Assembly (NCBI GenBank): GCA_014871385.1
Contig: CM026433.1
Span: forward strand, 14,945,985-15,009,984
Length of the DNA: 64,000 bases
Direction: 5' to 3'
DNA from: Ceratodon purpureus
Taxonomy: Eukaryota; Streptophyta; Bryopsida; Pseudoditrichales; Ditrichaceae
In this document: in pieces, positions 1-64,000 of the stretch
Numbering within the stretch: position 1 is the stretch's first letter
Layout of the letters: each line of letters starts with the position of its first letter
Program-made: the position numbers and the translations under genes
Notes under the pieces: model-generated
Told to the model about the DNA's origin: nothing
The model's database searches: none
The model's input: the letters and a program-made list of their open reading frames with translations, nothing else

Positions 1-1564
1 AAGTAGGCAACGAAGCGGGTGGATTTGGATTTGGATTTAGAAAACAAAGTGGGTGAATTTCTACACCACAATGGCTAATTCTCACCTTGGTCTTGATTGT
101 TGATAGTTGCAGTAGGACATGTCCATATGGCATTTGATTCTAGCACGTCTGGCTAAAGCCATCCATAACTATTCTGAATTTGTATTTGAGAAGTATTCAA
201 AAGCTCCCAGCTTTATTATAACGGTTACAATTATAATTCAGGACTGTAAATATTGAAAAAACTTTGCTTTGAAGTTACACTTTTAATTCTACTAAGATTG
301 GATTATGTTACTTGGAGCAATCTAGATCAGTTGAAAACCCTTTTATAAACATGGGGCCACTTGAATTTTGAGAAACACTATATTTGACAACTTCGTTTAA
401 AAAGTATTCTTGTAATAAGTTATGCATCGCTATGCAAATTACAAACCCACGTCACTTGATATTACACTAAATAGAATCAGATATGTAACACTTGAAAGGT
501 GGACTGTGTCACTGTGTGATGGCACTCCCGGTAGGTATGTGAGAGACAAAATCCATATTTTTGATCAAAAATTTAAGCGGCAGTTTTGTTTTGTCATTCT
601 AACTAATTATTAGCAAGTTGGCTCTGCAATTTAATGAATCCTGCAGGCATGGAGCCTAACCAGCATTGGCCTTTTCTGATTTTTTTTTTTTTTTTTTTTT
701 TTTGAAAACAAATGAAGAAAATTCATTGCAAAGGGAACCAGAAATACAAGGAGAAGTCAGCCACAAGTGGCCCTTTTCTGATTTTTGTTCTATTAATTAG
801 TTACAATAAGAATAGCAAATTCTATTTGACCACTAGCAAATATAGAAGCCCAGGAGTACAGTTCTAAAGTACTGCCTTTGGTACCACTCAAGAGTCTATA
901 GGAGTAGGTCAACTTCCATATATAAATGTGAGAAGTTGAAAATTAGGAGTAATTTTTACTTCAATGAGGTGAAATGAACGCTTTAAAATTTTTGCTTGTT
1001 TCTTACTCTGGTTGTTTTTTATGCTTATTTTATCGAAATTGGGCAGTGTAGTCAGGAAAGAAATGCTTTGACTATAAAAATTATAAAATTTGAAGGAAAA
1101 GAATAAGGAATAATGATAAGTATTCAAAGTATAAGAAATATAATGAACACTTTGATAATTATTTTAACTAGGCTAACACTTAGATCGATTATGTTAGTAG
1201 AGCCTTGGTTCTAATTAGCGTGGTAGCCAAAAATTGTTTTTACAAGCTATGAAAAAATCTAAAATTATACACTAAAAGAATAACACCCTCAGGATTCGGA
1301 ATACCTAATTTAAGAGAAAATTCATTGATTTTATTGAAGCTTTTAAAAAAGAATAATATCTGAAGCACACATGTATTATCCAAGCATATAGATAACATCA
1401 AGTGTTATTTTATTCAAATAAGAACAAAGAACCTAAATTACTATGATAAGTTAGGACAAGGTTATCAAATATAGAATGACTAAAAATTATAAACATGTAA
1501 ATTTCTAAAGTTCATTGCAACTAATTTTGGGTCGTAGCATTGTTCAAGATGACTATTTGGGGAG

Positions 1565-1639
<75 letters not shown>

Positions 1640-2390
1640 TTTTATTTTATTTGTTTTTAAGAAAAAAAAAAAACCTTCATACGTAAGAATACACAAGATG
1701 TAATACTAGTACTAATATTATTTTTTGAATTTTAAATGTTTTGAGAAGAACAATTTTGATCTAGTGAAAAAGTAGTCCGAACAATAAATCTCACCCTTGT
1801 CTTAACATTGCGGACCCGTTCATCTCTATTGCTCTTTTGTTTCTAAATTTAAGGGGCACGTGGATTCTTTTAATAAACATTTACTTTTTGCTTTTATTCA
1901 TCAAATTGCCCCCATCAATGGAAAATGCGCTTGAGGCTCCTCGTCACTAAGACAAGAATTAGGTTTATTGTTGGGGCAAAAGTAGTTACAAGTAAGGTGG
2001 AGATACTTATAACCAAGAATGCCTCTATCCCTTATCGGTAGATTTCCCGAATACTGTACATTAGTTTACCAAAAGCCGGTATTTATATCCAAAGTATCTA
2101 CATTGCATCATCCAATAGAATGCGTATGTAACTGTTACGGAATTCTATAGTCTCAGGTTTGTTCACTATCCTTATTGTTGTCAAACATAAGTGAAGCTAT
2201 ATATTCGTTATGGGGTTAACCAACTTCTGAAGAAAAAAATTATAGTAATTTTAATAATAGTTATAGTTATTTCTTTTTGAAAAAATGTTCATGCTTCATA
2301 AACCGTATTTTCTTTCCACCAAAAAATATCTCCTTCCCAATAAACCAAGCTCTTCTATGTTGAAATACTTAAGGTATTGATTATGTTTTG
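1..2390. other. Non-coding flank, no gene seen
   Basis: AT-rich, stop-dense sequence in all frames. It holds only short open frames with low-complexity translations and a poly-T run near 679-703. I see no conserved protein motif, splice-bounded exon or RNA gene. It is probably intergenic sequence or old repeat. Confidence 0.6.
1567..1631. repeat. (AT)n microsatellite
   Basis: About 32 uninterrupted AT dinucleotides, followed by a T-rich tail (T9, then ATTTT units). The short open frame across it translates as alternating Ile and Tyr and is not a gene. Confidence 0.95.
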
Positions 2391-2740
2391 GCACTACGGC
2401 CGTGGTGTAGTGGTTTGAGCCATGGAACACCATCGAGGTGGTTGTGAGTTCAAATCTCGTGAGCGGGCTTGGCCTTCTTTGACCGGCTTGCTGATTGAGT
2501 GTCTCCACGGTGTTTTTCTTCGGGCGAGCCCGGCGGCCTCGGGCCTCCGAGCCTGGGGCCCAGCGCCTCGGCGCCCCGCTGGCTTCGGCCCTCTTTCTTT
2601 GTTTAAACCCACTGGGTATTCTTGGTTGTGAGTTCAAATCCCTATGCCAACGTGGTGCCTACTACCATAGTCCACCCAACTATGGTGGGGGGGGTCTTGA
2701 GACCTTGTTATGTGGGTACTCAAAAAGACCTTGGGGGGGA
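2391..2740 (+). repeat. tRNA-derived SINE-like repeat with GC-rich insert
   Basis: The head looks like a pol III promoter of tRNA type: an A-box-like TGGTGTAGTGG at 2403-2413 and a B box GTTCAAATC at 2448-2456, spaced as in tRNA genes. The 17 bases GGTTGTGAGTTCAAATC occur at 2440-2456 and again exactly at 2624-2640. They enclose about 167 bp that is very GC-rich, unlike the AT-rich surroundings. This is either a dimeric SINE or a second insertion flanked by a 17-bp target duplication. No cloverleaf able to make a real tRNA is evident, because the acceptor-stem halves do not pair. The 152-codon open frame at 2622-3080 begins inside this repeat and is probably not a gene. Confidence 0.6.
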
Positions 2741-4127
2741 TGACATGTCGGTTCTCTTCAAGGCACTTAGTGTAGAAAAGTGTTTACATTCGAAAGGGGG
2801 ATGTAGCTCTAGATTCATTATCCTTTGTCCAGTGGCCATCGGATTAGTGAATAGAATGAACAAACACTATATTCACGTCAGCCCCTTCGAGGCCAGAGAT
2901 CTTCTTTCTTATCGGTTATGGATATTTCTACCTTACATATGTTTAGGTCATTATTATTCTCAAGAAGCAAATCCTTCAATGCTATTGTCTTATGCCATAA
3001 ATTCCAACCCATCATCTTTTTGGTTTGCCCACATTATAAGACCCAATAATTCAGGGTCAGCCCTATTGGCAGTTGCATGACCATGTCATGAAGTCAATGG
3101 ATATAGATTGTGCTATAAGTTACTTGTGCATTGTCACTCTGCTACCTAATGATTTCCTCTCTGCCCTCCTTTCCATCATAATCAGGTTCATGAGAATCTT
3201 GGCTTTTCATGGATTCTAGAAGGCAGAGCTGTGATTTAGGAATGGCCAAATATGTAGATTTCTTTGATTCTATGATCCTCCAATTATTCCCTACATTCCT
3301 TTGTTCATTTGACGGATAATTTGGATTTTGGGCAGGTTTGTGCAATGTTAATTTAAAATATATTTTTCTTTGTTATTTTTGTGGACATAGAGAAGTATAG
3401 AATTTTTGTGACAATATAATTTTTTTTTGTAAAAGCTTCTAAAAATAAATTTGTGTTCTTTTATGTCATTTTTTTCCATAAGGGGCAACTCCAAATTTTT
3501 CCTTCACCCCTATTCTACCTTTGAGAATTTTTAATACAAATTATCAACATGATTCCCATTAAGATTGTAAAAAAAACTACAAAACATCTTCCTAGTATGA
3601 AGATTTTCACTTTAAAAAGATTCAATTGTTTGTCACATTGTTATTTTGGACATTTACTGATAAGATGATGAACTTTTGACAATTTTAGGATGAAACTTTT
3701 TACTACAAAGATTTTTTTTTTACGATCTCAAAGGCAATCATATTAGTTACTTGTATAAAAATCTCAAAGGTAAAAGAGGGATGTAGCAAAAAAATTGAAG
3801 TTGTTATTTGTCATGGAAAAAGTTACTCAGAGGAGCATAACTTTCTTTCTAAAGGCCTTATGCAAAAAAAAAAAAAAAAAAAAAAAAATTTAAGAAAAAA
3901 TTAATATTCCTTATATCAACAATTATTTTACAAAAGCTCCATTGTTTATTGGTGGACGGCTAGAATTTGTGGCAAGTCCTACAATGTCAATTTTAAATGT
4001 GGTTTTGAAGTTATGCTAATTCTTGGACTGAATAAAATGACATTGTACAAGCTTAAGATTTTCTTCTAATCAGTTTGGATCTTTAGCAGGTTGGAAAGGA
4101 TATGATGCAAACATTGAAGCTATGACC
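2741..4127. other. Non-coding, no gene seen
   Basis: AT-rich intergenic sequence with a poly-A tract at about 3865-3888. Open frames are short and resemble no family I know. It ends at the TTA target duplication of the Harbinger element. Confidence 0.55.
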
Positions 4128-4373
4128 TTAGAGCATCTCCACGGCTAAGACACCAACGGCATCACCAAGAGCATTTTGGCGTGGCTATTGGTGGCCTCTT
4201 TTGGAGTCAGCACCTTGGGCTCCCCACCAGGGCCGGCTTCACAGCTCACCAACGCCAAAGGGAGGATGCAAATTAAGCCAACCGACCCTACTGCACCTTC
4301 CATTCCCATTCTCTTCGTCTCTCCTATCTTGTGAAGGTGCCTTCCTTCTCCTCTGTCTTTCTTGAACTGTGCA

Positions 4374-4446
4374 GTGAAGTCGCTCCCTCCGCCCACACTA
4401 ATTTTGCTGCCTCCGCCCACACTAAATTGTTCATGATCTTCGCCGT
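4374..4446. repeat. Internal repeat of Harbinger element, copy 1
   Basis: About 73 bp containing the motif CTCCCTCCGCCCACACTAAT twice in degenerate form. It is repeated in the same orientation at 6141-6214 with roughly 90% identity. In copy 2 the reverse strand encodes the Gly-rich FSVG-GG-ISVGGGSDF tract of ORF1; copy 1 lies just 5' of the transposase ATG. Confidence 0.8.
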
Positions 4447-4481
4447 CTTCTCCTATGTCTTTGTAGTTTGAACTGTGGAGG

Positions 4482-5779
4482 ATGGATGCTTGGAGAGAGC
4501 GATTTGCTGCTGCAAGAGAGCATATTCTTGAGGACGATGAAGATGACAAGTTTGTTTTGCAGCAGGCTCTTGGAAACCTAGAAGATGCGCTTGATTTGGA
4601 TCCTCCTCCCCAGAGACGTGCCGGTGGTTCAATTCCAGGCAAGTCAGGTAATGTTGACAGGGATCGGGTTGAGATGGATGGGAGGATGTTTAAGGATTAT
4701 TTCTTAGAATCACCCGTGTATGGTCCCGCTTCTATCCGTCGTTGCTACCGGATGAGGAGATCCTTACTTGTCATGATCATGGAGAGGATATGTGCTCGCG
4801 ACAGCTATTTTATTCAGAAACGGGATGCTGTAGGAAAAATAGGTCTTTCTTTAGCTCAAAAGATCATTGTTGCATTGCGAATGCTTGCAGATGGTGTTAG
4901 TGCAGATGCCAAGAGTATAGTAGGTGTAGTGAAAGTACTGCAATGGAATGCATGAAGCGATTTTGCGTTGATGTCCGTGCGGAATTTGGACCTCACCATC
5001 TCAGGCAACCAACACGGGCAGATTTTGAGGAGCAGCTAGCCATCAATGCAGATCGTGGCTTTCCAGGAATGTTTCCCTCGTTAGACTGCATACATTACGA
5101 GTGCAAAAACTGTCTGGTTGCTTGGCAAGGAGATTATGGCGACAGGTCTGGCAAGAAGTCCATTATCCTTGAGGCCATATCCGATCAAAGTTTACATATC
5201 TGGCACATTTTTTTTGGATTACCTGGCTCAAATAATGATGTGAACGTTTTGGACCGCTCGCCATTAGTCCATAACATGCTCAGTGGAGCCGCTTCAGACA
5301 TGACATTTGTTGTGAATGGACAACAGTATAATCGATACTGCTTGCTAGCGGACGGAATTTACCCTCAATGGAGTTGCCTTGTGCAGAGCATTCACATGCC
5401 GCAAGATGAGAAGCGGAAACATTTTTCAAAGCGTCAAGAAGCTTGTCGCAAAGATGTGGAACAGTGTTTTGGGGTCTTGCAAGCACGCTACGCAATTATA
5501 CGAAACCCTTGCCGTCAGTGGAATGTAGAGGTTATTTCGGACATCATGTTTGCATGTTGTATCCTTCACAACATGATCTTAGCGGATGAACGTGGTTTAG
5601 GATTAGAAAATGTTCTAGGAGATTTAAGAAAGGGTGCCGTACCATTACAAAGAGGATTGTCCTTTGAGGATCTAGTAACACACACAAGAGAGCTAGAAAC
5701 TCAAGAAACGCATTATGATCTGAGGGGGGATCTCATTGAGCATTTGTGGCAATTGAAAGGCACCAATGGAAGGCACTGA
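4482..5779 (+). pseudogene. Harbinger transposase (HARBI1-like, DDE_Tnp_4), one frameshift
   Basis: The 5' frame (4482-about 4910) gives an acidic N-terminus followed by the family's F-x-x-x-F/Y-R-R-C-Y-R-M-R-R region. The second frame (open to the stop at 5777-5779) gives the nuclease domain. The catalytic triad is intact: Asp in SLDCIHYEC, Asp in LLADGIYPQW and Glu in DVEQCFGVLQ. The second frame already reads sensibly (CSESTAMECMKRFC) about 20 bp upstream of its first ATG at 4943, so a single 1-nt frameshift lies near 4905-4920 rather than an intron. The product would cut and paste the element together with ORF1. Apart from the shift the protein looks complete, so decay is recent. The reverse-strand open frame at 4145-4642 is a shadow. 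Confidence 0.85.
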
Positions 5780-5782
5780 AAT

Positions 5783-6598
5783 TTATTGATAATAGAAATT
5801 CCCATTGAGGGCCAGTCCACTGTTCACATTCTCTGCATACTGGTCTAGATCAATTGGGGCTGCTGCTGAATGAGTTTGATGTGACATCCAATCTCTATTG
5901 TCGCTGAAACTAAGTCTAGTGCCTGCATGTACACCAAGGGTTTTAAACTGAGTTGGTTGACAAGGATGTACGTGCTCCAAGTCGTTCCATGGGTGGTTGC
6001 TATCACCATGCTCAAAATCCCCTGTCTCCAATCCATGCACATCCCCCTGATCACCCACCCCATACCTCCCCAACCCACGAATCATACTAGAATCACCTAC
6101 AAAGTTATTGCGAACAGTCTCATCTCCCTCTCTGCCCGTAGTGAAGTCACTCCCTCCGCCCACACTAATTTCGCCGCCTCTGCCCACACTAAATTGTGTC
6201 TGATCTTCGGCGTCAAGATTCAGATTGCCGTCTCGATCCTCTTGGCAGCTGGGCGTCGGGGATTGTGCACGCGCCTCGCTTGCAAGGACCTTTGCTAATG
6301 CCGCAACTTGTTCCTCTTCCGCTATCTTCTGCAAGCGTTCACGTTCCTCATCTTCGGCCAACGTGCGTTTCGGCTTCCGCATCTCCTTCGCCCTTAACAG
6401 TTGCAGAAATTCCCTTGCTTCCGGCGTTGCATCTTGATTGTCGGGCATTGTCATCTGCATGATTAAATTCTCTTGTTCGAGGAGGGCAACCTCATGAATG
6501 CGTTCCCAAAAAACACCTGCCCTCTGCTGGTTACTAGTGATACGATCTTGGGACACATGCAAAACACTTCTACACAGTTGCTCCTCCTCTTCTCTCAC
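5783..6598 (-). CDS. Harbinger ORF1, Myb/SANT-like DNA-binding protein
   Basis: An intact 271-residue frame convergent with the transposase. The N-terminus (REEEEQLCRSVLHVSQDRI, then FWERIHE) matches the trihelix/Myb-like domain typical of plant PIF/Harbinger ORF1 proteins, in which acidic and Trp residues are spaced as in SANT repeats. The first SANT helix looks shortened, so the true start may lie upstream in sequence that no longer has an open frame. The middle is charged and probably helical (KRTLAEDEERERLQKIAEEE). The C-terminus is Gly/Asp/His-rich and low in complexity. In known elements ORF1 binds subterminal DNA and helps import the transposase into the nucleus; that role is inferred here. 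It is often misannotated as a host gene. Confidence 0.75.
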   Translation of the reverse strand: MREEEEQLCRSVLHVSQDRITSNQQRAGVFWERIHEVALLEQENLIMQMTMPDNQDATPEAREFLQLLRAKEMRKPKRTLAEDEERERLQKIAEEEQVAALAKVLASEARAQSPTPSCQEDRDGNLNLDAEDQTQFSVGRGGEISVGGGSDFTTGREGDETVRNNFVGDSSMIRGLGRYGVGDQGDVHGLETGDFEHGDSNHPWNDLEHVHPCQPTQFKTLGVHAGTRLSFSDNRDWMSHQTHSAAAPIDLDQYAENVNSGLALNGNFYYQ

Positions 6599-6911
6599 AA
6601 AGTTCTTCCCTTTGTACCAGGCCTCACAGGACCTGCTTCCTCCCCACCCCTTGCAATTGAGCGCCTACTCCTTCCTGCGTTTCCTGCCATACTGTAGACT
6701 AAGATAAGTTGACAAAGATAAACTGAAAAGTCAAAGATTTGTATTTGGAGGGACGTGAAGCCTCACGCCATCCTGCCGTTTGGCTCTAGTTATTTGGCGT
6801 GAACGGGCAACAAAGTGCCGTTGGCGCTCTTGCGGTGGAACACAATTCCCGGAAAGATGCCAGGAAAGGCCGTTGGCGTGGTGCATGGCGCCTGCCATGG
6901 CGACGCTCTTA

Positions 6912-7458
6912 GACCATGACTACCATTGACGATAAAGGTCATGCATACGGGGGTTGGCGAGACCCGCTCTAGTACAATTGCCATTGGGGTCCTGCCAACC
7001 CTAAAAATCACTCAAGTCACTCCAAATGAATTGCCTTGTACGACAACTCGGAGTGAGGATTTTTTGGACGTTATATTTTGACTTTTGCAAACTGGCAGTG
7101 AGGTTGCTAGCATTGCCAAATTCTCAAGTCCACTCTACAAATAACATGCTCACCAAGCAATTTCTTCCTTAGCCTAGAAGCCTTCTGTTGATAGGAAGGT
7201 GCTGCACTCACTTGTGTCATGCATGTGATACCAAGTACTATTTTCACAATTCTTCAAATCAAAAAATTGGTACCCGCCTTCATAAATTGATTCTAGAACC
7301 ATGAAAGAAAATATGTTTAATTTTTAAATTTTAAATAAAAAATTTGCAAACTAATTTCATGACAATCAATTTACTTTAGCATTCAATATTTGTAGAATTG
7401 TTTGTGAATACGAATTTCAAGATTGATGAAATGGATCTTGGCAATATTGTGAGATTCA
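6912..7458. other. Spacer between Harbinger and piggyBac elements
   Basis: AT-rich, with no recognised gene. The left end of the piggyBac element should lie in or near this interval, but I could not identify a convincing TTAA duplication with matching inverted repeats. Confidence 0.4.
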
Positions 7459-9625
7459 ATGAAAGTTCCAATTCCAAGGGGTATTGGGGAATTAGATTCA
7501 CAAGGTCTAACTGATTTTGAGAATGTGCTGAAGATGCATGATAGGAATGTTAGATTGAAATCTGATGGGGTATTGACTGCACCATCTTCGCATTATGATC
7601 TTGGATTTAGAGGAAAGACTGTGATTGTCCCTATAAATGAAATACCATTGCTGCATATTGATCCTGATTCTCCATGTTCTGGTCTAATTGAATTTTGGGG
7701 TATTGTAGTCCATGATAGCTTTGATGTGGTTTATGGTATTCAAATGCTCACAGTGACTTTGTATGGGCCTTGGGGGACTTTTGAGGTGCCTGAACATGTC
7801 TGTGTAATTGTTGAGGATGGTCAACCACATAGTGTGCTACTTCTGCAAATTTGGGGTGGTGTCGTGCCTGATTCTTTTGATGGTGAAGGAAGTCATAGTG
7901 ATGTCAGCACAAGTGATGATGAATAATTCCCACATGGTAGTGAAGATGAAGATGACATGGAGGAGAAATTAGACTCCATGGTCTTGAGTCCAAATACCAG
8001 GAAGTGGTTGCTTAGCTGAGGTGAGATGCAGAATGAAATTGGTTTAGGCTACGATGATTATGAGCAAATCTGCAATATGTCCGATACTGACAGGTTTGGT
8101 GAGACTATGTGGAATTCTACATTGACAGAGTTACCTGCTGTGGAGTTCGTTGGTGAGCATGAGGGATTCAGCCATGCCACTCTAGGTTGCACTGAACCTT
8201 TACAATTCTTTTCACTGTATTGGCCTCATTCAACTTTGACAAAGATTTGTATGCAAACTAATCTGTATGCAACAAGTGTGGATGAGAATGGGAGAAGCAA
8301 GGGTGGCCAGCGGTGGACTTCATTGGTAGTGTCTAAATTACGAGCGTGGTTTGGAGTGCTCATGGTCATGGCATTGAAGAAAGTGCCACAAACGCGATTC
8401 CATTGGTCTAGGGACAATGAGGTATGGAGAACTCCAGCCATTGCAAATTGCATGCGTTGTAACCGCTTTGAGTCAATTGGAAAATGTGTGCACTTGGTTG
8501 ACAATGAAATAGTAGTGACTGAAAAATCAGATTCTCCATATAGTAAAATTGCTAAGACACAATGGCTTGTAGATGACTTCAATGTTTAGTGCTTTGAAAT
8601 GTGGGATGCTGAGAAGATTCACTTGACTGTAGATGAAATGATGGTACCATATACCGGTAAGTATTTGCCTATAAGGCAATACATGAAGGCAAAGCCTATC
8701 CAATATGGTATCAAAATTTGGTGTTTAGCAAATAATAATCAAAATATGTTCAACACATGGAGGTATATTGTGGGGCATCGACGTCCAAAGATGATAACCA
8801 TGCAACGGAGTTCAAAATAGTGATCCAATTAATGCCGGGCCATGAAGGTAAGGGTCATATTGTGACTTGTGATAAATTTTTTACTAGTTCTAAATTATTT
8901 TGGTGTCTACTACAAAAAGGAATTTATGCAACGGGTATATGTAGGTCTAATCGTATAGGTTGGCCTAATGTACTCACCATAAATCCACAAACAGGGAGTA
9001 GAGGTCAATTGTGGTTTAGAATGCATGCTAGTGGTAGAATGGCTGCCATTTGTTGGTTTGATAACAAACCGGTCAACTTATTGTCCACGGTATTCTCTCC
9101 CTTGGATGGTAATGGTCAAGTCTATGTGTCTAGGTGGCATAGTGGAGAGTTTGTTTCAGTCCCTTGTAGTCCCATACTAATCCACTACTAGGAAACCATG
9201 AGAGGAGTAGATGTACAAGATCAATTACAAGGATACTACAACCTGCAACGAAAAGACCACAAATGGTGGCACTGTATCCTATTTCACATCTTAGACACTT
9301 CTTTTGTGAATTCATACATCATTTACAAATCTCATATTTCTCATTTTGGTAAGAAATGTCTAAGCCATGTGAAGTTCAATTTGGTCGTTGCTAATGCATT
9401 GATGGCAGGATATACCATGCATGAGCTCGCAAGGACTACAGTTGTTGATGCGGTGGTTCCACGACCTACAAAATTGCATTACACTGATAAGTGAGTTGCA
9501 GATAAGCGTAAGCGGCAATAGTGTGTGTTATGTAGCAAGAAAATGAATTTTTATTGTCCAACGTGCAATAAGTCAATGTGTATGGGGAAATGTTTTGTGG
9601 ATTACCATTCAAGACACTTATGATG
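7459..9625 (+). pseudogene. piggyBac transposase, decayed (DDE_Tnp_1_7 family)
   Basis: One frame runs from 7459 to about 8820, interrupted by stops near 7924, 8017 and 8587. A frameshift near 8760-8820 leads into a second frame, which continues to 9625 with stops near 9189, 9492 and about 9520. Family landmarks survive in order: GETMWNSTLTELPAVEF, SKLRAWFGVLMVMALKKVP, the first catalytic Asp in HLTVDEMMVPYTGK, the second in VTCDKFFTSSKLF, the third in MRGVDVQDQLQGYYN, and a C-terminal cysteine-rich zinc finger (CVLCSKK, CPTCNKSMC, CFVDYHSRH) at about 9520-9625. All three Asp are kept, but at least six stops and a frameshift mean it cannot make the protein. The 5' part (7459-7926) is assigned only because it is collinear and in frame. 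Ends were not located. Confidence 0.85.
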
Positions 9626-9744
9626 TAGTCATATCAGTTGAAATTGGCTTGGTAGTTGTTTTATACAAACTGTTTGATTTATTGGCACAGTTCATGTTTA
9701 GTATGGGGGCATAGGGGTCCAATGCCAAATTTTAGGTGGTTCCT

Positions 9745-9843
9745 CAGGTTCAAATCCTGGGATTGGAAATTTATAAAGTTGATTTAGTGAGCAATTGCAT
9801 TTTTGAAAATTGTCACAGATCAATGAAAATTGTCACAGATCAA
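9745..9843 (+). repeat. tRNA-like B box and 20-bp tandem duplication
   Basis: CAGGTTCAAATCCTGGG at about 9745-9761 is a perfect T-arm/B-box sequence, but no matching acceptor stem or clear A box lies upstream. It is therefore tRNA-derived repeat debris rather than a tRNA gene. Just downstream TGAAAATTGTCACAGATCAA is duplicated head to tail without mismatch (9804-9823 and 9824-9843). Confidence 0.5.
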
Positions 9844-9894
9844 GTCTGAGACAGTGGGGGTTTTACAAAATAAAGTCTGTAGTAAAAATACCGG

Positions 9895-10123
9895 CTTGGG
9901 CCTATACAGGCTGCCGTGGGGCAGCATGTATTGCTGCCGCAGGCTCCCCTACCCTCGAGGGCCCAGGCCTTGATGTGGCCGGTGGGGTGCCTTGGCCACT
10001 TCCCCAGCCCGACCTCGCTGAGACCCCTGACGCTCTTCTCCCCCTCTGCCCCACTCCCACCCCTCTCTGCCCGACTCGCTTTTGGCCATATATTCTCTAG
10101 GCATGTTTTTTTTTTTTTTTTTT
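9895..10123. other. GC-rich repeat-like block ending in poly-T
   Basis: A sharply bounded GC-rich block in AT-rich sequence. It contains a short hairpin (GGCAGC-N7-GCTGCC near 9915-9935) and ends in 18 T at about 10106-10123. On the reverse strand it would read poly-A then GC-rich, which could be an inserted retroposed sequence. Several overlapping open frames on both strands are by-products of the composition. Confidence 0.4.
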
Positions 10124-10380
10124 CTTCCAGAATCTGAACAAGAACTTCCATACTCTCAACGGTGGCAAATTTCGAGATTTTATCTGATGTGGGCGGTTTT
10201 CTTTTTAATATTCACAGAATCAAGTTAGCTCGACACTCGCCATTTCGGATTTTCAAATTTATTTAATTATCTATGCTAAAATATGGTCAAAGGACAGTGA
10301 GGTCACATTTTTCTCAAACCTGTGGTCCTGTGGAAAACAATGATGTCAATTAAGGGTTCACTGCTCACTAGTTGTACATG

Positions 10381-10740
10381 TTCACTGTCCATATTGGTTG
10401 AGAATAAGGGTGACAGTCTGGAAGGTGCTGCTCCTCGAAGACGCAGGACCCGGGATCAAACCTAGTCGTCATCACAACCTCAGGTTGGTCTTTAAGAGTG
10501 ATGCGGTCATACCAAGGCTACTACACCAGATCCCATCAGAACTTTGAAGTTAAGCGCCTTTGGGCCGGAATAGTATTGGGATGGGTGACCTCCCGGGAAG
10601 TCCCGGTGCTGCATCCATTTTAAAAAGAGTCTCACTGTCCCCCTGTCTTGTGGGCACCGGGTCATTGGCTCTACGAACGGACACTTCATTCACGCTAGCC
10701 CTCAAGGGCCAGTGTTTCTATCTATCTATCTTCACTGTCC
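10381..10740 (+). repeat. Candidate 5S-containing retroposon bounded by 10-bp direct repeats
   Basis: TTCACTGTCC occurs exactly at 10381-10390 and 10731-10740. The enclosed 340 bp contains a B-box-like GATCAAACC (about 10455), the 5S rRNA sequence (10498-10617), a unique 110-bp tail and a terminal (CTAT)n run at about 10717-10730. Flanking short direct repeats plus a simple-sequence 3' tail are the marks of a SINE-type insertion. A third near copy of the repeat (TCACTGTCC) at about 10632 weakens the case. Confidence 0.4.
10498..10617 (+). rRNA. 5S ribosomal RNA (single copy, possibly pseudogene)
   Basis: The 120-bp sequence aligns throughout with plant 5S rRNA: GCGGTCATACC near the 5' end, then CCAGATCCCATCAGAACT, GAAGTTAAGCG (box A region), GGGATGGGTGACCTCCCGGG (box C) and GTGCTGCATCC at the 3' end, followed by TTTT, a pol III stop. 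The internal promoter elements are intact. Differences from the usual land-plant sequence cluster in helix III/loop positions (GGCTACTACACC, CCTTTGGGCCGGAATAGTATT). The 5' terminus reads GTGATGCGGT, so pairing with the 3' GCATCC is only partly kept. It is a lone copy rather than a tandem array. It could be a dispersed functional gene, a pseudogene or the body of a 5S-derived SINE. Confidence 0.8.
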
Positions 10741-11038
10741 CATAAATAAATCAAGTCCGTCTGAGTGATAGGTGGTTTTGGGCTTTTCGGTGAATGCATG
10801 CGTGTTGTTCAAAGACTAGCATGTGTCCGTTTTCCAACCAAGCTATGAGCAGAGATAGGAAGCTACTACTTTGAACTTTGGAATCACATTGTGAACACAC
10901 CCTTCGTCACAAAGTAAAATTTATACTTTAGCAATACTCTGCTTCTATTCCCTAATTCGTATCAGTTTCCATCTCAGTTTCTCACGGCGGGCCCGGGATT
11001 AGGCTGAAATACCTTAAGCTCATAATGCTGTTATTGTA

Positions 11039-12753
11039 CAGTACCCGGAAGAAAAGATACGTGATTCTCTGTTTTGTGCTAGAAAAATGTGCTGAACAAC
11101 TAATTTGGTGAGCTCATGCGAGGTTGAAAATTCATAGAATTCAATGCAAAAAATTGCATTTGAAAGCCTTTAGACTCTATTTCAATAATAGTATTTTTTT
11201 ACATTAAAAAAAAACAAAATCAACCCAAAATTTGCTTTCTCCTATATAGTACTCAAAATCTAGTACTACCACCTTTTGTACTAATTACTTCTTTCATATG
11301 TTTAGGCATGGTATCAATAAGGGTTTCTAAGGGGTCTAAAGGTATCTCTTCCCATACTCTATGAAGTGGTTCCACCAATTCTTGTGCATTGCGTGGCCGG
11401 GATGTACTCTGAACTTCATCTTTAATAATCTTCCATAGGTTCTCAATTGGATTTAGATCTGGAGAGTTGGCAAGCCACTTCAACTTCTTTATACCCATTT
11501 TTTCTCTCCTCTTGTTTGGCAAATTGCTGCAATGGACTGAAGCGCCATCCTCCATAAGTAACATGTCTTTGTGAGGTTTATGGATAAAATAAACTGGAGT
11601 TACATAGCCATTGTAAATAAGATCCACAAAATCACCTCCACTTCGCTTATCTGGAGGTATGATTACTAAAGGAGCCTTCTCAAAGTCACTAAAAGCACCC
11701 CAAACCATCACCGACGTGTGCTCGGACTTGAAAATTGGTACTAGACATTTATCTGAAGTTCTTTCATAAGCCTTTTGCCACACTCTAATTTGTTTATAAC
11801 TCCTTTCTATTTCGAAAGATGATTCATCGATCCAAATAACCTTCTTCCAATCCTCCTTTGTCCAGTTTTTATATTCTTTAGCAAATGCTAACCTGTCTGC
11901 CATGTGTTTTTTACAAAGAAAATGTATTTTTACTGCAACACAGCTTCTATAACCAAGGGTATGCAAAGCCTTCCTTACAATACGAGTACTAACCTTTGCA
12001 ACACGTGTCATCTCATTTGTAGTTTCTGTGAGTGGTTTACGACGATCTTGATTAAGGAGACGTTCTAGCTGTCTCATATTCCGCCCTCTTAACTTTTGAG
12101 GCCTACCCGTTGGCTTTGGTGACTTCAGAGATCCTCGTTTTTTGAAAGTGTTTATAACACCATAAACAGTGGAAGAAGGCATACCTAATTCTCTTGCTAT
12201 CTCCACACCTTTCCTTCGAGCTTTGTTCATTCCAACCACTTGTCTTTTCTCAGCATCTGTCAACGCTCTAGTCCTCATCTTTCTCAAAAGATTATGCCAC
12301 TCAACCTACCCACAACACCAAACAAACTTATTTCAATAAGAATAATATACCACACACTAAACAAAGTCACGCTAACACCCACAATCATCTCAAAAGTTAA
12401 CCCTACAACTTACAATGCAATCACAATTCAATATCACATACATATATATTTTTTAAATAGTGGTTCAAAACATTATTATACCATAATGAGGCTTAATAAT
12501 AGTTAATGCATGAAAAAGGCGTGGACACACTTTGGATAGGGCAATGGAATACTATTACTTTACATAGATTTTTTCTATAATTAGACACAAACCATTTACT
12601 TTTCACAACCTTACTCCTAGTTCTAAAAATAGGTAAAAACCCCAAGGCAATTGCTCACAAAGTGAAAGTGTAGTGCTCACTTGAAGTTTATTGTCCATAC
12701 TCTAGTTAACTTGAAGATAAGTAAAATTCACGTATCTTTTCTTCCGGGTACTG
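11039..12753 (-). mobile_element. Tc1/mariner-type DD34E transposon, complete
   Basis: A 1715-bp element with perfect 26-bp terminal inverted repeats beginning CAGTACCCGGAAGAAAAGAT (11039-11064 and the reverse complement at 12728-12753). TA dinucleotides flank it at 11037-11038 and 12754-12755, the target duplication of the superfamily. It carries one uninterrupted transposase gene on the minus strand. Intact TIRs, an intact target duplication and an intact frame indicate a young, possibly active copy, in contrast to the decayed elements next to it. Confidence 0.95.
11253..12287 (-). CDS. Tc1-like transposase, DD34E, intact
   Basis: 344 residues, the normal length for this family. Residues 8-55 form a helix-turn-helix (GVEIARELGMPSSTVYGVI), and the GRPR-type hook (TGRPQKL) is at 60-66, as in Tc1. 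A second DNA-binding helical region lies at 68-120. The catalytic core shows Asp154 (IWIDESSFE), Asp247 (LLMEDGASVH) and Glu282 (NPIENLW), with exactly 34 residues between the second Asp and the Glu: DD34E. Tc1 elements of this signature are typical of animals and fungi, whereas plant mariner-like elements are typically DD39D. The wording of the core (EDGASVHCSN, SPDLNPIENLWKIIKDEV) resembles fungal Tc1 copies as I remember them. The ATG at 12287 is the first in frame and directly precedes the HTH. Confidence 0.93.
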   Translation of the reverse strand: MRKMRTRALTDAEKRQVVGMNKARRKGVEIARELGMPSSTVYGVINTFKKRGSLKSPKPTGRPQKLRGRNMRQLERLLNQDRRKPLTETTNEMTRVAKVSTRIVRKALHTLGYRSCVAVKIHFLCKKHMADRLAFAKEYKNWTKEDWKKVIWIDESSFEIERSYKQIRVWQKAYERTSDKCLVPIFKSEHTSVMVWGAFSDFEKAPLVIIPPDKRSGGDFVDLIYNGYVTPVYFIHKPHKDMLLMEDGASVHCSNLPNKRREKMGIKKLKWLANSPDLNPIENLWKIIKDEVQSTSRPRNAQELVEPLHRVWEEIPLDPLETLIDTMPKHMKEVISTKGGSTRF

Positions 12754-12861
12754 TACAGTTACATTGAACACTGGGTTACACTACTGGGTTACACTACTAC
12801 TCGACTTCTGTCTTTAATGCCTGTACTAACTAACTTAATATCACATAAAATGGGCTAGTGC

Positions 12862-14760
12862 AGAGCGAATTGAGCCCCTCAAGGCTCAGAGGGATGTTGA
12901 TCAATTGACTTGCGAGCGTGGACTCTAGAGAGTACTCCCGAGTCAGCAATATCATGAAGTCAGCCTTCCAGATAAGGTAAGAATGTTCTAAAGATCGATC
13001 ATCGATCACAATTCATGTGAGGATCAGCGGCAGATCATGCGGAGCAAACATCGGTTCATCTCACAAAGCCAGTGGCATGCCAGATATTCTGAATCCTCGA
13101 TCGACCATAGCATCGACCAGGTTATAGCTGCTGGAACCTGATAGATAACTTTTGGGATGAATAGGAACATAACATCTGGTATTCCAAATCCAAGAGACTC
13201 TTCTCCTCAAGTGAATCACGCTATCTTCACGTCTCCTCACCGACATTTTCTGCAAGAGATTGACGGAGACTCAGACGACGGTCTACTATTTTGACCCCAT
13301 TAGTTGCAACTTGGAGCTTGCCATTTAGCTAACGCAGAGGCAATTGGGACAATGTGTGGTTAATTAGCATTCACTGAAATATTCTAGCTAGAGTTAATCA
13401 CTTCAAGGATATCCTTTTGGTTATGAAGATGTTGTTAATAATAACAATAATAATACCTCCAATGAATTCTTCAAGTGCAGGCTTCTCCTTGTCAGCCTTA
13501 AATTCTCATTGACGACTTTGGAATATGCCGTTCATCATGCCCCTCGACCATGTCAGAATTCTTGCATAATGTGGGGCAATGATGCCAGGCACCTCGATGA
13601 TATCACGGCTGCCGCTCAAGCCACGCGAGAAGCAAGTGATCAGGTAATATCCACCTTCTAATACTTAAACTTGGTTTCGAATAAATTAGCATCATTCAGT
13701 TTACCAAATTTAGTAACTCCGAAATGCAAGTATCAATTTTCTTGTCTCAACTCATAGTACAACTTGCGTCTTCAGCATATCCATAACTCGATTTGAAGGA
13801 TGTACTAATATTTCTTGGGCTGTTGTCGGGGACATTGTGCAGAGATTAGCAGTCTTGGAGGATATCTGCTGACGCAAGGATTCTGCAATTCAGGAATTAA
13901 AGCAAGAAATCATCGCTCTTGAGGACCAGGTACTATCAATTTTCCTTGCCCCAGCACGATTGAGTTCAAATTGGTGCATCAAAATGCGGTCCCTCTTGTG
14001 ATAAGCATCAGCCGTCTCGATTCCCATTTACTTTCCATGCTCTGTAGTCATAGACTTTAGCCATTATGATCCACAACTAAGAAAATTTTAATTGACTCTA
14101 AACAGATTCAACCCTCTCAAGGAGCTCCCAAGCTTCTTCCAGCCAAGTTATGCATATATTCTCTCCGCCATAACAACACCTTCATTGACCAGGACTTGTG
14201 ACGAGTCTCCTCGCACTGAGACCTCCAAATGTCAAAGTCCTCTCATTCCGAGGTGAGAAAGTAAACTCTATTAAACAACGCAGTTAGCATAAATATCATT
14301 TTGATTTCAACTGTGATCATTTATGTGACCACTTCATCAAACGTGTTACATTTCAAGCGCGGTCTCTGTTTACCCAATTGCACTACATATCGAGAAGTTG
14401 AAAATTACAGTGTATAATATGGCATTGAAATTCTACTGAGTGTTCCATCAAGCCGTGATAACCGACAGGCAAGTGCCAGTAGTTGATATATACTATGATT
14501 AAGCACGGACCCTGCTCCAAATATAAGAGAGCCAGTTCAAGTTGCAAGCTAAGGCTTACCTTGTTTTAGTTGGATTTCCAGCATCTCCAGGCTTGCAGAC
14601 AAATCTAAGATGAAGCTGACTGGGAGATGCGCATCTTCTAGATCTGACCTTGAATGTGAGATGGACTCGGGGAGGCATATTGTGTCTGCAATTCATGTCG
14701 CCGCGCGCATCACATTTGTATGTAATTCCACTTCAAGAAGGAGCTGACTCCAAATCATGA
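12862..14760 (+). pseudogene. Exon-like remnants of a decayed, possibly coiled-coil gene
   Basis: Several short GC-richer blocks end in good donor sites or begin at good acceptors but carry stops. The block at 12862-12976 reads AERIEPLKAQRDVDQLTCER, then a stop, before AAG|GTAAGA. About 13510-13643 ends at CAG|GTAATA. About 13841-13929 follows GTGCAG and reads RLAVLEDIC, stop, RKDSAIQELKQEIIALEDQ before CAG|GTACTA. About 14107-14252 ends at a GAG|GTGAGA-like site. The Leu/Glu/Gln-rich heptads look like coiled coil. I do not recognise the parent gene. No continuous frame can be built, so a dead gene is the simplest reading; unspliced non-coding RNA is an alternative. Confidence 0.3.
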
Positions 14761-15093
14761 ATAATTTCAACCTTGAACACTGAGCACAATCGACACAGTG
14801 CACGTCCAAATCCGTCTTCGGAGGGTGACGTTGACAAATCATCCACTCAAAAGTCAAGAGCATAATTCTTGTCTAGGTGAAAAAAAGTTTACAATGAATC
14901 TCTGTACGGTGCCGGAGTCCTCCATTACTGATCAGTATGGCCAAATCCTCCCCCAGATTGCACATTTAATTATAACTCGCAGATGTTGCACCAGGATTCG
15001 CTTTGGGAGATCGATGCAGACATGATCGTTCTTTGTTAGTCTCTGCGCAAACCATGAGTTCCGAGCAGCTGGAGGACAGAAGAAACTGAATCC

Positions 15094-17601
15094 ATGATGC
15101 TACAAGAGAAACAAGGGAATGCGCATGACCAGCTCGGTTCTGTGAAGGAGCCGGTTCAGCAGCACCATCGCAGCGTCGATGGCGAAGTCGGTACTACTCC
15201 TGGTTTTGCCAAGAATGTTGCAGCCACAGAGTTGCAGGAGGCGGCTCCCAAGTTGATGAGAGCCAGCGGCGTGGTCAAGAGTGGTAACCTCCTGTCTGCT
15301 TCCACATCGCGTCTGGTGTCGTGCCCCATCACCAGCAGGATCACCTTCCTGCTTGGATGGATTTTCACCATCTTCGTGGTGTTCACCTGCGAGGATTACA
15401 CCGAGCGCCTGGCGAACCTGCACAACGTGCCGGTCAACCAAGACGAAGCTGGATTACATGCCAATTTGAGCTCCAATTTTTTGGGCTGCGAGGCTGGGTT
15501 GGTGTATGTGTACAGCATCCCCGAGGCGTATAACCAGGAGTTCGTGAGAGAGTGCGCCACTTTCAAAAAAGGGCGTGATCTATGCATGTACATGGAGAAT
15601 TGGGGGATGGGTAGTAGGTTTGAGTTCGGGGCAGAGCAGGGCGGGCTGTCGACGGAGCGGGGGCCAGGGCCATGGCACAATACATGGCAGTTTGCTCTGG
15701 AACTTTACTTCCACGAGAGGTTGCAGAGGCATCCGTGCGTGACAGATAGGGCGGAGCTTGCGAATGCGTTCTTTGTTCCGTATTACGCCGGGATGGACTT
15801 GTCGCGGAGGTTCACGCATCGGTTGGCGAAGGACGAGCTGTACATGGAGCTCGCGAGGTGGTTGCAGGGGCAAGAGAGCTGGAAGCGGCGCCAGGGGCGT
15901 GACCATTTCATAATGCTGGGACGAATTGCGTCGGATTTTCGCCGACCCGGTGGAGATCGCTTATGGGGTAACGAGGTGTGTCCCACCAATTCGCTTCTGC
16001 TCTCCCAAGTTGTGTATTGATGCTTTTTTTTTTTTTTTTTTTTTTTTTTTTGCGTTCCTCGGGAGAAGACAGTGAGGATTTTGCATATTTAGGGCTAGCT
16101 GGGTTGCTTCTACGATATCTCTTTCAAGTGCCGACGTCGTTGTCATGTTGCAGGGTTTGTGTGGTACTATCAAAATGGTATCATATACATGAGTGTGTGG
16201 GATGGGACTCCACTCAGGTGACTACTGTAAAGAGTCGCGTTCTCGAGAACTGGGTTCTAGTGGTTAAGGTTTCGTTTAGATTAGGTGAATATGGAAGTGG
16301 TGATATGTGACTACGTGTGTTCTTGCAGTTGCTACGACAGGAAGTGTTCAACAAAATGATCGTGCTGTCAATTGAGCGAACTTCAGGGTCGTTCAGAAAG
16401 AGTGCATCAGTCGACAAGGAGATTGCCATTCCCTATCCCACATATTTTCACGACTCCTCGAATGCCGAACTGCAAAACCTCATTGACTGGATCGGCCAAA
16501 CCTCGCAGCGATCCTCACTGGCGACCATGGCCGCCGGTCAGCGCCAAGCCTCTACGAACAGAATGCGACACAGGTTGATGACACAGTGTAGCGATGATTC
16601 GCGGTGCACCTTGCTGCTTTGTGTAGGCCATGAAGCTTCCCCCAGCCTGTCTGAAGAGGTAGATACCACTCTCCCAATTTCAACTGAAAGATGGGTCATA
16701 TCTTGAAATATCCCTGAACTGAATTCATTGAAATCCTCGAAATCAGAAGGTTAGAAAGTCGAACTCCTTGCCTGCTTGACCTGCTATGTAGCTTGAGAGT
16801 TTCACATTCATAAAGGTGGAGACGCTCAAGCTTATTAATTCATTCAGAGCTCTAGGATTATGTGGTTACATGATCCTGTCGTTCTTTTCCAGATGAGGAA
16901 TATCTCCTTACCAGTGAAGATGGAAGGAAAGACCCTCAACGTGCTCTGCAACAATCCGCCAGTGCTGCTGAGTGCGATGCACCAGTCTGAATTTTGTCTG
17001 CAACCACCAGGAGACAGCCCCACACGCCGGTCATTCTTTGACGCCATGCTAGTGGGATGTATTCCTGTCATTTTCCAGAAAGAGGCAGCATGGTCGCAGT
17101 ATGTCCACCATCTTCCCCAAGATGGTGCAAGCTACTCTATCTTCATTCCGGTACGAAGAAAAGCTTCCGTTTCTTTGCATCTGAAAATGTGTGTGCACTT
17201 GTATTTCTCTGTTCTTTCTCTAAGGAGTTCCTTTCCGACTTGAACGACGGCTTCTAAAACTGTGCTGCTAAAGCCAGCTTGCTTACAGATATGTCGCATT
17301 GAGGATGATGAGATTGATATTCAATGTGATGCAGATGACGCTGGCGAACAAGAGGAACGTAATCGACATCTTGAGTCAAGTCAGTAAGTCGAGGATCCAC
17401 AAAATGAGAGCGAACATTGCAAGGCTCATCCCCCGCATACTGTATGCTAGCATAAACGAAATGCGTTCTGAGACACCAGAAACCTCAAAATATGCAGGAT
17501 CATCTGCAGAAATCCCGGATGCGTTCGACATTGCTCTGGATGCTGTGCTGGGAAGAATAAATTCCAACTTAAAATTCTCCCGTGATGCAAACTCTTCGTG
17601 A
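15094..17601 (+). CDS. GT47 exostosin-family glycosyltransferase, MUR3-like, copy 1
   Basis: Four exons: 15094-15975, 16329-16658, 16893-17150 and 17335-17601, all introns GT-AG and phase 0, giving 578 residues. Residues about 80-100 (ITFLLGWIFTIFVVFTC) form one membrane anchor after a cytoplasmic tail, as in type II Golgi enzymes. The exostosin domain follows: GLVYVYSIPEAYNQEF, then WQFALELYFHERL, AFFVPYYAGMD, DHFIMLGRIASDF, EIAIPYPTYFH, then the nucleotide-sugar region FCLQPPGDSPTRRSFFDAML and GCIPVIF. These fit plant xyloglucan galactosyltransferase MUR3/KATAMARI1 relatives, which add galactose (or galacturonate) to xyloglucan; the exact sugar cannot be told. It lies 1.3 kb upstream of a same-strand paralogue with the same intron positions. 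Intron 1 holds a 29-T run (about 16023-16051). Exon 4 is less conserved. Confidence 0.87.
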
Positions 17602-18904
17602 TGACAATTTTGTCACTATGTATATTAGATCTGATCCATTTCATACATTGTACACACGTACAAACAGGGATAGATTATGGACTCCTCCTGCGTCTCATAT
17701 TCGCAAGTGCGACGTGACGTAATGTTGTCAAATAGGACAAGCAGAAGCTGCTCTTTACTTTCTTTGACAATGATGCGGACACATCTTCTTCAAAGGAAGA
17801 TGTTCTGTGAATACAATGTTTGTACAATATTCAAGTACTAAACTCACTGGCAGCGATGGCGAACAAATGTGGTCTCCGAGTTGCTGGGGTTTCAAATCTG
17901 TGTTGCTTCCAAGTCGAGAACATGCCTCTAGTTTAATGGTTTGGAATGCATTCAAAGTTCACATGTAGCCAGTCCCAAGTACATATTCGGGAATCTCTCG
18001 GTCCCAGTAAAGATGGACAACAATTCCAAAGCACCCGGCACGCTTTATGAGTTGGCCGCCGGATTCTAGGCAGTTGAGCTGTAGATCAATCTCGTGTTTC
18101 AACTTTCAACTTTCGACGTTCAACGGGAGAACGGGGGTCCAGTTCTATAGAAAGTAGGACCAGAGTTGATTCCTCAGGTGGGTCCTTGTAGTTTTTTCTA
18201 AGTTTACACTCGAAGACGACTCGAGACTCGTTGTTGACATGTTTGACCCACGTTGTCCTGGCAGACAGATTGGCAGCTGCTAATAACCCAACACATTTCC
18301 TCTGTTTTGATTCCACCTAACACATTTTGTATAAGGTAGAAAATCACCTTACCAAACACATTTCGTGTGAAAAATATTGAATTCAGATAGAAGTCATCAT
18401 ACCTAACATATTGACTACAGCATTGTGAACCACTTTGACCTTCAATTAGACCAGACGGATTTAGAACGGTAGTTTTCCAATTGTGTTTCTTTTTTTGGCT
18501 ACGAATTGGGCATCCGGAGTTGCGAATATTGAGGACATGCACCACTCGTACCTGCCGCCAGCTGCGTTGAATGCCGCCGGTACTCATGAATCATGATCAC
18601 CAACAGTTTTGAGTTGCTTTCGAAATTGAATCGACCGCGACGCGAGTCGCGACCAGGTTTATTTTATGTTCAGTTCCCTGTCGTGCACGTTCAGTCTTGT
18701 GCACGTGCTGAAGATCACAGGGTTGGGTTCGACTGGTGCAGGCCACAAGGGTTTGGTGAGAGGTGGACACGGCCATGACAGTCTAGGAGCCAACAGAGTG
18801 AGAAGGTAGAATGAATTTTGAATGCGTTGAATGCTCAGAATTCAGGTGTTAGTGCTGTCAAGGTACAGATGAACTAGAGAGGGTGTTGTTGTTGTTGTTT
18901 CGAC
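17602..18904. other. Spacer between the GT47 genes
   Basis: Mixed-composition sequence with no gene seen. It must include the 3' UTR of copy 1 and the promoter and 5' UTR of copy 2. A (GTT)n run lies just before the start of copy 2 (about 18882-18899). Confidence 0.5.
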
Positions 18905-21204
18905 ATGATTCCCTCGGCAGGATCAGCAGCAAAGCCGAATAAAAAGAGCAAAAACTATCCCAAGGTTTCACCTGCTTCTGCATATGCATGGCCTCTCATG
19001 CCATGGCCGGTCTTGTGGCCGATCACGTTGCTGCTTGGATGCGCTCTTACCATCTTCGTCGCCCTCTACCCTGGAGAATTTTATAAGCAGCAGCAGCAGC
19101 AACGGCAGGAGGAGCAGCAATCGGTGGCGCATTGGGAGCCGCAGCAGGGGACTGTCAAACTCGGGCCAGATGGGGTCCGTGATCTGGAGCTTCATCATGG
19201 TGTGGACGGAAAGGACAAGCTCGCTAAATTTTGTGAGGGCAGGTTGGTGTATGTGTACAACATTTCGGATGTTTACAATCGGAAGTTCGTGAGGGAGTGT
19301 GCCACTTTCAAAAAAGGGCGAGATCTGTGTATGTATATGGAGAATGGGGGGATGGGTCGAGGGTTTAGTTTAGGAGGACGGCCACCTGGGGAGGCAGGGG
19401 CACCTTGGTACAATACATGGCAGTTTGCGTTGGAGCTTTACTTCCACAAGAGGCTGTTGAGGCATCCGTGTGTGACAGATAGAGCGGAGCTTGCGAACGC
19501 GTTCTTTGTTCCGTATTACGCCGGGATGGACTTGTCGCGGAGGTTCACGCATCGGTTGGCGAAGGGCGAGCTGTACATGGAGCTCGCGAGGTGGTTGCAG
19601 GGGCAGGAGAGCTGGAAGCGGCGCCAGGGGCGCGACCATTTCATGATGCTGGGACGAATTGCGTCGGACTTTTATCGGCAGGGCGAGGATCCACGTTTGT
19701 GGGGAAACGAGGTGATTATTGCAAATCTCTTCTCTCTCGATCTTGATGACGGATTGCGGAAGGGTTTCATGATGTTCTATACGAACGTATGTCGAAAGTT
19801 GCATTCCTTGTTCGTCCACACAGAAGCAAAACTGAATTTGAACCTTGCAAGGGATGTCAGGTGGTCACTCTATGTAAATACTTTTGGATATTGGATTTTG
19901 AGCGACCCATGAGCTAACGGACTCTCGTTCCGTTACAAGCGCCAAGCTGATTTCGAACAGCAAACTCGAGGTGGTTGTCAATAATTAGAGGTTTGCATAG
20001 AATCTGCAACATGACATACTGTATCACGTGGTTTCTTCAGATGCTACTACAGAGGGCGTTTAAGAAAATGATCAAGCTGACAATTGAGCGCAGTTCAATA
20101 CGTCCAGACAATGACAAGGAGATTGCCATACCCTATCCCACCTATTACCACCCATCCTCGGACAGCCAGATCCAGAATATTGTTGACGGGATCAGCCAGG
20201 GCTCGCAGCGAAATTCACTGGTGACTATGGCTGCCGGTCAGCGCCGTCCCTCCGTCAACAGCATGAGATTCAAACTGATGAACCAGTGTGAGAATGATCC
20301 TCGCTGCACATTGCTGCTTTGTGAGGGCAACGAAGCTTCGCCTGGGCTCTTAGACGGGGTAAACACGAACATCCTTTGAATTCATGTCTGATATGAAAAT
20401 TCTTATGGTTCCACATTTAGATTTACAACTGCGAGCTTGCTGGGTCAAACTCCTTGTGAACTATGCACAGGGTTGATCATTCTCACACTGGTTCTTTGCA
20501 ACTACACCATTTTCCTATGTGGCAGAACTGTTCATTCTTCCTATTTATTTCTTGCAGGTTTTAAATCCACCTTCACCAGTGAAGCTAACCGGGAAAACCC
20601 TCAATATGTCCTGCAACAACCCTGCAATTCTCCTGGGTGCAATGCACCAGTCCCAGTTCTGCCTCCAGCCACCAGGTGACAGCCCCACTCGCAGATCGTT
20701 CTTTGATGCCATGCTCGCAGGTTGCATCCCTGTGATTTTCTCCAAGGACGCAGCGTGGACACAATATGTCCACCATCTTCCCAATGACGGCGCAAGCTAC
20801 TCCGTCTTCATTCCGGTATGCCTATCTAGTTCTGTTTGCATTTTCATTTCTTTTCCTCAATTTACCGGGTGTGAAATTGAGTCGAAGTCACACGTCCAGA
20901 GCACATTTTATTTACTGTCGAAAGAAACTATGTTAGATTGACTGAAGGGGAACATTTTGCTATGCAGATGAAGGTGGCTTCAAAGAGCAACGTCATTAAC
21001 ATCTTAGGCAGAATTCGGGAGCCAGAGATCAGAAAGATGCAACGTAACATTGCAAAGCTCCTCCCTTCAATCTTGTATGGCCATGTCAGGAGAGAGTACT
21101 CACCAAAATCTCCAGCCGGAACAATGGATGCATTCGAGATTGCCCTCACTGCGGTGCTGGAGAAAATGAAGGCTGAAAATCAACATAATCAAGATATTGA
21201 GTAG
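18905..21204 (+). CDS. GT47 exostosin-family glycosyltransferase, MUR3-like, copy 2
   Basis: Four exons: 18905-19711, 20041-20358, 20558-20815 and 20968-21204. Intron positions and phases match copy 1, giving 539 residues. The N-terminus is a short basic tail, a membrane anchor (WPITLLLGCALTIFVALY, about residues 39-56) and a Gln-rich stem encoded by a CAG-rich tract. The lumenal domain carries RLVYVYNISDVYNRKF, WQFALELYFHKRL, FVPYYAGMDLSRRF, DHFMMLGRIASDF, EIAIPYPTYYH, FCLQPPGDSPTRRSFFDAML and AGCIPVIFSKDAAW. Exon 1 stays open into intron 1 for about 200 bp; retention would give a truncated protein lacking the donor-sugar half. Exon 3 has exactly the same length as in copy 1 (258 nt). This is a tandem duplicate of the upstream gene. 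Which wall polymer it modifies is not known. Confidence 0.87.
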
Positions 21205-22366
21205 AACAGGTGCAGCCTCTTTACAAGATTAAGGAGAAGAATTCGACTTTTGTTGCTAGAAATGAATGACTGTTCTGGCCTCATTTCGACTTCAGTACCA
21301 ACAATGTACAGATTTTTGGAACTCAACGTAGATTAGTTTGATGATATTATAGATTGGTATCATCATTTTTATTTTCTTCTTTCATTGGTCTGAAACAAAT
21401 GAAATCCTTACTCCATTGTCAAACAAATTAAAACTAATCTAAACCCAATGAGTCCTCAATCATTGCTATCACCACTTGGACTAATCAATCTTGCTTACAA
21501 CTTGGCACTTCCGCTATGGCTCAAAATTTTATGTCACAATGGACTCACCCAGTAGTCACTTCTACAGCAACTTAGAGGGAAAGTTTGGGATGCAGAGTGG
21601 AGTTAATCTAGATGAGATGCAGAAAGAGGCTACAACACAACAACAAGATCTGTGCATTTTCTTTAGATAAGTAATATGAATAAAATTTAAAGCATTAAAT
21701 CACTTGCCCATAGGTCAATTCCTTGGACTGAGATTCCTTGGAGTAAGAAGACTGGATGTACTTTGACATCAAAAAGTGGAAACACACCATAGTACTATCA
21801 CCATGTTAGGAATAAAACATGACATGCTTGTTCTTCTAAATCACACTTGAACGTCAAAGAGTAAGGACTTTGCAAACTTTGCTAGTTAGGTAAGTACCAC
21901 GACCGTTGTAAGAATAATCTCACTGCTTTCACGAGTCCTCCAGGTCACCTGTACTTGTTGATTGCCCCAAACCATCTTTCCACTTGGTAAGAATAATCTC
22001 ACTGCTTTCACGTAGGTACTACACACAAATAAATCATGATTAATATGGGTTTGACATTTGCAAGCAGTCGTCACCAACTTCGAATGTAGCCCTGGTAGAA
22101 AACTGCAAGTTTGATGTGTTGCTTCAAGTGTGCATTGCAATGTGTGTCCATCTCAAATCTCTCACACACCAGCCATATAATTTGTACAGTGTTGGCTACC
22201 TGAGAAGCCTGGCATGTGGTAATGTAAACTAGCAAACATTTGAGACAAGTTAGCACTGCTGAAGATGCCATTTCACCTCATGCGTTAGTCAAGCCTACTG
22301 ATGGGTCATTCAGATGACAATTGCTGTAGAACCAGTTTCAGAGCAAGGGAAGGGGCACACTAATGT
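21205..22366. other. Non-coding region after GT47 copy 2
   Basis: No gene recognised. It contains an exact 25-bp direct repeat beginning TAAGAATAATCTCACTGCTT at 21909-21933 and 21988-22012, separated by 54 bp. Confidence 0.5.
21909..22012. repeat. 25-bp exact direct repeat pair
   Basis: Two identical 25-bp copies (21909-21933, 21988-22012) with a 54-bp spacer containing a different sequence. It could be a local duplication or target-site duplication of a short insertion. Confidence 0.8.
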
Positions 22367-23482
22367 CACTAGTAGAAATGTGACTCAAGTACACTGAAAT
22401 GAACACCAACAATGATGTTAGATATGGGTGTGGCAAATTGGTGTAGTGAGAATATTGTTGGGTGTAATTGTGTTAGTAGAAAATAGGTTCAACTACACCA
22501 AATATTACATCAAAATGGCAGCTAATTCAGGGTTTCAGAAATGGTGTAATCAAAAGTCTCTCCGGTGTAATCTGGCACCTGACATGGGTAGAATTCACTC
22601 GGAGCAAAGGTGAGAGGGTCAGCGTGGTCCCTACGAACATTGCGTATTTTTGGCCCGCGTCGATCGGGAATGTGGAACAATCATTTTTTGTATTGATGAC
22701 TCACTGGATGAAGACTAGTTCTATTTGTAGCAGCATTATCACGACTACAGTGTTTATTTTTATGCGATTTACTCCTTGATTTCATAACATACCCGGGCGA
22801 TTCAAGTTGATATCGACGATGTCTGTGTGGAGGGCAAAGGGAGAGTTTGCTCTACGATGATCATCCACTTGTGTGTGTAGAGGGTGGTGATTGAGATTTT
22901 CTATACCAAAGGAGTGACATATTCACAGCAATGCTTATGGGACTTCCTACTTCCGAGTCTTCAGCTGCTAGTGGGACTGTATTTAGTTTGTTAGTTGAAT
23001 TCAGTTTTCAAGTACACCTATGCCACGCTACATGTCCCAACCAACAGAAAGACATGAATAGACCGCAATATTCATGTCTGATTCCGAGGCCTTGCCGACA
23101 ATAGTAATTTAATCACAATGGAGATAGACAGCTGCCAGCAACCAAAGCATAATCTGGAAATCCTGTTGAAATCCTAGACAGCCAATTGTAGACTTCTGCA
23201 AGTCACTGACAATTAATTCCATTTCAAGGTTTGTGAATACTGGATCATGATATTGTAGTTGATTAAAGGGCGGAACCGGGCCTCCAACTTGGAAAAGGAC
23301 TTTGGCCAAGACAAAAAAAACACCTACAAGGATGCAAGTTGTCTCACTTTTCAGAAAAACTGTGCACAACTACACCAAAAAACAGAATCCACCAATTCGC
23401 TATGGAAAACTAGAATAGCTTTACACCATTTGTAATTTTTGGTGTACATATACAGTGTAGTTGACACTCATTTCTACTAGTA
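22367..23482. mobile_element. Non-autonomous CACTA-like element
   Basis: The left end starts CACTAGTAGAAATG and continues TGACTCAAGTACACTG. The right end, read on the other strand, is (t)ACTAGTAGAAATG followed by AGTGTCAACTACACTG. Together they form near-perfect inverted termini of about 30 bp, beginning with the CACTA signature (the last base on the right is changed). Short subterminal motifs of the AACTACACCAAA type recur in both orientations near both ends (about 22486-22500, 23366-23380, 23425-23450), as expected for transposase-binding repeats. The interior has no transposase gene. No matching 3-bp target duplication is visible (tgt against ttg), so the insertion is old or the ends are off by a base. 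Confidence 0.6.
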
Positions 23483-23775
23483 TTGATCATGCTCCACACC
23501 TATTTTGGTGCAGCTTAAAAGAGACTCTCTTTTCATTTGTCGTCCCACTAGATGGCTAATTTTAAATCGCATCACATGGGTCACGACCGATGTGTCAGTT
23601 ACCGATGATTTGCAATAAAAGTCTCGGTAATTTAATAATTTTGACGAGGATGGATGAGGATGGATTATTGATAATATTTTGCCTATCCACTGTAGCATTA
23701 GTGAATTTTATTTATATTTCACTTTGTTTAAATTGCAATACGCTAGTGAATAAGACCTTTAGATGATTCCTGAGT

Positions 23776-24830
23776 TTGCAGCGGCGCCGCTCCTCTCCTG
23801 CTCATCTGAAAGGTAGGGCGATGGTTCGCTATGGGTTTCCAAGAACAGATGCCATGGAACTTGGAAGGATGGATCTTGTCACGGTTGGCAAGATGGTCAT
23901 CAGCTCTACCCGGTGGATGTCAAATGGAGTGGAATTGTTGGGTTCGGGTCATGGCCAAGGCCCTCATGACGGCGTTGGCGCTTGTTTGAAGCAAGAGCTT
24001 CGTAAAGAGCAATTTAAAGTAAATGCAACAAAACTTCATAATGTGCTTGACATGGTACAGTGTACTCTTTCTAAGGTCCAATATGAATCAGCCACATGTA
24101 GAGTATCCAAGAGCGCAAAGGGATGTAGACCAGAATTTGATGCACATAGGCAAGACGGAGGTCAACCGACAGAATTCAATGGCATGCAAGACTGTAGTCT
24201 GTGCTTAGCAGCTGGAGCATTCACTTGATTCGCAGCATTGGTAACAACAGTAACACGTTGTTGCAATTGAAAGATTTCTCATGTTTCTGCGACGTCAGTA
24301 TTTAGAGGAGTATGTCAAGCGAGGCATGCCCTAATCGAATTCACTCAACATTGTGGAGTTTGAAGACACTTGAACCATTGAACGTGGGCAATGTTGTGTA
24401 GGAGACTAAAGAGCTAGATCAGGAGTGGACAGTAGAAGCATGCGACCATGACTTGAGCCTTGGCAGCAAAACTTTGAGTGGGCGATCACTTTGCGATTCC
24501 GGCAAATGAAGACAACCATTGCACAAAGGGGGTTAAGAATTTTATATTGTAATGTACAACCCCCATGTATGTTGTCAAGGATGAAATGCTGGAAGATGCG
24601 TGGAGGAGAGTGGTAGAGAAGAGCAATGAGGTGGTTGAAGAGATCTGTTATCACTAGCGAGGATTGGCTGACAATTCTTATCTGTTGATGGATTGGATTG
24701 GCCCTGCTCGAATTTATTCTCATCTTGTCTTTTTCCCTAAGATTACTATGAAATTGACAAAGCATAGGCAGAAGGGAGGAGGGCGTAGGAGAAAATCTAT
24801 CCATTTTAGAAGAACAAGAAGACAAGGACT
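23776..24830 (+). pseudogene. Fragment of a transposon-associated protein
   Basis: A 150-codon frame (23776-24228) contains GSGHGQGPHDGVGACLKQEL followed by RKEQFKVNATKLHNVLDMVQ. The H-G-x-G-x-x-D-G-x-G-A motif with a following basic helix recurs in proteins of plant repetitive families that I cannot name with certainty. Downstream on the same strand, broken frames to about 24830 keep a plausible continuation (YVVKDEMLEDAWRRVVEKS, then RIYSHLVFFPKITMKLTKHR) with intervening stops. No intact gene is present. It lies close to the CACTA-like element but is not obviously part of it. Confidence 0.35.
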
Positions 24831-25219
24831 CTAACAGTGACCATGAACTAGGAAAGTGATGATAGTGGTTCAGAATAGATTTGATGGTAAATTTCTGTCA
24901 CTGGTCATGAAAATTTATGTCAATTTCTGTCGATCTCTCCCAACTTCCCATCCGTTGCCTGTCAACCTTCGATTGCAAGGTCCTTCCAGTCACTCACAAT
25001 CACGTCTCAATGAACATATCTCAATGTCACCATTGCTGCAAAGACTAGCGCCTTAGACGGCTTGGCAACCACACAAACTGTGCAAAACTTTGTAAAATTG
25101 TTGGCCATGTTATTCAAGCAATTCATTGGCATCCCTATTTTTGAACTTCTTCTTGTCAAACCTGCTGGTTAACACCAAAAATTTCTGTGAACCAATCTAA
25201 AAGTTGGGACTAATATAGA

Positions 25220-25287
25220 TCTACACCATTTATAATTTCTAGAGTAATCTCTCAATGTTGTAGTCAAGGCCTATTTCTACTAATGTG
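25220..25287. repeat. Solo end related to the CACTA-like element
   Basis: CTACACCATTTATAATTTCT and the following CTATTTCTACTAATGTG resemble the right end of the element at 22367-23482 (TTACACCATTTGTAATTTTT, CATTTCTACTAGT). It appears to be a truncated second copy; a matching left end was not found. Confidence 0.45.
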
Positions 25288-28200
25288 CACACCCGTCAAA
25301 CTCTTCGTAGAACCATTTTTTAGAATTTAGAACATTCTTCATGTAGAATCTGAAGAACCCGCAAATCACAATTTCAAGGTTTTATGGTCCTTTTTAGAAT
25401 TTTTTCTTTACTAGATTCATGTTCTATGATTCAGATTTTGTGAGGAGAATCCTTTCCACAAATCGTGGAACCAATGTTTTGCAAATTGAGATGTTCTACT
25501 TGGGCCCATAGAGGGTTTTTTGAAGAGTTTAATGGATATTCTTCAATGTGTCTCGTGGGGGAATCAAATGGGGTCGTCAAAAGAAAACATGGTTGGTATT
25601 CAAGACAGTTGCACCAACAAAAAGAAAGAACTCTAGCCATAGAATATAAAGCTGCTGCACTCCTTGATTCAATGAAAGGATAACATGCAATACTTGTTTT
25701 CACTATTGGATGTCAAGATAGTACAGTCGGATACAAGATGGTTATGAATTTTTGGATGGAGTTGAGATTTGTGGTTACTTTGGAAAGGCCATGTATGGTA
25801 AAAAATGAATGGAATTTTAAATTATAAATTGCATTGGAATTGCACTTAAGTCTATTTTATCATCACTACAAATACACATATCTAATTGAAAATCACACAA
25901 AAAAATTGATGTTTTCTATATTCTATCTACTTTTTAGACTTTTAGTGCTCCCACTATTTGTGAAAATTACAATTTGTATTTCTTAGGACATATTATAAAT
26001 GGATTTTCACAATTACTTTAGAGATTTTTAATCCCACATGACTTGAACTACTTGTATAATCAACTTGGATTATCCAATAACTAGTCATTTTCACAAAGTG
26101 AAGAAAGAACTTCTGAAGGAAAAGATGGAGCCACATCTTCTATATTAGTAATCAATATTTAACCTGTTGATTTGAATATTATCGATTGCTAGTTGAGGTG
26201 AATATTATCGATTCTACTTGAGGTGAATATTATTGTTAAGGTTGCAAATTTTGTAGGTTTGGAAAGGAATTGATTTTCAATGATCAAGTATTTCTATCTT
26301 TTAGTCATGACACTTACCACTATTATTTCTGGAGCACACGTGACTACTCTTCAAAAATATTTTCATATAATTAAAATATTGCATTCCTATGTAGAGATCC
26401 AATCTTGTAGCATTTAGCTGTGAGCTTGTAGCATTATTGAGCCTCTGATGGCTTGTTGAAAATTCCATCTCTCCAATCATTGTTTCTACTTTGTTCTAGT
26501 TGAGGAACAGGCTATCTTCTCTGGTGGGTGTTGTACATTACATCAACAGAGGAAGTGAGGCAACAAAAGACATCAAATTCACAAATATAAGAAGACTACT
26601 TTACCAACAGCCGTAGCTGATTAAACTGTGACTGTCACAATTCATGAGTAGTAGCTTGAAAACACTTTTGTTTAATAGTTTGTGCCATATTTACAAATCC
26701 GTGCAACGCATTTTACCATTCCAGAAGAAAGGCCAGTGTGACTATTAGAGTTAGTACAAACACTTAGTATTCAGATAGTCTTGCATGCAGTTGAACGACT
26801 GTCCAGTTTAGATTTGACACTCTGATATCATCAGCTGACACTTCAATTGCCATCCACTATGCAGCTTGCTGTCAATCACCAGTATGTAAAATGATTATAA
26901 GTTTTAAATCACTCTTGAGTCTTCAGTACGAGCATGGCTGGTCTCTCACAATCGCTGGTCTGGACCAACTATTTGGGCTTGCCTAAAAACTTACATTCTA
27001 GTGTCGGCCTGGAAACTCACCGGTCTTCAAACTGTAATTCATTAAGAACATGCCAGTATGTGGTAGTTGTCTTCTTTGACACAGGAATCCCATAACACAT
27101 AAAGACAAGTTCTCATGTCACTCCAACTTACATACAGAGGTCCTGTACACAACGTCCAGGAGGGATACTGATCACAGTATCCCACACTCACGCCCGCACA
27201 AACCGAGCCAAATCTCTGTAGTCTGGACGACTCATGCGGTGGCTCCTGAGTTTGTCTCATGCTCTTGCCCTGCTCTTGTTTGCGTGACCTCCTTACAAGT
27301 ACTGTAAGAAACTTATCAATTCCAAGTGCTTCATGAGATCTTTGCGGCTGTCTGGCCAAACCAGCAACTGTTTTTTGCTAAGTTGCACAGGTAGCACCTC
27401 TGGGCCGAGCTAATGATAATCTCGGTGCAATTTTCCATCCACCCTCCACAACTCATTCATCGTTTAGTGATCGCCTTTGGGCGTTCATTCTCCAACTTAC
27501 CCAAATTGAATGGTCATTCCATCACACTGCACTGTGGCGCTGCGTGTGAGGGACATTCTGATATTAACTAGAGGCAAGAGTATGAGGTCCATGGCTTCAT
27601 TAATGAATTAGCATACAGCGGTTGCCTTTCAGTAAGAGGCACTGGACTCTGGAGTGAGGGTTGGCTGCACATGGTCATGAGACAACTCACAACGTCTCAT
27701 GGCCATGCTTGCAGAGGCATGGAGAGTGACTCATTAACTCATTCCATTTAATTTAGAGGTATCTCTACAAGTTCAGATGTCAGGCCAAAGCTCATGCCCT
27801 TTCTCATTATAAAAGGGATTGAGTTAAACCCCACTGTACAACATTCATGCCTTAATGAATTTACGTAGCTGTTAGAATGGAATTCATGGTATTAATGTGG
27901 GATCATGCCACCATTTGCCCCAAGGAGTAGGCTGTGTACCACAGATCCTAAAACCGGGTAATCTTTACTGAGTTTCTACCAAACTAATCCGTCACCTACC
28001 AAGGTAAACTGCAAAGTCATTTTACTCTCCACCTTTCCACATCAACCCTTTGATCAAGAAGTGGACCGCTTTGGCTATGTCTCAGTACTTCTGCATGCTG
28101 ATTTCAATGTACATGAAATTGGCTCAGATTGCTTGTGTTCTAGTCACTTTGGCTTGGGTGAAGATGACAGAGGTTCTTCGTCTCTAAATTTTCTTAGAAT

Positions 28201-30752
28201 TGTGGAAAAGGTTTTTTTCTGTGAATAAAAATGCTACTTGACCATAAAACATTTTTATCATTACTTTAGTAGAATATAAATAACCACTTTAGATGATATT
28301 TATGAGTTGTAGATGCATTTTTGTACCAATCAGTGTGCACTATCAAACTCCTTTGCCTTGCTCCTTGGCCCTCCTAGAACTAAATTGTCAAGTAAATCTT
28401 TAGAGCTCGACCCACCCAAGGTTTTCAAATAAGGATTCATAATCTCTCAAGCCATTATTTCCATGCAATTGAAAAGAGAATTCATTAGCAGAGACTGATC
28501 CTCCTCATGTTCAGTGGCTTGCTCCTGGAAGAAGGCCAGAAACACACTGCTATGCTCAACGTTGGGTAAGCTATATTCGTCTGTATATTGCATTACTTAG
28601 ATGAAACTTGAACAGGTAAAACAAGGCCTCATCCCAACTGTGAAGTCTGGAGGCCCTCTGGCTGATGGCCATGCAAAAGAATGGGGTGCAGATGAGGAGA
28701 CTGCGGAACGTGTGGTATTAAAGTGCAGGAGTACTCGGACGAAGTACACAGACACAAGGCCAATAACTTCTCCTCACTGCCGTGACTGCTGCACCAGATT
28801 CTTCAATGTTCTTCCACTGGCCAGCCCCCAGATCAGCGGCGTCAGAGCATGGACTTGCCAGTGCAGCACTCAGCTAACGGAACAAATAAAGACAACAAAA
28901 GGAAAGAGTAAATAAAAACAAACCTTGACCCACCTGAGACTCTGAAAACAAGTCTAGGAGATGGAAGAGAGACATGACACAGACTGGTCTTGACATCGCC
29001 AGCAACCAACCTCATTGATCACGTCCTGCCTCATTCTCTGACGGCGCACTCGCCATGCTCAATGCTCCTCATGCCCACTAACTTAATTCCATCACCTCAG
29101 CTTTACTCCTTAACCACTGCTTGCAAACGGTCTCTTGTAGCACAAGTCATGAGCTCGATCCTGCTCGGATCAATCTCCATACGTACTTGAGAAGAGTTCT
29201 ACTCTCCAGTGCCGTGATTCTCAAGTTTTGATGTTTGCAACTTGAGAAGTTTCCTTGAGAAATCAGTTTGCTGCTCGTTAACACAATTGGGTATTAGCCA
29301 AAGCTGGTGCTTTAATGACTCAGGTGGTGTTGGAGTTGCAGTGTAGTTGAGAAGTTCAAGTTTACATACCGATTTGGCAGCTTAGACATGGGTTTTAGCA
29401 TTGTTGATTGAGTCGAGAGTAATCGACTTGGGTGGTGACGGTTACGTGCATGGACCTGTAGCGAGGCAGTCTTCGAGAGTTGTTGTCGGAAGGCTATGGT
29501 GAGATGCTGTTTCCATGTCTGGATCGTTAGTTCGGAAGGAGAAGCAGAGCACTCAGCCTTATAAGTTTGGTTGACGGCCTTAATGCAGCCTCCGTTTCGG
29601 CTCGAAAGGAAAAACTGATTTCGTCATCGAGCCACACGGGCCTCTCTGTAAGCTCGAGTACATACTCTTGGATTTCACTGCCATTGTTCACCGTTGAATT
29701 CTTGGATTTTGTGCTCATGACTGTAGTTTAGAGAGGAGTTTGTCTCCTCCACTTCTGACTTGTTCTCAGCTGTCAAGATCAAGTGTAGGATTCTGGTTGC
29801 TTCGCAAAGAGTGTCCGCTTTGCTTGAATTTTTCACGACTCAATTGCTTAAGGCAATTACTCTGTCGCATTGCTAACCTTTTCCGGAAAGCCTATGTTTT
29901 TCCTGGGAGCCTGTCCTTGGAGCCGTTCATTGCTGAGAAATTGGTCCCCTACGTACACTAACTTCTGTCTGTCAATGTACTAAGTCTTGCTTACTCACAT
30001 GTATGCCCGTGAAGACATGAACTTCGTCACTCGTACGGCAGTTGTACTTGTACTTTGTTGTTTGCTTGAGTGCTCCCAAGAGACAGAGTCACAGAAGTGT
30101 TACCTTTCTCTGGAGTTAATAGTTCCATCGAAAGAGTGGAGTCTTTGTTGGCCATTTCTTTACTTTCACTTGTTGAGAAGTCACTGGTTGGACTGTGTCT
30201 TGCACCTAAACCATTTCAATTCTTCGTTTGATTAGCTTGTGCCAGGAGTAAGCTATTCCTGCGTGTTGATGTTTTGGGGATTGGAAATGGCCACCATTGT
30301 TTATGGCGAACTCTGTAAATTGGTCCATAACTAGAGGTTCGAAGAGGTTCGGATACGTTTCATAGTTGCTTCACAGCAATTAGAGATAATCTTAAACACT
30401 GAGGAGATCAATCCTCTTTTACGTACTCATAACTATGCCTCTTATTTAAAGTGGCGTTATATCGGTGTTGCTTTTAGATTAGAGCCCACAGCTCAATGGG
30501 CTAACCACGCATTAAGTGGTACAACTGATGCGCGGTAAACGTTATCGGTGTATACATCACCTTCGCATACAAAGTCGAGATAGTCTGCCATCAGTTTGGA
30601 AGAATTTTCTTAAGTATTGCCAGTATCGGTTAAATTCTACTAATCTGAAATTTTTTGTTTGTGCAGCACAAACATTCAGTAAAATTGCTTTCATGATCAC
30701 GGACACGGGCGGAATTCTTTCAATACCATCGGCATCAGCCACAAAGCAAACA
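25288..30752. other. Long non-coding region, no gene supported
   Basis: About 5.4 kb with only short open frames, none recognisable. The longest are about 104 codons near 28601-28915 and 27042-27359, with irregular composition and no family motif. A tandem repeat lies at 26168-26236. The last 300 bp may hold the promoter and leader of the LRR gene: TATTTAAA at 30443-30450 and an acceptor-like TTTTTGTTTGTGCAG ending at about 30666 could belong to a 5' UTR intron. Confidence 0.5.
26168..26236. repeat. Degenerate tandem repeat, ~27-bp unit
   Basis: The unit GTTGAGGTGAATATTATCGAT and close variants occur two to three times in direct succession. Confidence 0.6.
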
Positions 30753-32206
30753 ATGGCACCTGCAAATGGCGTGAGTCGGGAGGATGACAAACGGCTGCGC
30801 CTCAGAACAGTGAGCATCACCCTGATTGCATTCACGTGGTTGTGCTCTTCATCGTTCGCAGGAGTCGATGCCCAGCTGTTGCACCCGACCGACATGATGG
30901 CCCTGCGCGCCATCAAGAACAGCATGGGCGACCTCCCAGGCGGCACATTCTTCTCCACATGGGTGTTCGCCTTCCGCATCAACCCCTGTCTGAGCTTCGC
31001 TGGGCTTCAATGTACCCGCATCGGCAGCTTCAACCGCATCTCTGCTCTCTCCCTCGGCCCCACTTCTAGCGGCACCCCCGGCCTCACCGGCACCCTGCCC
31101 ACCTCACTCGGCGACATGATCTATCTCCAAACCCTCACCATCTCTGCTGGTGCCATCCGAGGCCCCATCCCGGACACAATCGGCAACCTCAAAAAACTCA
31201 CCACCTTCTCATGCAGCTCCAACTACATATCTGGCCAAATTCCCCCATCCCTCGCCAACTTGCAGAGTCTCGAAGCCTTGCAGATCTGGAAGAACCAACT
31301 CACAGGCGAGATTCCTGCCGGAATTGGCACCATCAAGACGCTCAAAGTGCTCATCATGTCAGACAACCATCTCTATGGGCCCATTCCCAGCTTCGCACAA
31401 ACTTCGCTCATCCACTTCGATGTTCGCAACAACTATCTTTCAGGAGGTTTGCCTGAACTTCCGATCTCGGTGCAGTACTTGTCTGTGACGCAGAACCAGT
31501 TGTCTGGGTCGATAGACAGCTTGACAGGACTAGTGGGGCTTTCGTATCTGGACTTAAGCCTAAATGGATTCTCCGGAAGCATTCCGAGTGCGGTGTTTGG
31601 GTTCCCGCTCACGTTTCTGCTGCTGAGTCACAATCAGTTCCGGGGAGCTGTGAATGTGCCAGGCTTGGTAACCATCCCTGTGGTGGATTTGAGCCATAAC
31701 CATCTGCAGGGCAGCATATCGCCATATCTAGCCGGCTCCCAGAGCCTGTTCCTCAACAACAACTTGTTTGTGGGCACTGTGCCACAGGTAGCTAACAAAC
31801 CATATCTTTTCAATTCACGTCAACAATTAATCTTCATCAGAAATATCAAACTATGACCTGTTTGTGTGTATACATGAAAATTCGCATTTTAACATTAGTA
31901 TGAAGTGGATTGATTTCTGACATGTGAATTTACCTGGAATATTGCTCGCGGCAGGCCTTTGCGAACAAGATGCAGGATTCGACGCTGCAGTCGCTGTATC
32001 TGCAACACAACTACCTCACAGACTCGGGAGCGCTGGCAAGTGCGCCGCTACCTCCGAGTGTGGCAGTGTGCTTGCTCTACAACTGCATGGAGCCTCCCGC
32101 ACAGTCCCTGTGCCCTCCCAATGTGGCCATGCCGGCGGTCCGGCCGGGCTACCAGTGCCTCAAAGCAGACGCCGCTGCCGGCTCACCAGGCGATAGAAAA
32201 AAATAA
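30753..32206 (+). CDS. Secreted leucine-rich repeat protein
   Basis: Two exons: 30753-31787 and 31955-32206 (GT-AG, phase 0), giving 428 residues. I chose the ATG at 30753 because a signal peptide follows soon after (VSITLIAFTWLCSSSFAGVDA). An in-frame ATG at 30693 would give a 20-residue longer, less typical leader. A plant LRRNT-like cap comes first (DMMALRAIKNSMGD, with Cys pairs NPCLSFAGLQC). About ten plant-type LRRs of the L-x-G-x-I/L-P class then run to the end of exon 1 (for example LTGEIPAGIG, LSGGLPELP, FSGSIPSAVF). Exon 2 gives one more repeat and a Cys-containing cap (CLLYNCMEPPAQSLCPPN). There is no transmembrane segment or kinase after it, so it is probably an apoplastic LRR protein. 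Ligand and function are unknown. Confidence 0.8.
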
Positions 32207-34727
32207 TCCAGACCTCAATGTAATCTTCCAGACTCTCTTTCCCAACCACCTCTCCTTCAACATATATCTTTGTGTATAGCTCATGGATCATGCCAATATT
32301 ATTGTAACAGAGGCAATGCATGCCCTGTCTGTCTGTGACTTGCTTCACCGAGAAATTAAGCTGATCGATCACATCCAGCTGCAGACAGTGTGCACAATTT
32401 TGTAGAAAGGAAAATGTAAGAACTTGTAGTCCTAATTGTCTAGATGTAGTACGACTAGTTTCGTCAATTCCACATTGATAGAGATTAGCGCACCTTCTTA
32501 GCCGTGTGCGGAAACAAAAGTTTAGAGCATAGTTTTTCCTCCTCTTTGGATTCTTCCTGCATGGATTAGGAAATTAGATTGGAAGCATCATGCATGTTGA
32601 AAATTGAAAATTGTACTCAGTTTTCTCATTTCAGTATGGTCTTTGTTGGTTGTGAAAACTCTCTCTTCCAAATTGTTTAAAAATCCGGAAAAGGGCAACT
32701 TTTTCTTGTGTGTTTTGGCAATTTTAATTCTGATGTTATGGCATATCTGACTCATGAGCATCGACTATGGCTCCAGCCTCCAAATAGGAATTAAAAAGTT
32801 AGTTTGCTACCCGTGAAATGTGGTAAGACAGATTTTTGATCAATGTACAAGAGGGATGCATCACTCTTTGGGAAGTTTCAGAGGTCATCCAACTATTATC
32901 CTCTTTTTAGTAAGATAATTCGGTAATTTATGTATGATACTTATGTGTTGCTAATATGACAATTAGGTAAGAAAATGCCAAACCTCCAAAATCGAACACG
33001 TAAATTGGCACTTTCATTTGGGTGACATGTAAGTAATTGTCGGGTCTCCCCGATCATTGGGATGCATGCTTTGTTTCCCTCAATGTCATTGAGTCATGTT
33101 ATACTAAGATGTTTTTTTTCTGAGTGATAATGAAAAATGCTTCATCTTCTGGTATAATCTATAATCCACCCTGAAAACTGACAAATTAGAGCCCTTTGGC
33201 TCATGGCATAGGAGGTGTGATGAAGGTACACAACAGTCGGGCAAATTTAGAGAACATGAATGAAAAAAATTCAAAGTTTTTAGAGTTGTATTGAAATTAT
33301 ATGAATTTTTAAAGGTCTAAAAAGTAGAGTTCTAATGATTAATCGTAGATGTTTGTGAGAATTGTTACTAGCTAGCATTAAAAAGCAATATTTGATCAGC
33401 TACTAATAGGCCATGATGAGCCACTAATATTGATAATGAAGAGTAGGAAATTGATGTTATTGGGAAATGTTAATGGAGGTCTAAAATAATTGGTTGATGG
33501 TCCTTCTTAGTGAGTGGGAGCTGTACCTTAGGCATCAAACATACACTCTTTGGTATAGAAAAATTGTAACACATATAAAATGTATAATATTATATGTAAC
33601 ATTGAAAATAGATAATTATGATGTAGTTGATTATAAAATGTAGACTTGTCATAATATTTATCAACTACGTTAATGTAATTATATAGATATAACTACACCA
33701 ATGTAATAACATTATGAAGTTTTCACAATTAGATGTTATATTGTTACAATAAAAGTTAAAAAATTGAATATGGTATAAAAGAATAGAAAAATACTTAGCA
33801 TTATGTTATTGGGGGTTCTTAAAGAGAATAAAGCCAAATTAATTAGCAAGATTTATACAATTAGAAATGTTCTGTAAAATTTAGTTACCATATATGATAT
33901 GCAAAATAATAGAAAAAACTAGGCCTCGTATTATACACTATATAGGATGTGGTAAGATTGTACTCTTCACATGTCATCAAAAGAGATCATTTGTTTAAAA
34001 AATGATGTATTGTAATGCATTTAAAAAAACCAAATTATAGCACTCTAATTGTATAGTTCATATATATATTAATTATTTATGAATTGATAATGTTCATGAC
34101 ATTTGTTTAAAACACAATTTTTGAATTTAAAAATGTATATATTTTATTTAATTTTTAAAAATAAAACTATTAAAATCTAATAGTTTTTAGGTTTTAACTA
34201 AGGTATATTAAATTCATAAGCTTAAGAGAGGTCTATCACCATCAAAGTAAAATCGACTATTAAACCTTTTAATTTTTGATAACTACAACGATTCTATCTT
34301 AATCTAGAAACTTTTCATATCACCTTATAATCTCTTCATCGCATCATACAAGTTTTATTGTGAATATTTTTATAGAAAAAATTAGGTCATCACTTACTTA
34401 TTTTAAATCACTTTTAATTACAAATTTAAACATCAATATTGAAATATAAAATCTAAATGCTGCAGGTTTAAATTTATATATACATGAAAATATCAGATTA
34501 ATGATTTACGTTATAGCACCAGAGAATCAAAAATTTTTTAACATAAATTCAATACAATTTCTAAATATAGAAATACATTGTTAAATTTTTATTTATAATA
34601 TTTTTCAATGTATCATTTAAATGATGTTTTAATTGGAAGATTAAGTTCACTCTAATATTGACCACGTTGAAGTTCTTTTTCATAAAATACAATACATTGA
34701 TTGAAATCAATAATCTAGAATATTAAA
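32207..34727. other. Non-coding, AT content rising toward the AT-rich island
   Basis: No gene seen. From about 32.6 kb, and strongly from 33.5 kb, the sequence is dominated by A and T with very few GC-rich words. It contains the 3' flank of the LRR gene and the upstream region of the kinase gene. Confidence 0.55.
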
Positions 34728-36641
34728 ATGTCTCCTCACAAACCAATGATAATCAAAAAACAAATACAAAAGCGTAAATCAACATTCTTGCCATCTCGTC
34801 CAAGAAAAAAAGTCAAATTAGATTTTGAAATGACAAAGTTGATAAGTGTGGCAACTAAACAAGCTTTCAAAATGAAAAACATCACCAAAGGCAAAAGAGT
34901 AGTGAGTAAAAAAAGGAAATCAATGAACAAAGTTCACACAAAAAAAACAAGAAAGAGTAAAAAAATTAAAAAAAGTTCACCAAGTACTTCTTTAGAATGT
35001 AGTGAATCACAAACAATTTCTAATACTATAATTGATGAAAGTACATCACCAATGCTTTCTTCAAAAGATTCTCAAAGTGACAGGACAATAAATTCTGGAA
35101 AAAATAACGAGCATCTTTCTGAAAGCCATAGTAGTAAATTAATGGATTCAGACCATAATAGCAATGACATCAACAAAGATGAAATATTATCTTTGGATGT
35201 GGGAAGTACTTTTAAGCAAGGGCGATATAAAGTTCAACGAAAATTGGGATATGGTGCATTTTCTACAGTTTGGCTTGCTTGGGATGAAAAAGATAATAAA
35301 TATGTTGCTTTGAAGATTCAAAATTGTTCCAAAGATTGTATAGCAGCAGCTCGAGAAGAAATCAAAATTCATAAAGAAGTAGCAAAGTCCAATGTTGTCG
35401 GAGAAAAAGCTGTAGTAAAGCTTTTGGATCACTTTGAGCATAATATTTCTCGTTCTCGCAAGCACATATGTATGGTGTTTGAGTATCTAGGAGACAATCT
35501 ACTCACCCTTATTAAGGCTAACAAGTACAAAGGCCTTCCTTTAGACATAGTGAAGAATCTTGCAAAACAAATATTAACAGGATTAAACTACCTCCATAAA
35601 GACCTCAAAATTATTCACACGGATTTAAAACCTGAAAATGTGTTATTAGTATCTCCTCTTAATCCAAGTATTGACCCAAGACTTTCTTTGAATGAAAACT
35701 TCACACATGCAAAACAACGTCGTTCTTCCACACCTCCACCTTCTAAATTAAGACTCAACTTAAATTTGTCTCAAAATAAAGATATGAGTTTAAACAAACA
35801 TCAACATGATCATAATAATGAAAAATTATTGCAAACAAGTTCAGAAATTGGTTCTCAATCTCATAGCCCTCGGAGAAATGAAAATATTAATAATAATCCC
35901 AATGACACAACAATCAATAATGAAGTGCAAATTGATGAAGGTCAATTAGCTTCTGAACCAGAATCATTAGATAGACTTGCCATTGATTCAGACCCAGATA
36001 TTGCTCGGGATTTGAATATATCCGACAAAAGAAAAAAACCATCAAGTAGTGATGGAAGCCAACATCAACAAGTCAAATTTTCCATGCCCAACAATGATAA
36101 AAGATTTGAATCGCAAGGACCATCAAATTCTATTGATATTCGATGTAAAATTGTAGATTTAGGAACTGCGTGTTGGACCAATAAAATATTTACAAATGAT
36201 ATACAAACTCGTCAATATCGATGTCCGGAAGTTCTTTTAGGATGTAATTATTCAACTTCAGCAGATATGTGGTCTTTTGGATGTCTTGTATTTGAACTTG
36301 CTACAGGGAATGTATTGTTTGATCCTCGAACAGGAGGAAGTGCATATAATCGAGATGAAGATCATTTAGCTCAAATCATGGAAATTTTGGGTCCTATTCC
36401 TAAAAGTTTAGCATCTAAAGGTATCCATTCACATAACTATTTGACCAAAAATGGTGAATTGAAGCATAGAAAACCTAATGGTCATTGTTCGCTTTACAAA
36501 TTGCTAGTAAATGAGTATAATTTTAATGAAAAGGATGCAAAAGACTTTGCCGGATTTCTCCTACCACTATTAGAAGTGAATCCAAATAAGCGACCAAGTG
36601 CGGAAGAAAGTTTGCATCATCCATGGCTTAATAGCTCATAA
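34728..36641 (+). CDS. SRPK-type serine/threonine protein kinase, intronless
   Basis: 637 residues in one exon. Residues 1-85 are very basic (KKRKSMNKVHTKKTRKSKKI), probably nuclear localisation signals; 86-150 are Ser-rich. The kinase domain starts at GRYKVQRKLGYGAFSTVWLA (165-184), with VALK Lys196 and the catalytic loop HTDLKPEN (Asp299). A 160-residue hydrophilic spacer (about 315-472) follows, then VDLGTACW (477-483), with DLG in place of DFG as usual for SRPKs. Next come TRQYRCPEVLLG and WSFGCLVFELATGNVLFDPR, with the terminal motif HHPWLN. A kinase domain split by a spacer, the DLG and the LGDNLL-LIK motif identify an SR-protein kinase, which phosphorylates Arg-Ser splicing factors. 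SPLNPSIDPR after HTDLKPEN resembles plant SRPKs. Lack of introns suggests a retrocopy. All key catalytic residues are kept. Confidence 0.9.
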   Translation: MSPHKPMIIKKQIQKRKSTFLPSRPRKKVKLDFEMTKLISVATKQAFKMKNITKGKRVVSKKRKSMNKVHTKKTRKSKKIKKSSPSTSLECSESQTISNTIIDESTSPMLSSKDSQSDRTINSGKNNEHLSESHSSKLMDSDHNSNDINKDEILSLDVGSTFKQGRYKVQRKLGYGAFSTVWLAWDEKDNKYVALKIQNCSKDCIAAAREEIKIHKEVAKSNVVGEKAVVKLLDHFEHNISRSRKHICMVFEYLGDNLLTLIKANKYKGLPLDIVKNLAKQILTGLNYLHKDLKIIHTDLKPENVLLVSPLNPSIDPRLSLNENFTHAKQRRSSTPPPSKLRLNLNLSQNKDMSLNKHQHDHNNEKLLQTSSEIGSQSHSPRRNENINNNPNDTTINNEVQIDEGQLASEPESLDRLAIDSDPDIARDLNISDKRKKPSSSDGSQHQQVKFSMPNNDKRFESQGPSNSIDIRCKIVDLGTACWTNKIFTNDIQTRQYRCPEVLLGCNYSTSADMWSFGCLVFELATGNVLFDPRTGGSAYNRDEDHLAQIMEILGPIPKSLASKGIHSHNYLTKNGELKHRKPNGHCSLYKLLVNEYNFNEKDAKDFAGFLLPLLEVNPNKRPSAEESLHHPWLNSS

Positions 36642-37254
36642 ACTTAATTTCCTTTTCTAATCGATTTTGATCAATTAGAACAATGTTTATTGTTGAATAT
36701 TAGAAGGATTAATGAAGAATGATTTTATTTTTTTTGAAAATTCAAAATTCAAAATTTTGTAACTAAGTTTTAATGAACTCTTTTTAAGTACATTGATTCT
36801 AAATAACTATCTTTATTCAAAAATGAGCTCTACAAATAATTAAGTTTATATAAAATAATATGGAATCAGTTCAAAATTTGATTTTATTTCAAATATGATG
36901 TAGTTTATTTCAAATAATTATTGGAAAAAAATTCAATTATACAAGGTGATGTATTTTATAGAAAGTGATTATTTTTGGATTTTACAAAAAAAAATTAAAC
37001 AGAATATAAATCATAAAGAATAAAGTGTGCATAGATTTACATAAAATCTAAAATTTGTTTCATAAATTCACTTCAATTTTTAATCTATCACTTAAATAAA
37101 ATCAAGCTTGGTATTTATTTATTTTAAGATTTTAAGAGACGCTATGATTTTCGTTACAAAATTTCTTCTCATATATACAAAATAGTTTGGAAATTTTTTG
37201 ACTATTTTACAAAAATATTGTACAAAACTCTATTCACCTAAAATAATTGTATGT
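36642..37254. other. AT-rich spacer between convergent SRPK and CCDC40 genes
   Basis: No gene. It contains the 3' ends of two convergent genes. I saw no poly-A tract or target duplication that would mark retroposition of the kinase. Confidence 0.5.
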
Positions 37255-39398
37255 TTATTGTGGAGATTTAAGAGCCAATTCTATTTGAATGATTAAACTA
37301 TCTAATTTTTGTTGCATCAATGGCAATTGTTCACTCAACTCATTAATAACTTCTATTAGTGTAGTTCCTCTCGTTTTAGCATCTGTCAAATCTTCATTGA
37401 TACTTTTCTTCACAACAACACCTTTCCATTTATTATTTTTGAAATCTTCATGCTTCTTAACTAGACGTTGATACATAGCAGTTGCCAAAAATGCCCTTGA
37501 TCTTGCATTGACAATTATTCTTAATCTTTCCCTAAACACAAAAATGTTGATTTAATAATCTAGTCTACAAAATTAGAAATTTAAAAAATCAAATAATTAT
37601 TTGACAACATTCTAATAGGACATGTTGTTTAGAAATATACTTGCAATCTTCTTGTTGGACAAGCACTGTACTAAGCTTGTCATTTAGAATTGGTATTTTA
37701 TCATTTAAGTTGTTCTTTTGTTCTTCAAGTTCAATCAACCTATATAAAATAAATTAATATCAGTATGTTTTTTGTAAAGTTCATGATATAGTAGGAAAAA
37801 TGCAAGATAAAATTATTAATTTTGTAAAAAAGATAAACTTTGGTTAGAATTTTGAAAAGCTTATTAATTAGAATAAGTTTAAGAATTATCAAGTCAAATA
37901 TATGAAATGGACCGAAAATTAAATACACCACATACTATTTGATTCAAAAACTTAAGTTATATATTGAGATTTATTGAAAGAATTTGTTTAATTGAAGAAA
38001 AAATCTATAAAAACATATATTTTTAGAAGAATAAACAAGTTACAAATAGATGAAAAGATGACTCCATTTCAATGTTATAATTATTAGAATTTGGACTTAA
38101 AAAATTTCAAAAAAATAAATCTTGTATTACAATTTATTTCTAATTGAAAAGAAAAAAAAATCATTAATGTTATATTAAGAATATAATTACAATAAAAGAA
38201 AAAATATTAAAATTCCATACATAATCAATGTGAAAATTTTAAGTTTTGTTTTGAAATCCATAATTAACACATGTCTCCAAAATAAATTTTCAATAGGATT
38301 TTTATATTTGGATTTTAAAATTCATCAATTATTTTTTTTTTTCAAAAATAATCATAAAAATGTAGACTACTTAATCTAGTTATCAACAAATAATTTGAAA
38401 GTATCAAATTAGTCACTCTTTAAAATAAATGGGGTTTTGTGATTAATATATACATGTTATAAAAGTAACATCATAATTTTTTACTTTAGAAAAATGTAAT
38501 TATATTGCATTTTATCTTTGAAGAAATGATACCTCTTATCACATTCTACAACACTTTTATCTGTATCTCTTATGGCTTTCTTCAAATCTCCTGCTGCTCG
38601 AGCCAAACCAGCTTCAAAACCCGTGGGACCTTGGATACCTTTTCGATAGCAAACGCCCTATAATTAAAGCATGTAGTTTAATATAATACAATGGATTGCA
38701 TTTAACTTGTCAAAAATATGAAATTATGTAATCATATTCATATATATACGTTTAACACCCTCAAAGGATTTTTTTGGATTTTCACCATAACAAAAATAAT
38801 TTATGCTCCAAGTATATTAAAAAAATAGTATATTTTAATAAAATCTTTAATTATCTTAGGCAAAAAGAAAGTTCTATCATTTTTGTAGATATATATTATT
38901 CTAAATATTTCAACCTTTAATTTCGGGAAAAAAATACCAAAACTTAGAAGAAAGTAAATGTTAGATACTCCTTTAATAATTTTTAAATTTCAATTTAATC
39001 TTGTAAAGAATCAATCAATCAATCTATTAATCTATAAATTTTAGATTTTAACCTATTGACTATTAGATATTGCAAGCTTTGTTAAAATTATAGAATATAA
39101 TAAATTTTTTATTGAAATCTCTCAATTATTCAAAATACAAAATTGAACCTTTAAAATTGTAATAAAAAACAAACCTCCATTTTGTTTGTAATGGCTTTAC
39201 GACTATCAACTTTCAATTCCAAAGCATTGATTAATTTTTTTCTTTGAACATTGAGAGTATCAAGTTCATATTGCATACGATCTACTGATCTTTTTAATGC
39301 TGACAACTCAGCAGATCCTACATTTGGATCTATTGCAGCCTATAATATTCAAAGATGTTATCTTTAAATACAAATAGTTACAGGTTTTAATCATATTA

Positions 39399-39493
<95 letters not shown>

Positions 39494-42400
39494 CATAAAA
39501 ATATTTCAAAGTTTATAATATCACATTTTGTTTTGATATTTTTAAACATGGTATGTAAGCAAAACATTTAGTAGTATTATGATAGTAGTAGAATATATAT
39601 ATATATACATACATATATACATACATACATACATTGTAGCATCATAACAAGTCACCTTCTATCAAATTAGCAGCCTCAGTAAAAGAATGTTTTCAAAATT
39701 TATCCAAAGTAAGAAATCACTAGGAATTACTTCAAATGATTTAGAAATAACAAAGAATTAGAATTTCTTTTTTGAAGAATTTACAATTTTTTGATGTTAT
39801 TAAATTTCAACAAATCTGCTCAAGTGCCATGGTATGGTATAGATATGATATAACTAAATAAAAAATCTCAATTTTTTTTTAAAACTATATTAATATATAT
39901 GTTTTATTTTTAGTTACTTTGTCTTACCTGAGTTTCAATTTCAAAGGATACTTTATATCTCCATAGCATTACATGGTGTTCCAATTCATCTAAATGTTTA
40001 GAAGCATGATCTTTTTCTGCTATTGAATTATCTAATTGAGATTGCAATTCCATTGTATCAGCAGCCAAATCTTTTAAAGCCAAATAATGTTGAATTTGCA
40101 TATTTTCTGTAATATCTAGCAAAGAAGTTTCCAAAGTTTTATTTTTTCCAATCAAATCATTCAACCTACAATGAATCCAAGGTCAAGGATTTTAAAAAAT
40201 TAGGCATTTATTGAAAAAAAGAAAAAGATAATCATAGACTATTTGAATATATTAAAACTATGAATTCAAACATTACAATATTAAGAAAAGTGAAATCTTT
40301 GTGTTTTAGATATCTTTAAAATATAATTCAAATTAAAAAATATAAGATATAACAATAATTAATGAATTATTTACATATTACGATAATTACATATAACATC
40401 TTTTTCATTACAATCATCATTTAATAATAATACATAAATCATAAAACATTACCTGGTAATTAAATTACGCTTTTGGCCAATTCCAATATTGAGGTCTTTA
40501 ATAGCTTTTACTAACATATTGTATTGCATATCAACTCTATATTTTCTTTGAGTCAACACTCCTTGATCATAGGCCGCACGTTGTGCTTTCTCTGATAATG
40601 AATTGACTTCATTTTGAAGAACTACAAGTGAAGTTTGTAAAGACAACCACCGCTTTTGAGATTCATTGGATTCTTTCATTTTTTGGTTAATTTCTATTTT
40701 TAAACTATGCATCATAGCCTCCCATGGCGATGAAGCACTATCATCAAAATTAGCTGTTAATTGTTCATATTTTCTAGTTAATCGTATAATTTCTTTTGTT
40801 TTTATATCTACTTCTCGTTCTTTTTGTTTGATCTCTGCGTCAAATTTTGATATGAGATTATATTTTGAAGCGACATTGTCATTTACAGCTTTCAATGCAG
40901 AGGCTACATCTTGATTGTAAGCTTGCACGGCTAGAATATCACAACGAATGCGAGAAAGTTCATGATTTAAATCTGTAGCCATGCTATCTTCGTCTTTAAC
41001 AAGTTTTCTCAACTCCCTTATATTTGCAGCTGTTGCTTCGGCTCCTTTTTCTTCTAAAATTACTTGTTCTAATAAACCCGATAATATTTTATTTTCAAGT
41101 TCATGAATCTTAGATGTCTCTCTTCTATATTGTTTATTAATTTCCTGCAAGTTATAAGCATATAATTATATCAAATGTCAAATCTTTCTTTGATTCATAC
41201 CATTTGTTTAGTAAACATAAATTCAAGATTTTCAAAAATACATATAATTTAATAGGAACATAATATTCTTTCTTAGTAAAATAAAATATTTACCTTAATC
41301 TCAGCTTCCATTTTCAAAATATCTTCAGCAATTAATTCTATATGACCTTGTATCTTTTCAACTTTACCAAGAACTTTAGCATATTGTTGAAGTATTTTTA
41401 TTCGCCTTGGTTTGACAAAATCAATATATTTTTGTGTTTCTTTCATACTACTATCAATTTTTAAAAGCATAAATTTAGACCGGTCATTCATTTTTGTCAC
41501 CCTCGCAGTATCTTTAATATATCTTTTCTTTTCCGTCATTATTCCAAGCTTGGACTCTGCTTGTTGGTGCATTGCAATTCTTAAAATCTATATTATACAT
41601 ATGATTAAAAATAAATATTATTTTCATTCATTTATGATTGAAATTTAGAAGAAGAAGACTTATTTTAAAATTATCAGATGTTTTGTAAAAAGAAACATTT
41701 TAAAATTAAAATTAAACATATCATTAAAATTGGTATATTAATATGAAAATATGTTGTCTTTGATTTAGAAATAAGCAGTTTTGATGAAAAATTATGCTTG
41801 AAAGATTATATACAAGGTTGAATAAAACTAAACTATATGCTTGATGTGTTATATAATAATAAAAATAATATACCTATGTCAATTTTATATATGAATTTGT
41901 TGTTTTTTTTTCAATTTTTTGAAAAACATAAATTACTTTTACCTTTATAGCTCGGTCACATCGAACCAAAACAACCAAAGTTGAATTCCATTGAAATGTT
42001 AATTGCCTTTTTTCATAATGAATTGAACCCATTTCTATATCAGCTTCACGTAGTGCTAGATTTGATATTTTTGATTCTCTTTTTTGAGCTGCAAATATAA
42101 AAGTATAAAAGATATTAACTTGCTAATATTGGTGTTAATAGATAAATTGAATTAAATTATTATTTAATTAATGTTAATTTAAAAAGCATATATACCAAAT
42201 TATAATATATAAAAGAAACCAAGTTATGTAATAAACATGTTATATCAAAGAAATTAACAAAACAATAATGGTATGTGCAAAGGTAGCTTAAACATCTTAA
42301 AATTAATGAAACCTTCAAGTTGTGCTTTAGCCATTGCAACTTTATCACTAATTTGTTTGATGCGTTCTTGACATTCATCAATGGCTACATCTTGTTTCAT

Positions 42401-43095
42401 TTTAAGAACTTCTATCGCTGTTACTCCTTCTTCTGTGGCATATGTAGCACGTCTATTTAATGCAACATCTCCTCTAATTTTCTCATTAAATTGTTTAACA
42501 TTTTTAACAGTATTAGTAATATTATCGAGTTCTTGTCTTGTTTCATTTGTTTTTTGTGTCAATTTTTTGTGCTCATCTGATCGTAAATCCCAGTGTTTTT
42601 GGTTTTTATCCAACTCCTCCCTAGCCTAAAATCCAACAAATCAAAAATAAAAAAATAAAAAAGAATTGATTAGATAATAAGATAATTATTGAAAATAATC
42701 TAAATCCATGACAATCCAACTATGTATATAATCCAAGAAACATGCAAATAAAGTTATATGACCTTTTTATGAGCTTGAGCAGCTGCGGTTAAAGCAATAG
42801 TTGTTTTATTCAAGCTTGCATGGAGACCGGAAAGATTGCATTGTAGATCATATAATTGCACTCCAGCCTCTTCTCGATCTTTTGTGGCACGCACTAATTG
42901 CCTTTTTTGTTCATAAATTCGGTCTTCAATTTCATTTTTTCTTTCCAATAATTGCTTTTTAAGCTTCTCTTGTACTTCTTGCAATACTTTGTCATCACGA
43001 CGGTCTGTACTTAAACTACTTGGTGGAGTCATCAATGATATAGTTTCTTCGTGATCAGAGCCTTCATGGCTATTGTTACTTCCTTGATTGGCCAT
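37255..43095 (-). CDS. CCDC40: CCDC40 (FAP172-like) axonemal ruler protein
   Basis: Ten exons on the minus strand: 43095-42763, 42625-42313, 42088-41943, 41587-41294, 41144-40453, 40165-39928, 39339-39175, 38657-38533, 37739-37641 and 37531-37255. All introns are GT-AG and the frame stays open through every junction, giving 893 residues. The protein is coiled coil almost throughout after a short Ser-rich head. Diagnostic segments match animal and algal CCDC40: [20 protein letters not shown] in exon 3, [18 protein letters not shown] in exon 5 and [15 protein letters not shown] in exon 6. CCDC40 pairs with CCDC39 to form the 96-nm ruler that places inner dynein arms and radial spokes along cilia. 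In a land plant it can only serve motile sperm. Introns are extremely AT-rich, one with a long TA microsatellite. Start: first ATG of exon 1, with stops upstream. Confidence 0.88.
39405..39491. repeat. (TA)n microsatellite in a CCDC40 intron
   Basis: About 43 uninterrupted AT units in the intron between exons 6 and 7. A second, shorter AT/ATAC run lies at about 39594-39634. Confidence 0.95.
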
Positions 43096-44870
43096 AGTGT
43101 AACAATTTAGTCTACTTCAAAATAAATGAATGTAAAGAAAATTCTTTTGAATTCAATTAGTAAGTGTCCAAAAAGTTTGTTTTTGACTTAATTTCTTTGT
43201 TGTACTCCATTCTCCAAATTGTAATACAATATGATTTCTACAACAAATACACTTCTTGTATTCAAAAGACCTACAAATGAATTGAATGAAATATACTTAA
43301 TAAATGTATTTGAATTTTTTTAGTACTTATTATGATAAAAATTTGAATAATGTATTTAACTTATATTTATTCACAAAAAAGTTGCAACTAACTTAAATTA
43401 TTAAGAACATAGTATTCAAAACATATTGAATGATCTAAATATTTTTCATTGCATTATGTACATTCACAAGTCAACATGCATAGATATAATTCAAAATACA
43501 AATTTATGAAGCAAAGCATTTTGTTAAATACAAAACATGTCTTTAATAAATTCAAAAATCATGATATAAATTGCATTGTCAATTACATATATTAGGTTTC
43601 TTGTTCAATCAAAGTTGATAAACAATATTGAACATCATATAAAAACTATAAAATTCGATATTTTGTATAGAGGCTGGATAATTAAATACCATGTATTCAA
43701 ATTTAGATTACTAATATTAGAGAATTATATGTGATTCAAACGTACCTTTATAAATTTAGTATTGATGCTCTATAATGTGTGAAATTGTTGTTTCTTCAAT
43801 TATGGTTTAAGATACAAAATTTAATTCAAAATTTTTATACAAAGAGAAACTATGGTTTTGTTGAATAGGTTCTAAAACCACATATTTATATAAAAATCCA
43901 TATTGCAACAATGTTTTGTATTTTATAGGTTTCAATTATATAATCAGAAGGTGTACATTCAATTATAAATCAAATTCACTTAAGATTAAAAAAATCTATT
44001 TTAGAAATTACAAGTTATTGAATAAAATCCATGAGGTTATTGTTAAAAAATTGTACACATATATAAATTTTAACAAGTTGTCAAAAAACTATAAATGTCC
44101 CATTGGATTGGCCGTTGCAAATTGAACAAAGATAGTTTATGAATTGCAACAAAAATTCAATACAATCTACAATAATAAACCATCCCACAGTCATAATAGG
44201 AAATTTCTTTGTTTCAACCACGCGTCTTTGCTTCATTCACCAAATCTCAAAACAAACCATTCTCAAAAGTCTTGAAATCAACTTTATAAAAATATATTAA
44301 AAAAATCCTTCACTACTCAATCGATCTCCACAACAATACTTGCAACTCCATCTCCCTCAATCTTAGAACTTGCTGAAAAAGCAAAAATCACACCATTCAT
44401 TTTAACAAAGAAAGATTCATATTCCACAACCTTGTCATTCCATAAGTTTACGCTTTGATAATATATTTTTTCAGAAATCCAATTAAAAGAGACTCTACTT
44501 ATAATTGTGAGTGGACCCTTTTTTTCCTTCTTCATGAATCTCAATTCACCTTCCTGATTCCGAAAACCCTACCAAAACCCTAACCTCAAACCAAGGAATC
44601 AACCTCAAATTAGGGCAAAACCAGAGCCCAGCAAGGGCAACAGAATGAATAAATGTATGGATGAATAAATAGATGAATGAATGAGGGGAACAGCAACTTC
44701 AGCCGAACTTACACACCCTCCAGAAGATCTGAATCCTGGGCCGTCAGATAAGCAATAACACCCAATCTGAACCGTTGGGGAGGTGCAGCCCCCTTGGGCA
44801 CCACTCCCCCTGATCCCATGCCCAAAAACATGGGTTCCCTGGCATCCAGATTTGAACAAATTAATTTAAA

Positions 44871-44901
<31 letters not shown>

Positions 44902-45826
44902 TTCTCATCATAAGTTAATAGTTATCACCATGAATGACACTTGACTCTCAGGGTTTAACTCCAAGTTTTGAGTTCTTCTTTGTGGCTCTTCCCAAGTCCA
45001 TCTCCAACCATCATTCCACATCAATGACCCAAATTCCCAAATCACACACATATGTATGATCATATTCATGTTTTTTGATGCAGCTAGCTCGGCCTGCTTG
45101 TTTTTTGTTGATGCAATTTTCCACTTCACAACTAAAAATTAGCAAGTTTTGTGCATTAAGTTTTGCAAGAGTTTTGCTGGAGGTGAGTATGTTACCATGC
45201 TTCAAAAATGTGATGTTGATGTTGATGTGTTAATGCATCTGTGATTTTATGTCTTAATTTGGCTCTTGCAGTGGATGCCAACATTGTGCAATCAATCAAT
45301 TATGTGAGGATTTGAGTAGATTTTTTTTTGTTTTTGGAGGATGTGGAGTTAGTTTGTATGAAATGGTATGAGACATGATGTTGGGAGGATTCATGGATTG
45401 ATGGTAATTTGCAGAGAGAGAGAGAGAGTGGGAGCTGATGGAGGCTCCACTTGGCAAGGAAGTGAATGTGATGAGACGTTTGCAGTTGTGGAATTGAGAG
45501 AGATTGATTTGATGAAGTGGGTTTCTCAGGTTTTGAGGAGTGACCTAATTTGAGGGCGAGTTTTGGAATGAATTTTCGGAGGTGACGCATGGGTGGAGTG
45601 GGCAACAGTGTTGCGTGATTTGAGAGCACATGTGCAACGGATTTGTGGAAGGCAATGTGAGAAGGCAGAAGACGGAGGAGGAGGAGGAGGAGAAGGAGAA
45701 AGAGAAGGAGGAGGAGGAGCAGGTGGGAGTGCATTTGAGGCGGCGTTGTGGTGGATGTGTGGGATTAGCGACATTCCAGTTTTGGAGAGGTGAAGTGGCG
45801 CGAGAGGACCAGGAATTTGCTTCCAG
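43096..45826. other. Upstream region of CCDC40 and of SAT; no firm gene
   Basis: The AT-rich part to about 44.6 kb holds a 75-codon minus-strand frame at 44317-44544 (ending FFVKMNGVIFAFSASSKIEG, then DGVASIVVEID). It reads like protein but I cannot assign it; it may be a stray exon or chance. From 44.6 kb the composition shifts. 45415-45430 is a (GA)n run, and 45660-45730 is a GGA/GAA-rich purine tract, probably in the serine acetyltransferase leader. Confidence 0.35.
44871..44903. repeat. (ATT)n microsatellite
   Basis: About eleven consecutive ATT units near the right edge of the AT-rich island. Confidence 0.95.
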
Positions 45827-46905
45827 GTGAGTTTTTCTTGCACGCGAGCATGGCATTGTCGGTGTGCGCTTCGTGGTCGCATTGTGGTTTTATTGGTGAA
45901 TTTTGAATGCTCTGATGGGAGAGTCTTGGGTTTTTGGTGCATTGGTTGGTTAGTCTGCCTGCTTTTTGACTACAGTGCGGGGAGCCCAAAACCCCAGTGC
46001 AATCTCAGTTGTGCGGAATTGCTGTTCCTTGTGCTTCTCTGTGATGTCTCGTTTTGTAGTAGGCCTTGCGAGAATTGAGGTCTGTGTAACCCTAATTTGA
46101 TCTGGTTTGTGCTGGTTGGAATTGCTTTGGCGCTTCCTGTTTGGGAATTGTTGAAATTCCCAAACTTGTGAACGTTTCTTGTCCAAGCAGGTCGTGTTGT
46201 GCATTTCGCTGTAAATTTTTGTAGAAACCGTGTTTCTGTGTTGGGAAATCAAGCGAGAAACTAGAGGTGGTCTCTAAGTCGGTAGAGAGTGTATCTCTGT
46301 GAGCAACAACCCAATTCTCTACCAAACAGGAAATTGAGTTGTCAGAATTCCTCCTCCAGCATCCAGAGATTGAGTAGCGGGAAAGTTGTTGTTGCGCTGT
46401 TTGTTGCTGCGGGTATCTCCGATGTAGGGACACAATTTGATGAGGAGAGAATTATCTACTGATGGATTGTTTAAGATATCTCTGATGCATATTTTGGTGT
46501 TTGTGATAAACAGAAAATTGCTTTTCTGACAAGCTTCGGGTTTTGCTTTTAAGAGAGTTCAAGCTTTGAGGCTGATTCTTGAGAATTTATTTTTCGGAGA
46601 GATTGGGAAATTCGGACCGAATGCTTGAAGACAAGTAGGAGTAGATAAAGGGAGAAAATTAGCGACCGTCTGTACTTTCCATATTGTAGGTGAGTGTTTG
46701 TGAGCGCTTGCATCAGCCTTGGTACGGAATTGCTAGTTCCATCTGGTCGAGAACCGTTTCAGATGTTGCAGACAAATCAAAGTAGGTGAGCAGCAGCTTC
46801 TGAGTTGACGCCAAGTGTACGTTACCCACTGATAAGGAAGCGAAATCCGAGCATCACTCCAGGCGACAGATTGCGAGTATCACATGTTTTGATTAAATTT
46901 GTCAG
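45827..46905 (+). other. Putative 5' UTR intron of serine acetyltransferase
   Basis: A strong donor, CCAG|GTGAGTTTTT, at 45826/45827 and an acceptor, AAATTTGTCAG|G, ending at 46905, nine bases before the coding ATG. Other donor-like GTGAG sites inside (about 46690, 46784) allow alternative first exons. This is inferred from splice consensus only. Confidence 0.4.
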
Positions 46906-46914
46906 GCGTTGGCA

Positions 46915-48329
46915 ATGGAATCTTTGGCTTTTGCCACCTTCGCGGTGGCGCCATCCAGTGCGAGGACAACGAATCCGAGACCGAAGTTTTGTGCACAAGG
47001 TTGCGTGAAATGCAGTCCAGTGTCGTTATCTCTTCGGTCTTCAACTCTCTCGTCGTCAAGGCGATCGGAGTGCTCTTCCTCATCTACAAGTTTGAGCGAG
47101 TCACAGTTCTATGGAGATCAGTTCAAGGCTGCTGAGAAAGCAACAAGCAGAATCAACAGGCGAGTGCTCATGCGAAGCGTTCGAGTGGTTTTCGTGGATG
47201 AATGCGGATCTGAGAAGGGGAGGGACACAGATGCACAGAATTTGACCAAAGAGGAACCCAAGCGATCGACCAACGGGCATGCTAATGGCTATGCCCCCGC
47301 ATCTTTACAAACCCCTAGTCTCGAGGATGTATCAGCGCGAGGGTTTAACGGATCAATGCCCTCAAATGGAGCCTCCTCTTCGGTAGTTTTGAATCCAGCA
47401 ACGGAACAGCAACTTTCGGATGTTGATGAGCTTTGGCTCACAATCAAAGCGGAGGCCAGACTGGAATCTGAGAAGGAGCCAGCTCTTGCGTCGTACTTCT
47501 ACTCTTCAGTCATTTCTCACAGGTATGCGCACTATTTTAATAGCTCATGAATATATGGGATAATTCGGTTTTTACCCATGAATTAGCAGCTCAGGGAGTA
47601 TTTATATCTTTGTCTCTGTGCAGGTCTTTGGAGCGGGCTCTGGCATTCCACCTCAGCAACAAATTGAGCAACCCCACTCTCCTCAGCACCCAACTGTTTG
47701 GTCTCATTGTGGACATCTTTAACAGTGACGACGCTATACGACGTGCCATACGGGAAGATTTGAAAGCAGTCAGGACGAAGGATCCCGCATGCTCCTCATA
47801 CTGTCACTGCCTCTTGTATTTCAAGGGCTTTCTCGCATGTCAAGCGTACAGGGTGTCACACTGGCTCTGGAAGAACGACCGCTCCTCGCTTGCATTCTTA
47901 ATGCAAAGCCGGGTGTCGGAAGTTTTCCATGTGGACATCCACCCGGCTGCCAAAATTGGTTCTGGAGTTCTCTTTGACCACGCAACGGGGTTGGTTGTTG
48001 GCGAGACAGCCACCATTGGAAGCAACGTGTCGATCCTGCACAACGTTACTCTGGGAGGAACGGGTTCAATCATCGGTGATCGGCACCCAAAGATTGGAGA
48101 TGGGGTTCTTATTGGTGCAGGAGCAATTCTCCTTGGTAACATAAAAATAGGAGAAGGCGCTAAGATTGGGTCTGGGTCTCTTGTGCTGATTGACGTTCCG
48201 CCTCACACAACAGCTGTGGGGAATCCTGCACGTCTGGTTGGTGGCAAACAAAGCCCCACGAAGCTCAAGGAAATCCCGAGTGAGACCATGGACCATACTA
48301 TCAAAGGTTGGTCTGACTATGTTATTTGA
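46915..48329 (+). CDS. Serine O-acetyltransferase, organelle-targeted
   Basis: Two exons: 46915-47522 and 47624-48329 (GT-AG, phase 2), giving 437 residues. It makes O-acetylserine from serine and acetyl-CoA, the committed step of cysteine synthesis. Residues 1 to about 70 are rich in Ser, Ala and Arg with few acids, a plastid or mitochondrial transit peptide. A variable linker runs to about 165. The SATase N-terminal helical domain (DELWLTIKAEARLESEKEPA) follows, then the left-handed beta-helix of hexapeptide repeats with the active-site motifs FDHATGLVVGETA and GDRHPKIGDGVLIGAG. The protein ends in WSDYVI: the terminal Ile tail is what inserts into O-acetylserine (thiol) lyase to form the cysteine synthase complex in plants, so complex formation is likely kept. 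The unusual length is due to the extended N-terminus. Confidence 0.93.
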
Positions 48330-50512
48330 ATTTTCCTTTTATGTACTCAACGAGGTTTTATATTATCAATAAGAATATTGTTGATATTTCTGTCGCATGT
48401 AATGCTAGCGTTAGATGCAGCAGCCTACCAGGTACACCACTTAGCATTTCTGTTCTTTTGTGTTAGAACTTGCAACATAATGTGAGCACTCATGAATTAT
48501 CATAAGCCACTTATTCAGATGAATGTATTTTTTGAAATTTGGTTTTCTAAGCAGAAGGATGCACCACACCGCTTGCCCATCTTCTCAACTCTTCCTTGGC
48601 ATGGATGTTGGTAATCTGGGAGCAGTTTTAATTGCATGTAACTTGTAGTTTGTGACTGTGAGGGCAGTGTGCCATGTAGTTTGTATCTCCTGGTGTTCTT
48701 TCTCATTAATTGCTCTTCCCTTGCGCTTCTATTATCGCTTGTAATTCATGTTCGTCCTGTTGATCGGATCAATATTGGTTTTGGCTCACGGTTAGTAATG
48801 TTTTGTTTTGTTTTGGTACCAGTAATGGTATGAGAATCTCTCCTGTCATTCTATCAGAGTGTGAAGAGTTGTCAGGATTTCAGAACTGGGATGGGGAAAG
48901 GTTCTAGAATATGGACTTGCAGCCGTCGATTGTAACACTCCATTACCCCAAATCTGCATCCATAGATAATGCATCTGCTTCTTGGTTTCTTTGCAATAAC
49001 ATCGATGCATTCGTTCGAAAAATTCCATGCGTGTCTAGGTTGTATATGGTTTTTTGTCTCTAAAAGCACACTGTCAAAGGTGACTTATTTTTCATCTAGG
49101 AAACGTCGGTAGTCACTTTACAATCCCATACCAACCAGTGGGCTTTCCCAGACATTTTGTAGATAGTGTACACAATAATCACTAGGGCCATATTTATCCA
49201 AGAGTAAATTAAACCCGATTCTAATCAACTAAAGTTAGGGTGCAAGTGGAAATGTATTAACAACATCGTAAGGCATATTGTAGCTGGTTTCAGAGCCTTC
49301 GAGGGAATATCAGAAGGAATACATGTAAATTATGCAGAGTTTTGTGCAATTACTTTCTGCCTGTCCACTTCATTCTGAAAGAGATCGGCATTGAAATTGG
49401 TATTCTTTGACCTGCAGATAGCCCAGTGATGCAAAATCGCAACTCAAGTGCGTGCACAAAATACACTGATTTAAATAATTTACAAGGAGGATCATATTCC
49501 TTTTTTCAACTGTTATACTTAGAAAGTACACAATATACTTCAACCAAATGGCTTGACATTGACAACATTTTATTCGTTTGATCTACAGGAGGTATCAGCA
49601 TCTGGTTCCGAAACCTTGTGCGTTTGGGGATAATGGAGATGCTGATACTCTTATTTGGTTATGACACATGGTTATGACGTACAGAACATAATGAAATACT
49701 CGAGGAAAACCCATTAATTATCTGAAGATTGGCATGGGAATTCTATTGTTTATTCAAAGAGTTTATTGCTTTTTGGTGATAAAATTCCAACTCTACATTT
49801 CTTTGAATTAAGTAGTCAAAATAAGGTTTGAATTTTACTTTCAAATAAATCATAATCTTGTTTTATATCAGAAATTCATATGTGTTTTAAGTTCATCTTG
49901 TCAAAAAATTACTTTCTTTTTCTTTCTATTTTCTTTTTTAAAAAATTAGATATTTATCACACACTAGTGAATGTCACCCTTCACACTTTCTGTTGTTCAG
50001 AGCACAATTTTATAGTGACGAATGGATGGTGTCTTCTTTCCACCTAATTTTGGACGTGCTCAACTTCAAGATGATCTGATCTACATGTGCAAGACGATAT
50101 CCTTCGGGAAAACTTGATCAATGTAATACACTACATGAAATATTTTTACTGAAAAATCACAATCACTTGAATCAGCCGAAACCAGTGACTTCTCAAATCC
50201 CACCAAACGGATCATACTCAACAATCAATTCAACCATACAAGTTAATAATGATCAACCACTGATTCATCTTAGCCCGCACTTTATTCAATCGGGAGAAAA
50301 CAAGGACACGTAACAAATCAAGCCCGCACTTATTTGTTTTCTCCTTAAAGTAACCCGTGCGCTCCATGCCTCTACAAAAATATCTAAACGCATTTCAGTA
50401 TTATTTTATATTCCTTGCCAACCTCAGACCCGACGACGTGCGAATACCACGCAAGGCGTGCTTATGAGAATTTTTTTGTAGAAAATGTACCATTGAGCTC
50501 AACCGATGCAGA
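48330..50512. other. Non-coding between SAT and PR-1
   Basis: The 3' UTR of the SAT gene and intergenic sequence. Short frames only; no motif recognised. Confidence 0.55.
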
Positions 50513-51025
50513 TCAGTAGGGCGGCTGCCCATTGACGTTTCCACGAGGATTGTAACTGCAAATAATGTACGTACCGCCGTCGTCGCACGCGACGGACGCA
50601 CACCCGACGTTGGTGGTATCCCGCCACACCACCTGAGTGTAGTGCCCACACACCTCGCCATCGGCGCAACTGTTCGAATCGTAGTCGTAGTACTGCTTCT
50701 CGTCCACCCACGACGCCACCGCGTCGCCTGGAGTAGCCGAGTCGCTGCTACTCCAGTACAGATTCTCTCCATACGGCCCGTCCGAGTGCTGCAGCGGCAA
50801 ACAGCTGCTGGCCTGGCTCTCCGCGTACGAGCGCGCATAATCCTCCAGAGTCGAGTCCCACACCAGCGGTCCCACGCCCACGTCGCTCCTCGCAGCGTTG
50901 TGAGGCGTCAAGTACTCATCTTCCTGCGCACTAGCAAATCCAGCTTTACCTCGATCATCTGCTGCAAACACCACCATCACAATCATCACCAGTGCGAGAA
51001 GGTCCATGAAATTGTGTCGCGCCAT
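50513..51025 (-). CDS. Pathogenesis-related protein 1 (CAP/SCP family)
   Basis: A single-exon gene of 170 residues from the ATG at 51025. An in-frame ATG at 51061 is possible, but the shorter form puts the signal peptide (FMDLLALVMIVMVVFAADD) in the usual place. The mature protein begins near EDEYLTPHNAARSDVGV and contains the CAP signatures GPLVWDSTLEDYA, GENLYW, CGHYTQVVWRDTTNVGCA and YIICSYNPRGNVNGQPPY. The six Cys of plant PR-1 are in place, as are the cavity His and Glu (PHNAAR, GENLY, GHYTQ). PR-1 proteins are secreted, bind sterols and are often induced by pathogens. A TATA box lies about 140 bp upstream of the start. Strong GC bias compared with the surrounding DNA. Confidence 0.93.
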   Translation of the reverse strand: MARHNFMDLLALVMIVMVVFAADDRGKAGFASAQEDEYLTPHNAARSDVGVGPLVWDSTLEDYARSYAESQASSCLPLQHSDGPYGENLYWSSSDSATPGDAVASWVDEKQYYDYDSNSCADGEVCGHYTQVVWRDTTNVGCASVACDDGGTYIICSYNPRGNVNGQPPY

Positions 51026-51160
51026 CGCTGCAAGCGCGCTTAACGTGATCAATATCGACAACCCGCAGTTGTGGATCAGAATTTACAGTTCAGAACTAGA
51101 CTATCTGAGCACAGATCGGAAGATGGAGTTGTGGATCGCGGAACTTGAGATATGTGAGCT

Positions 51161-51170
51161 GATTTTATAG
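51161..51170 (-). promoter_or_regulatory. Probable TATA box of the PR-1 gene
   Basis: Read on the minus strand: CTATAAAATC, about 140 bp before the ATG, which would leave a leader of about 105-110 nt. Confidence 0.55.
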
Positions 51171-54100
51171 TTTGGATAGCGTGCACATCTGAGCCATGCA
51201 TGACGTAGAATCCGTAGCGAAGGATGCATGTTCGGGAACTGTAGCTGGATTAGACTTTACAGTGCGAAGAGAGTGACATTTAGTCGTCGATCAGACACCT
51301 TCGAACGTTCTTCGGATAAGATCAGTTCCACGACGTGATTTAGAATTCGAGTCCTCCGGGCTCCGATTGACGGACATGTATATATGAATTTTCTAGATCG
51401 ATATGACATGGGTTTCGAGCTCATGGACAGCTGCTCCAGACAGTCAGACTTGTAATTTTGATTCTACCAGGTTTTTTCCTGATAATATTTCAAAAATAAT
51501 TAAAAAAAACATAAATCATGAGGACCAAAATCTTAAATTAAATTAAATAGTTTTGTTGTGATATTTTGCTATATCTGTGCCACTCAGGGTTATTTGTAGT
51601 AATTTTTTCTGAAAAGAACAATCATGATATTAATTACTGAGAGATATTTGCTCAATTAAGTGCAACGGTAGCAGTTTGCATTTGCATTACTGATGTCCAC
51701 TTCACAATGTGAGCGCCTGAGTATCAGGTGGGTTTCATGGCATCATACCTTGGTATTGTGTAGCACGGGTATCAATCGATAAGTGCACGTGGTAAACGAT
51801 CTTGAGCTCCATGAGATATTAAGTTATTCGTGGCTTTGAGGTTTCCCCATGATGTGTTCAGAGTATGAGATGCTGTCTTAATATCAACAACTTCGTTTCA
51901 ACTTTTGAAATTATTTAAAATAATATAAAAAGAAGAGGAAGAACAAAGGACTATAGTTCGTTTTTGAGGGATTGGTGTGAATTAAATATTTGTTTGTCTA
52001 GTACTTGTTATATATTACTTATTGTAGTATCTTGTAGATATTGACAAAATGGATAGGTTTAATGCCATTTCAAAATGACATCTACATATAAAAGCGCTCA
52101 ACCTATGAAAAATCAAAACATGTGCGAAATGCGGAAGGCTGATTTTTCTTTGACCCTTATAATTCTCTAGCGGTTTCTTGCTTGTACAAACATGGCCAAT
52201 GAACTTTGACTTTTCATAGTGTCAAATATTTGCACTAGAAAAAGTCTAAATTTTATACCAATATGGTGTACATGATATTAGTTTATTGTACACTAGATTT
52301 TAGAGGTTACAAAAAGATACAACATTTTGAAATAAATTTTAAAAGAAATATGGATTCATAATATTGTTTGGAGACTTTTTTTTTTTTTTTTCTTCATTCA
52401 AAACTTTAAAAAATTAAATTATATGGTTTAAAAAAAAAACACTCATTTCTTAAGTAGAAATAGAAAATACATTATCATTTCTATGTGATAAAGAAAAGGT
52501 TATTGTCATCCTAATAAAAAAGGACAAGGAAACTTTGACTCTTTGTGGAATGAGTTTTTTCTAGTATAGGCTAGGTTTTTAATGCTGAACTTAATGGTAA
52601 ACATGTTAGGTAGTAGTTCAAAAATCTCAAAGGTAGTATTGAAATATACCAATTTTTTTTGAGATACTGCTCAGTGCTTATTGGAGGTAATCAAGTAATA
52701 GACCATAACTTTATTTTTTAGAGCCTAGTGGTAAATAAGAAATTATAATGCAACTAAGTTTTTGTGATTCCTACATCTGCAAAGGATTTTTGAAAAATTA
52801 TATTCATATTGATATTGTATGAAGTTGTTTGAATTCCAAATTGTTGATCGAATAGAAAATAAGTCGTTTAGAGATTACAAAGTTTATATTATAATTCCAG
52901 AGATCTAACGTCTAAATGAATATATGCAGTGCCTTTATTTTATATAGATAAATAAGAATAAGTCCCACTTCATCAAGTATTCTAGAATTGGAAGCACAAA
53001 ATTTGCACAACTTAACTACCACAATTGCAGTTGAACATGCATACTCTGTGCTATACAACTTGGCCATACATATAGGAAATCAAGGATAGATCCAAAGGAC
53101 AAGGGTATTGAAATTGGAAAGTTAGATCAATAGAAGGAACAATGAAAAAGAAGCAAGAAGATAAGAAAATTACAATGAAAACAAAAAGTAAAGGGGGGTT
53201 AGAGAAAGAAAATACTAAGGAGAACATGTTATATATGATTTAAAATTCATAAATAGAATAGGGAACAAAAATTACAGAATTTAGTATTTAATTAATAATG
53301 CTATGAAATTTTATTTTTTTAGTTTTAATTTTTTTGTTAAACACATGGACAATTTCCATTGATAGAGGAATGAGTACAAGGAACCAGGGAAACAAGTCTA
53401 TGAAAAAAGTTTTGAAAGAGAGAAATATATACAGGGGTTTAAAAATCAAGTGTGGAACCAACCTGGATTTCAATAACTAATTTCTAGGTCAGCCTCTTGA
53501 ATGGCCAATGTTCCCACCTTGTTTGAAGAGAAAATCTTTTAAGAAGTAACACGCTTGTTTGATTTTTCGCTCGAAGTCTTTTAGCTACATGCTTTAATCA
53601 CTTTGGAAGTTTTTTTAAAAATAGATCAACATAGCACATTTGGATGGATACATTATAGACATGGTTGAATTATATTTCAAAATGTAGATCAAATCATTCC
53701 TTGTGGAGACTCTTGCTGCATAAAAAGTTTTGTTCACCATCTGAAATACAGCATGCAAAAGAAATGGGTTGCCACGTCAGCAGCTCTAATGATTTGGGAT
53801 CAATATGCCTGAGTGATCCAAGCCATACATTGTGGATTTGTTGATTGCACTTTTTATCCAACCATGAGAGTTGAGTCAGGCATTATGAATGAAAAAGCTT
53901 CTCGGTTAATACCCACAAAAGTTTCACAAATACTTTAAAGTACCTAAACTACTCTAAAGGAAGTTCCCTTCAGTGAAGTTTTTGGTATGGACAGTGGAGT
54001 ACCTTTTCAGGCATAAGGAGATAGGTATATCTTCTAAGAGCGATGTCATGCTGAGGATTGAACAAGTTGCAAGTTCTCTAACCATGTCAATCAGATAAGG

Positions 54101-54341
54101 TGGTGTTCTGAATTAGTACCCTCGTCAACAAAAATGTTAAAATTTACATATGAGCATTGAGATGAATTTTTATTACATGGATTGCAAGATGCAAAGTGTT
54201 TGAGAATCTACAAAATATGACCAATACTCATTATTTCTACTTAAAGGTCATTTTTCCAACTAAAATAAGTTGAGATTACTAATCATTGCAAAGAATATCA
54301 TGTTGATTACTTAGGTACCAATTTTTAGCTAAAAATTGGAA

Positions 54342-54399
54342 AAATATGTGTGACATTTGCAAAATATAGAAGTAACAAATATGTGTGACATTTGCAAAA
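54342..54399. repeat. 23-bp exact direct repeat pair
   Basis: AAATATGTGTGACATTTGCA plus three A, at 54342-54364 and 54377-54399, separated by 12 bp. Confidence 0.85.
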
Positions 54400-55898
54400 A
54401 CATCTTGGAATGGAACAGAGTCAAAACCATGGCAATATTTATCTTCTTTTTTATAAACTTAGAATTTTGATAGATTTCAATCCAATGGTCAAACTGAAAA
54501 TTGATGATGCCTATTCTTGAAGAAGGGAAAGAGAGTACTCCTAATATTTATATGATGAAAGAAAATGTTTTCTTGTACTGTCCTTGGCAAGGTGCAATAA
54601 CTTTGAAAATTGTGTTTTAGGTGCAGCTACCTTATCCTTGACCTTTTCCTTTTAACTGATTTATTGGCCTCATCCCAAAGGAATTGCCATATGGTCACAA
54701 AATCACTAACAGGTTATGTACATACAGATAACATATTACATACAGTAAAACTGCATGTTGACAGATATACCAGCCCTTTCAAAATTTCAATACGCCACAA
54801 AATGTAGACCTGGGACCACACTTGTGCCATAGTGTGGATTTTGTAGTTTGTGGAACAGCCACATAGCTTGTAATGATAGTAAAGCAATCCTTTCCATGGC
54901 TCTCCTGATTGCAAGTCAATCCTGAAGGCTAGTCTGCGCAGGCAAGGCAACTGACTTGTTTTCCGGCACAGTGAGGCCTTGCATGAGGAATGAACATCAA
55001 AGTATTTGTACATCCATTCATGAATCCATGATTTTTAGAACCCCATGCATTGATTCAACTAGGGGTTTCTTATAAATCAATTTCAGGTTGAGCGGCCCGG
55101 ACAAAAAAGATTAGGGCATAACTTCATGAAGTGGGGTTCACATGAGAAATTGGGTATAATTTCTCTCCCCTTCATTAATTCCTACAAATGGCATGTACTT
55201 GAGGTATGCACTCCAAGCATGCTCATTTGTGAAAATCAATTGGGGGGAGTTGCTTTATCCTAAGTATTTTCATTCCTCAAACACTCATGTTACAGCTTCT
55301 GGAGAATGGTTCATGAGAGAAACGTCCACCTCCACAGTGGTTCATCGGATTAGAAAATGCTCAATGACCTGGATTACACCCCAAGGGCTGGGGAGAGAGT
55401 GGGAACCTCCCAAAGTCTGCCATCCGGGAATGAAGGAGACATCCAAGGATGATTGGCACATGGTCACCATAAGGTGCTCATTGCCATGAGCACCTTTCCT
55501 TGTTGCAGCAATGATACAGTATTCCAAATTTCTACTGAACAACACAACTGACAAAAAGCATTCACCAAAAGGTGGAGGCAAGCAATCTAAACTTTTAACC
55601 CTTACCGAAAGTAGAACGATTTTCCATGATTTTCATGAAGAATCCGTTTCTCAGTATCTTCAATTTTGCGCACTGGATACCTGATACCTGGTCACAATAG
55701 AGATTGCGTGCCCACATATTACATCACAACTGATCAGAAACAATTTAAGATAGAATTGGACATTCAGGATACACAGTCAGGAAGTGTAAAAGCTGCTACT
55801 CAACATCACGAGGATATTTTTGCCATCCAAAAGACAACACTCAGAAAAAGAGACAATCCTCCAAAATGATGCGGATAACCCAGACCTACCACTTGCTG

Positions 55899-56235
55899 AG
55901 CGACGTCACCACCAAACTACACGAGATGCATTTTCCAAACCCCGTCACCTACGTCGACTGTACATTTCACATATTAGAATCTACAGCAGTTATAGATGGT
56001 GGTGGTTTTTGATGTAGTGGCGCATTTTAGGTGTTCGTGTCACATTCATAAGAAGTGACTGAACTTACAACTTCCCGTCATCTCGCTTTCATCCAACGAC
56101 GTCGCCCATTTATTGCAGAGTTCACCTTAATGCGCGACGTCACCCTCAGACTGTACTAGTAAGTCACGTTAGTCAATAGTGACTTAACTTACCACTTACG
56201 GCGCCCAGAGGGATGCATTCCAAACCCATCACCGT
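55899..56235. promoter_or_regulatory. Cluster of GACGTC motifs with a flanking direct repeat
   Basis: GCGACGTCACC occurs at about 55900-55910 and 56134-56144, with ACGACGTCGCC at about 56096-56106 and another ACGTC at about 55951. All contain the ACGT core bound by plant bZIP factors. A longer degenerate repeat (TACCACTT, then GATGCATT and CCAAACCC-TCACC) is present at 55886-55950 and 56190-56235. The cluster lies about 1 kb upstream of the acyl-activating enzyme start. It could be a promoter module or a small repeat whose two ends are similar. Confidence 0.35.
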
Positions 56236-56537
56236 TCCCAAAACCACCACAATCAGTTAGAATTGTAGATTTTGATTCGGTAAATGTAACTGATAAATAC
56301 ACTGTGACGGTTTTGAGAGTCTCGCCTCGCGCAGTGTTGTGCGAGTAGTCGTCACTCTCGTCGCGCGCGAGTGTCGTCGCCGGTTGCGTTGTTTTTTGTT
56401 GCATTTTAATTGTAAGGATTGGTGTCCGCACCCGCACCGCCCGCTCCAGTCGAAGAGGTTCTTTCGCGTTCATCCGGTAAACTTCTCCTACTCCTGAGCC
56501 TCATCGGGTGCGCAATTGGCGGCCGATTCCGCTCCCA

Positions 56538-56585
56538 AATTGGTTCCGGAATTGGTTCCCGAATCGGTTCCCGGATTGACTCGGG
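56538..56585 (+). repeat. Four tandem 12-bp units (AATTGGTTCCSG)
   Basis: Four consecutive 12-bp units: AATTGGTTCCGG, AATTGGTTCCCG, AATCGGTTCCCG and a diverged GATTGACTCGGG. Each early unit contains ATTGG, the reverse of a CCAAT box. It lies about 650 bp upstream of the acyl-activating enzyme ATG, in its presumed promoter or leader. Confidence 0.7.
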
Positions 56586-57220
56586 AAGCGTTCACTCTGG
56601 CGATGAGCTTGGAATTGGACTCTAGAGGTTTGTGATAGTGATTTTTGCAGCGAGTTTTGCTCGTGTATTGGATAACGGAGCGGAGTGGCGAAGAAGAGGA
56701 GCGAAATCGGTTGTAGTGAAGCTCATCTGGTTGTGGTTCTGAGGCGCGGCGGAGGTTTTCCGTGTACAGGTTTTCGCTGTGAATTTTACAGGTACTGTAC
56801 GTTGAACTTTCTTTGTGGAAATTCGGAGTGTTTGCAGGATGAGTTTGCGTGAGTTGCTGCTTCGCTGTGAAGTAGTGCTTTGATTCTTGGAGCGCCTCCG
56901 CAAAATTTGAGAGCGACAGAAGCCTGGGAGTTTTTTTTGTTGTTGTAGGTGACTAGCTGAGATAGTAGTTCGCAATTGCCGGCGTTCGGGGTAGGTTGCT
57001 AATTTTGAGGCGTTTGTTGTTTACCGTTTTTCTTTCTCTGAGAGTTTTGACGATGTGTAGACTCTGTGAATTGTACAATTGTGCGCGTAATTTTGGTTTT
57101 GGTTTCGGTGAATTTAATTTGTGGCTCTTTTCGATATTGCGGCAGTGAGCTTGATTTTGGTGCTGATGCTTGCAACTTGGTTGTCTTTGTCGATTGACAT
57201 TGCAGGCGTGGTGGAGGAAA

Positions 57221-63572
<6,352 letters not shown>

Positions 63573-64000
63573 TCTATTCATTTACCCCCTCTAATAACCC
63601 AAATTCATTCTGACTGATAGCATAAGGTAGTCAAACTGACGAAATTACCTGTACATTCTAAATTTCCATTACCTGCCTGTAGTATAGTGCAGCCTTCTTG
63701 TGGCTCTAAACATATCTTGATGGTAACCTGTAAATTGTTTCCAAAGCCCAAAGGCGAACATGTCACATCAATTTGCTATGATATAAAAACATGTGCAACA
63801 TGATCAGATCAGCTACACCTTTTTTGTGCAATCACTCAGGAAGAGATGACCTTCCGATTGTTTGTCCCCAGAGATTAGTGTTATGCTATGTTGATGTGTA
63901 CTAGGTGAAGAATGTTTCGAATCCATCTTGACAAAGTTTGCTAGAATCTATATTTTATGATGAGAGTTTGATACTGCTAAAGAAAATGAAATTTAAGAAC
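63573..64000. other. 3' flank of the acyl-activating enzyme gene
   Basis: AT-rich 3' UTR and downstream sequence. No further gene before the window ends. Confidence 0.6.

What the first reader, a model, noticed from the sequence alone, without database searches (positions are those of the whole stretch)
32600..44600. AT-rich island carrying an intact sperm-flagellum gene and an intronless kinase
Both genes and all non-coding DNA here are far richer in AT than the genes on either side (LRR, SAT, PR-1, GT47), third codon positions included. Yet both reading frames are intact, and CCDC40 keeps nine perfect introns. Mere non-coding decay cannot explain this. Possible causes: a low-recombination or former sex-chromosome segment moved here, strong mutational bias linked to germline expression or chromatin, or transfer from another AT-rich genome. 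Plant-type signatures in the kinase argue against a foreign donor for that gene.
Basis: partly seen in the sequence, partly recalled or inferred. Interest (0 to 1): 0.8.

Follow-up and report, generated by a model that had tools for sequence, protein, structure and literature searches.

The report
Old AT-rich domain holding sperm gene
In what is probably a moss genome, an ordinary stretch of chromosome is strikingly AT-rich yet holds an intact sperm-tail gene and an intact kinase gene; an old duplicate of part of it shows the same contrast, so it does not look like foreign DNA or an assembly error, and some but not all of the sperm genes tested lean the same way.

Summary
Window 33,251-44,500 is 25.8% GC against 41.7% outside. 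Both genes are intact: CCDC40 (10 exons, GC3 0.216) and a single-exon SRPK-family kinase (GC3 0.219).

The island is not unique and does not look foreign or misassembled. A second autosomal locus, on C3, carries the nearest genome-wide paralogs of the kinase (65% identical, also one open frame, GC3 0.211, also in AT-rich DNA) and of the neighbouring LRR gene (70%; GC3 0.57), in the same order. The contrast thus exists in both copies of an old duplicated block (kinase dS about 1.2, dN 0.25).

Sperm-related genes lean AT-rich, unevenly. All 9 dynein heavy chain loci found have flanks of at most 0.365 GC, and HAP2 is low; radial spoke RSP4/6 and two DRC4 genes are ordinary. Without the finding's genes and the C3 kinase, 14 sperm-type genes have median GC3 0.393 against 0.488 for 17 family-drawn controls (one-sided p = 0.009).

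I favour a regional, largely strand-symmetric, old bias tied to sperm-restricted genes, possibly through weak GC-biased conversion. Mechanism and organism (probably the moss Ceratodon purpureus) are inferred.

The parts
33251..44500 (.). AT-rich island (25.8% GC)
   Evidence: maximum-likelihood segmentation; profile
34728..36641 (+). single-exon SRPK-family protein kinase, 637 aa, GC3 0.219
   Evidence: open frame, SRPK1 match E 1e-94, Pfam Pkinase, GC3
37255..43095 (-). CCDC40 gene, 10 exons, 9 GT-AG introns, 893 aa, GC3 0.216
   Evidence: spliced model; FAP172/CCDC40 match E 1.2e-96
40453..41144 (-). largest exon of CCDC40, used as the genome query; only its own place matched at E <= 0.001
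30516..32203 (+). LRR gene left of the island, normal composition (GC3 0.61 over 30516-31853); nearest paralog on C3 beside the second kinase
   Evidence: Pfam
46909..48329 (+). serine acetyltransferase right of the island, normal composition
   Evidence: Pfam SATase_N and Hexapep; GC
50513..51061 (-). PR-1-like CAP protein, normal composition (GC3 0.70)
   Evidence: Pfam CAP
15094..20941 (+). two neighbouring GT47 genes, normal composition (GC3 0.69 and 0.61 in their first frames)
   Evidence: Pfam; no C3 match for the second one

Best explanation
The island is a long-standing, vertically inherited GC-poor domain of an autosome. It holds two intact genes: CCDC40, a subunit of the axonemal ruler that a plant of this kind should need only in its swimming sperm, and a single-exon SRPK-family kinase, possibly also male-germline. 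The AT bias is regional: it covers introns, spacers, upstream DNA and synonymous sites. It was present before, or arose in both copies since, the duplication that made the C13 and C3 blocks. The same tendency, weaker, appears around dynein heavy chain genes and HAP2. My preferred mechanism, which is inferred: genes silent and closed in meiotic cells get few recombination events, so they lack GC-biased conversion and drift to an AT-biased mutational equilibrium, while broadly expressed neighbours are held at higher GC. Shown here: composition, intact frames, the paired block, purifying selection on the kinase pair, and a partial association with sperm-type genes. Inferred: expression pattern, recombination rate, biased conversion.
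For: Segmentation and gene models. AT-rich DNA around the closest kinase paralog, with the LRR neighbour conserved in order; about 1.0 kb of the 8.5-kb C3 stretch is a dispersed repeat, the rest matched none of the other sampled DNA, and none of the C13 island did. Kinase pair dS 1.19 and dN 0.25 over 594 codons; LRR pair GC3 0.61 and 0.57. SRPK genes on C11 and C8, split over several matches and so probably intron-bearing, have GC3 0.58 and 0.54 over the matched exon, so the family as such is not AT-rich. Dynein heavy chain: 9 of 9 loci with flank GC 0.24-0.365, while 7.9% of 165 overlapping 3-kb windows from 11 arbitrarily placed autosomal pieces fall below 0.365. HAP2 exon GC3 0.32 with flanks 0.33 and 0.21. 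Excluding CCDC40 and the two single-exon kinases, 14 sperm-type genes have median GC3 0.393 against 0.488 in 17 family-drawn controls, one-sided p = 0.009. Little strand skew in CCDC40 introns (GC skew -0.02, TA skew 0.08) argues for a regional rather than transcription-coupled process. In humans, GC and codon usage follow meiotic recombination through biased conversion (abstract of PMC5576983), though there meiotic expression lowers recombination.
Against: The association with sperm genes is uneven: RSP4/6 (GC3 about 0.54), DRC4 on C5 and C1 (0.50, 0.63) and a DRC1/2-type exon (0.41) are not extreme; the signal rests mainly on dyneins, which are related to each other and so not independent. 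Controls were few, and the background pieces come from 4 of the autosomal contigs only. AT-rich 1-kb windows (below 0.30) make up 6.4% of 110 sampled autosomal windows, so some islands need no gene-class cause. The probable sex chromosome, which should not recombine, is not generally AT-rich, contrary to a simple no-recombination model, though its sampled DNA looks mostly like repeats. Upstream DNA of both genes has some GC skew (0.17 and 0.10). No expression, recombination or population data were available. The human result has the opposite sign for meiotically silent genes, so the mechanism borrows only the role of recombination.
Confidence: 0.48

Rival explanations
1. The island is one of many ordinary GC-poor patches of this genome; the two genes happen to lie in it, and sperm function has nothing to do with it.
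For: 6.4% of 110 sampled autosomal 1-kb windows are below 0.30 GC; several sampled 10-kb pieces hold AT-rich stretches in which I recognised no gene; four non-dynein flagellar genes are not extreme.
Against: The patches seen in sampled pieces were at most about 4 kb and mostly looked non-coding, whereas here 11 kb with two intact genes is affected; the kinase's C3 sister has AT-rich surroundings too; all 9 dynein loci found lie in GC-poor DNA.
Confidence: 0.31
2. Cytosine methylation in tissues where these genes are silent drives C-to-T decay and makes the island AT-rich.
For: CpG observed/expected is 0.16 in CCDC40 introns and 0.49 over the island against 0.61 and 0.74 outside.
Against: CpG loss alone removes too few G+C (reasoning, not computed); fourfold sites fall to 0.17-0.19; 8 of 9 other AT-rich stretches visible have CpG 0.21-0.55, the ninth 1.07; TpG observed/expected is nearly the same inside (1.24) and outside (1.23, 1.17).
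Confidence: 0.12
3. The segment came from a low-recombination sex chromosome.
For: Three of the 9 dynein loci are on C6, the 110-Mb contig that is probably the sex chromosome; 17.3% of 75 overlapping C6 windows are below 0.365 GC against 7.9% on autosomes.
Against: C6 3-kb windows average 0.42 GC, close to the autosomal 0.438; the sister block is on C3 with the same neighbour.
Confidence: 0.05
4. Horizontal transfer or misassembly.
For: Large compositional step with a fairly steep right edge.
Against: Gradual left edge; nine GT-AG introns; paired block on C3; diverged SRPK relatives in the same genome. CCDC40 itself is not part of the paired block.
Confidence: 0.03
5. Transcription-coupled mutation in sperm precursors.
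For: The island coincides with two genes; upstream GC skew of 0.17 and 0.10.
Against: CCDC40 introns show almost no strand skew (GC skew -0.02, TA skew 0.08), and about 1.4 kb upstream of each start codon is about as AT-rich.
Confidence: 0.04

Closest known systems
GC-content variation driven by GC-biased gene conversion and meiotic expression in human genes (Pouyet et al. 2017, PMC5576983; abstract and section list seen)
   Same: Synonymous sites and regional GC shift together, with functional class
   Different: There genes expressed in meiosis recombine less; here the proposal is that genes closed in meiosis do. No recombination data for this genome.
CCDC40 / FAP172 axonemal ruler protein
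   Same: Match to Chlamydomonas FAP172 over nearly the whole length; a ccdc39 mutant is male sterile in the moss Physcomitrium (passage in PMC8648619; that CCDC39 is the partner of CCDC40 is recalled)
   Different: Only its base composition is unusual
SRPK family (SRPK1, SRPK2, Sky1)
   Same: Split kinase domain with a long spacer, aligning with SRPK1; HTDLKPEN and DLGTACW motifs
   Different: One exon, with a lysine-rich N-terminal tail (31 K/R against 6 D/E in 110 residues); a diverged pair (C13, C3) beside another pair on C8 and C11

Membership tests
SRPK family kinase | Best solved relatives are SRPKs | tested here: met
   the 13 best of the 60 shown (647 matched) are SRPK1, SRPK2 or Sky1, E 1e-94 to 1.1e-81; the next has E 9.1e-40
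SRPK family kinase | Kinase domain split by a spacer | tested here: met
   two matched stretches, 133-340 and 464-636; spacer of about 172 residues
SRPK family kinase | Phosphorylates RS-rich substrates | not testable with these tools
   needs an assay
CCDC40 | Full-length similarity to CCDC40/FAP172 | tested here: met
   residues 32-884 against 26-898, E 1.2e-96; all 6 matches at E <= 1e-5 are FAP172, CCDC40 or a coiled-coil protein
CCDC40 | Acts with CCDC39 in the axoneme | not tested
   CCDC39 was not searched for in the genome
Biased-conversion-poor domain | Low GC at synonymous sites, introns and spacers together | tested here: met
   GC4 0.17-0.19 and introns 0.17-0.20; upstream DNA 0.23-0.24 and the spacer 0.19
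Biased-conversion-poor domain | Low meiotic recombination | not testable with these tools
   no map or population data
Biased-conversion-poor domain | Low GC across the sperm gene class | tested here: inconclusive
   dynein loci and HAP2 low; RSP4/6 and two DRC4 ordinary
Relocated sex-chromosome segment | AT-rich source chromosome and no autosomal counterpart | tested here: not met
   C6 mean 0.42 in 5 sampled pieces; counterpart of the LRR-kinase part on C3
Horizontal transfer | No close relatives or conserved setting in the host genome | tested here: not met
   kinase and LRR; CCDC40 has no second copy, so this feature says nothing about it

The most novel reading that the evidence does not exclude
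Mosses carry two base-composition classes of genes, and the AT-rich class marks genes confined to the male germline. The single-exon SRPK pair would then be sperm kinases acting on sperm chromatin through their lysine-rich tails, by analogy (recalled, not tested) with SRPK1 acting on protamine in mammals. Base composition would predict sperm-restricted expression and give a direct test of biased conversion in a haploid-dominant organism.
Probability: 0.2. Interest if true: 0.7.

Novelty: new member of a known kind. Interest (0 to 1): 0.42.

Why it matters
Regional base composition that appears in both copies of an old duplicated block, while the neighbouring gene stays at ordinary GC in both, suggests that gene-scale forces rather than chance decay set composition here. 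If the link with sperm genes holds genome-wide, a moss, with gametes made by mitosis and meiosis confined to the capsule, would be a clean system for separating recombination, transcription and methylation as causes of GC variation. Full-text searches (listings only, with passages of a few papers) brought up nothing that I recognised as describing this link; that library lacks most subscription papers and the Ceratodon genome paper itself.

Tried and rejected
Horizontal transfer, misassembly and sex-chromosome origin were set aside for the reasons given. Matching repeats at the two edges: no shared exact 14-mer, direct or inverted, between 32,201-33,600 and 43,801-45,200. Non-coding homology between the two islands: only the LRR and kinase matched collinearly; one further match (window 33,175-33,504 to C3) was out of order and is probably a repeat. 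A dispersed AT-rich repeat covers about 1.0 kb of the 8.5-kb C3 stretch (3,364,336-3,365,189 and a 173-base piece) and so explains a small part of that island. The GT47 query has no C3 match, so the paired block rests on two genes, and CCDC40's largest exon was not found on C3. A sampled AT-rich stretch (L020, C13 at 8.00 Mb) looked to me like a DRC4 gene; Pfam gave no DRC4 or GAS family (one weak TACC match, E 0.023), the trypanin match had E 3.2, and no convincing match to this genome's own DRC4 loci appeared, so it was not counted. HAP2's second matched piece contains stops and probably intron; the pooled HAP2 value uses both pieces, and one search gives them separately. Gene-level dynein values pool exons by proximity (13 matches, 9 loci; several matches run over a stop and so into intron). 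Kinesins were taken as controls without sorting out possible flagellar ones, 10 of 167 matches; chaperonins 7 of 102 matches. Genes of the window and others met by chance were left out of the family-drawn control set and included in the wider one (27 controls, p = 0.0007 with the three genes excluded). The autosomal background pieces stood at round positions that I chose on C13, C3, C11 and C8; a properly random set could not be fetched. RSP3 (PF06098) and serine acetyltransferase searches of the genome did not complete.

Full report
What is there. The window lies at contig C13:14,945,985-15,009,984 of a 362-Mb assembly in 151 contigs, whose contig C6 is 110.5 Mb. A genome of about 360 Mb with sex chromosomes over 100 Mb fits the moss Ceratodon purpureus as described in passages of PMC8000587. 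This identification is inferred, not tested. An AT-rich segment runs from 33,251 to 44,500 (25.8% GC inside, 41.7% outside). On 500-base blocks its log-likelihood ratio is 506, against at most 199 in 500 block shuffles. Its left edge is a gradient of about 1.5 kb, its right edge steeper.

The genes. CCDC40 on the minus strand splices cleanly: 10 exons, 9 GT-AG introns, 893 residues, GC3 0.216, introns 17-20% GC. It matches Chlamydomonas FAP172 over almost its whole length. Its largest exon matched nowhere else in the genome at E 0.001 or better. The kinase on the plus strand is a single open frame of 637 residues, GC3 0.219. It is an SRPK: the 13 best solved matches are SRPK1, SRPK2 or Sky1, the domain is split by a spacer of about 172 residues, and the HTDLKPEN and DLGTACW motifs are present. 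Its first 110 residues hold 31 lysines and arginines against 6 acidic residues. Neighbouring LRR, serine acetyltransferase, PR-1 and GT47 genes have GC3 0.50-0.70.

A second island. The kinase's closest relative is on C3 at 3.361 Mb: 65% identical, also a single open frame, GC3 0.211, with DNA of 23-29% GC on either side. Next to it, in the same order and orientation, lies the closest relative of the window's LRR gene (70% identical; the next best match in the genome is 38%). The LRR copies have GC3 0.61 and 0.57. Synonymous divergence is high for both pairs (kinase dS 1.19, LRR dS 1.92, near saturation), and the kinase pair has dN 0.25. About 1.0 kb of the 8.5-kb C3 stretch is a dispersed AT-rich repeat; the rest of it, and all of the C13 island, matched none of 18 other fetched pieces and the rest of the window. 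So two autosomal blocks, apparently duplicated long ago, both have an AT-rich kinase beside an LRR gene of normal composition. This speaks strongly against recent transfer, a recent move from a sex chromosome and misassembly for that part; CCDC40 itself has no second copy. The SRPK genes on C11 and C8, whose matches fall in several pieces, have GC3 0.58 and 0.54 over the matched exon, so low GC is not a property of the family. GT47 and CCDC40 have no C3 match, as expected if one copy was lost after duplication, so the paired block rests on two genes.

Is it a sperm-gene property? I tested families chosen by function. Dynein heavy chain (13 exon matches, 9 loci by proximity): GC3 0.27-0.45, flanks 0.24-0.365 at 9 of 9 loci; among 165 overlapping 3-kb windows from 11 arbitrarily placed autosomal pieces, 7.9% fall below 0.365. 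HAP2, the gamete fusion gene: one clean exon at GC3 0.32 with flanks 0.33 and 0.21, and a second piece at 0.175 that includes stops. Against: radial spoke RSP4/6 exons at 0.45-0.61, DRC4 on C5 and C1 at about 0.50 and 0.63 with flanks near 0.40, a DRC1/2-type exon at 0.41. Controls: seven chaperonin exons 0.40-0.52 and ten kinesin exons 0.35-0.71. Leaving out CCDC40 and both single-exon kinases, 14 sperm-type genes have median GC3 0.393 against 0.488 in the 17 family-drawn controls (one-sided p = 0.009); for the 13 flagellar loci alone p = 0.016; 5 of 14 lie below the lowest control. So there is a tendency in this small sample, but it is uneven and carried by dyneins and HAP2, and at gene level none of the other genes tested is as AT-rich as these three. 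Relatedness of the dynein genes makes the p values optimistic.

What kind of bias. Synonymous sites, introns, spacers and upstream DNA shift together. CCDC40 introns show almost no strand skew, although the upstream DNA of both genes has a GC skew of 0.17 and 0.10; on the whole this speaks against transcription-coupled mutation. CpG is depleted (0.16 in introns), but 8 of 9 other AT-rich stretches visible show 0.21-0.55 (the ninth 1.07), and CpG loss alone should not bring fourfold sites to 0.17-0.19. The probable sex chromosome is not generally AT-rich in 50 kb sampled (mean 0.42 against 0.438; 17.3% against 7.9% of windows below 0.365), so lack of recombination alone does not seem to make DNA AT-rich here, although what was sampled looks mostly like repeats.

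Reading. I think the island is an old GC-poor domain whose composition follows from where and when its genes are active. The preferred mechanism is weak GC-biased conversion in genes that are closed in meiotic cells. This is inferred, with the human work (abstract of PMC5576983) supporting only the general role of recombination. The chief rival is that this genome has many GC-poor patches and the two genes merely sit in one. The kinase's expression is unknown; its link with sperm rests on composition and adjacency only.

Noticed in passing
window 4943-12287: Cluster of DNA transposon remnants: Plant_tran/DDE_Tnp_4, DDE_Tnp_1_7 and a Tc1-like frame with DDE_3 and HTH_Tnp_Tc3_2.
   Followed up: no
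L020:1-2000 (C13 at 8.00 Mb): AT-rich (about 25%) coding-like pieces that resemble DRC4 to my eye; not confirmed by any search.
   Followed up: partly
C13:8155372 and C13:8192929; C6:30088137 and C6:30166747; C3:17493844 and C3:17506344: Kinesin (two cases) and chaperonin gene pairs with near-equal scores in opposite orientation 12-79 kb apart, suggestive of large inverted duplications; identity not measured.
   Followed up: no
C13:9534396, 9574145, 9612740, 9642208: Four kinesin matches of near-equal score on one strand over about 108 kb, probably tandem copies.
   Followed up: no
L027 (C8 at 4.00 Mb): 1-kb blocks of 62-72% GC beside blocks of 31-32% GC; the AT-rich part has CpG near expectation.
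   Followed up: no
L002 (C3 kinase copy), N-terminus: Lysine-rich unit of about 10 residues repeated about four times at the start of the kinase.
   Followed up: no
L009:1010-1845, L012:4336-5189 and L021:1967-2780: A dispersed AT-rich repeat, 75-76% identical between copies, one of them at the edge of the C3 island.
   Followed up: partly
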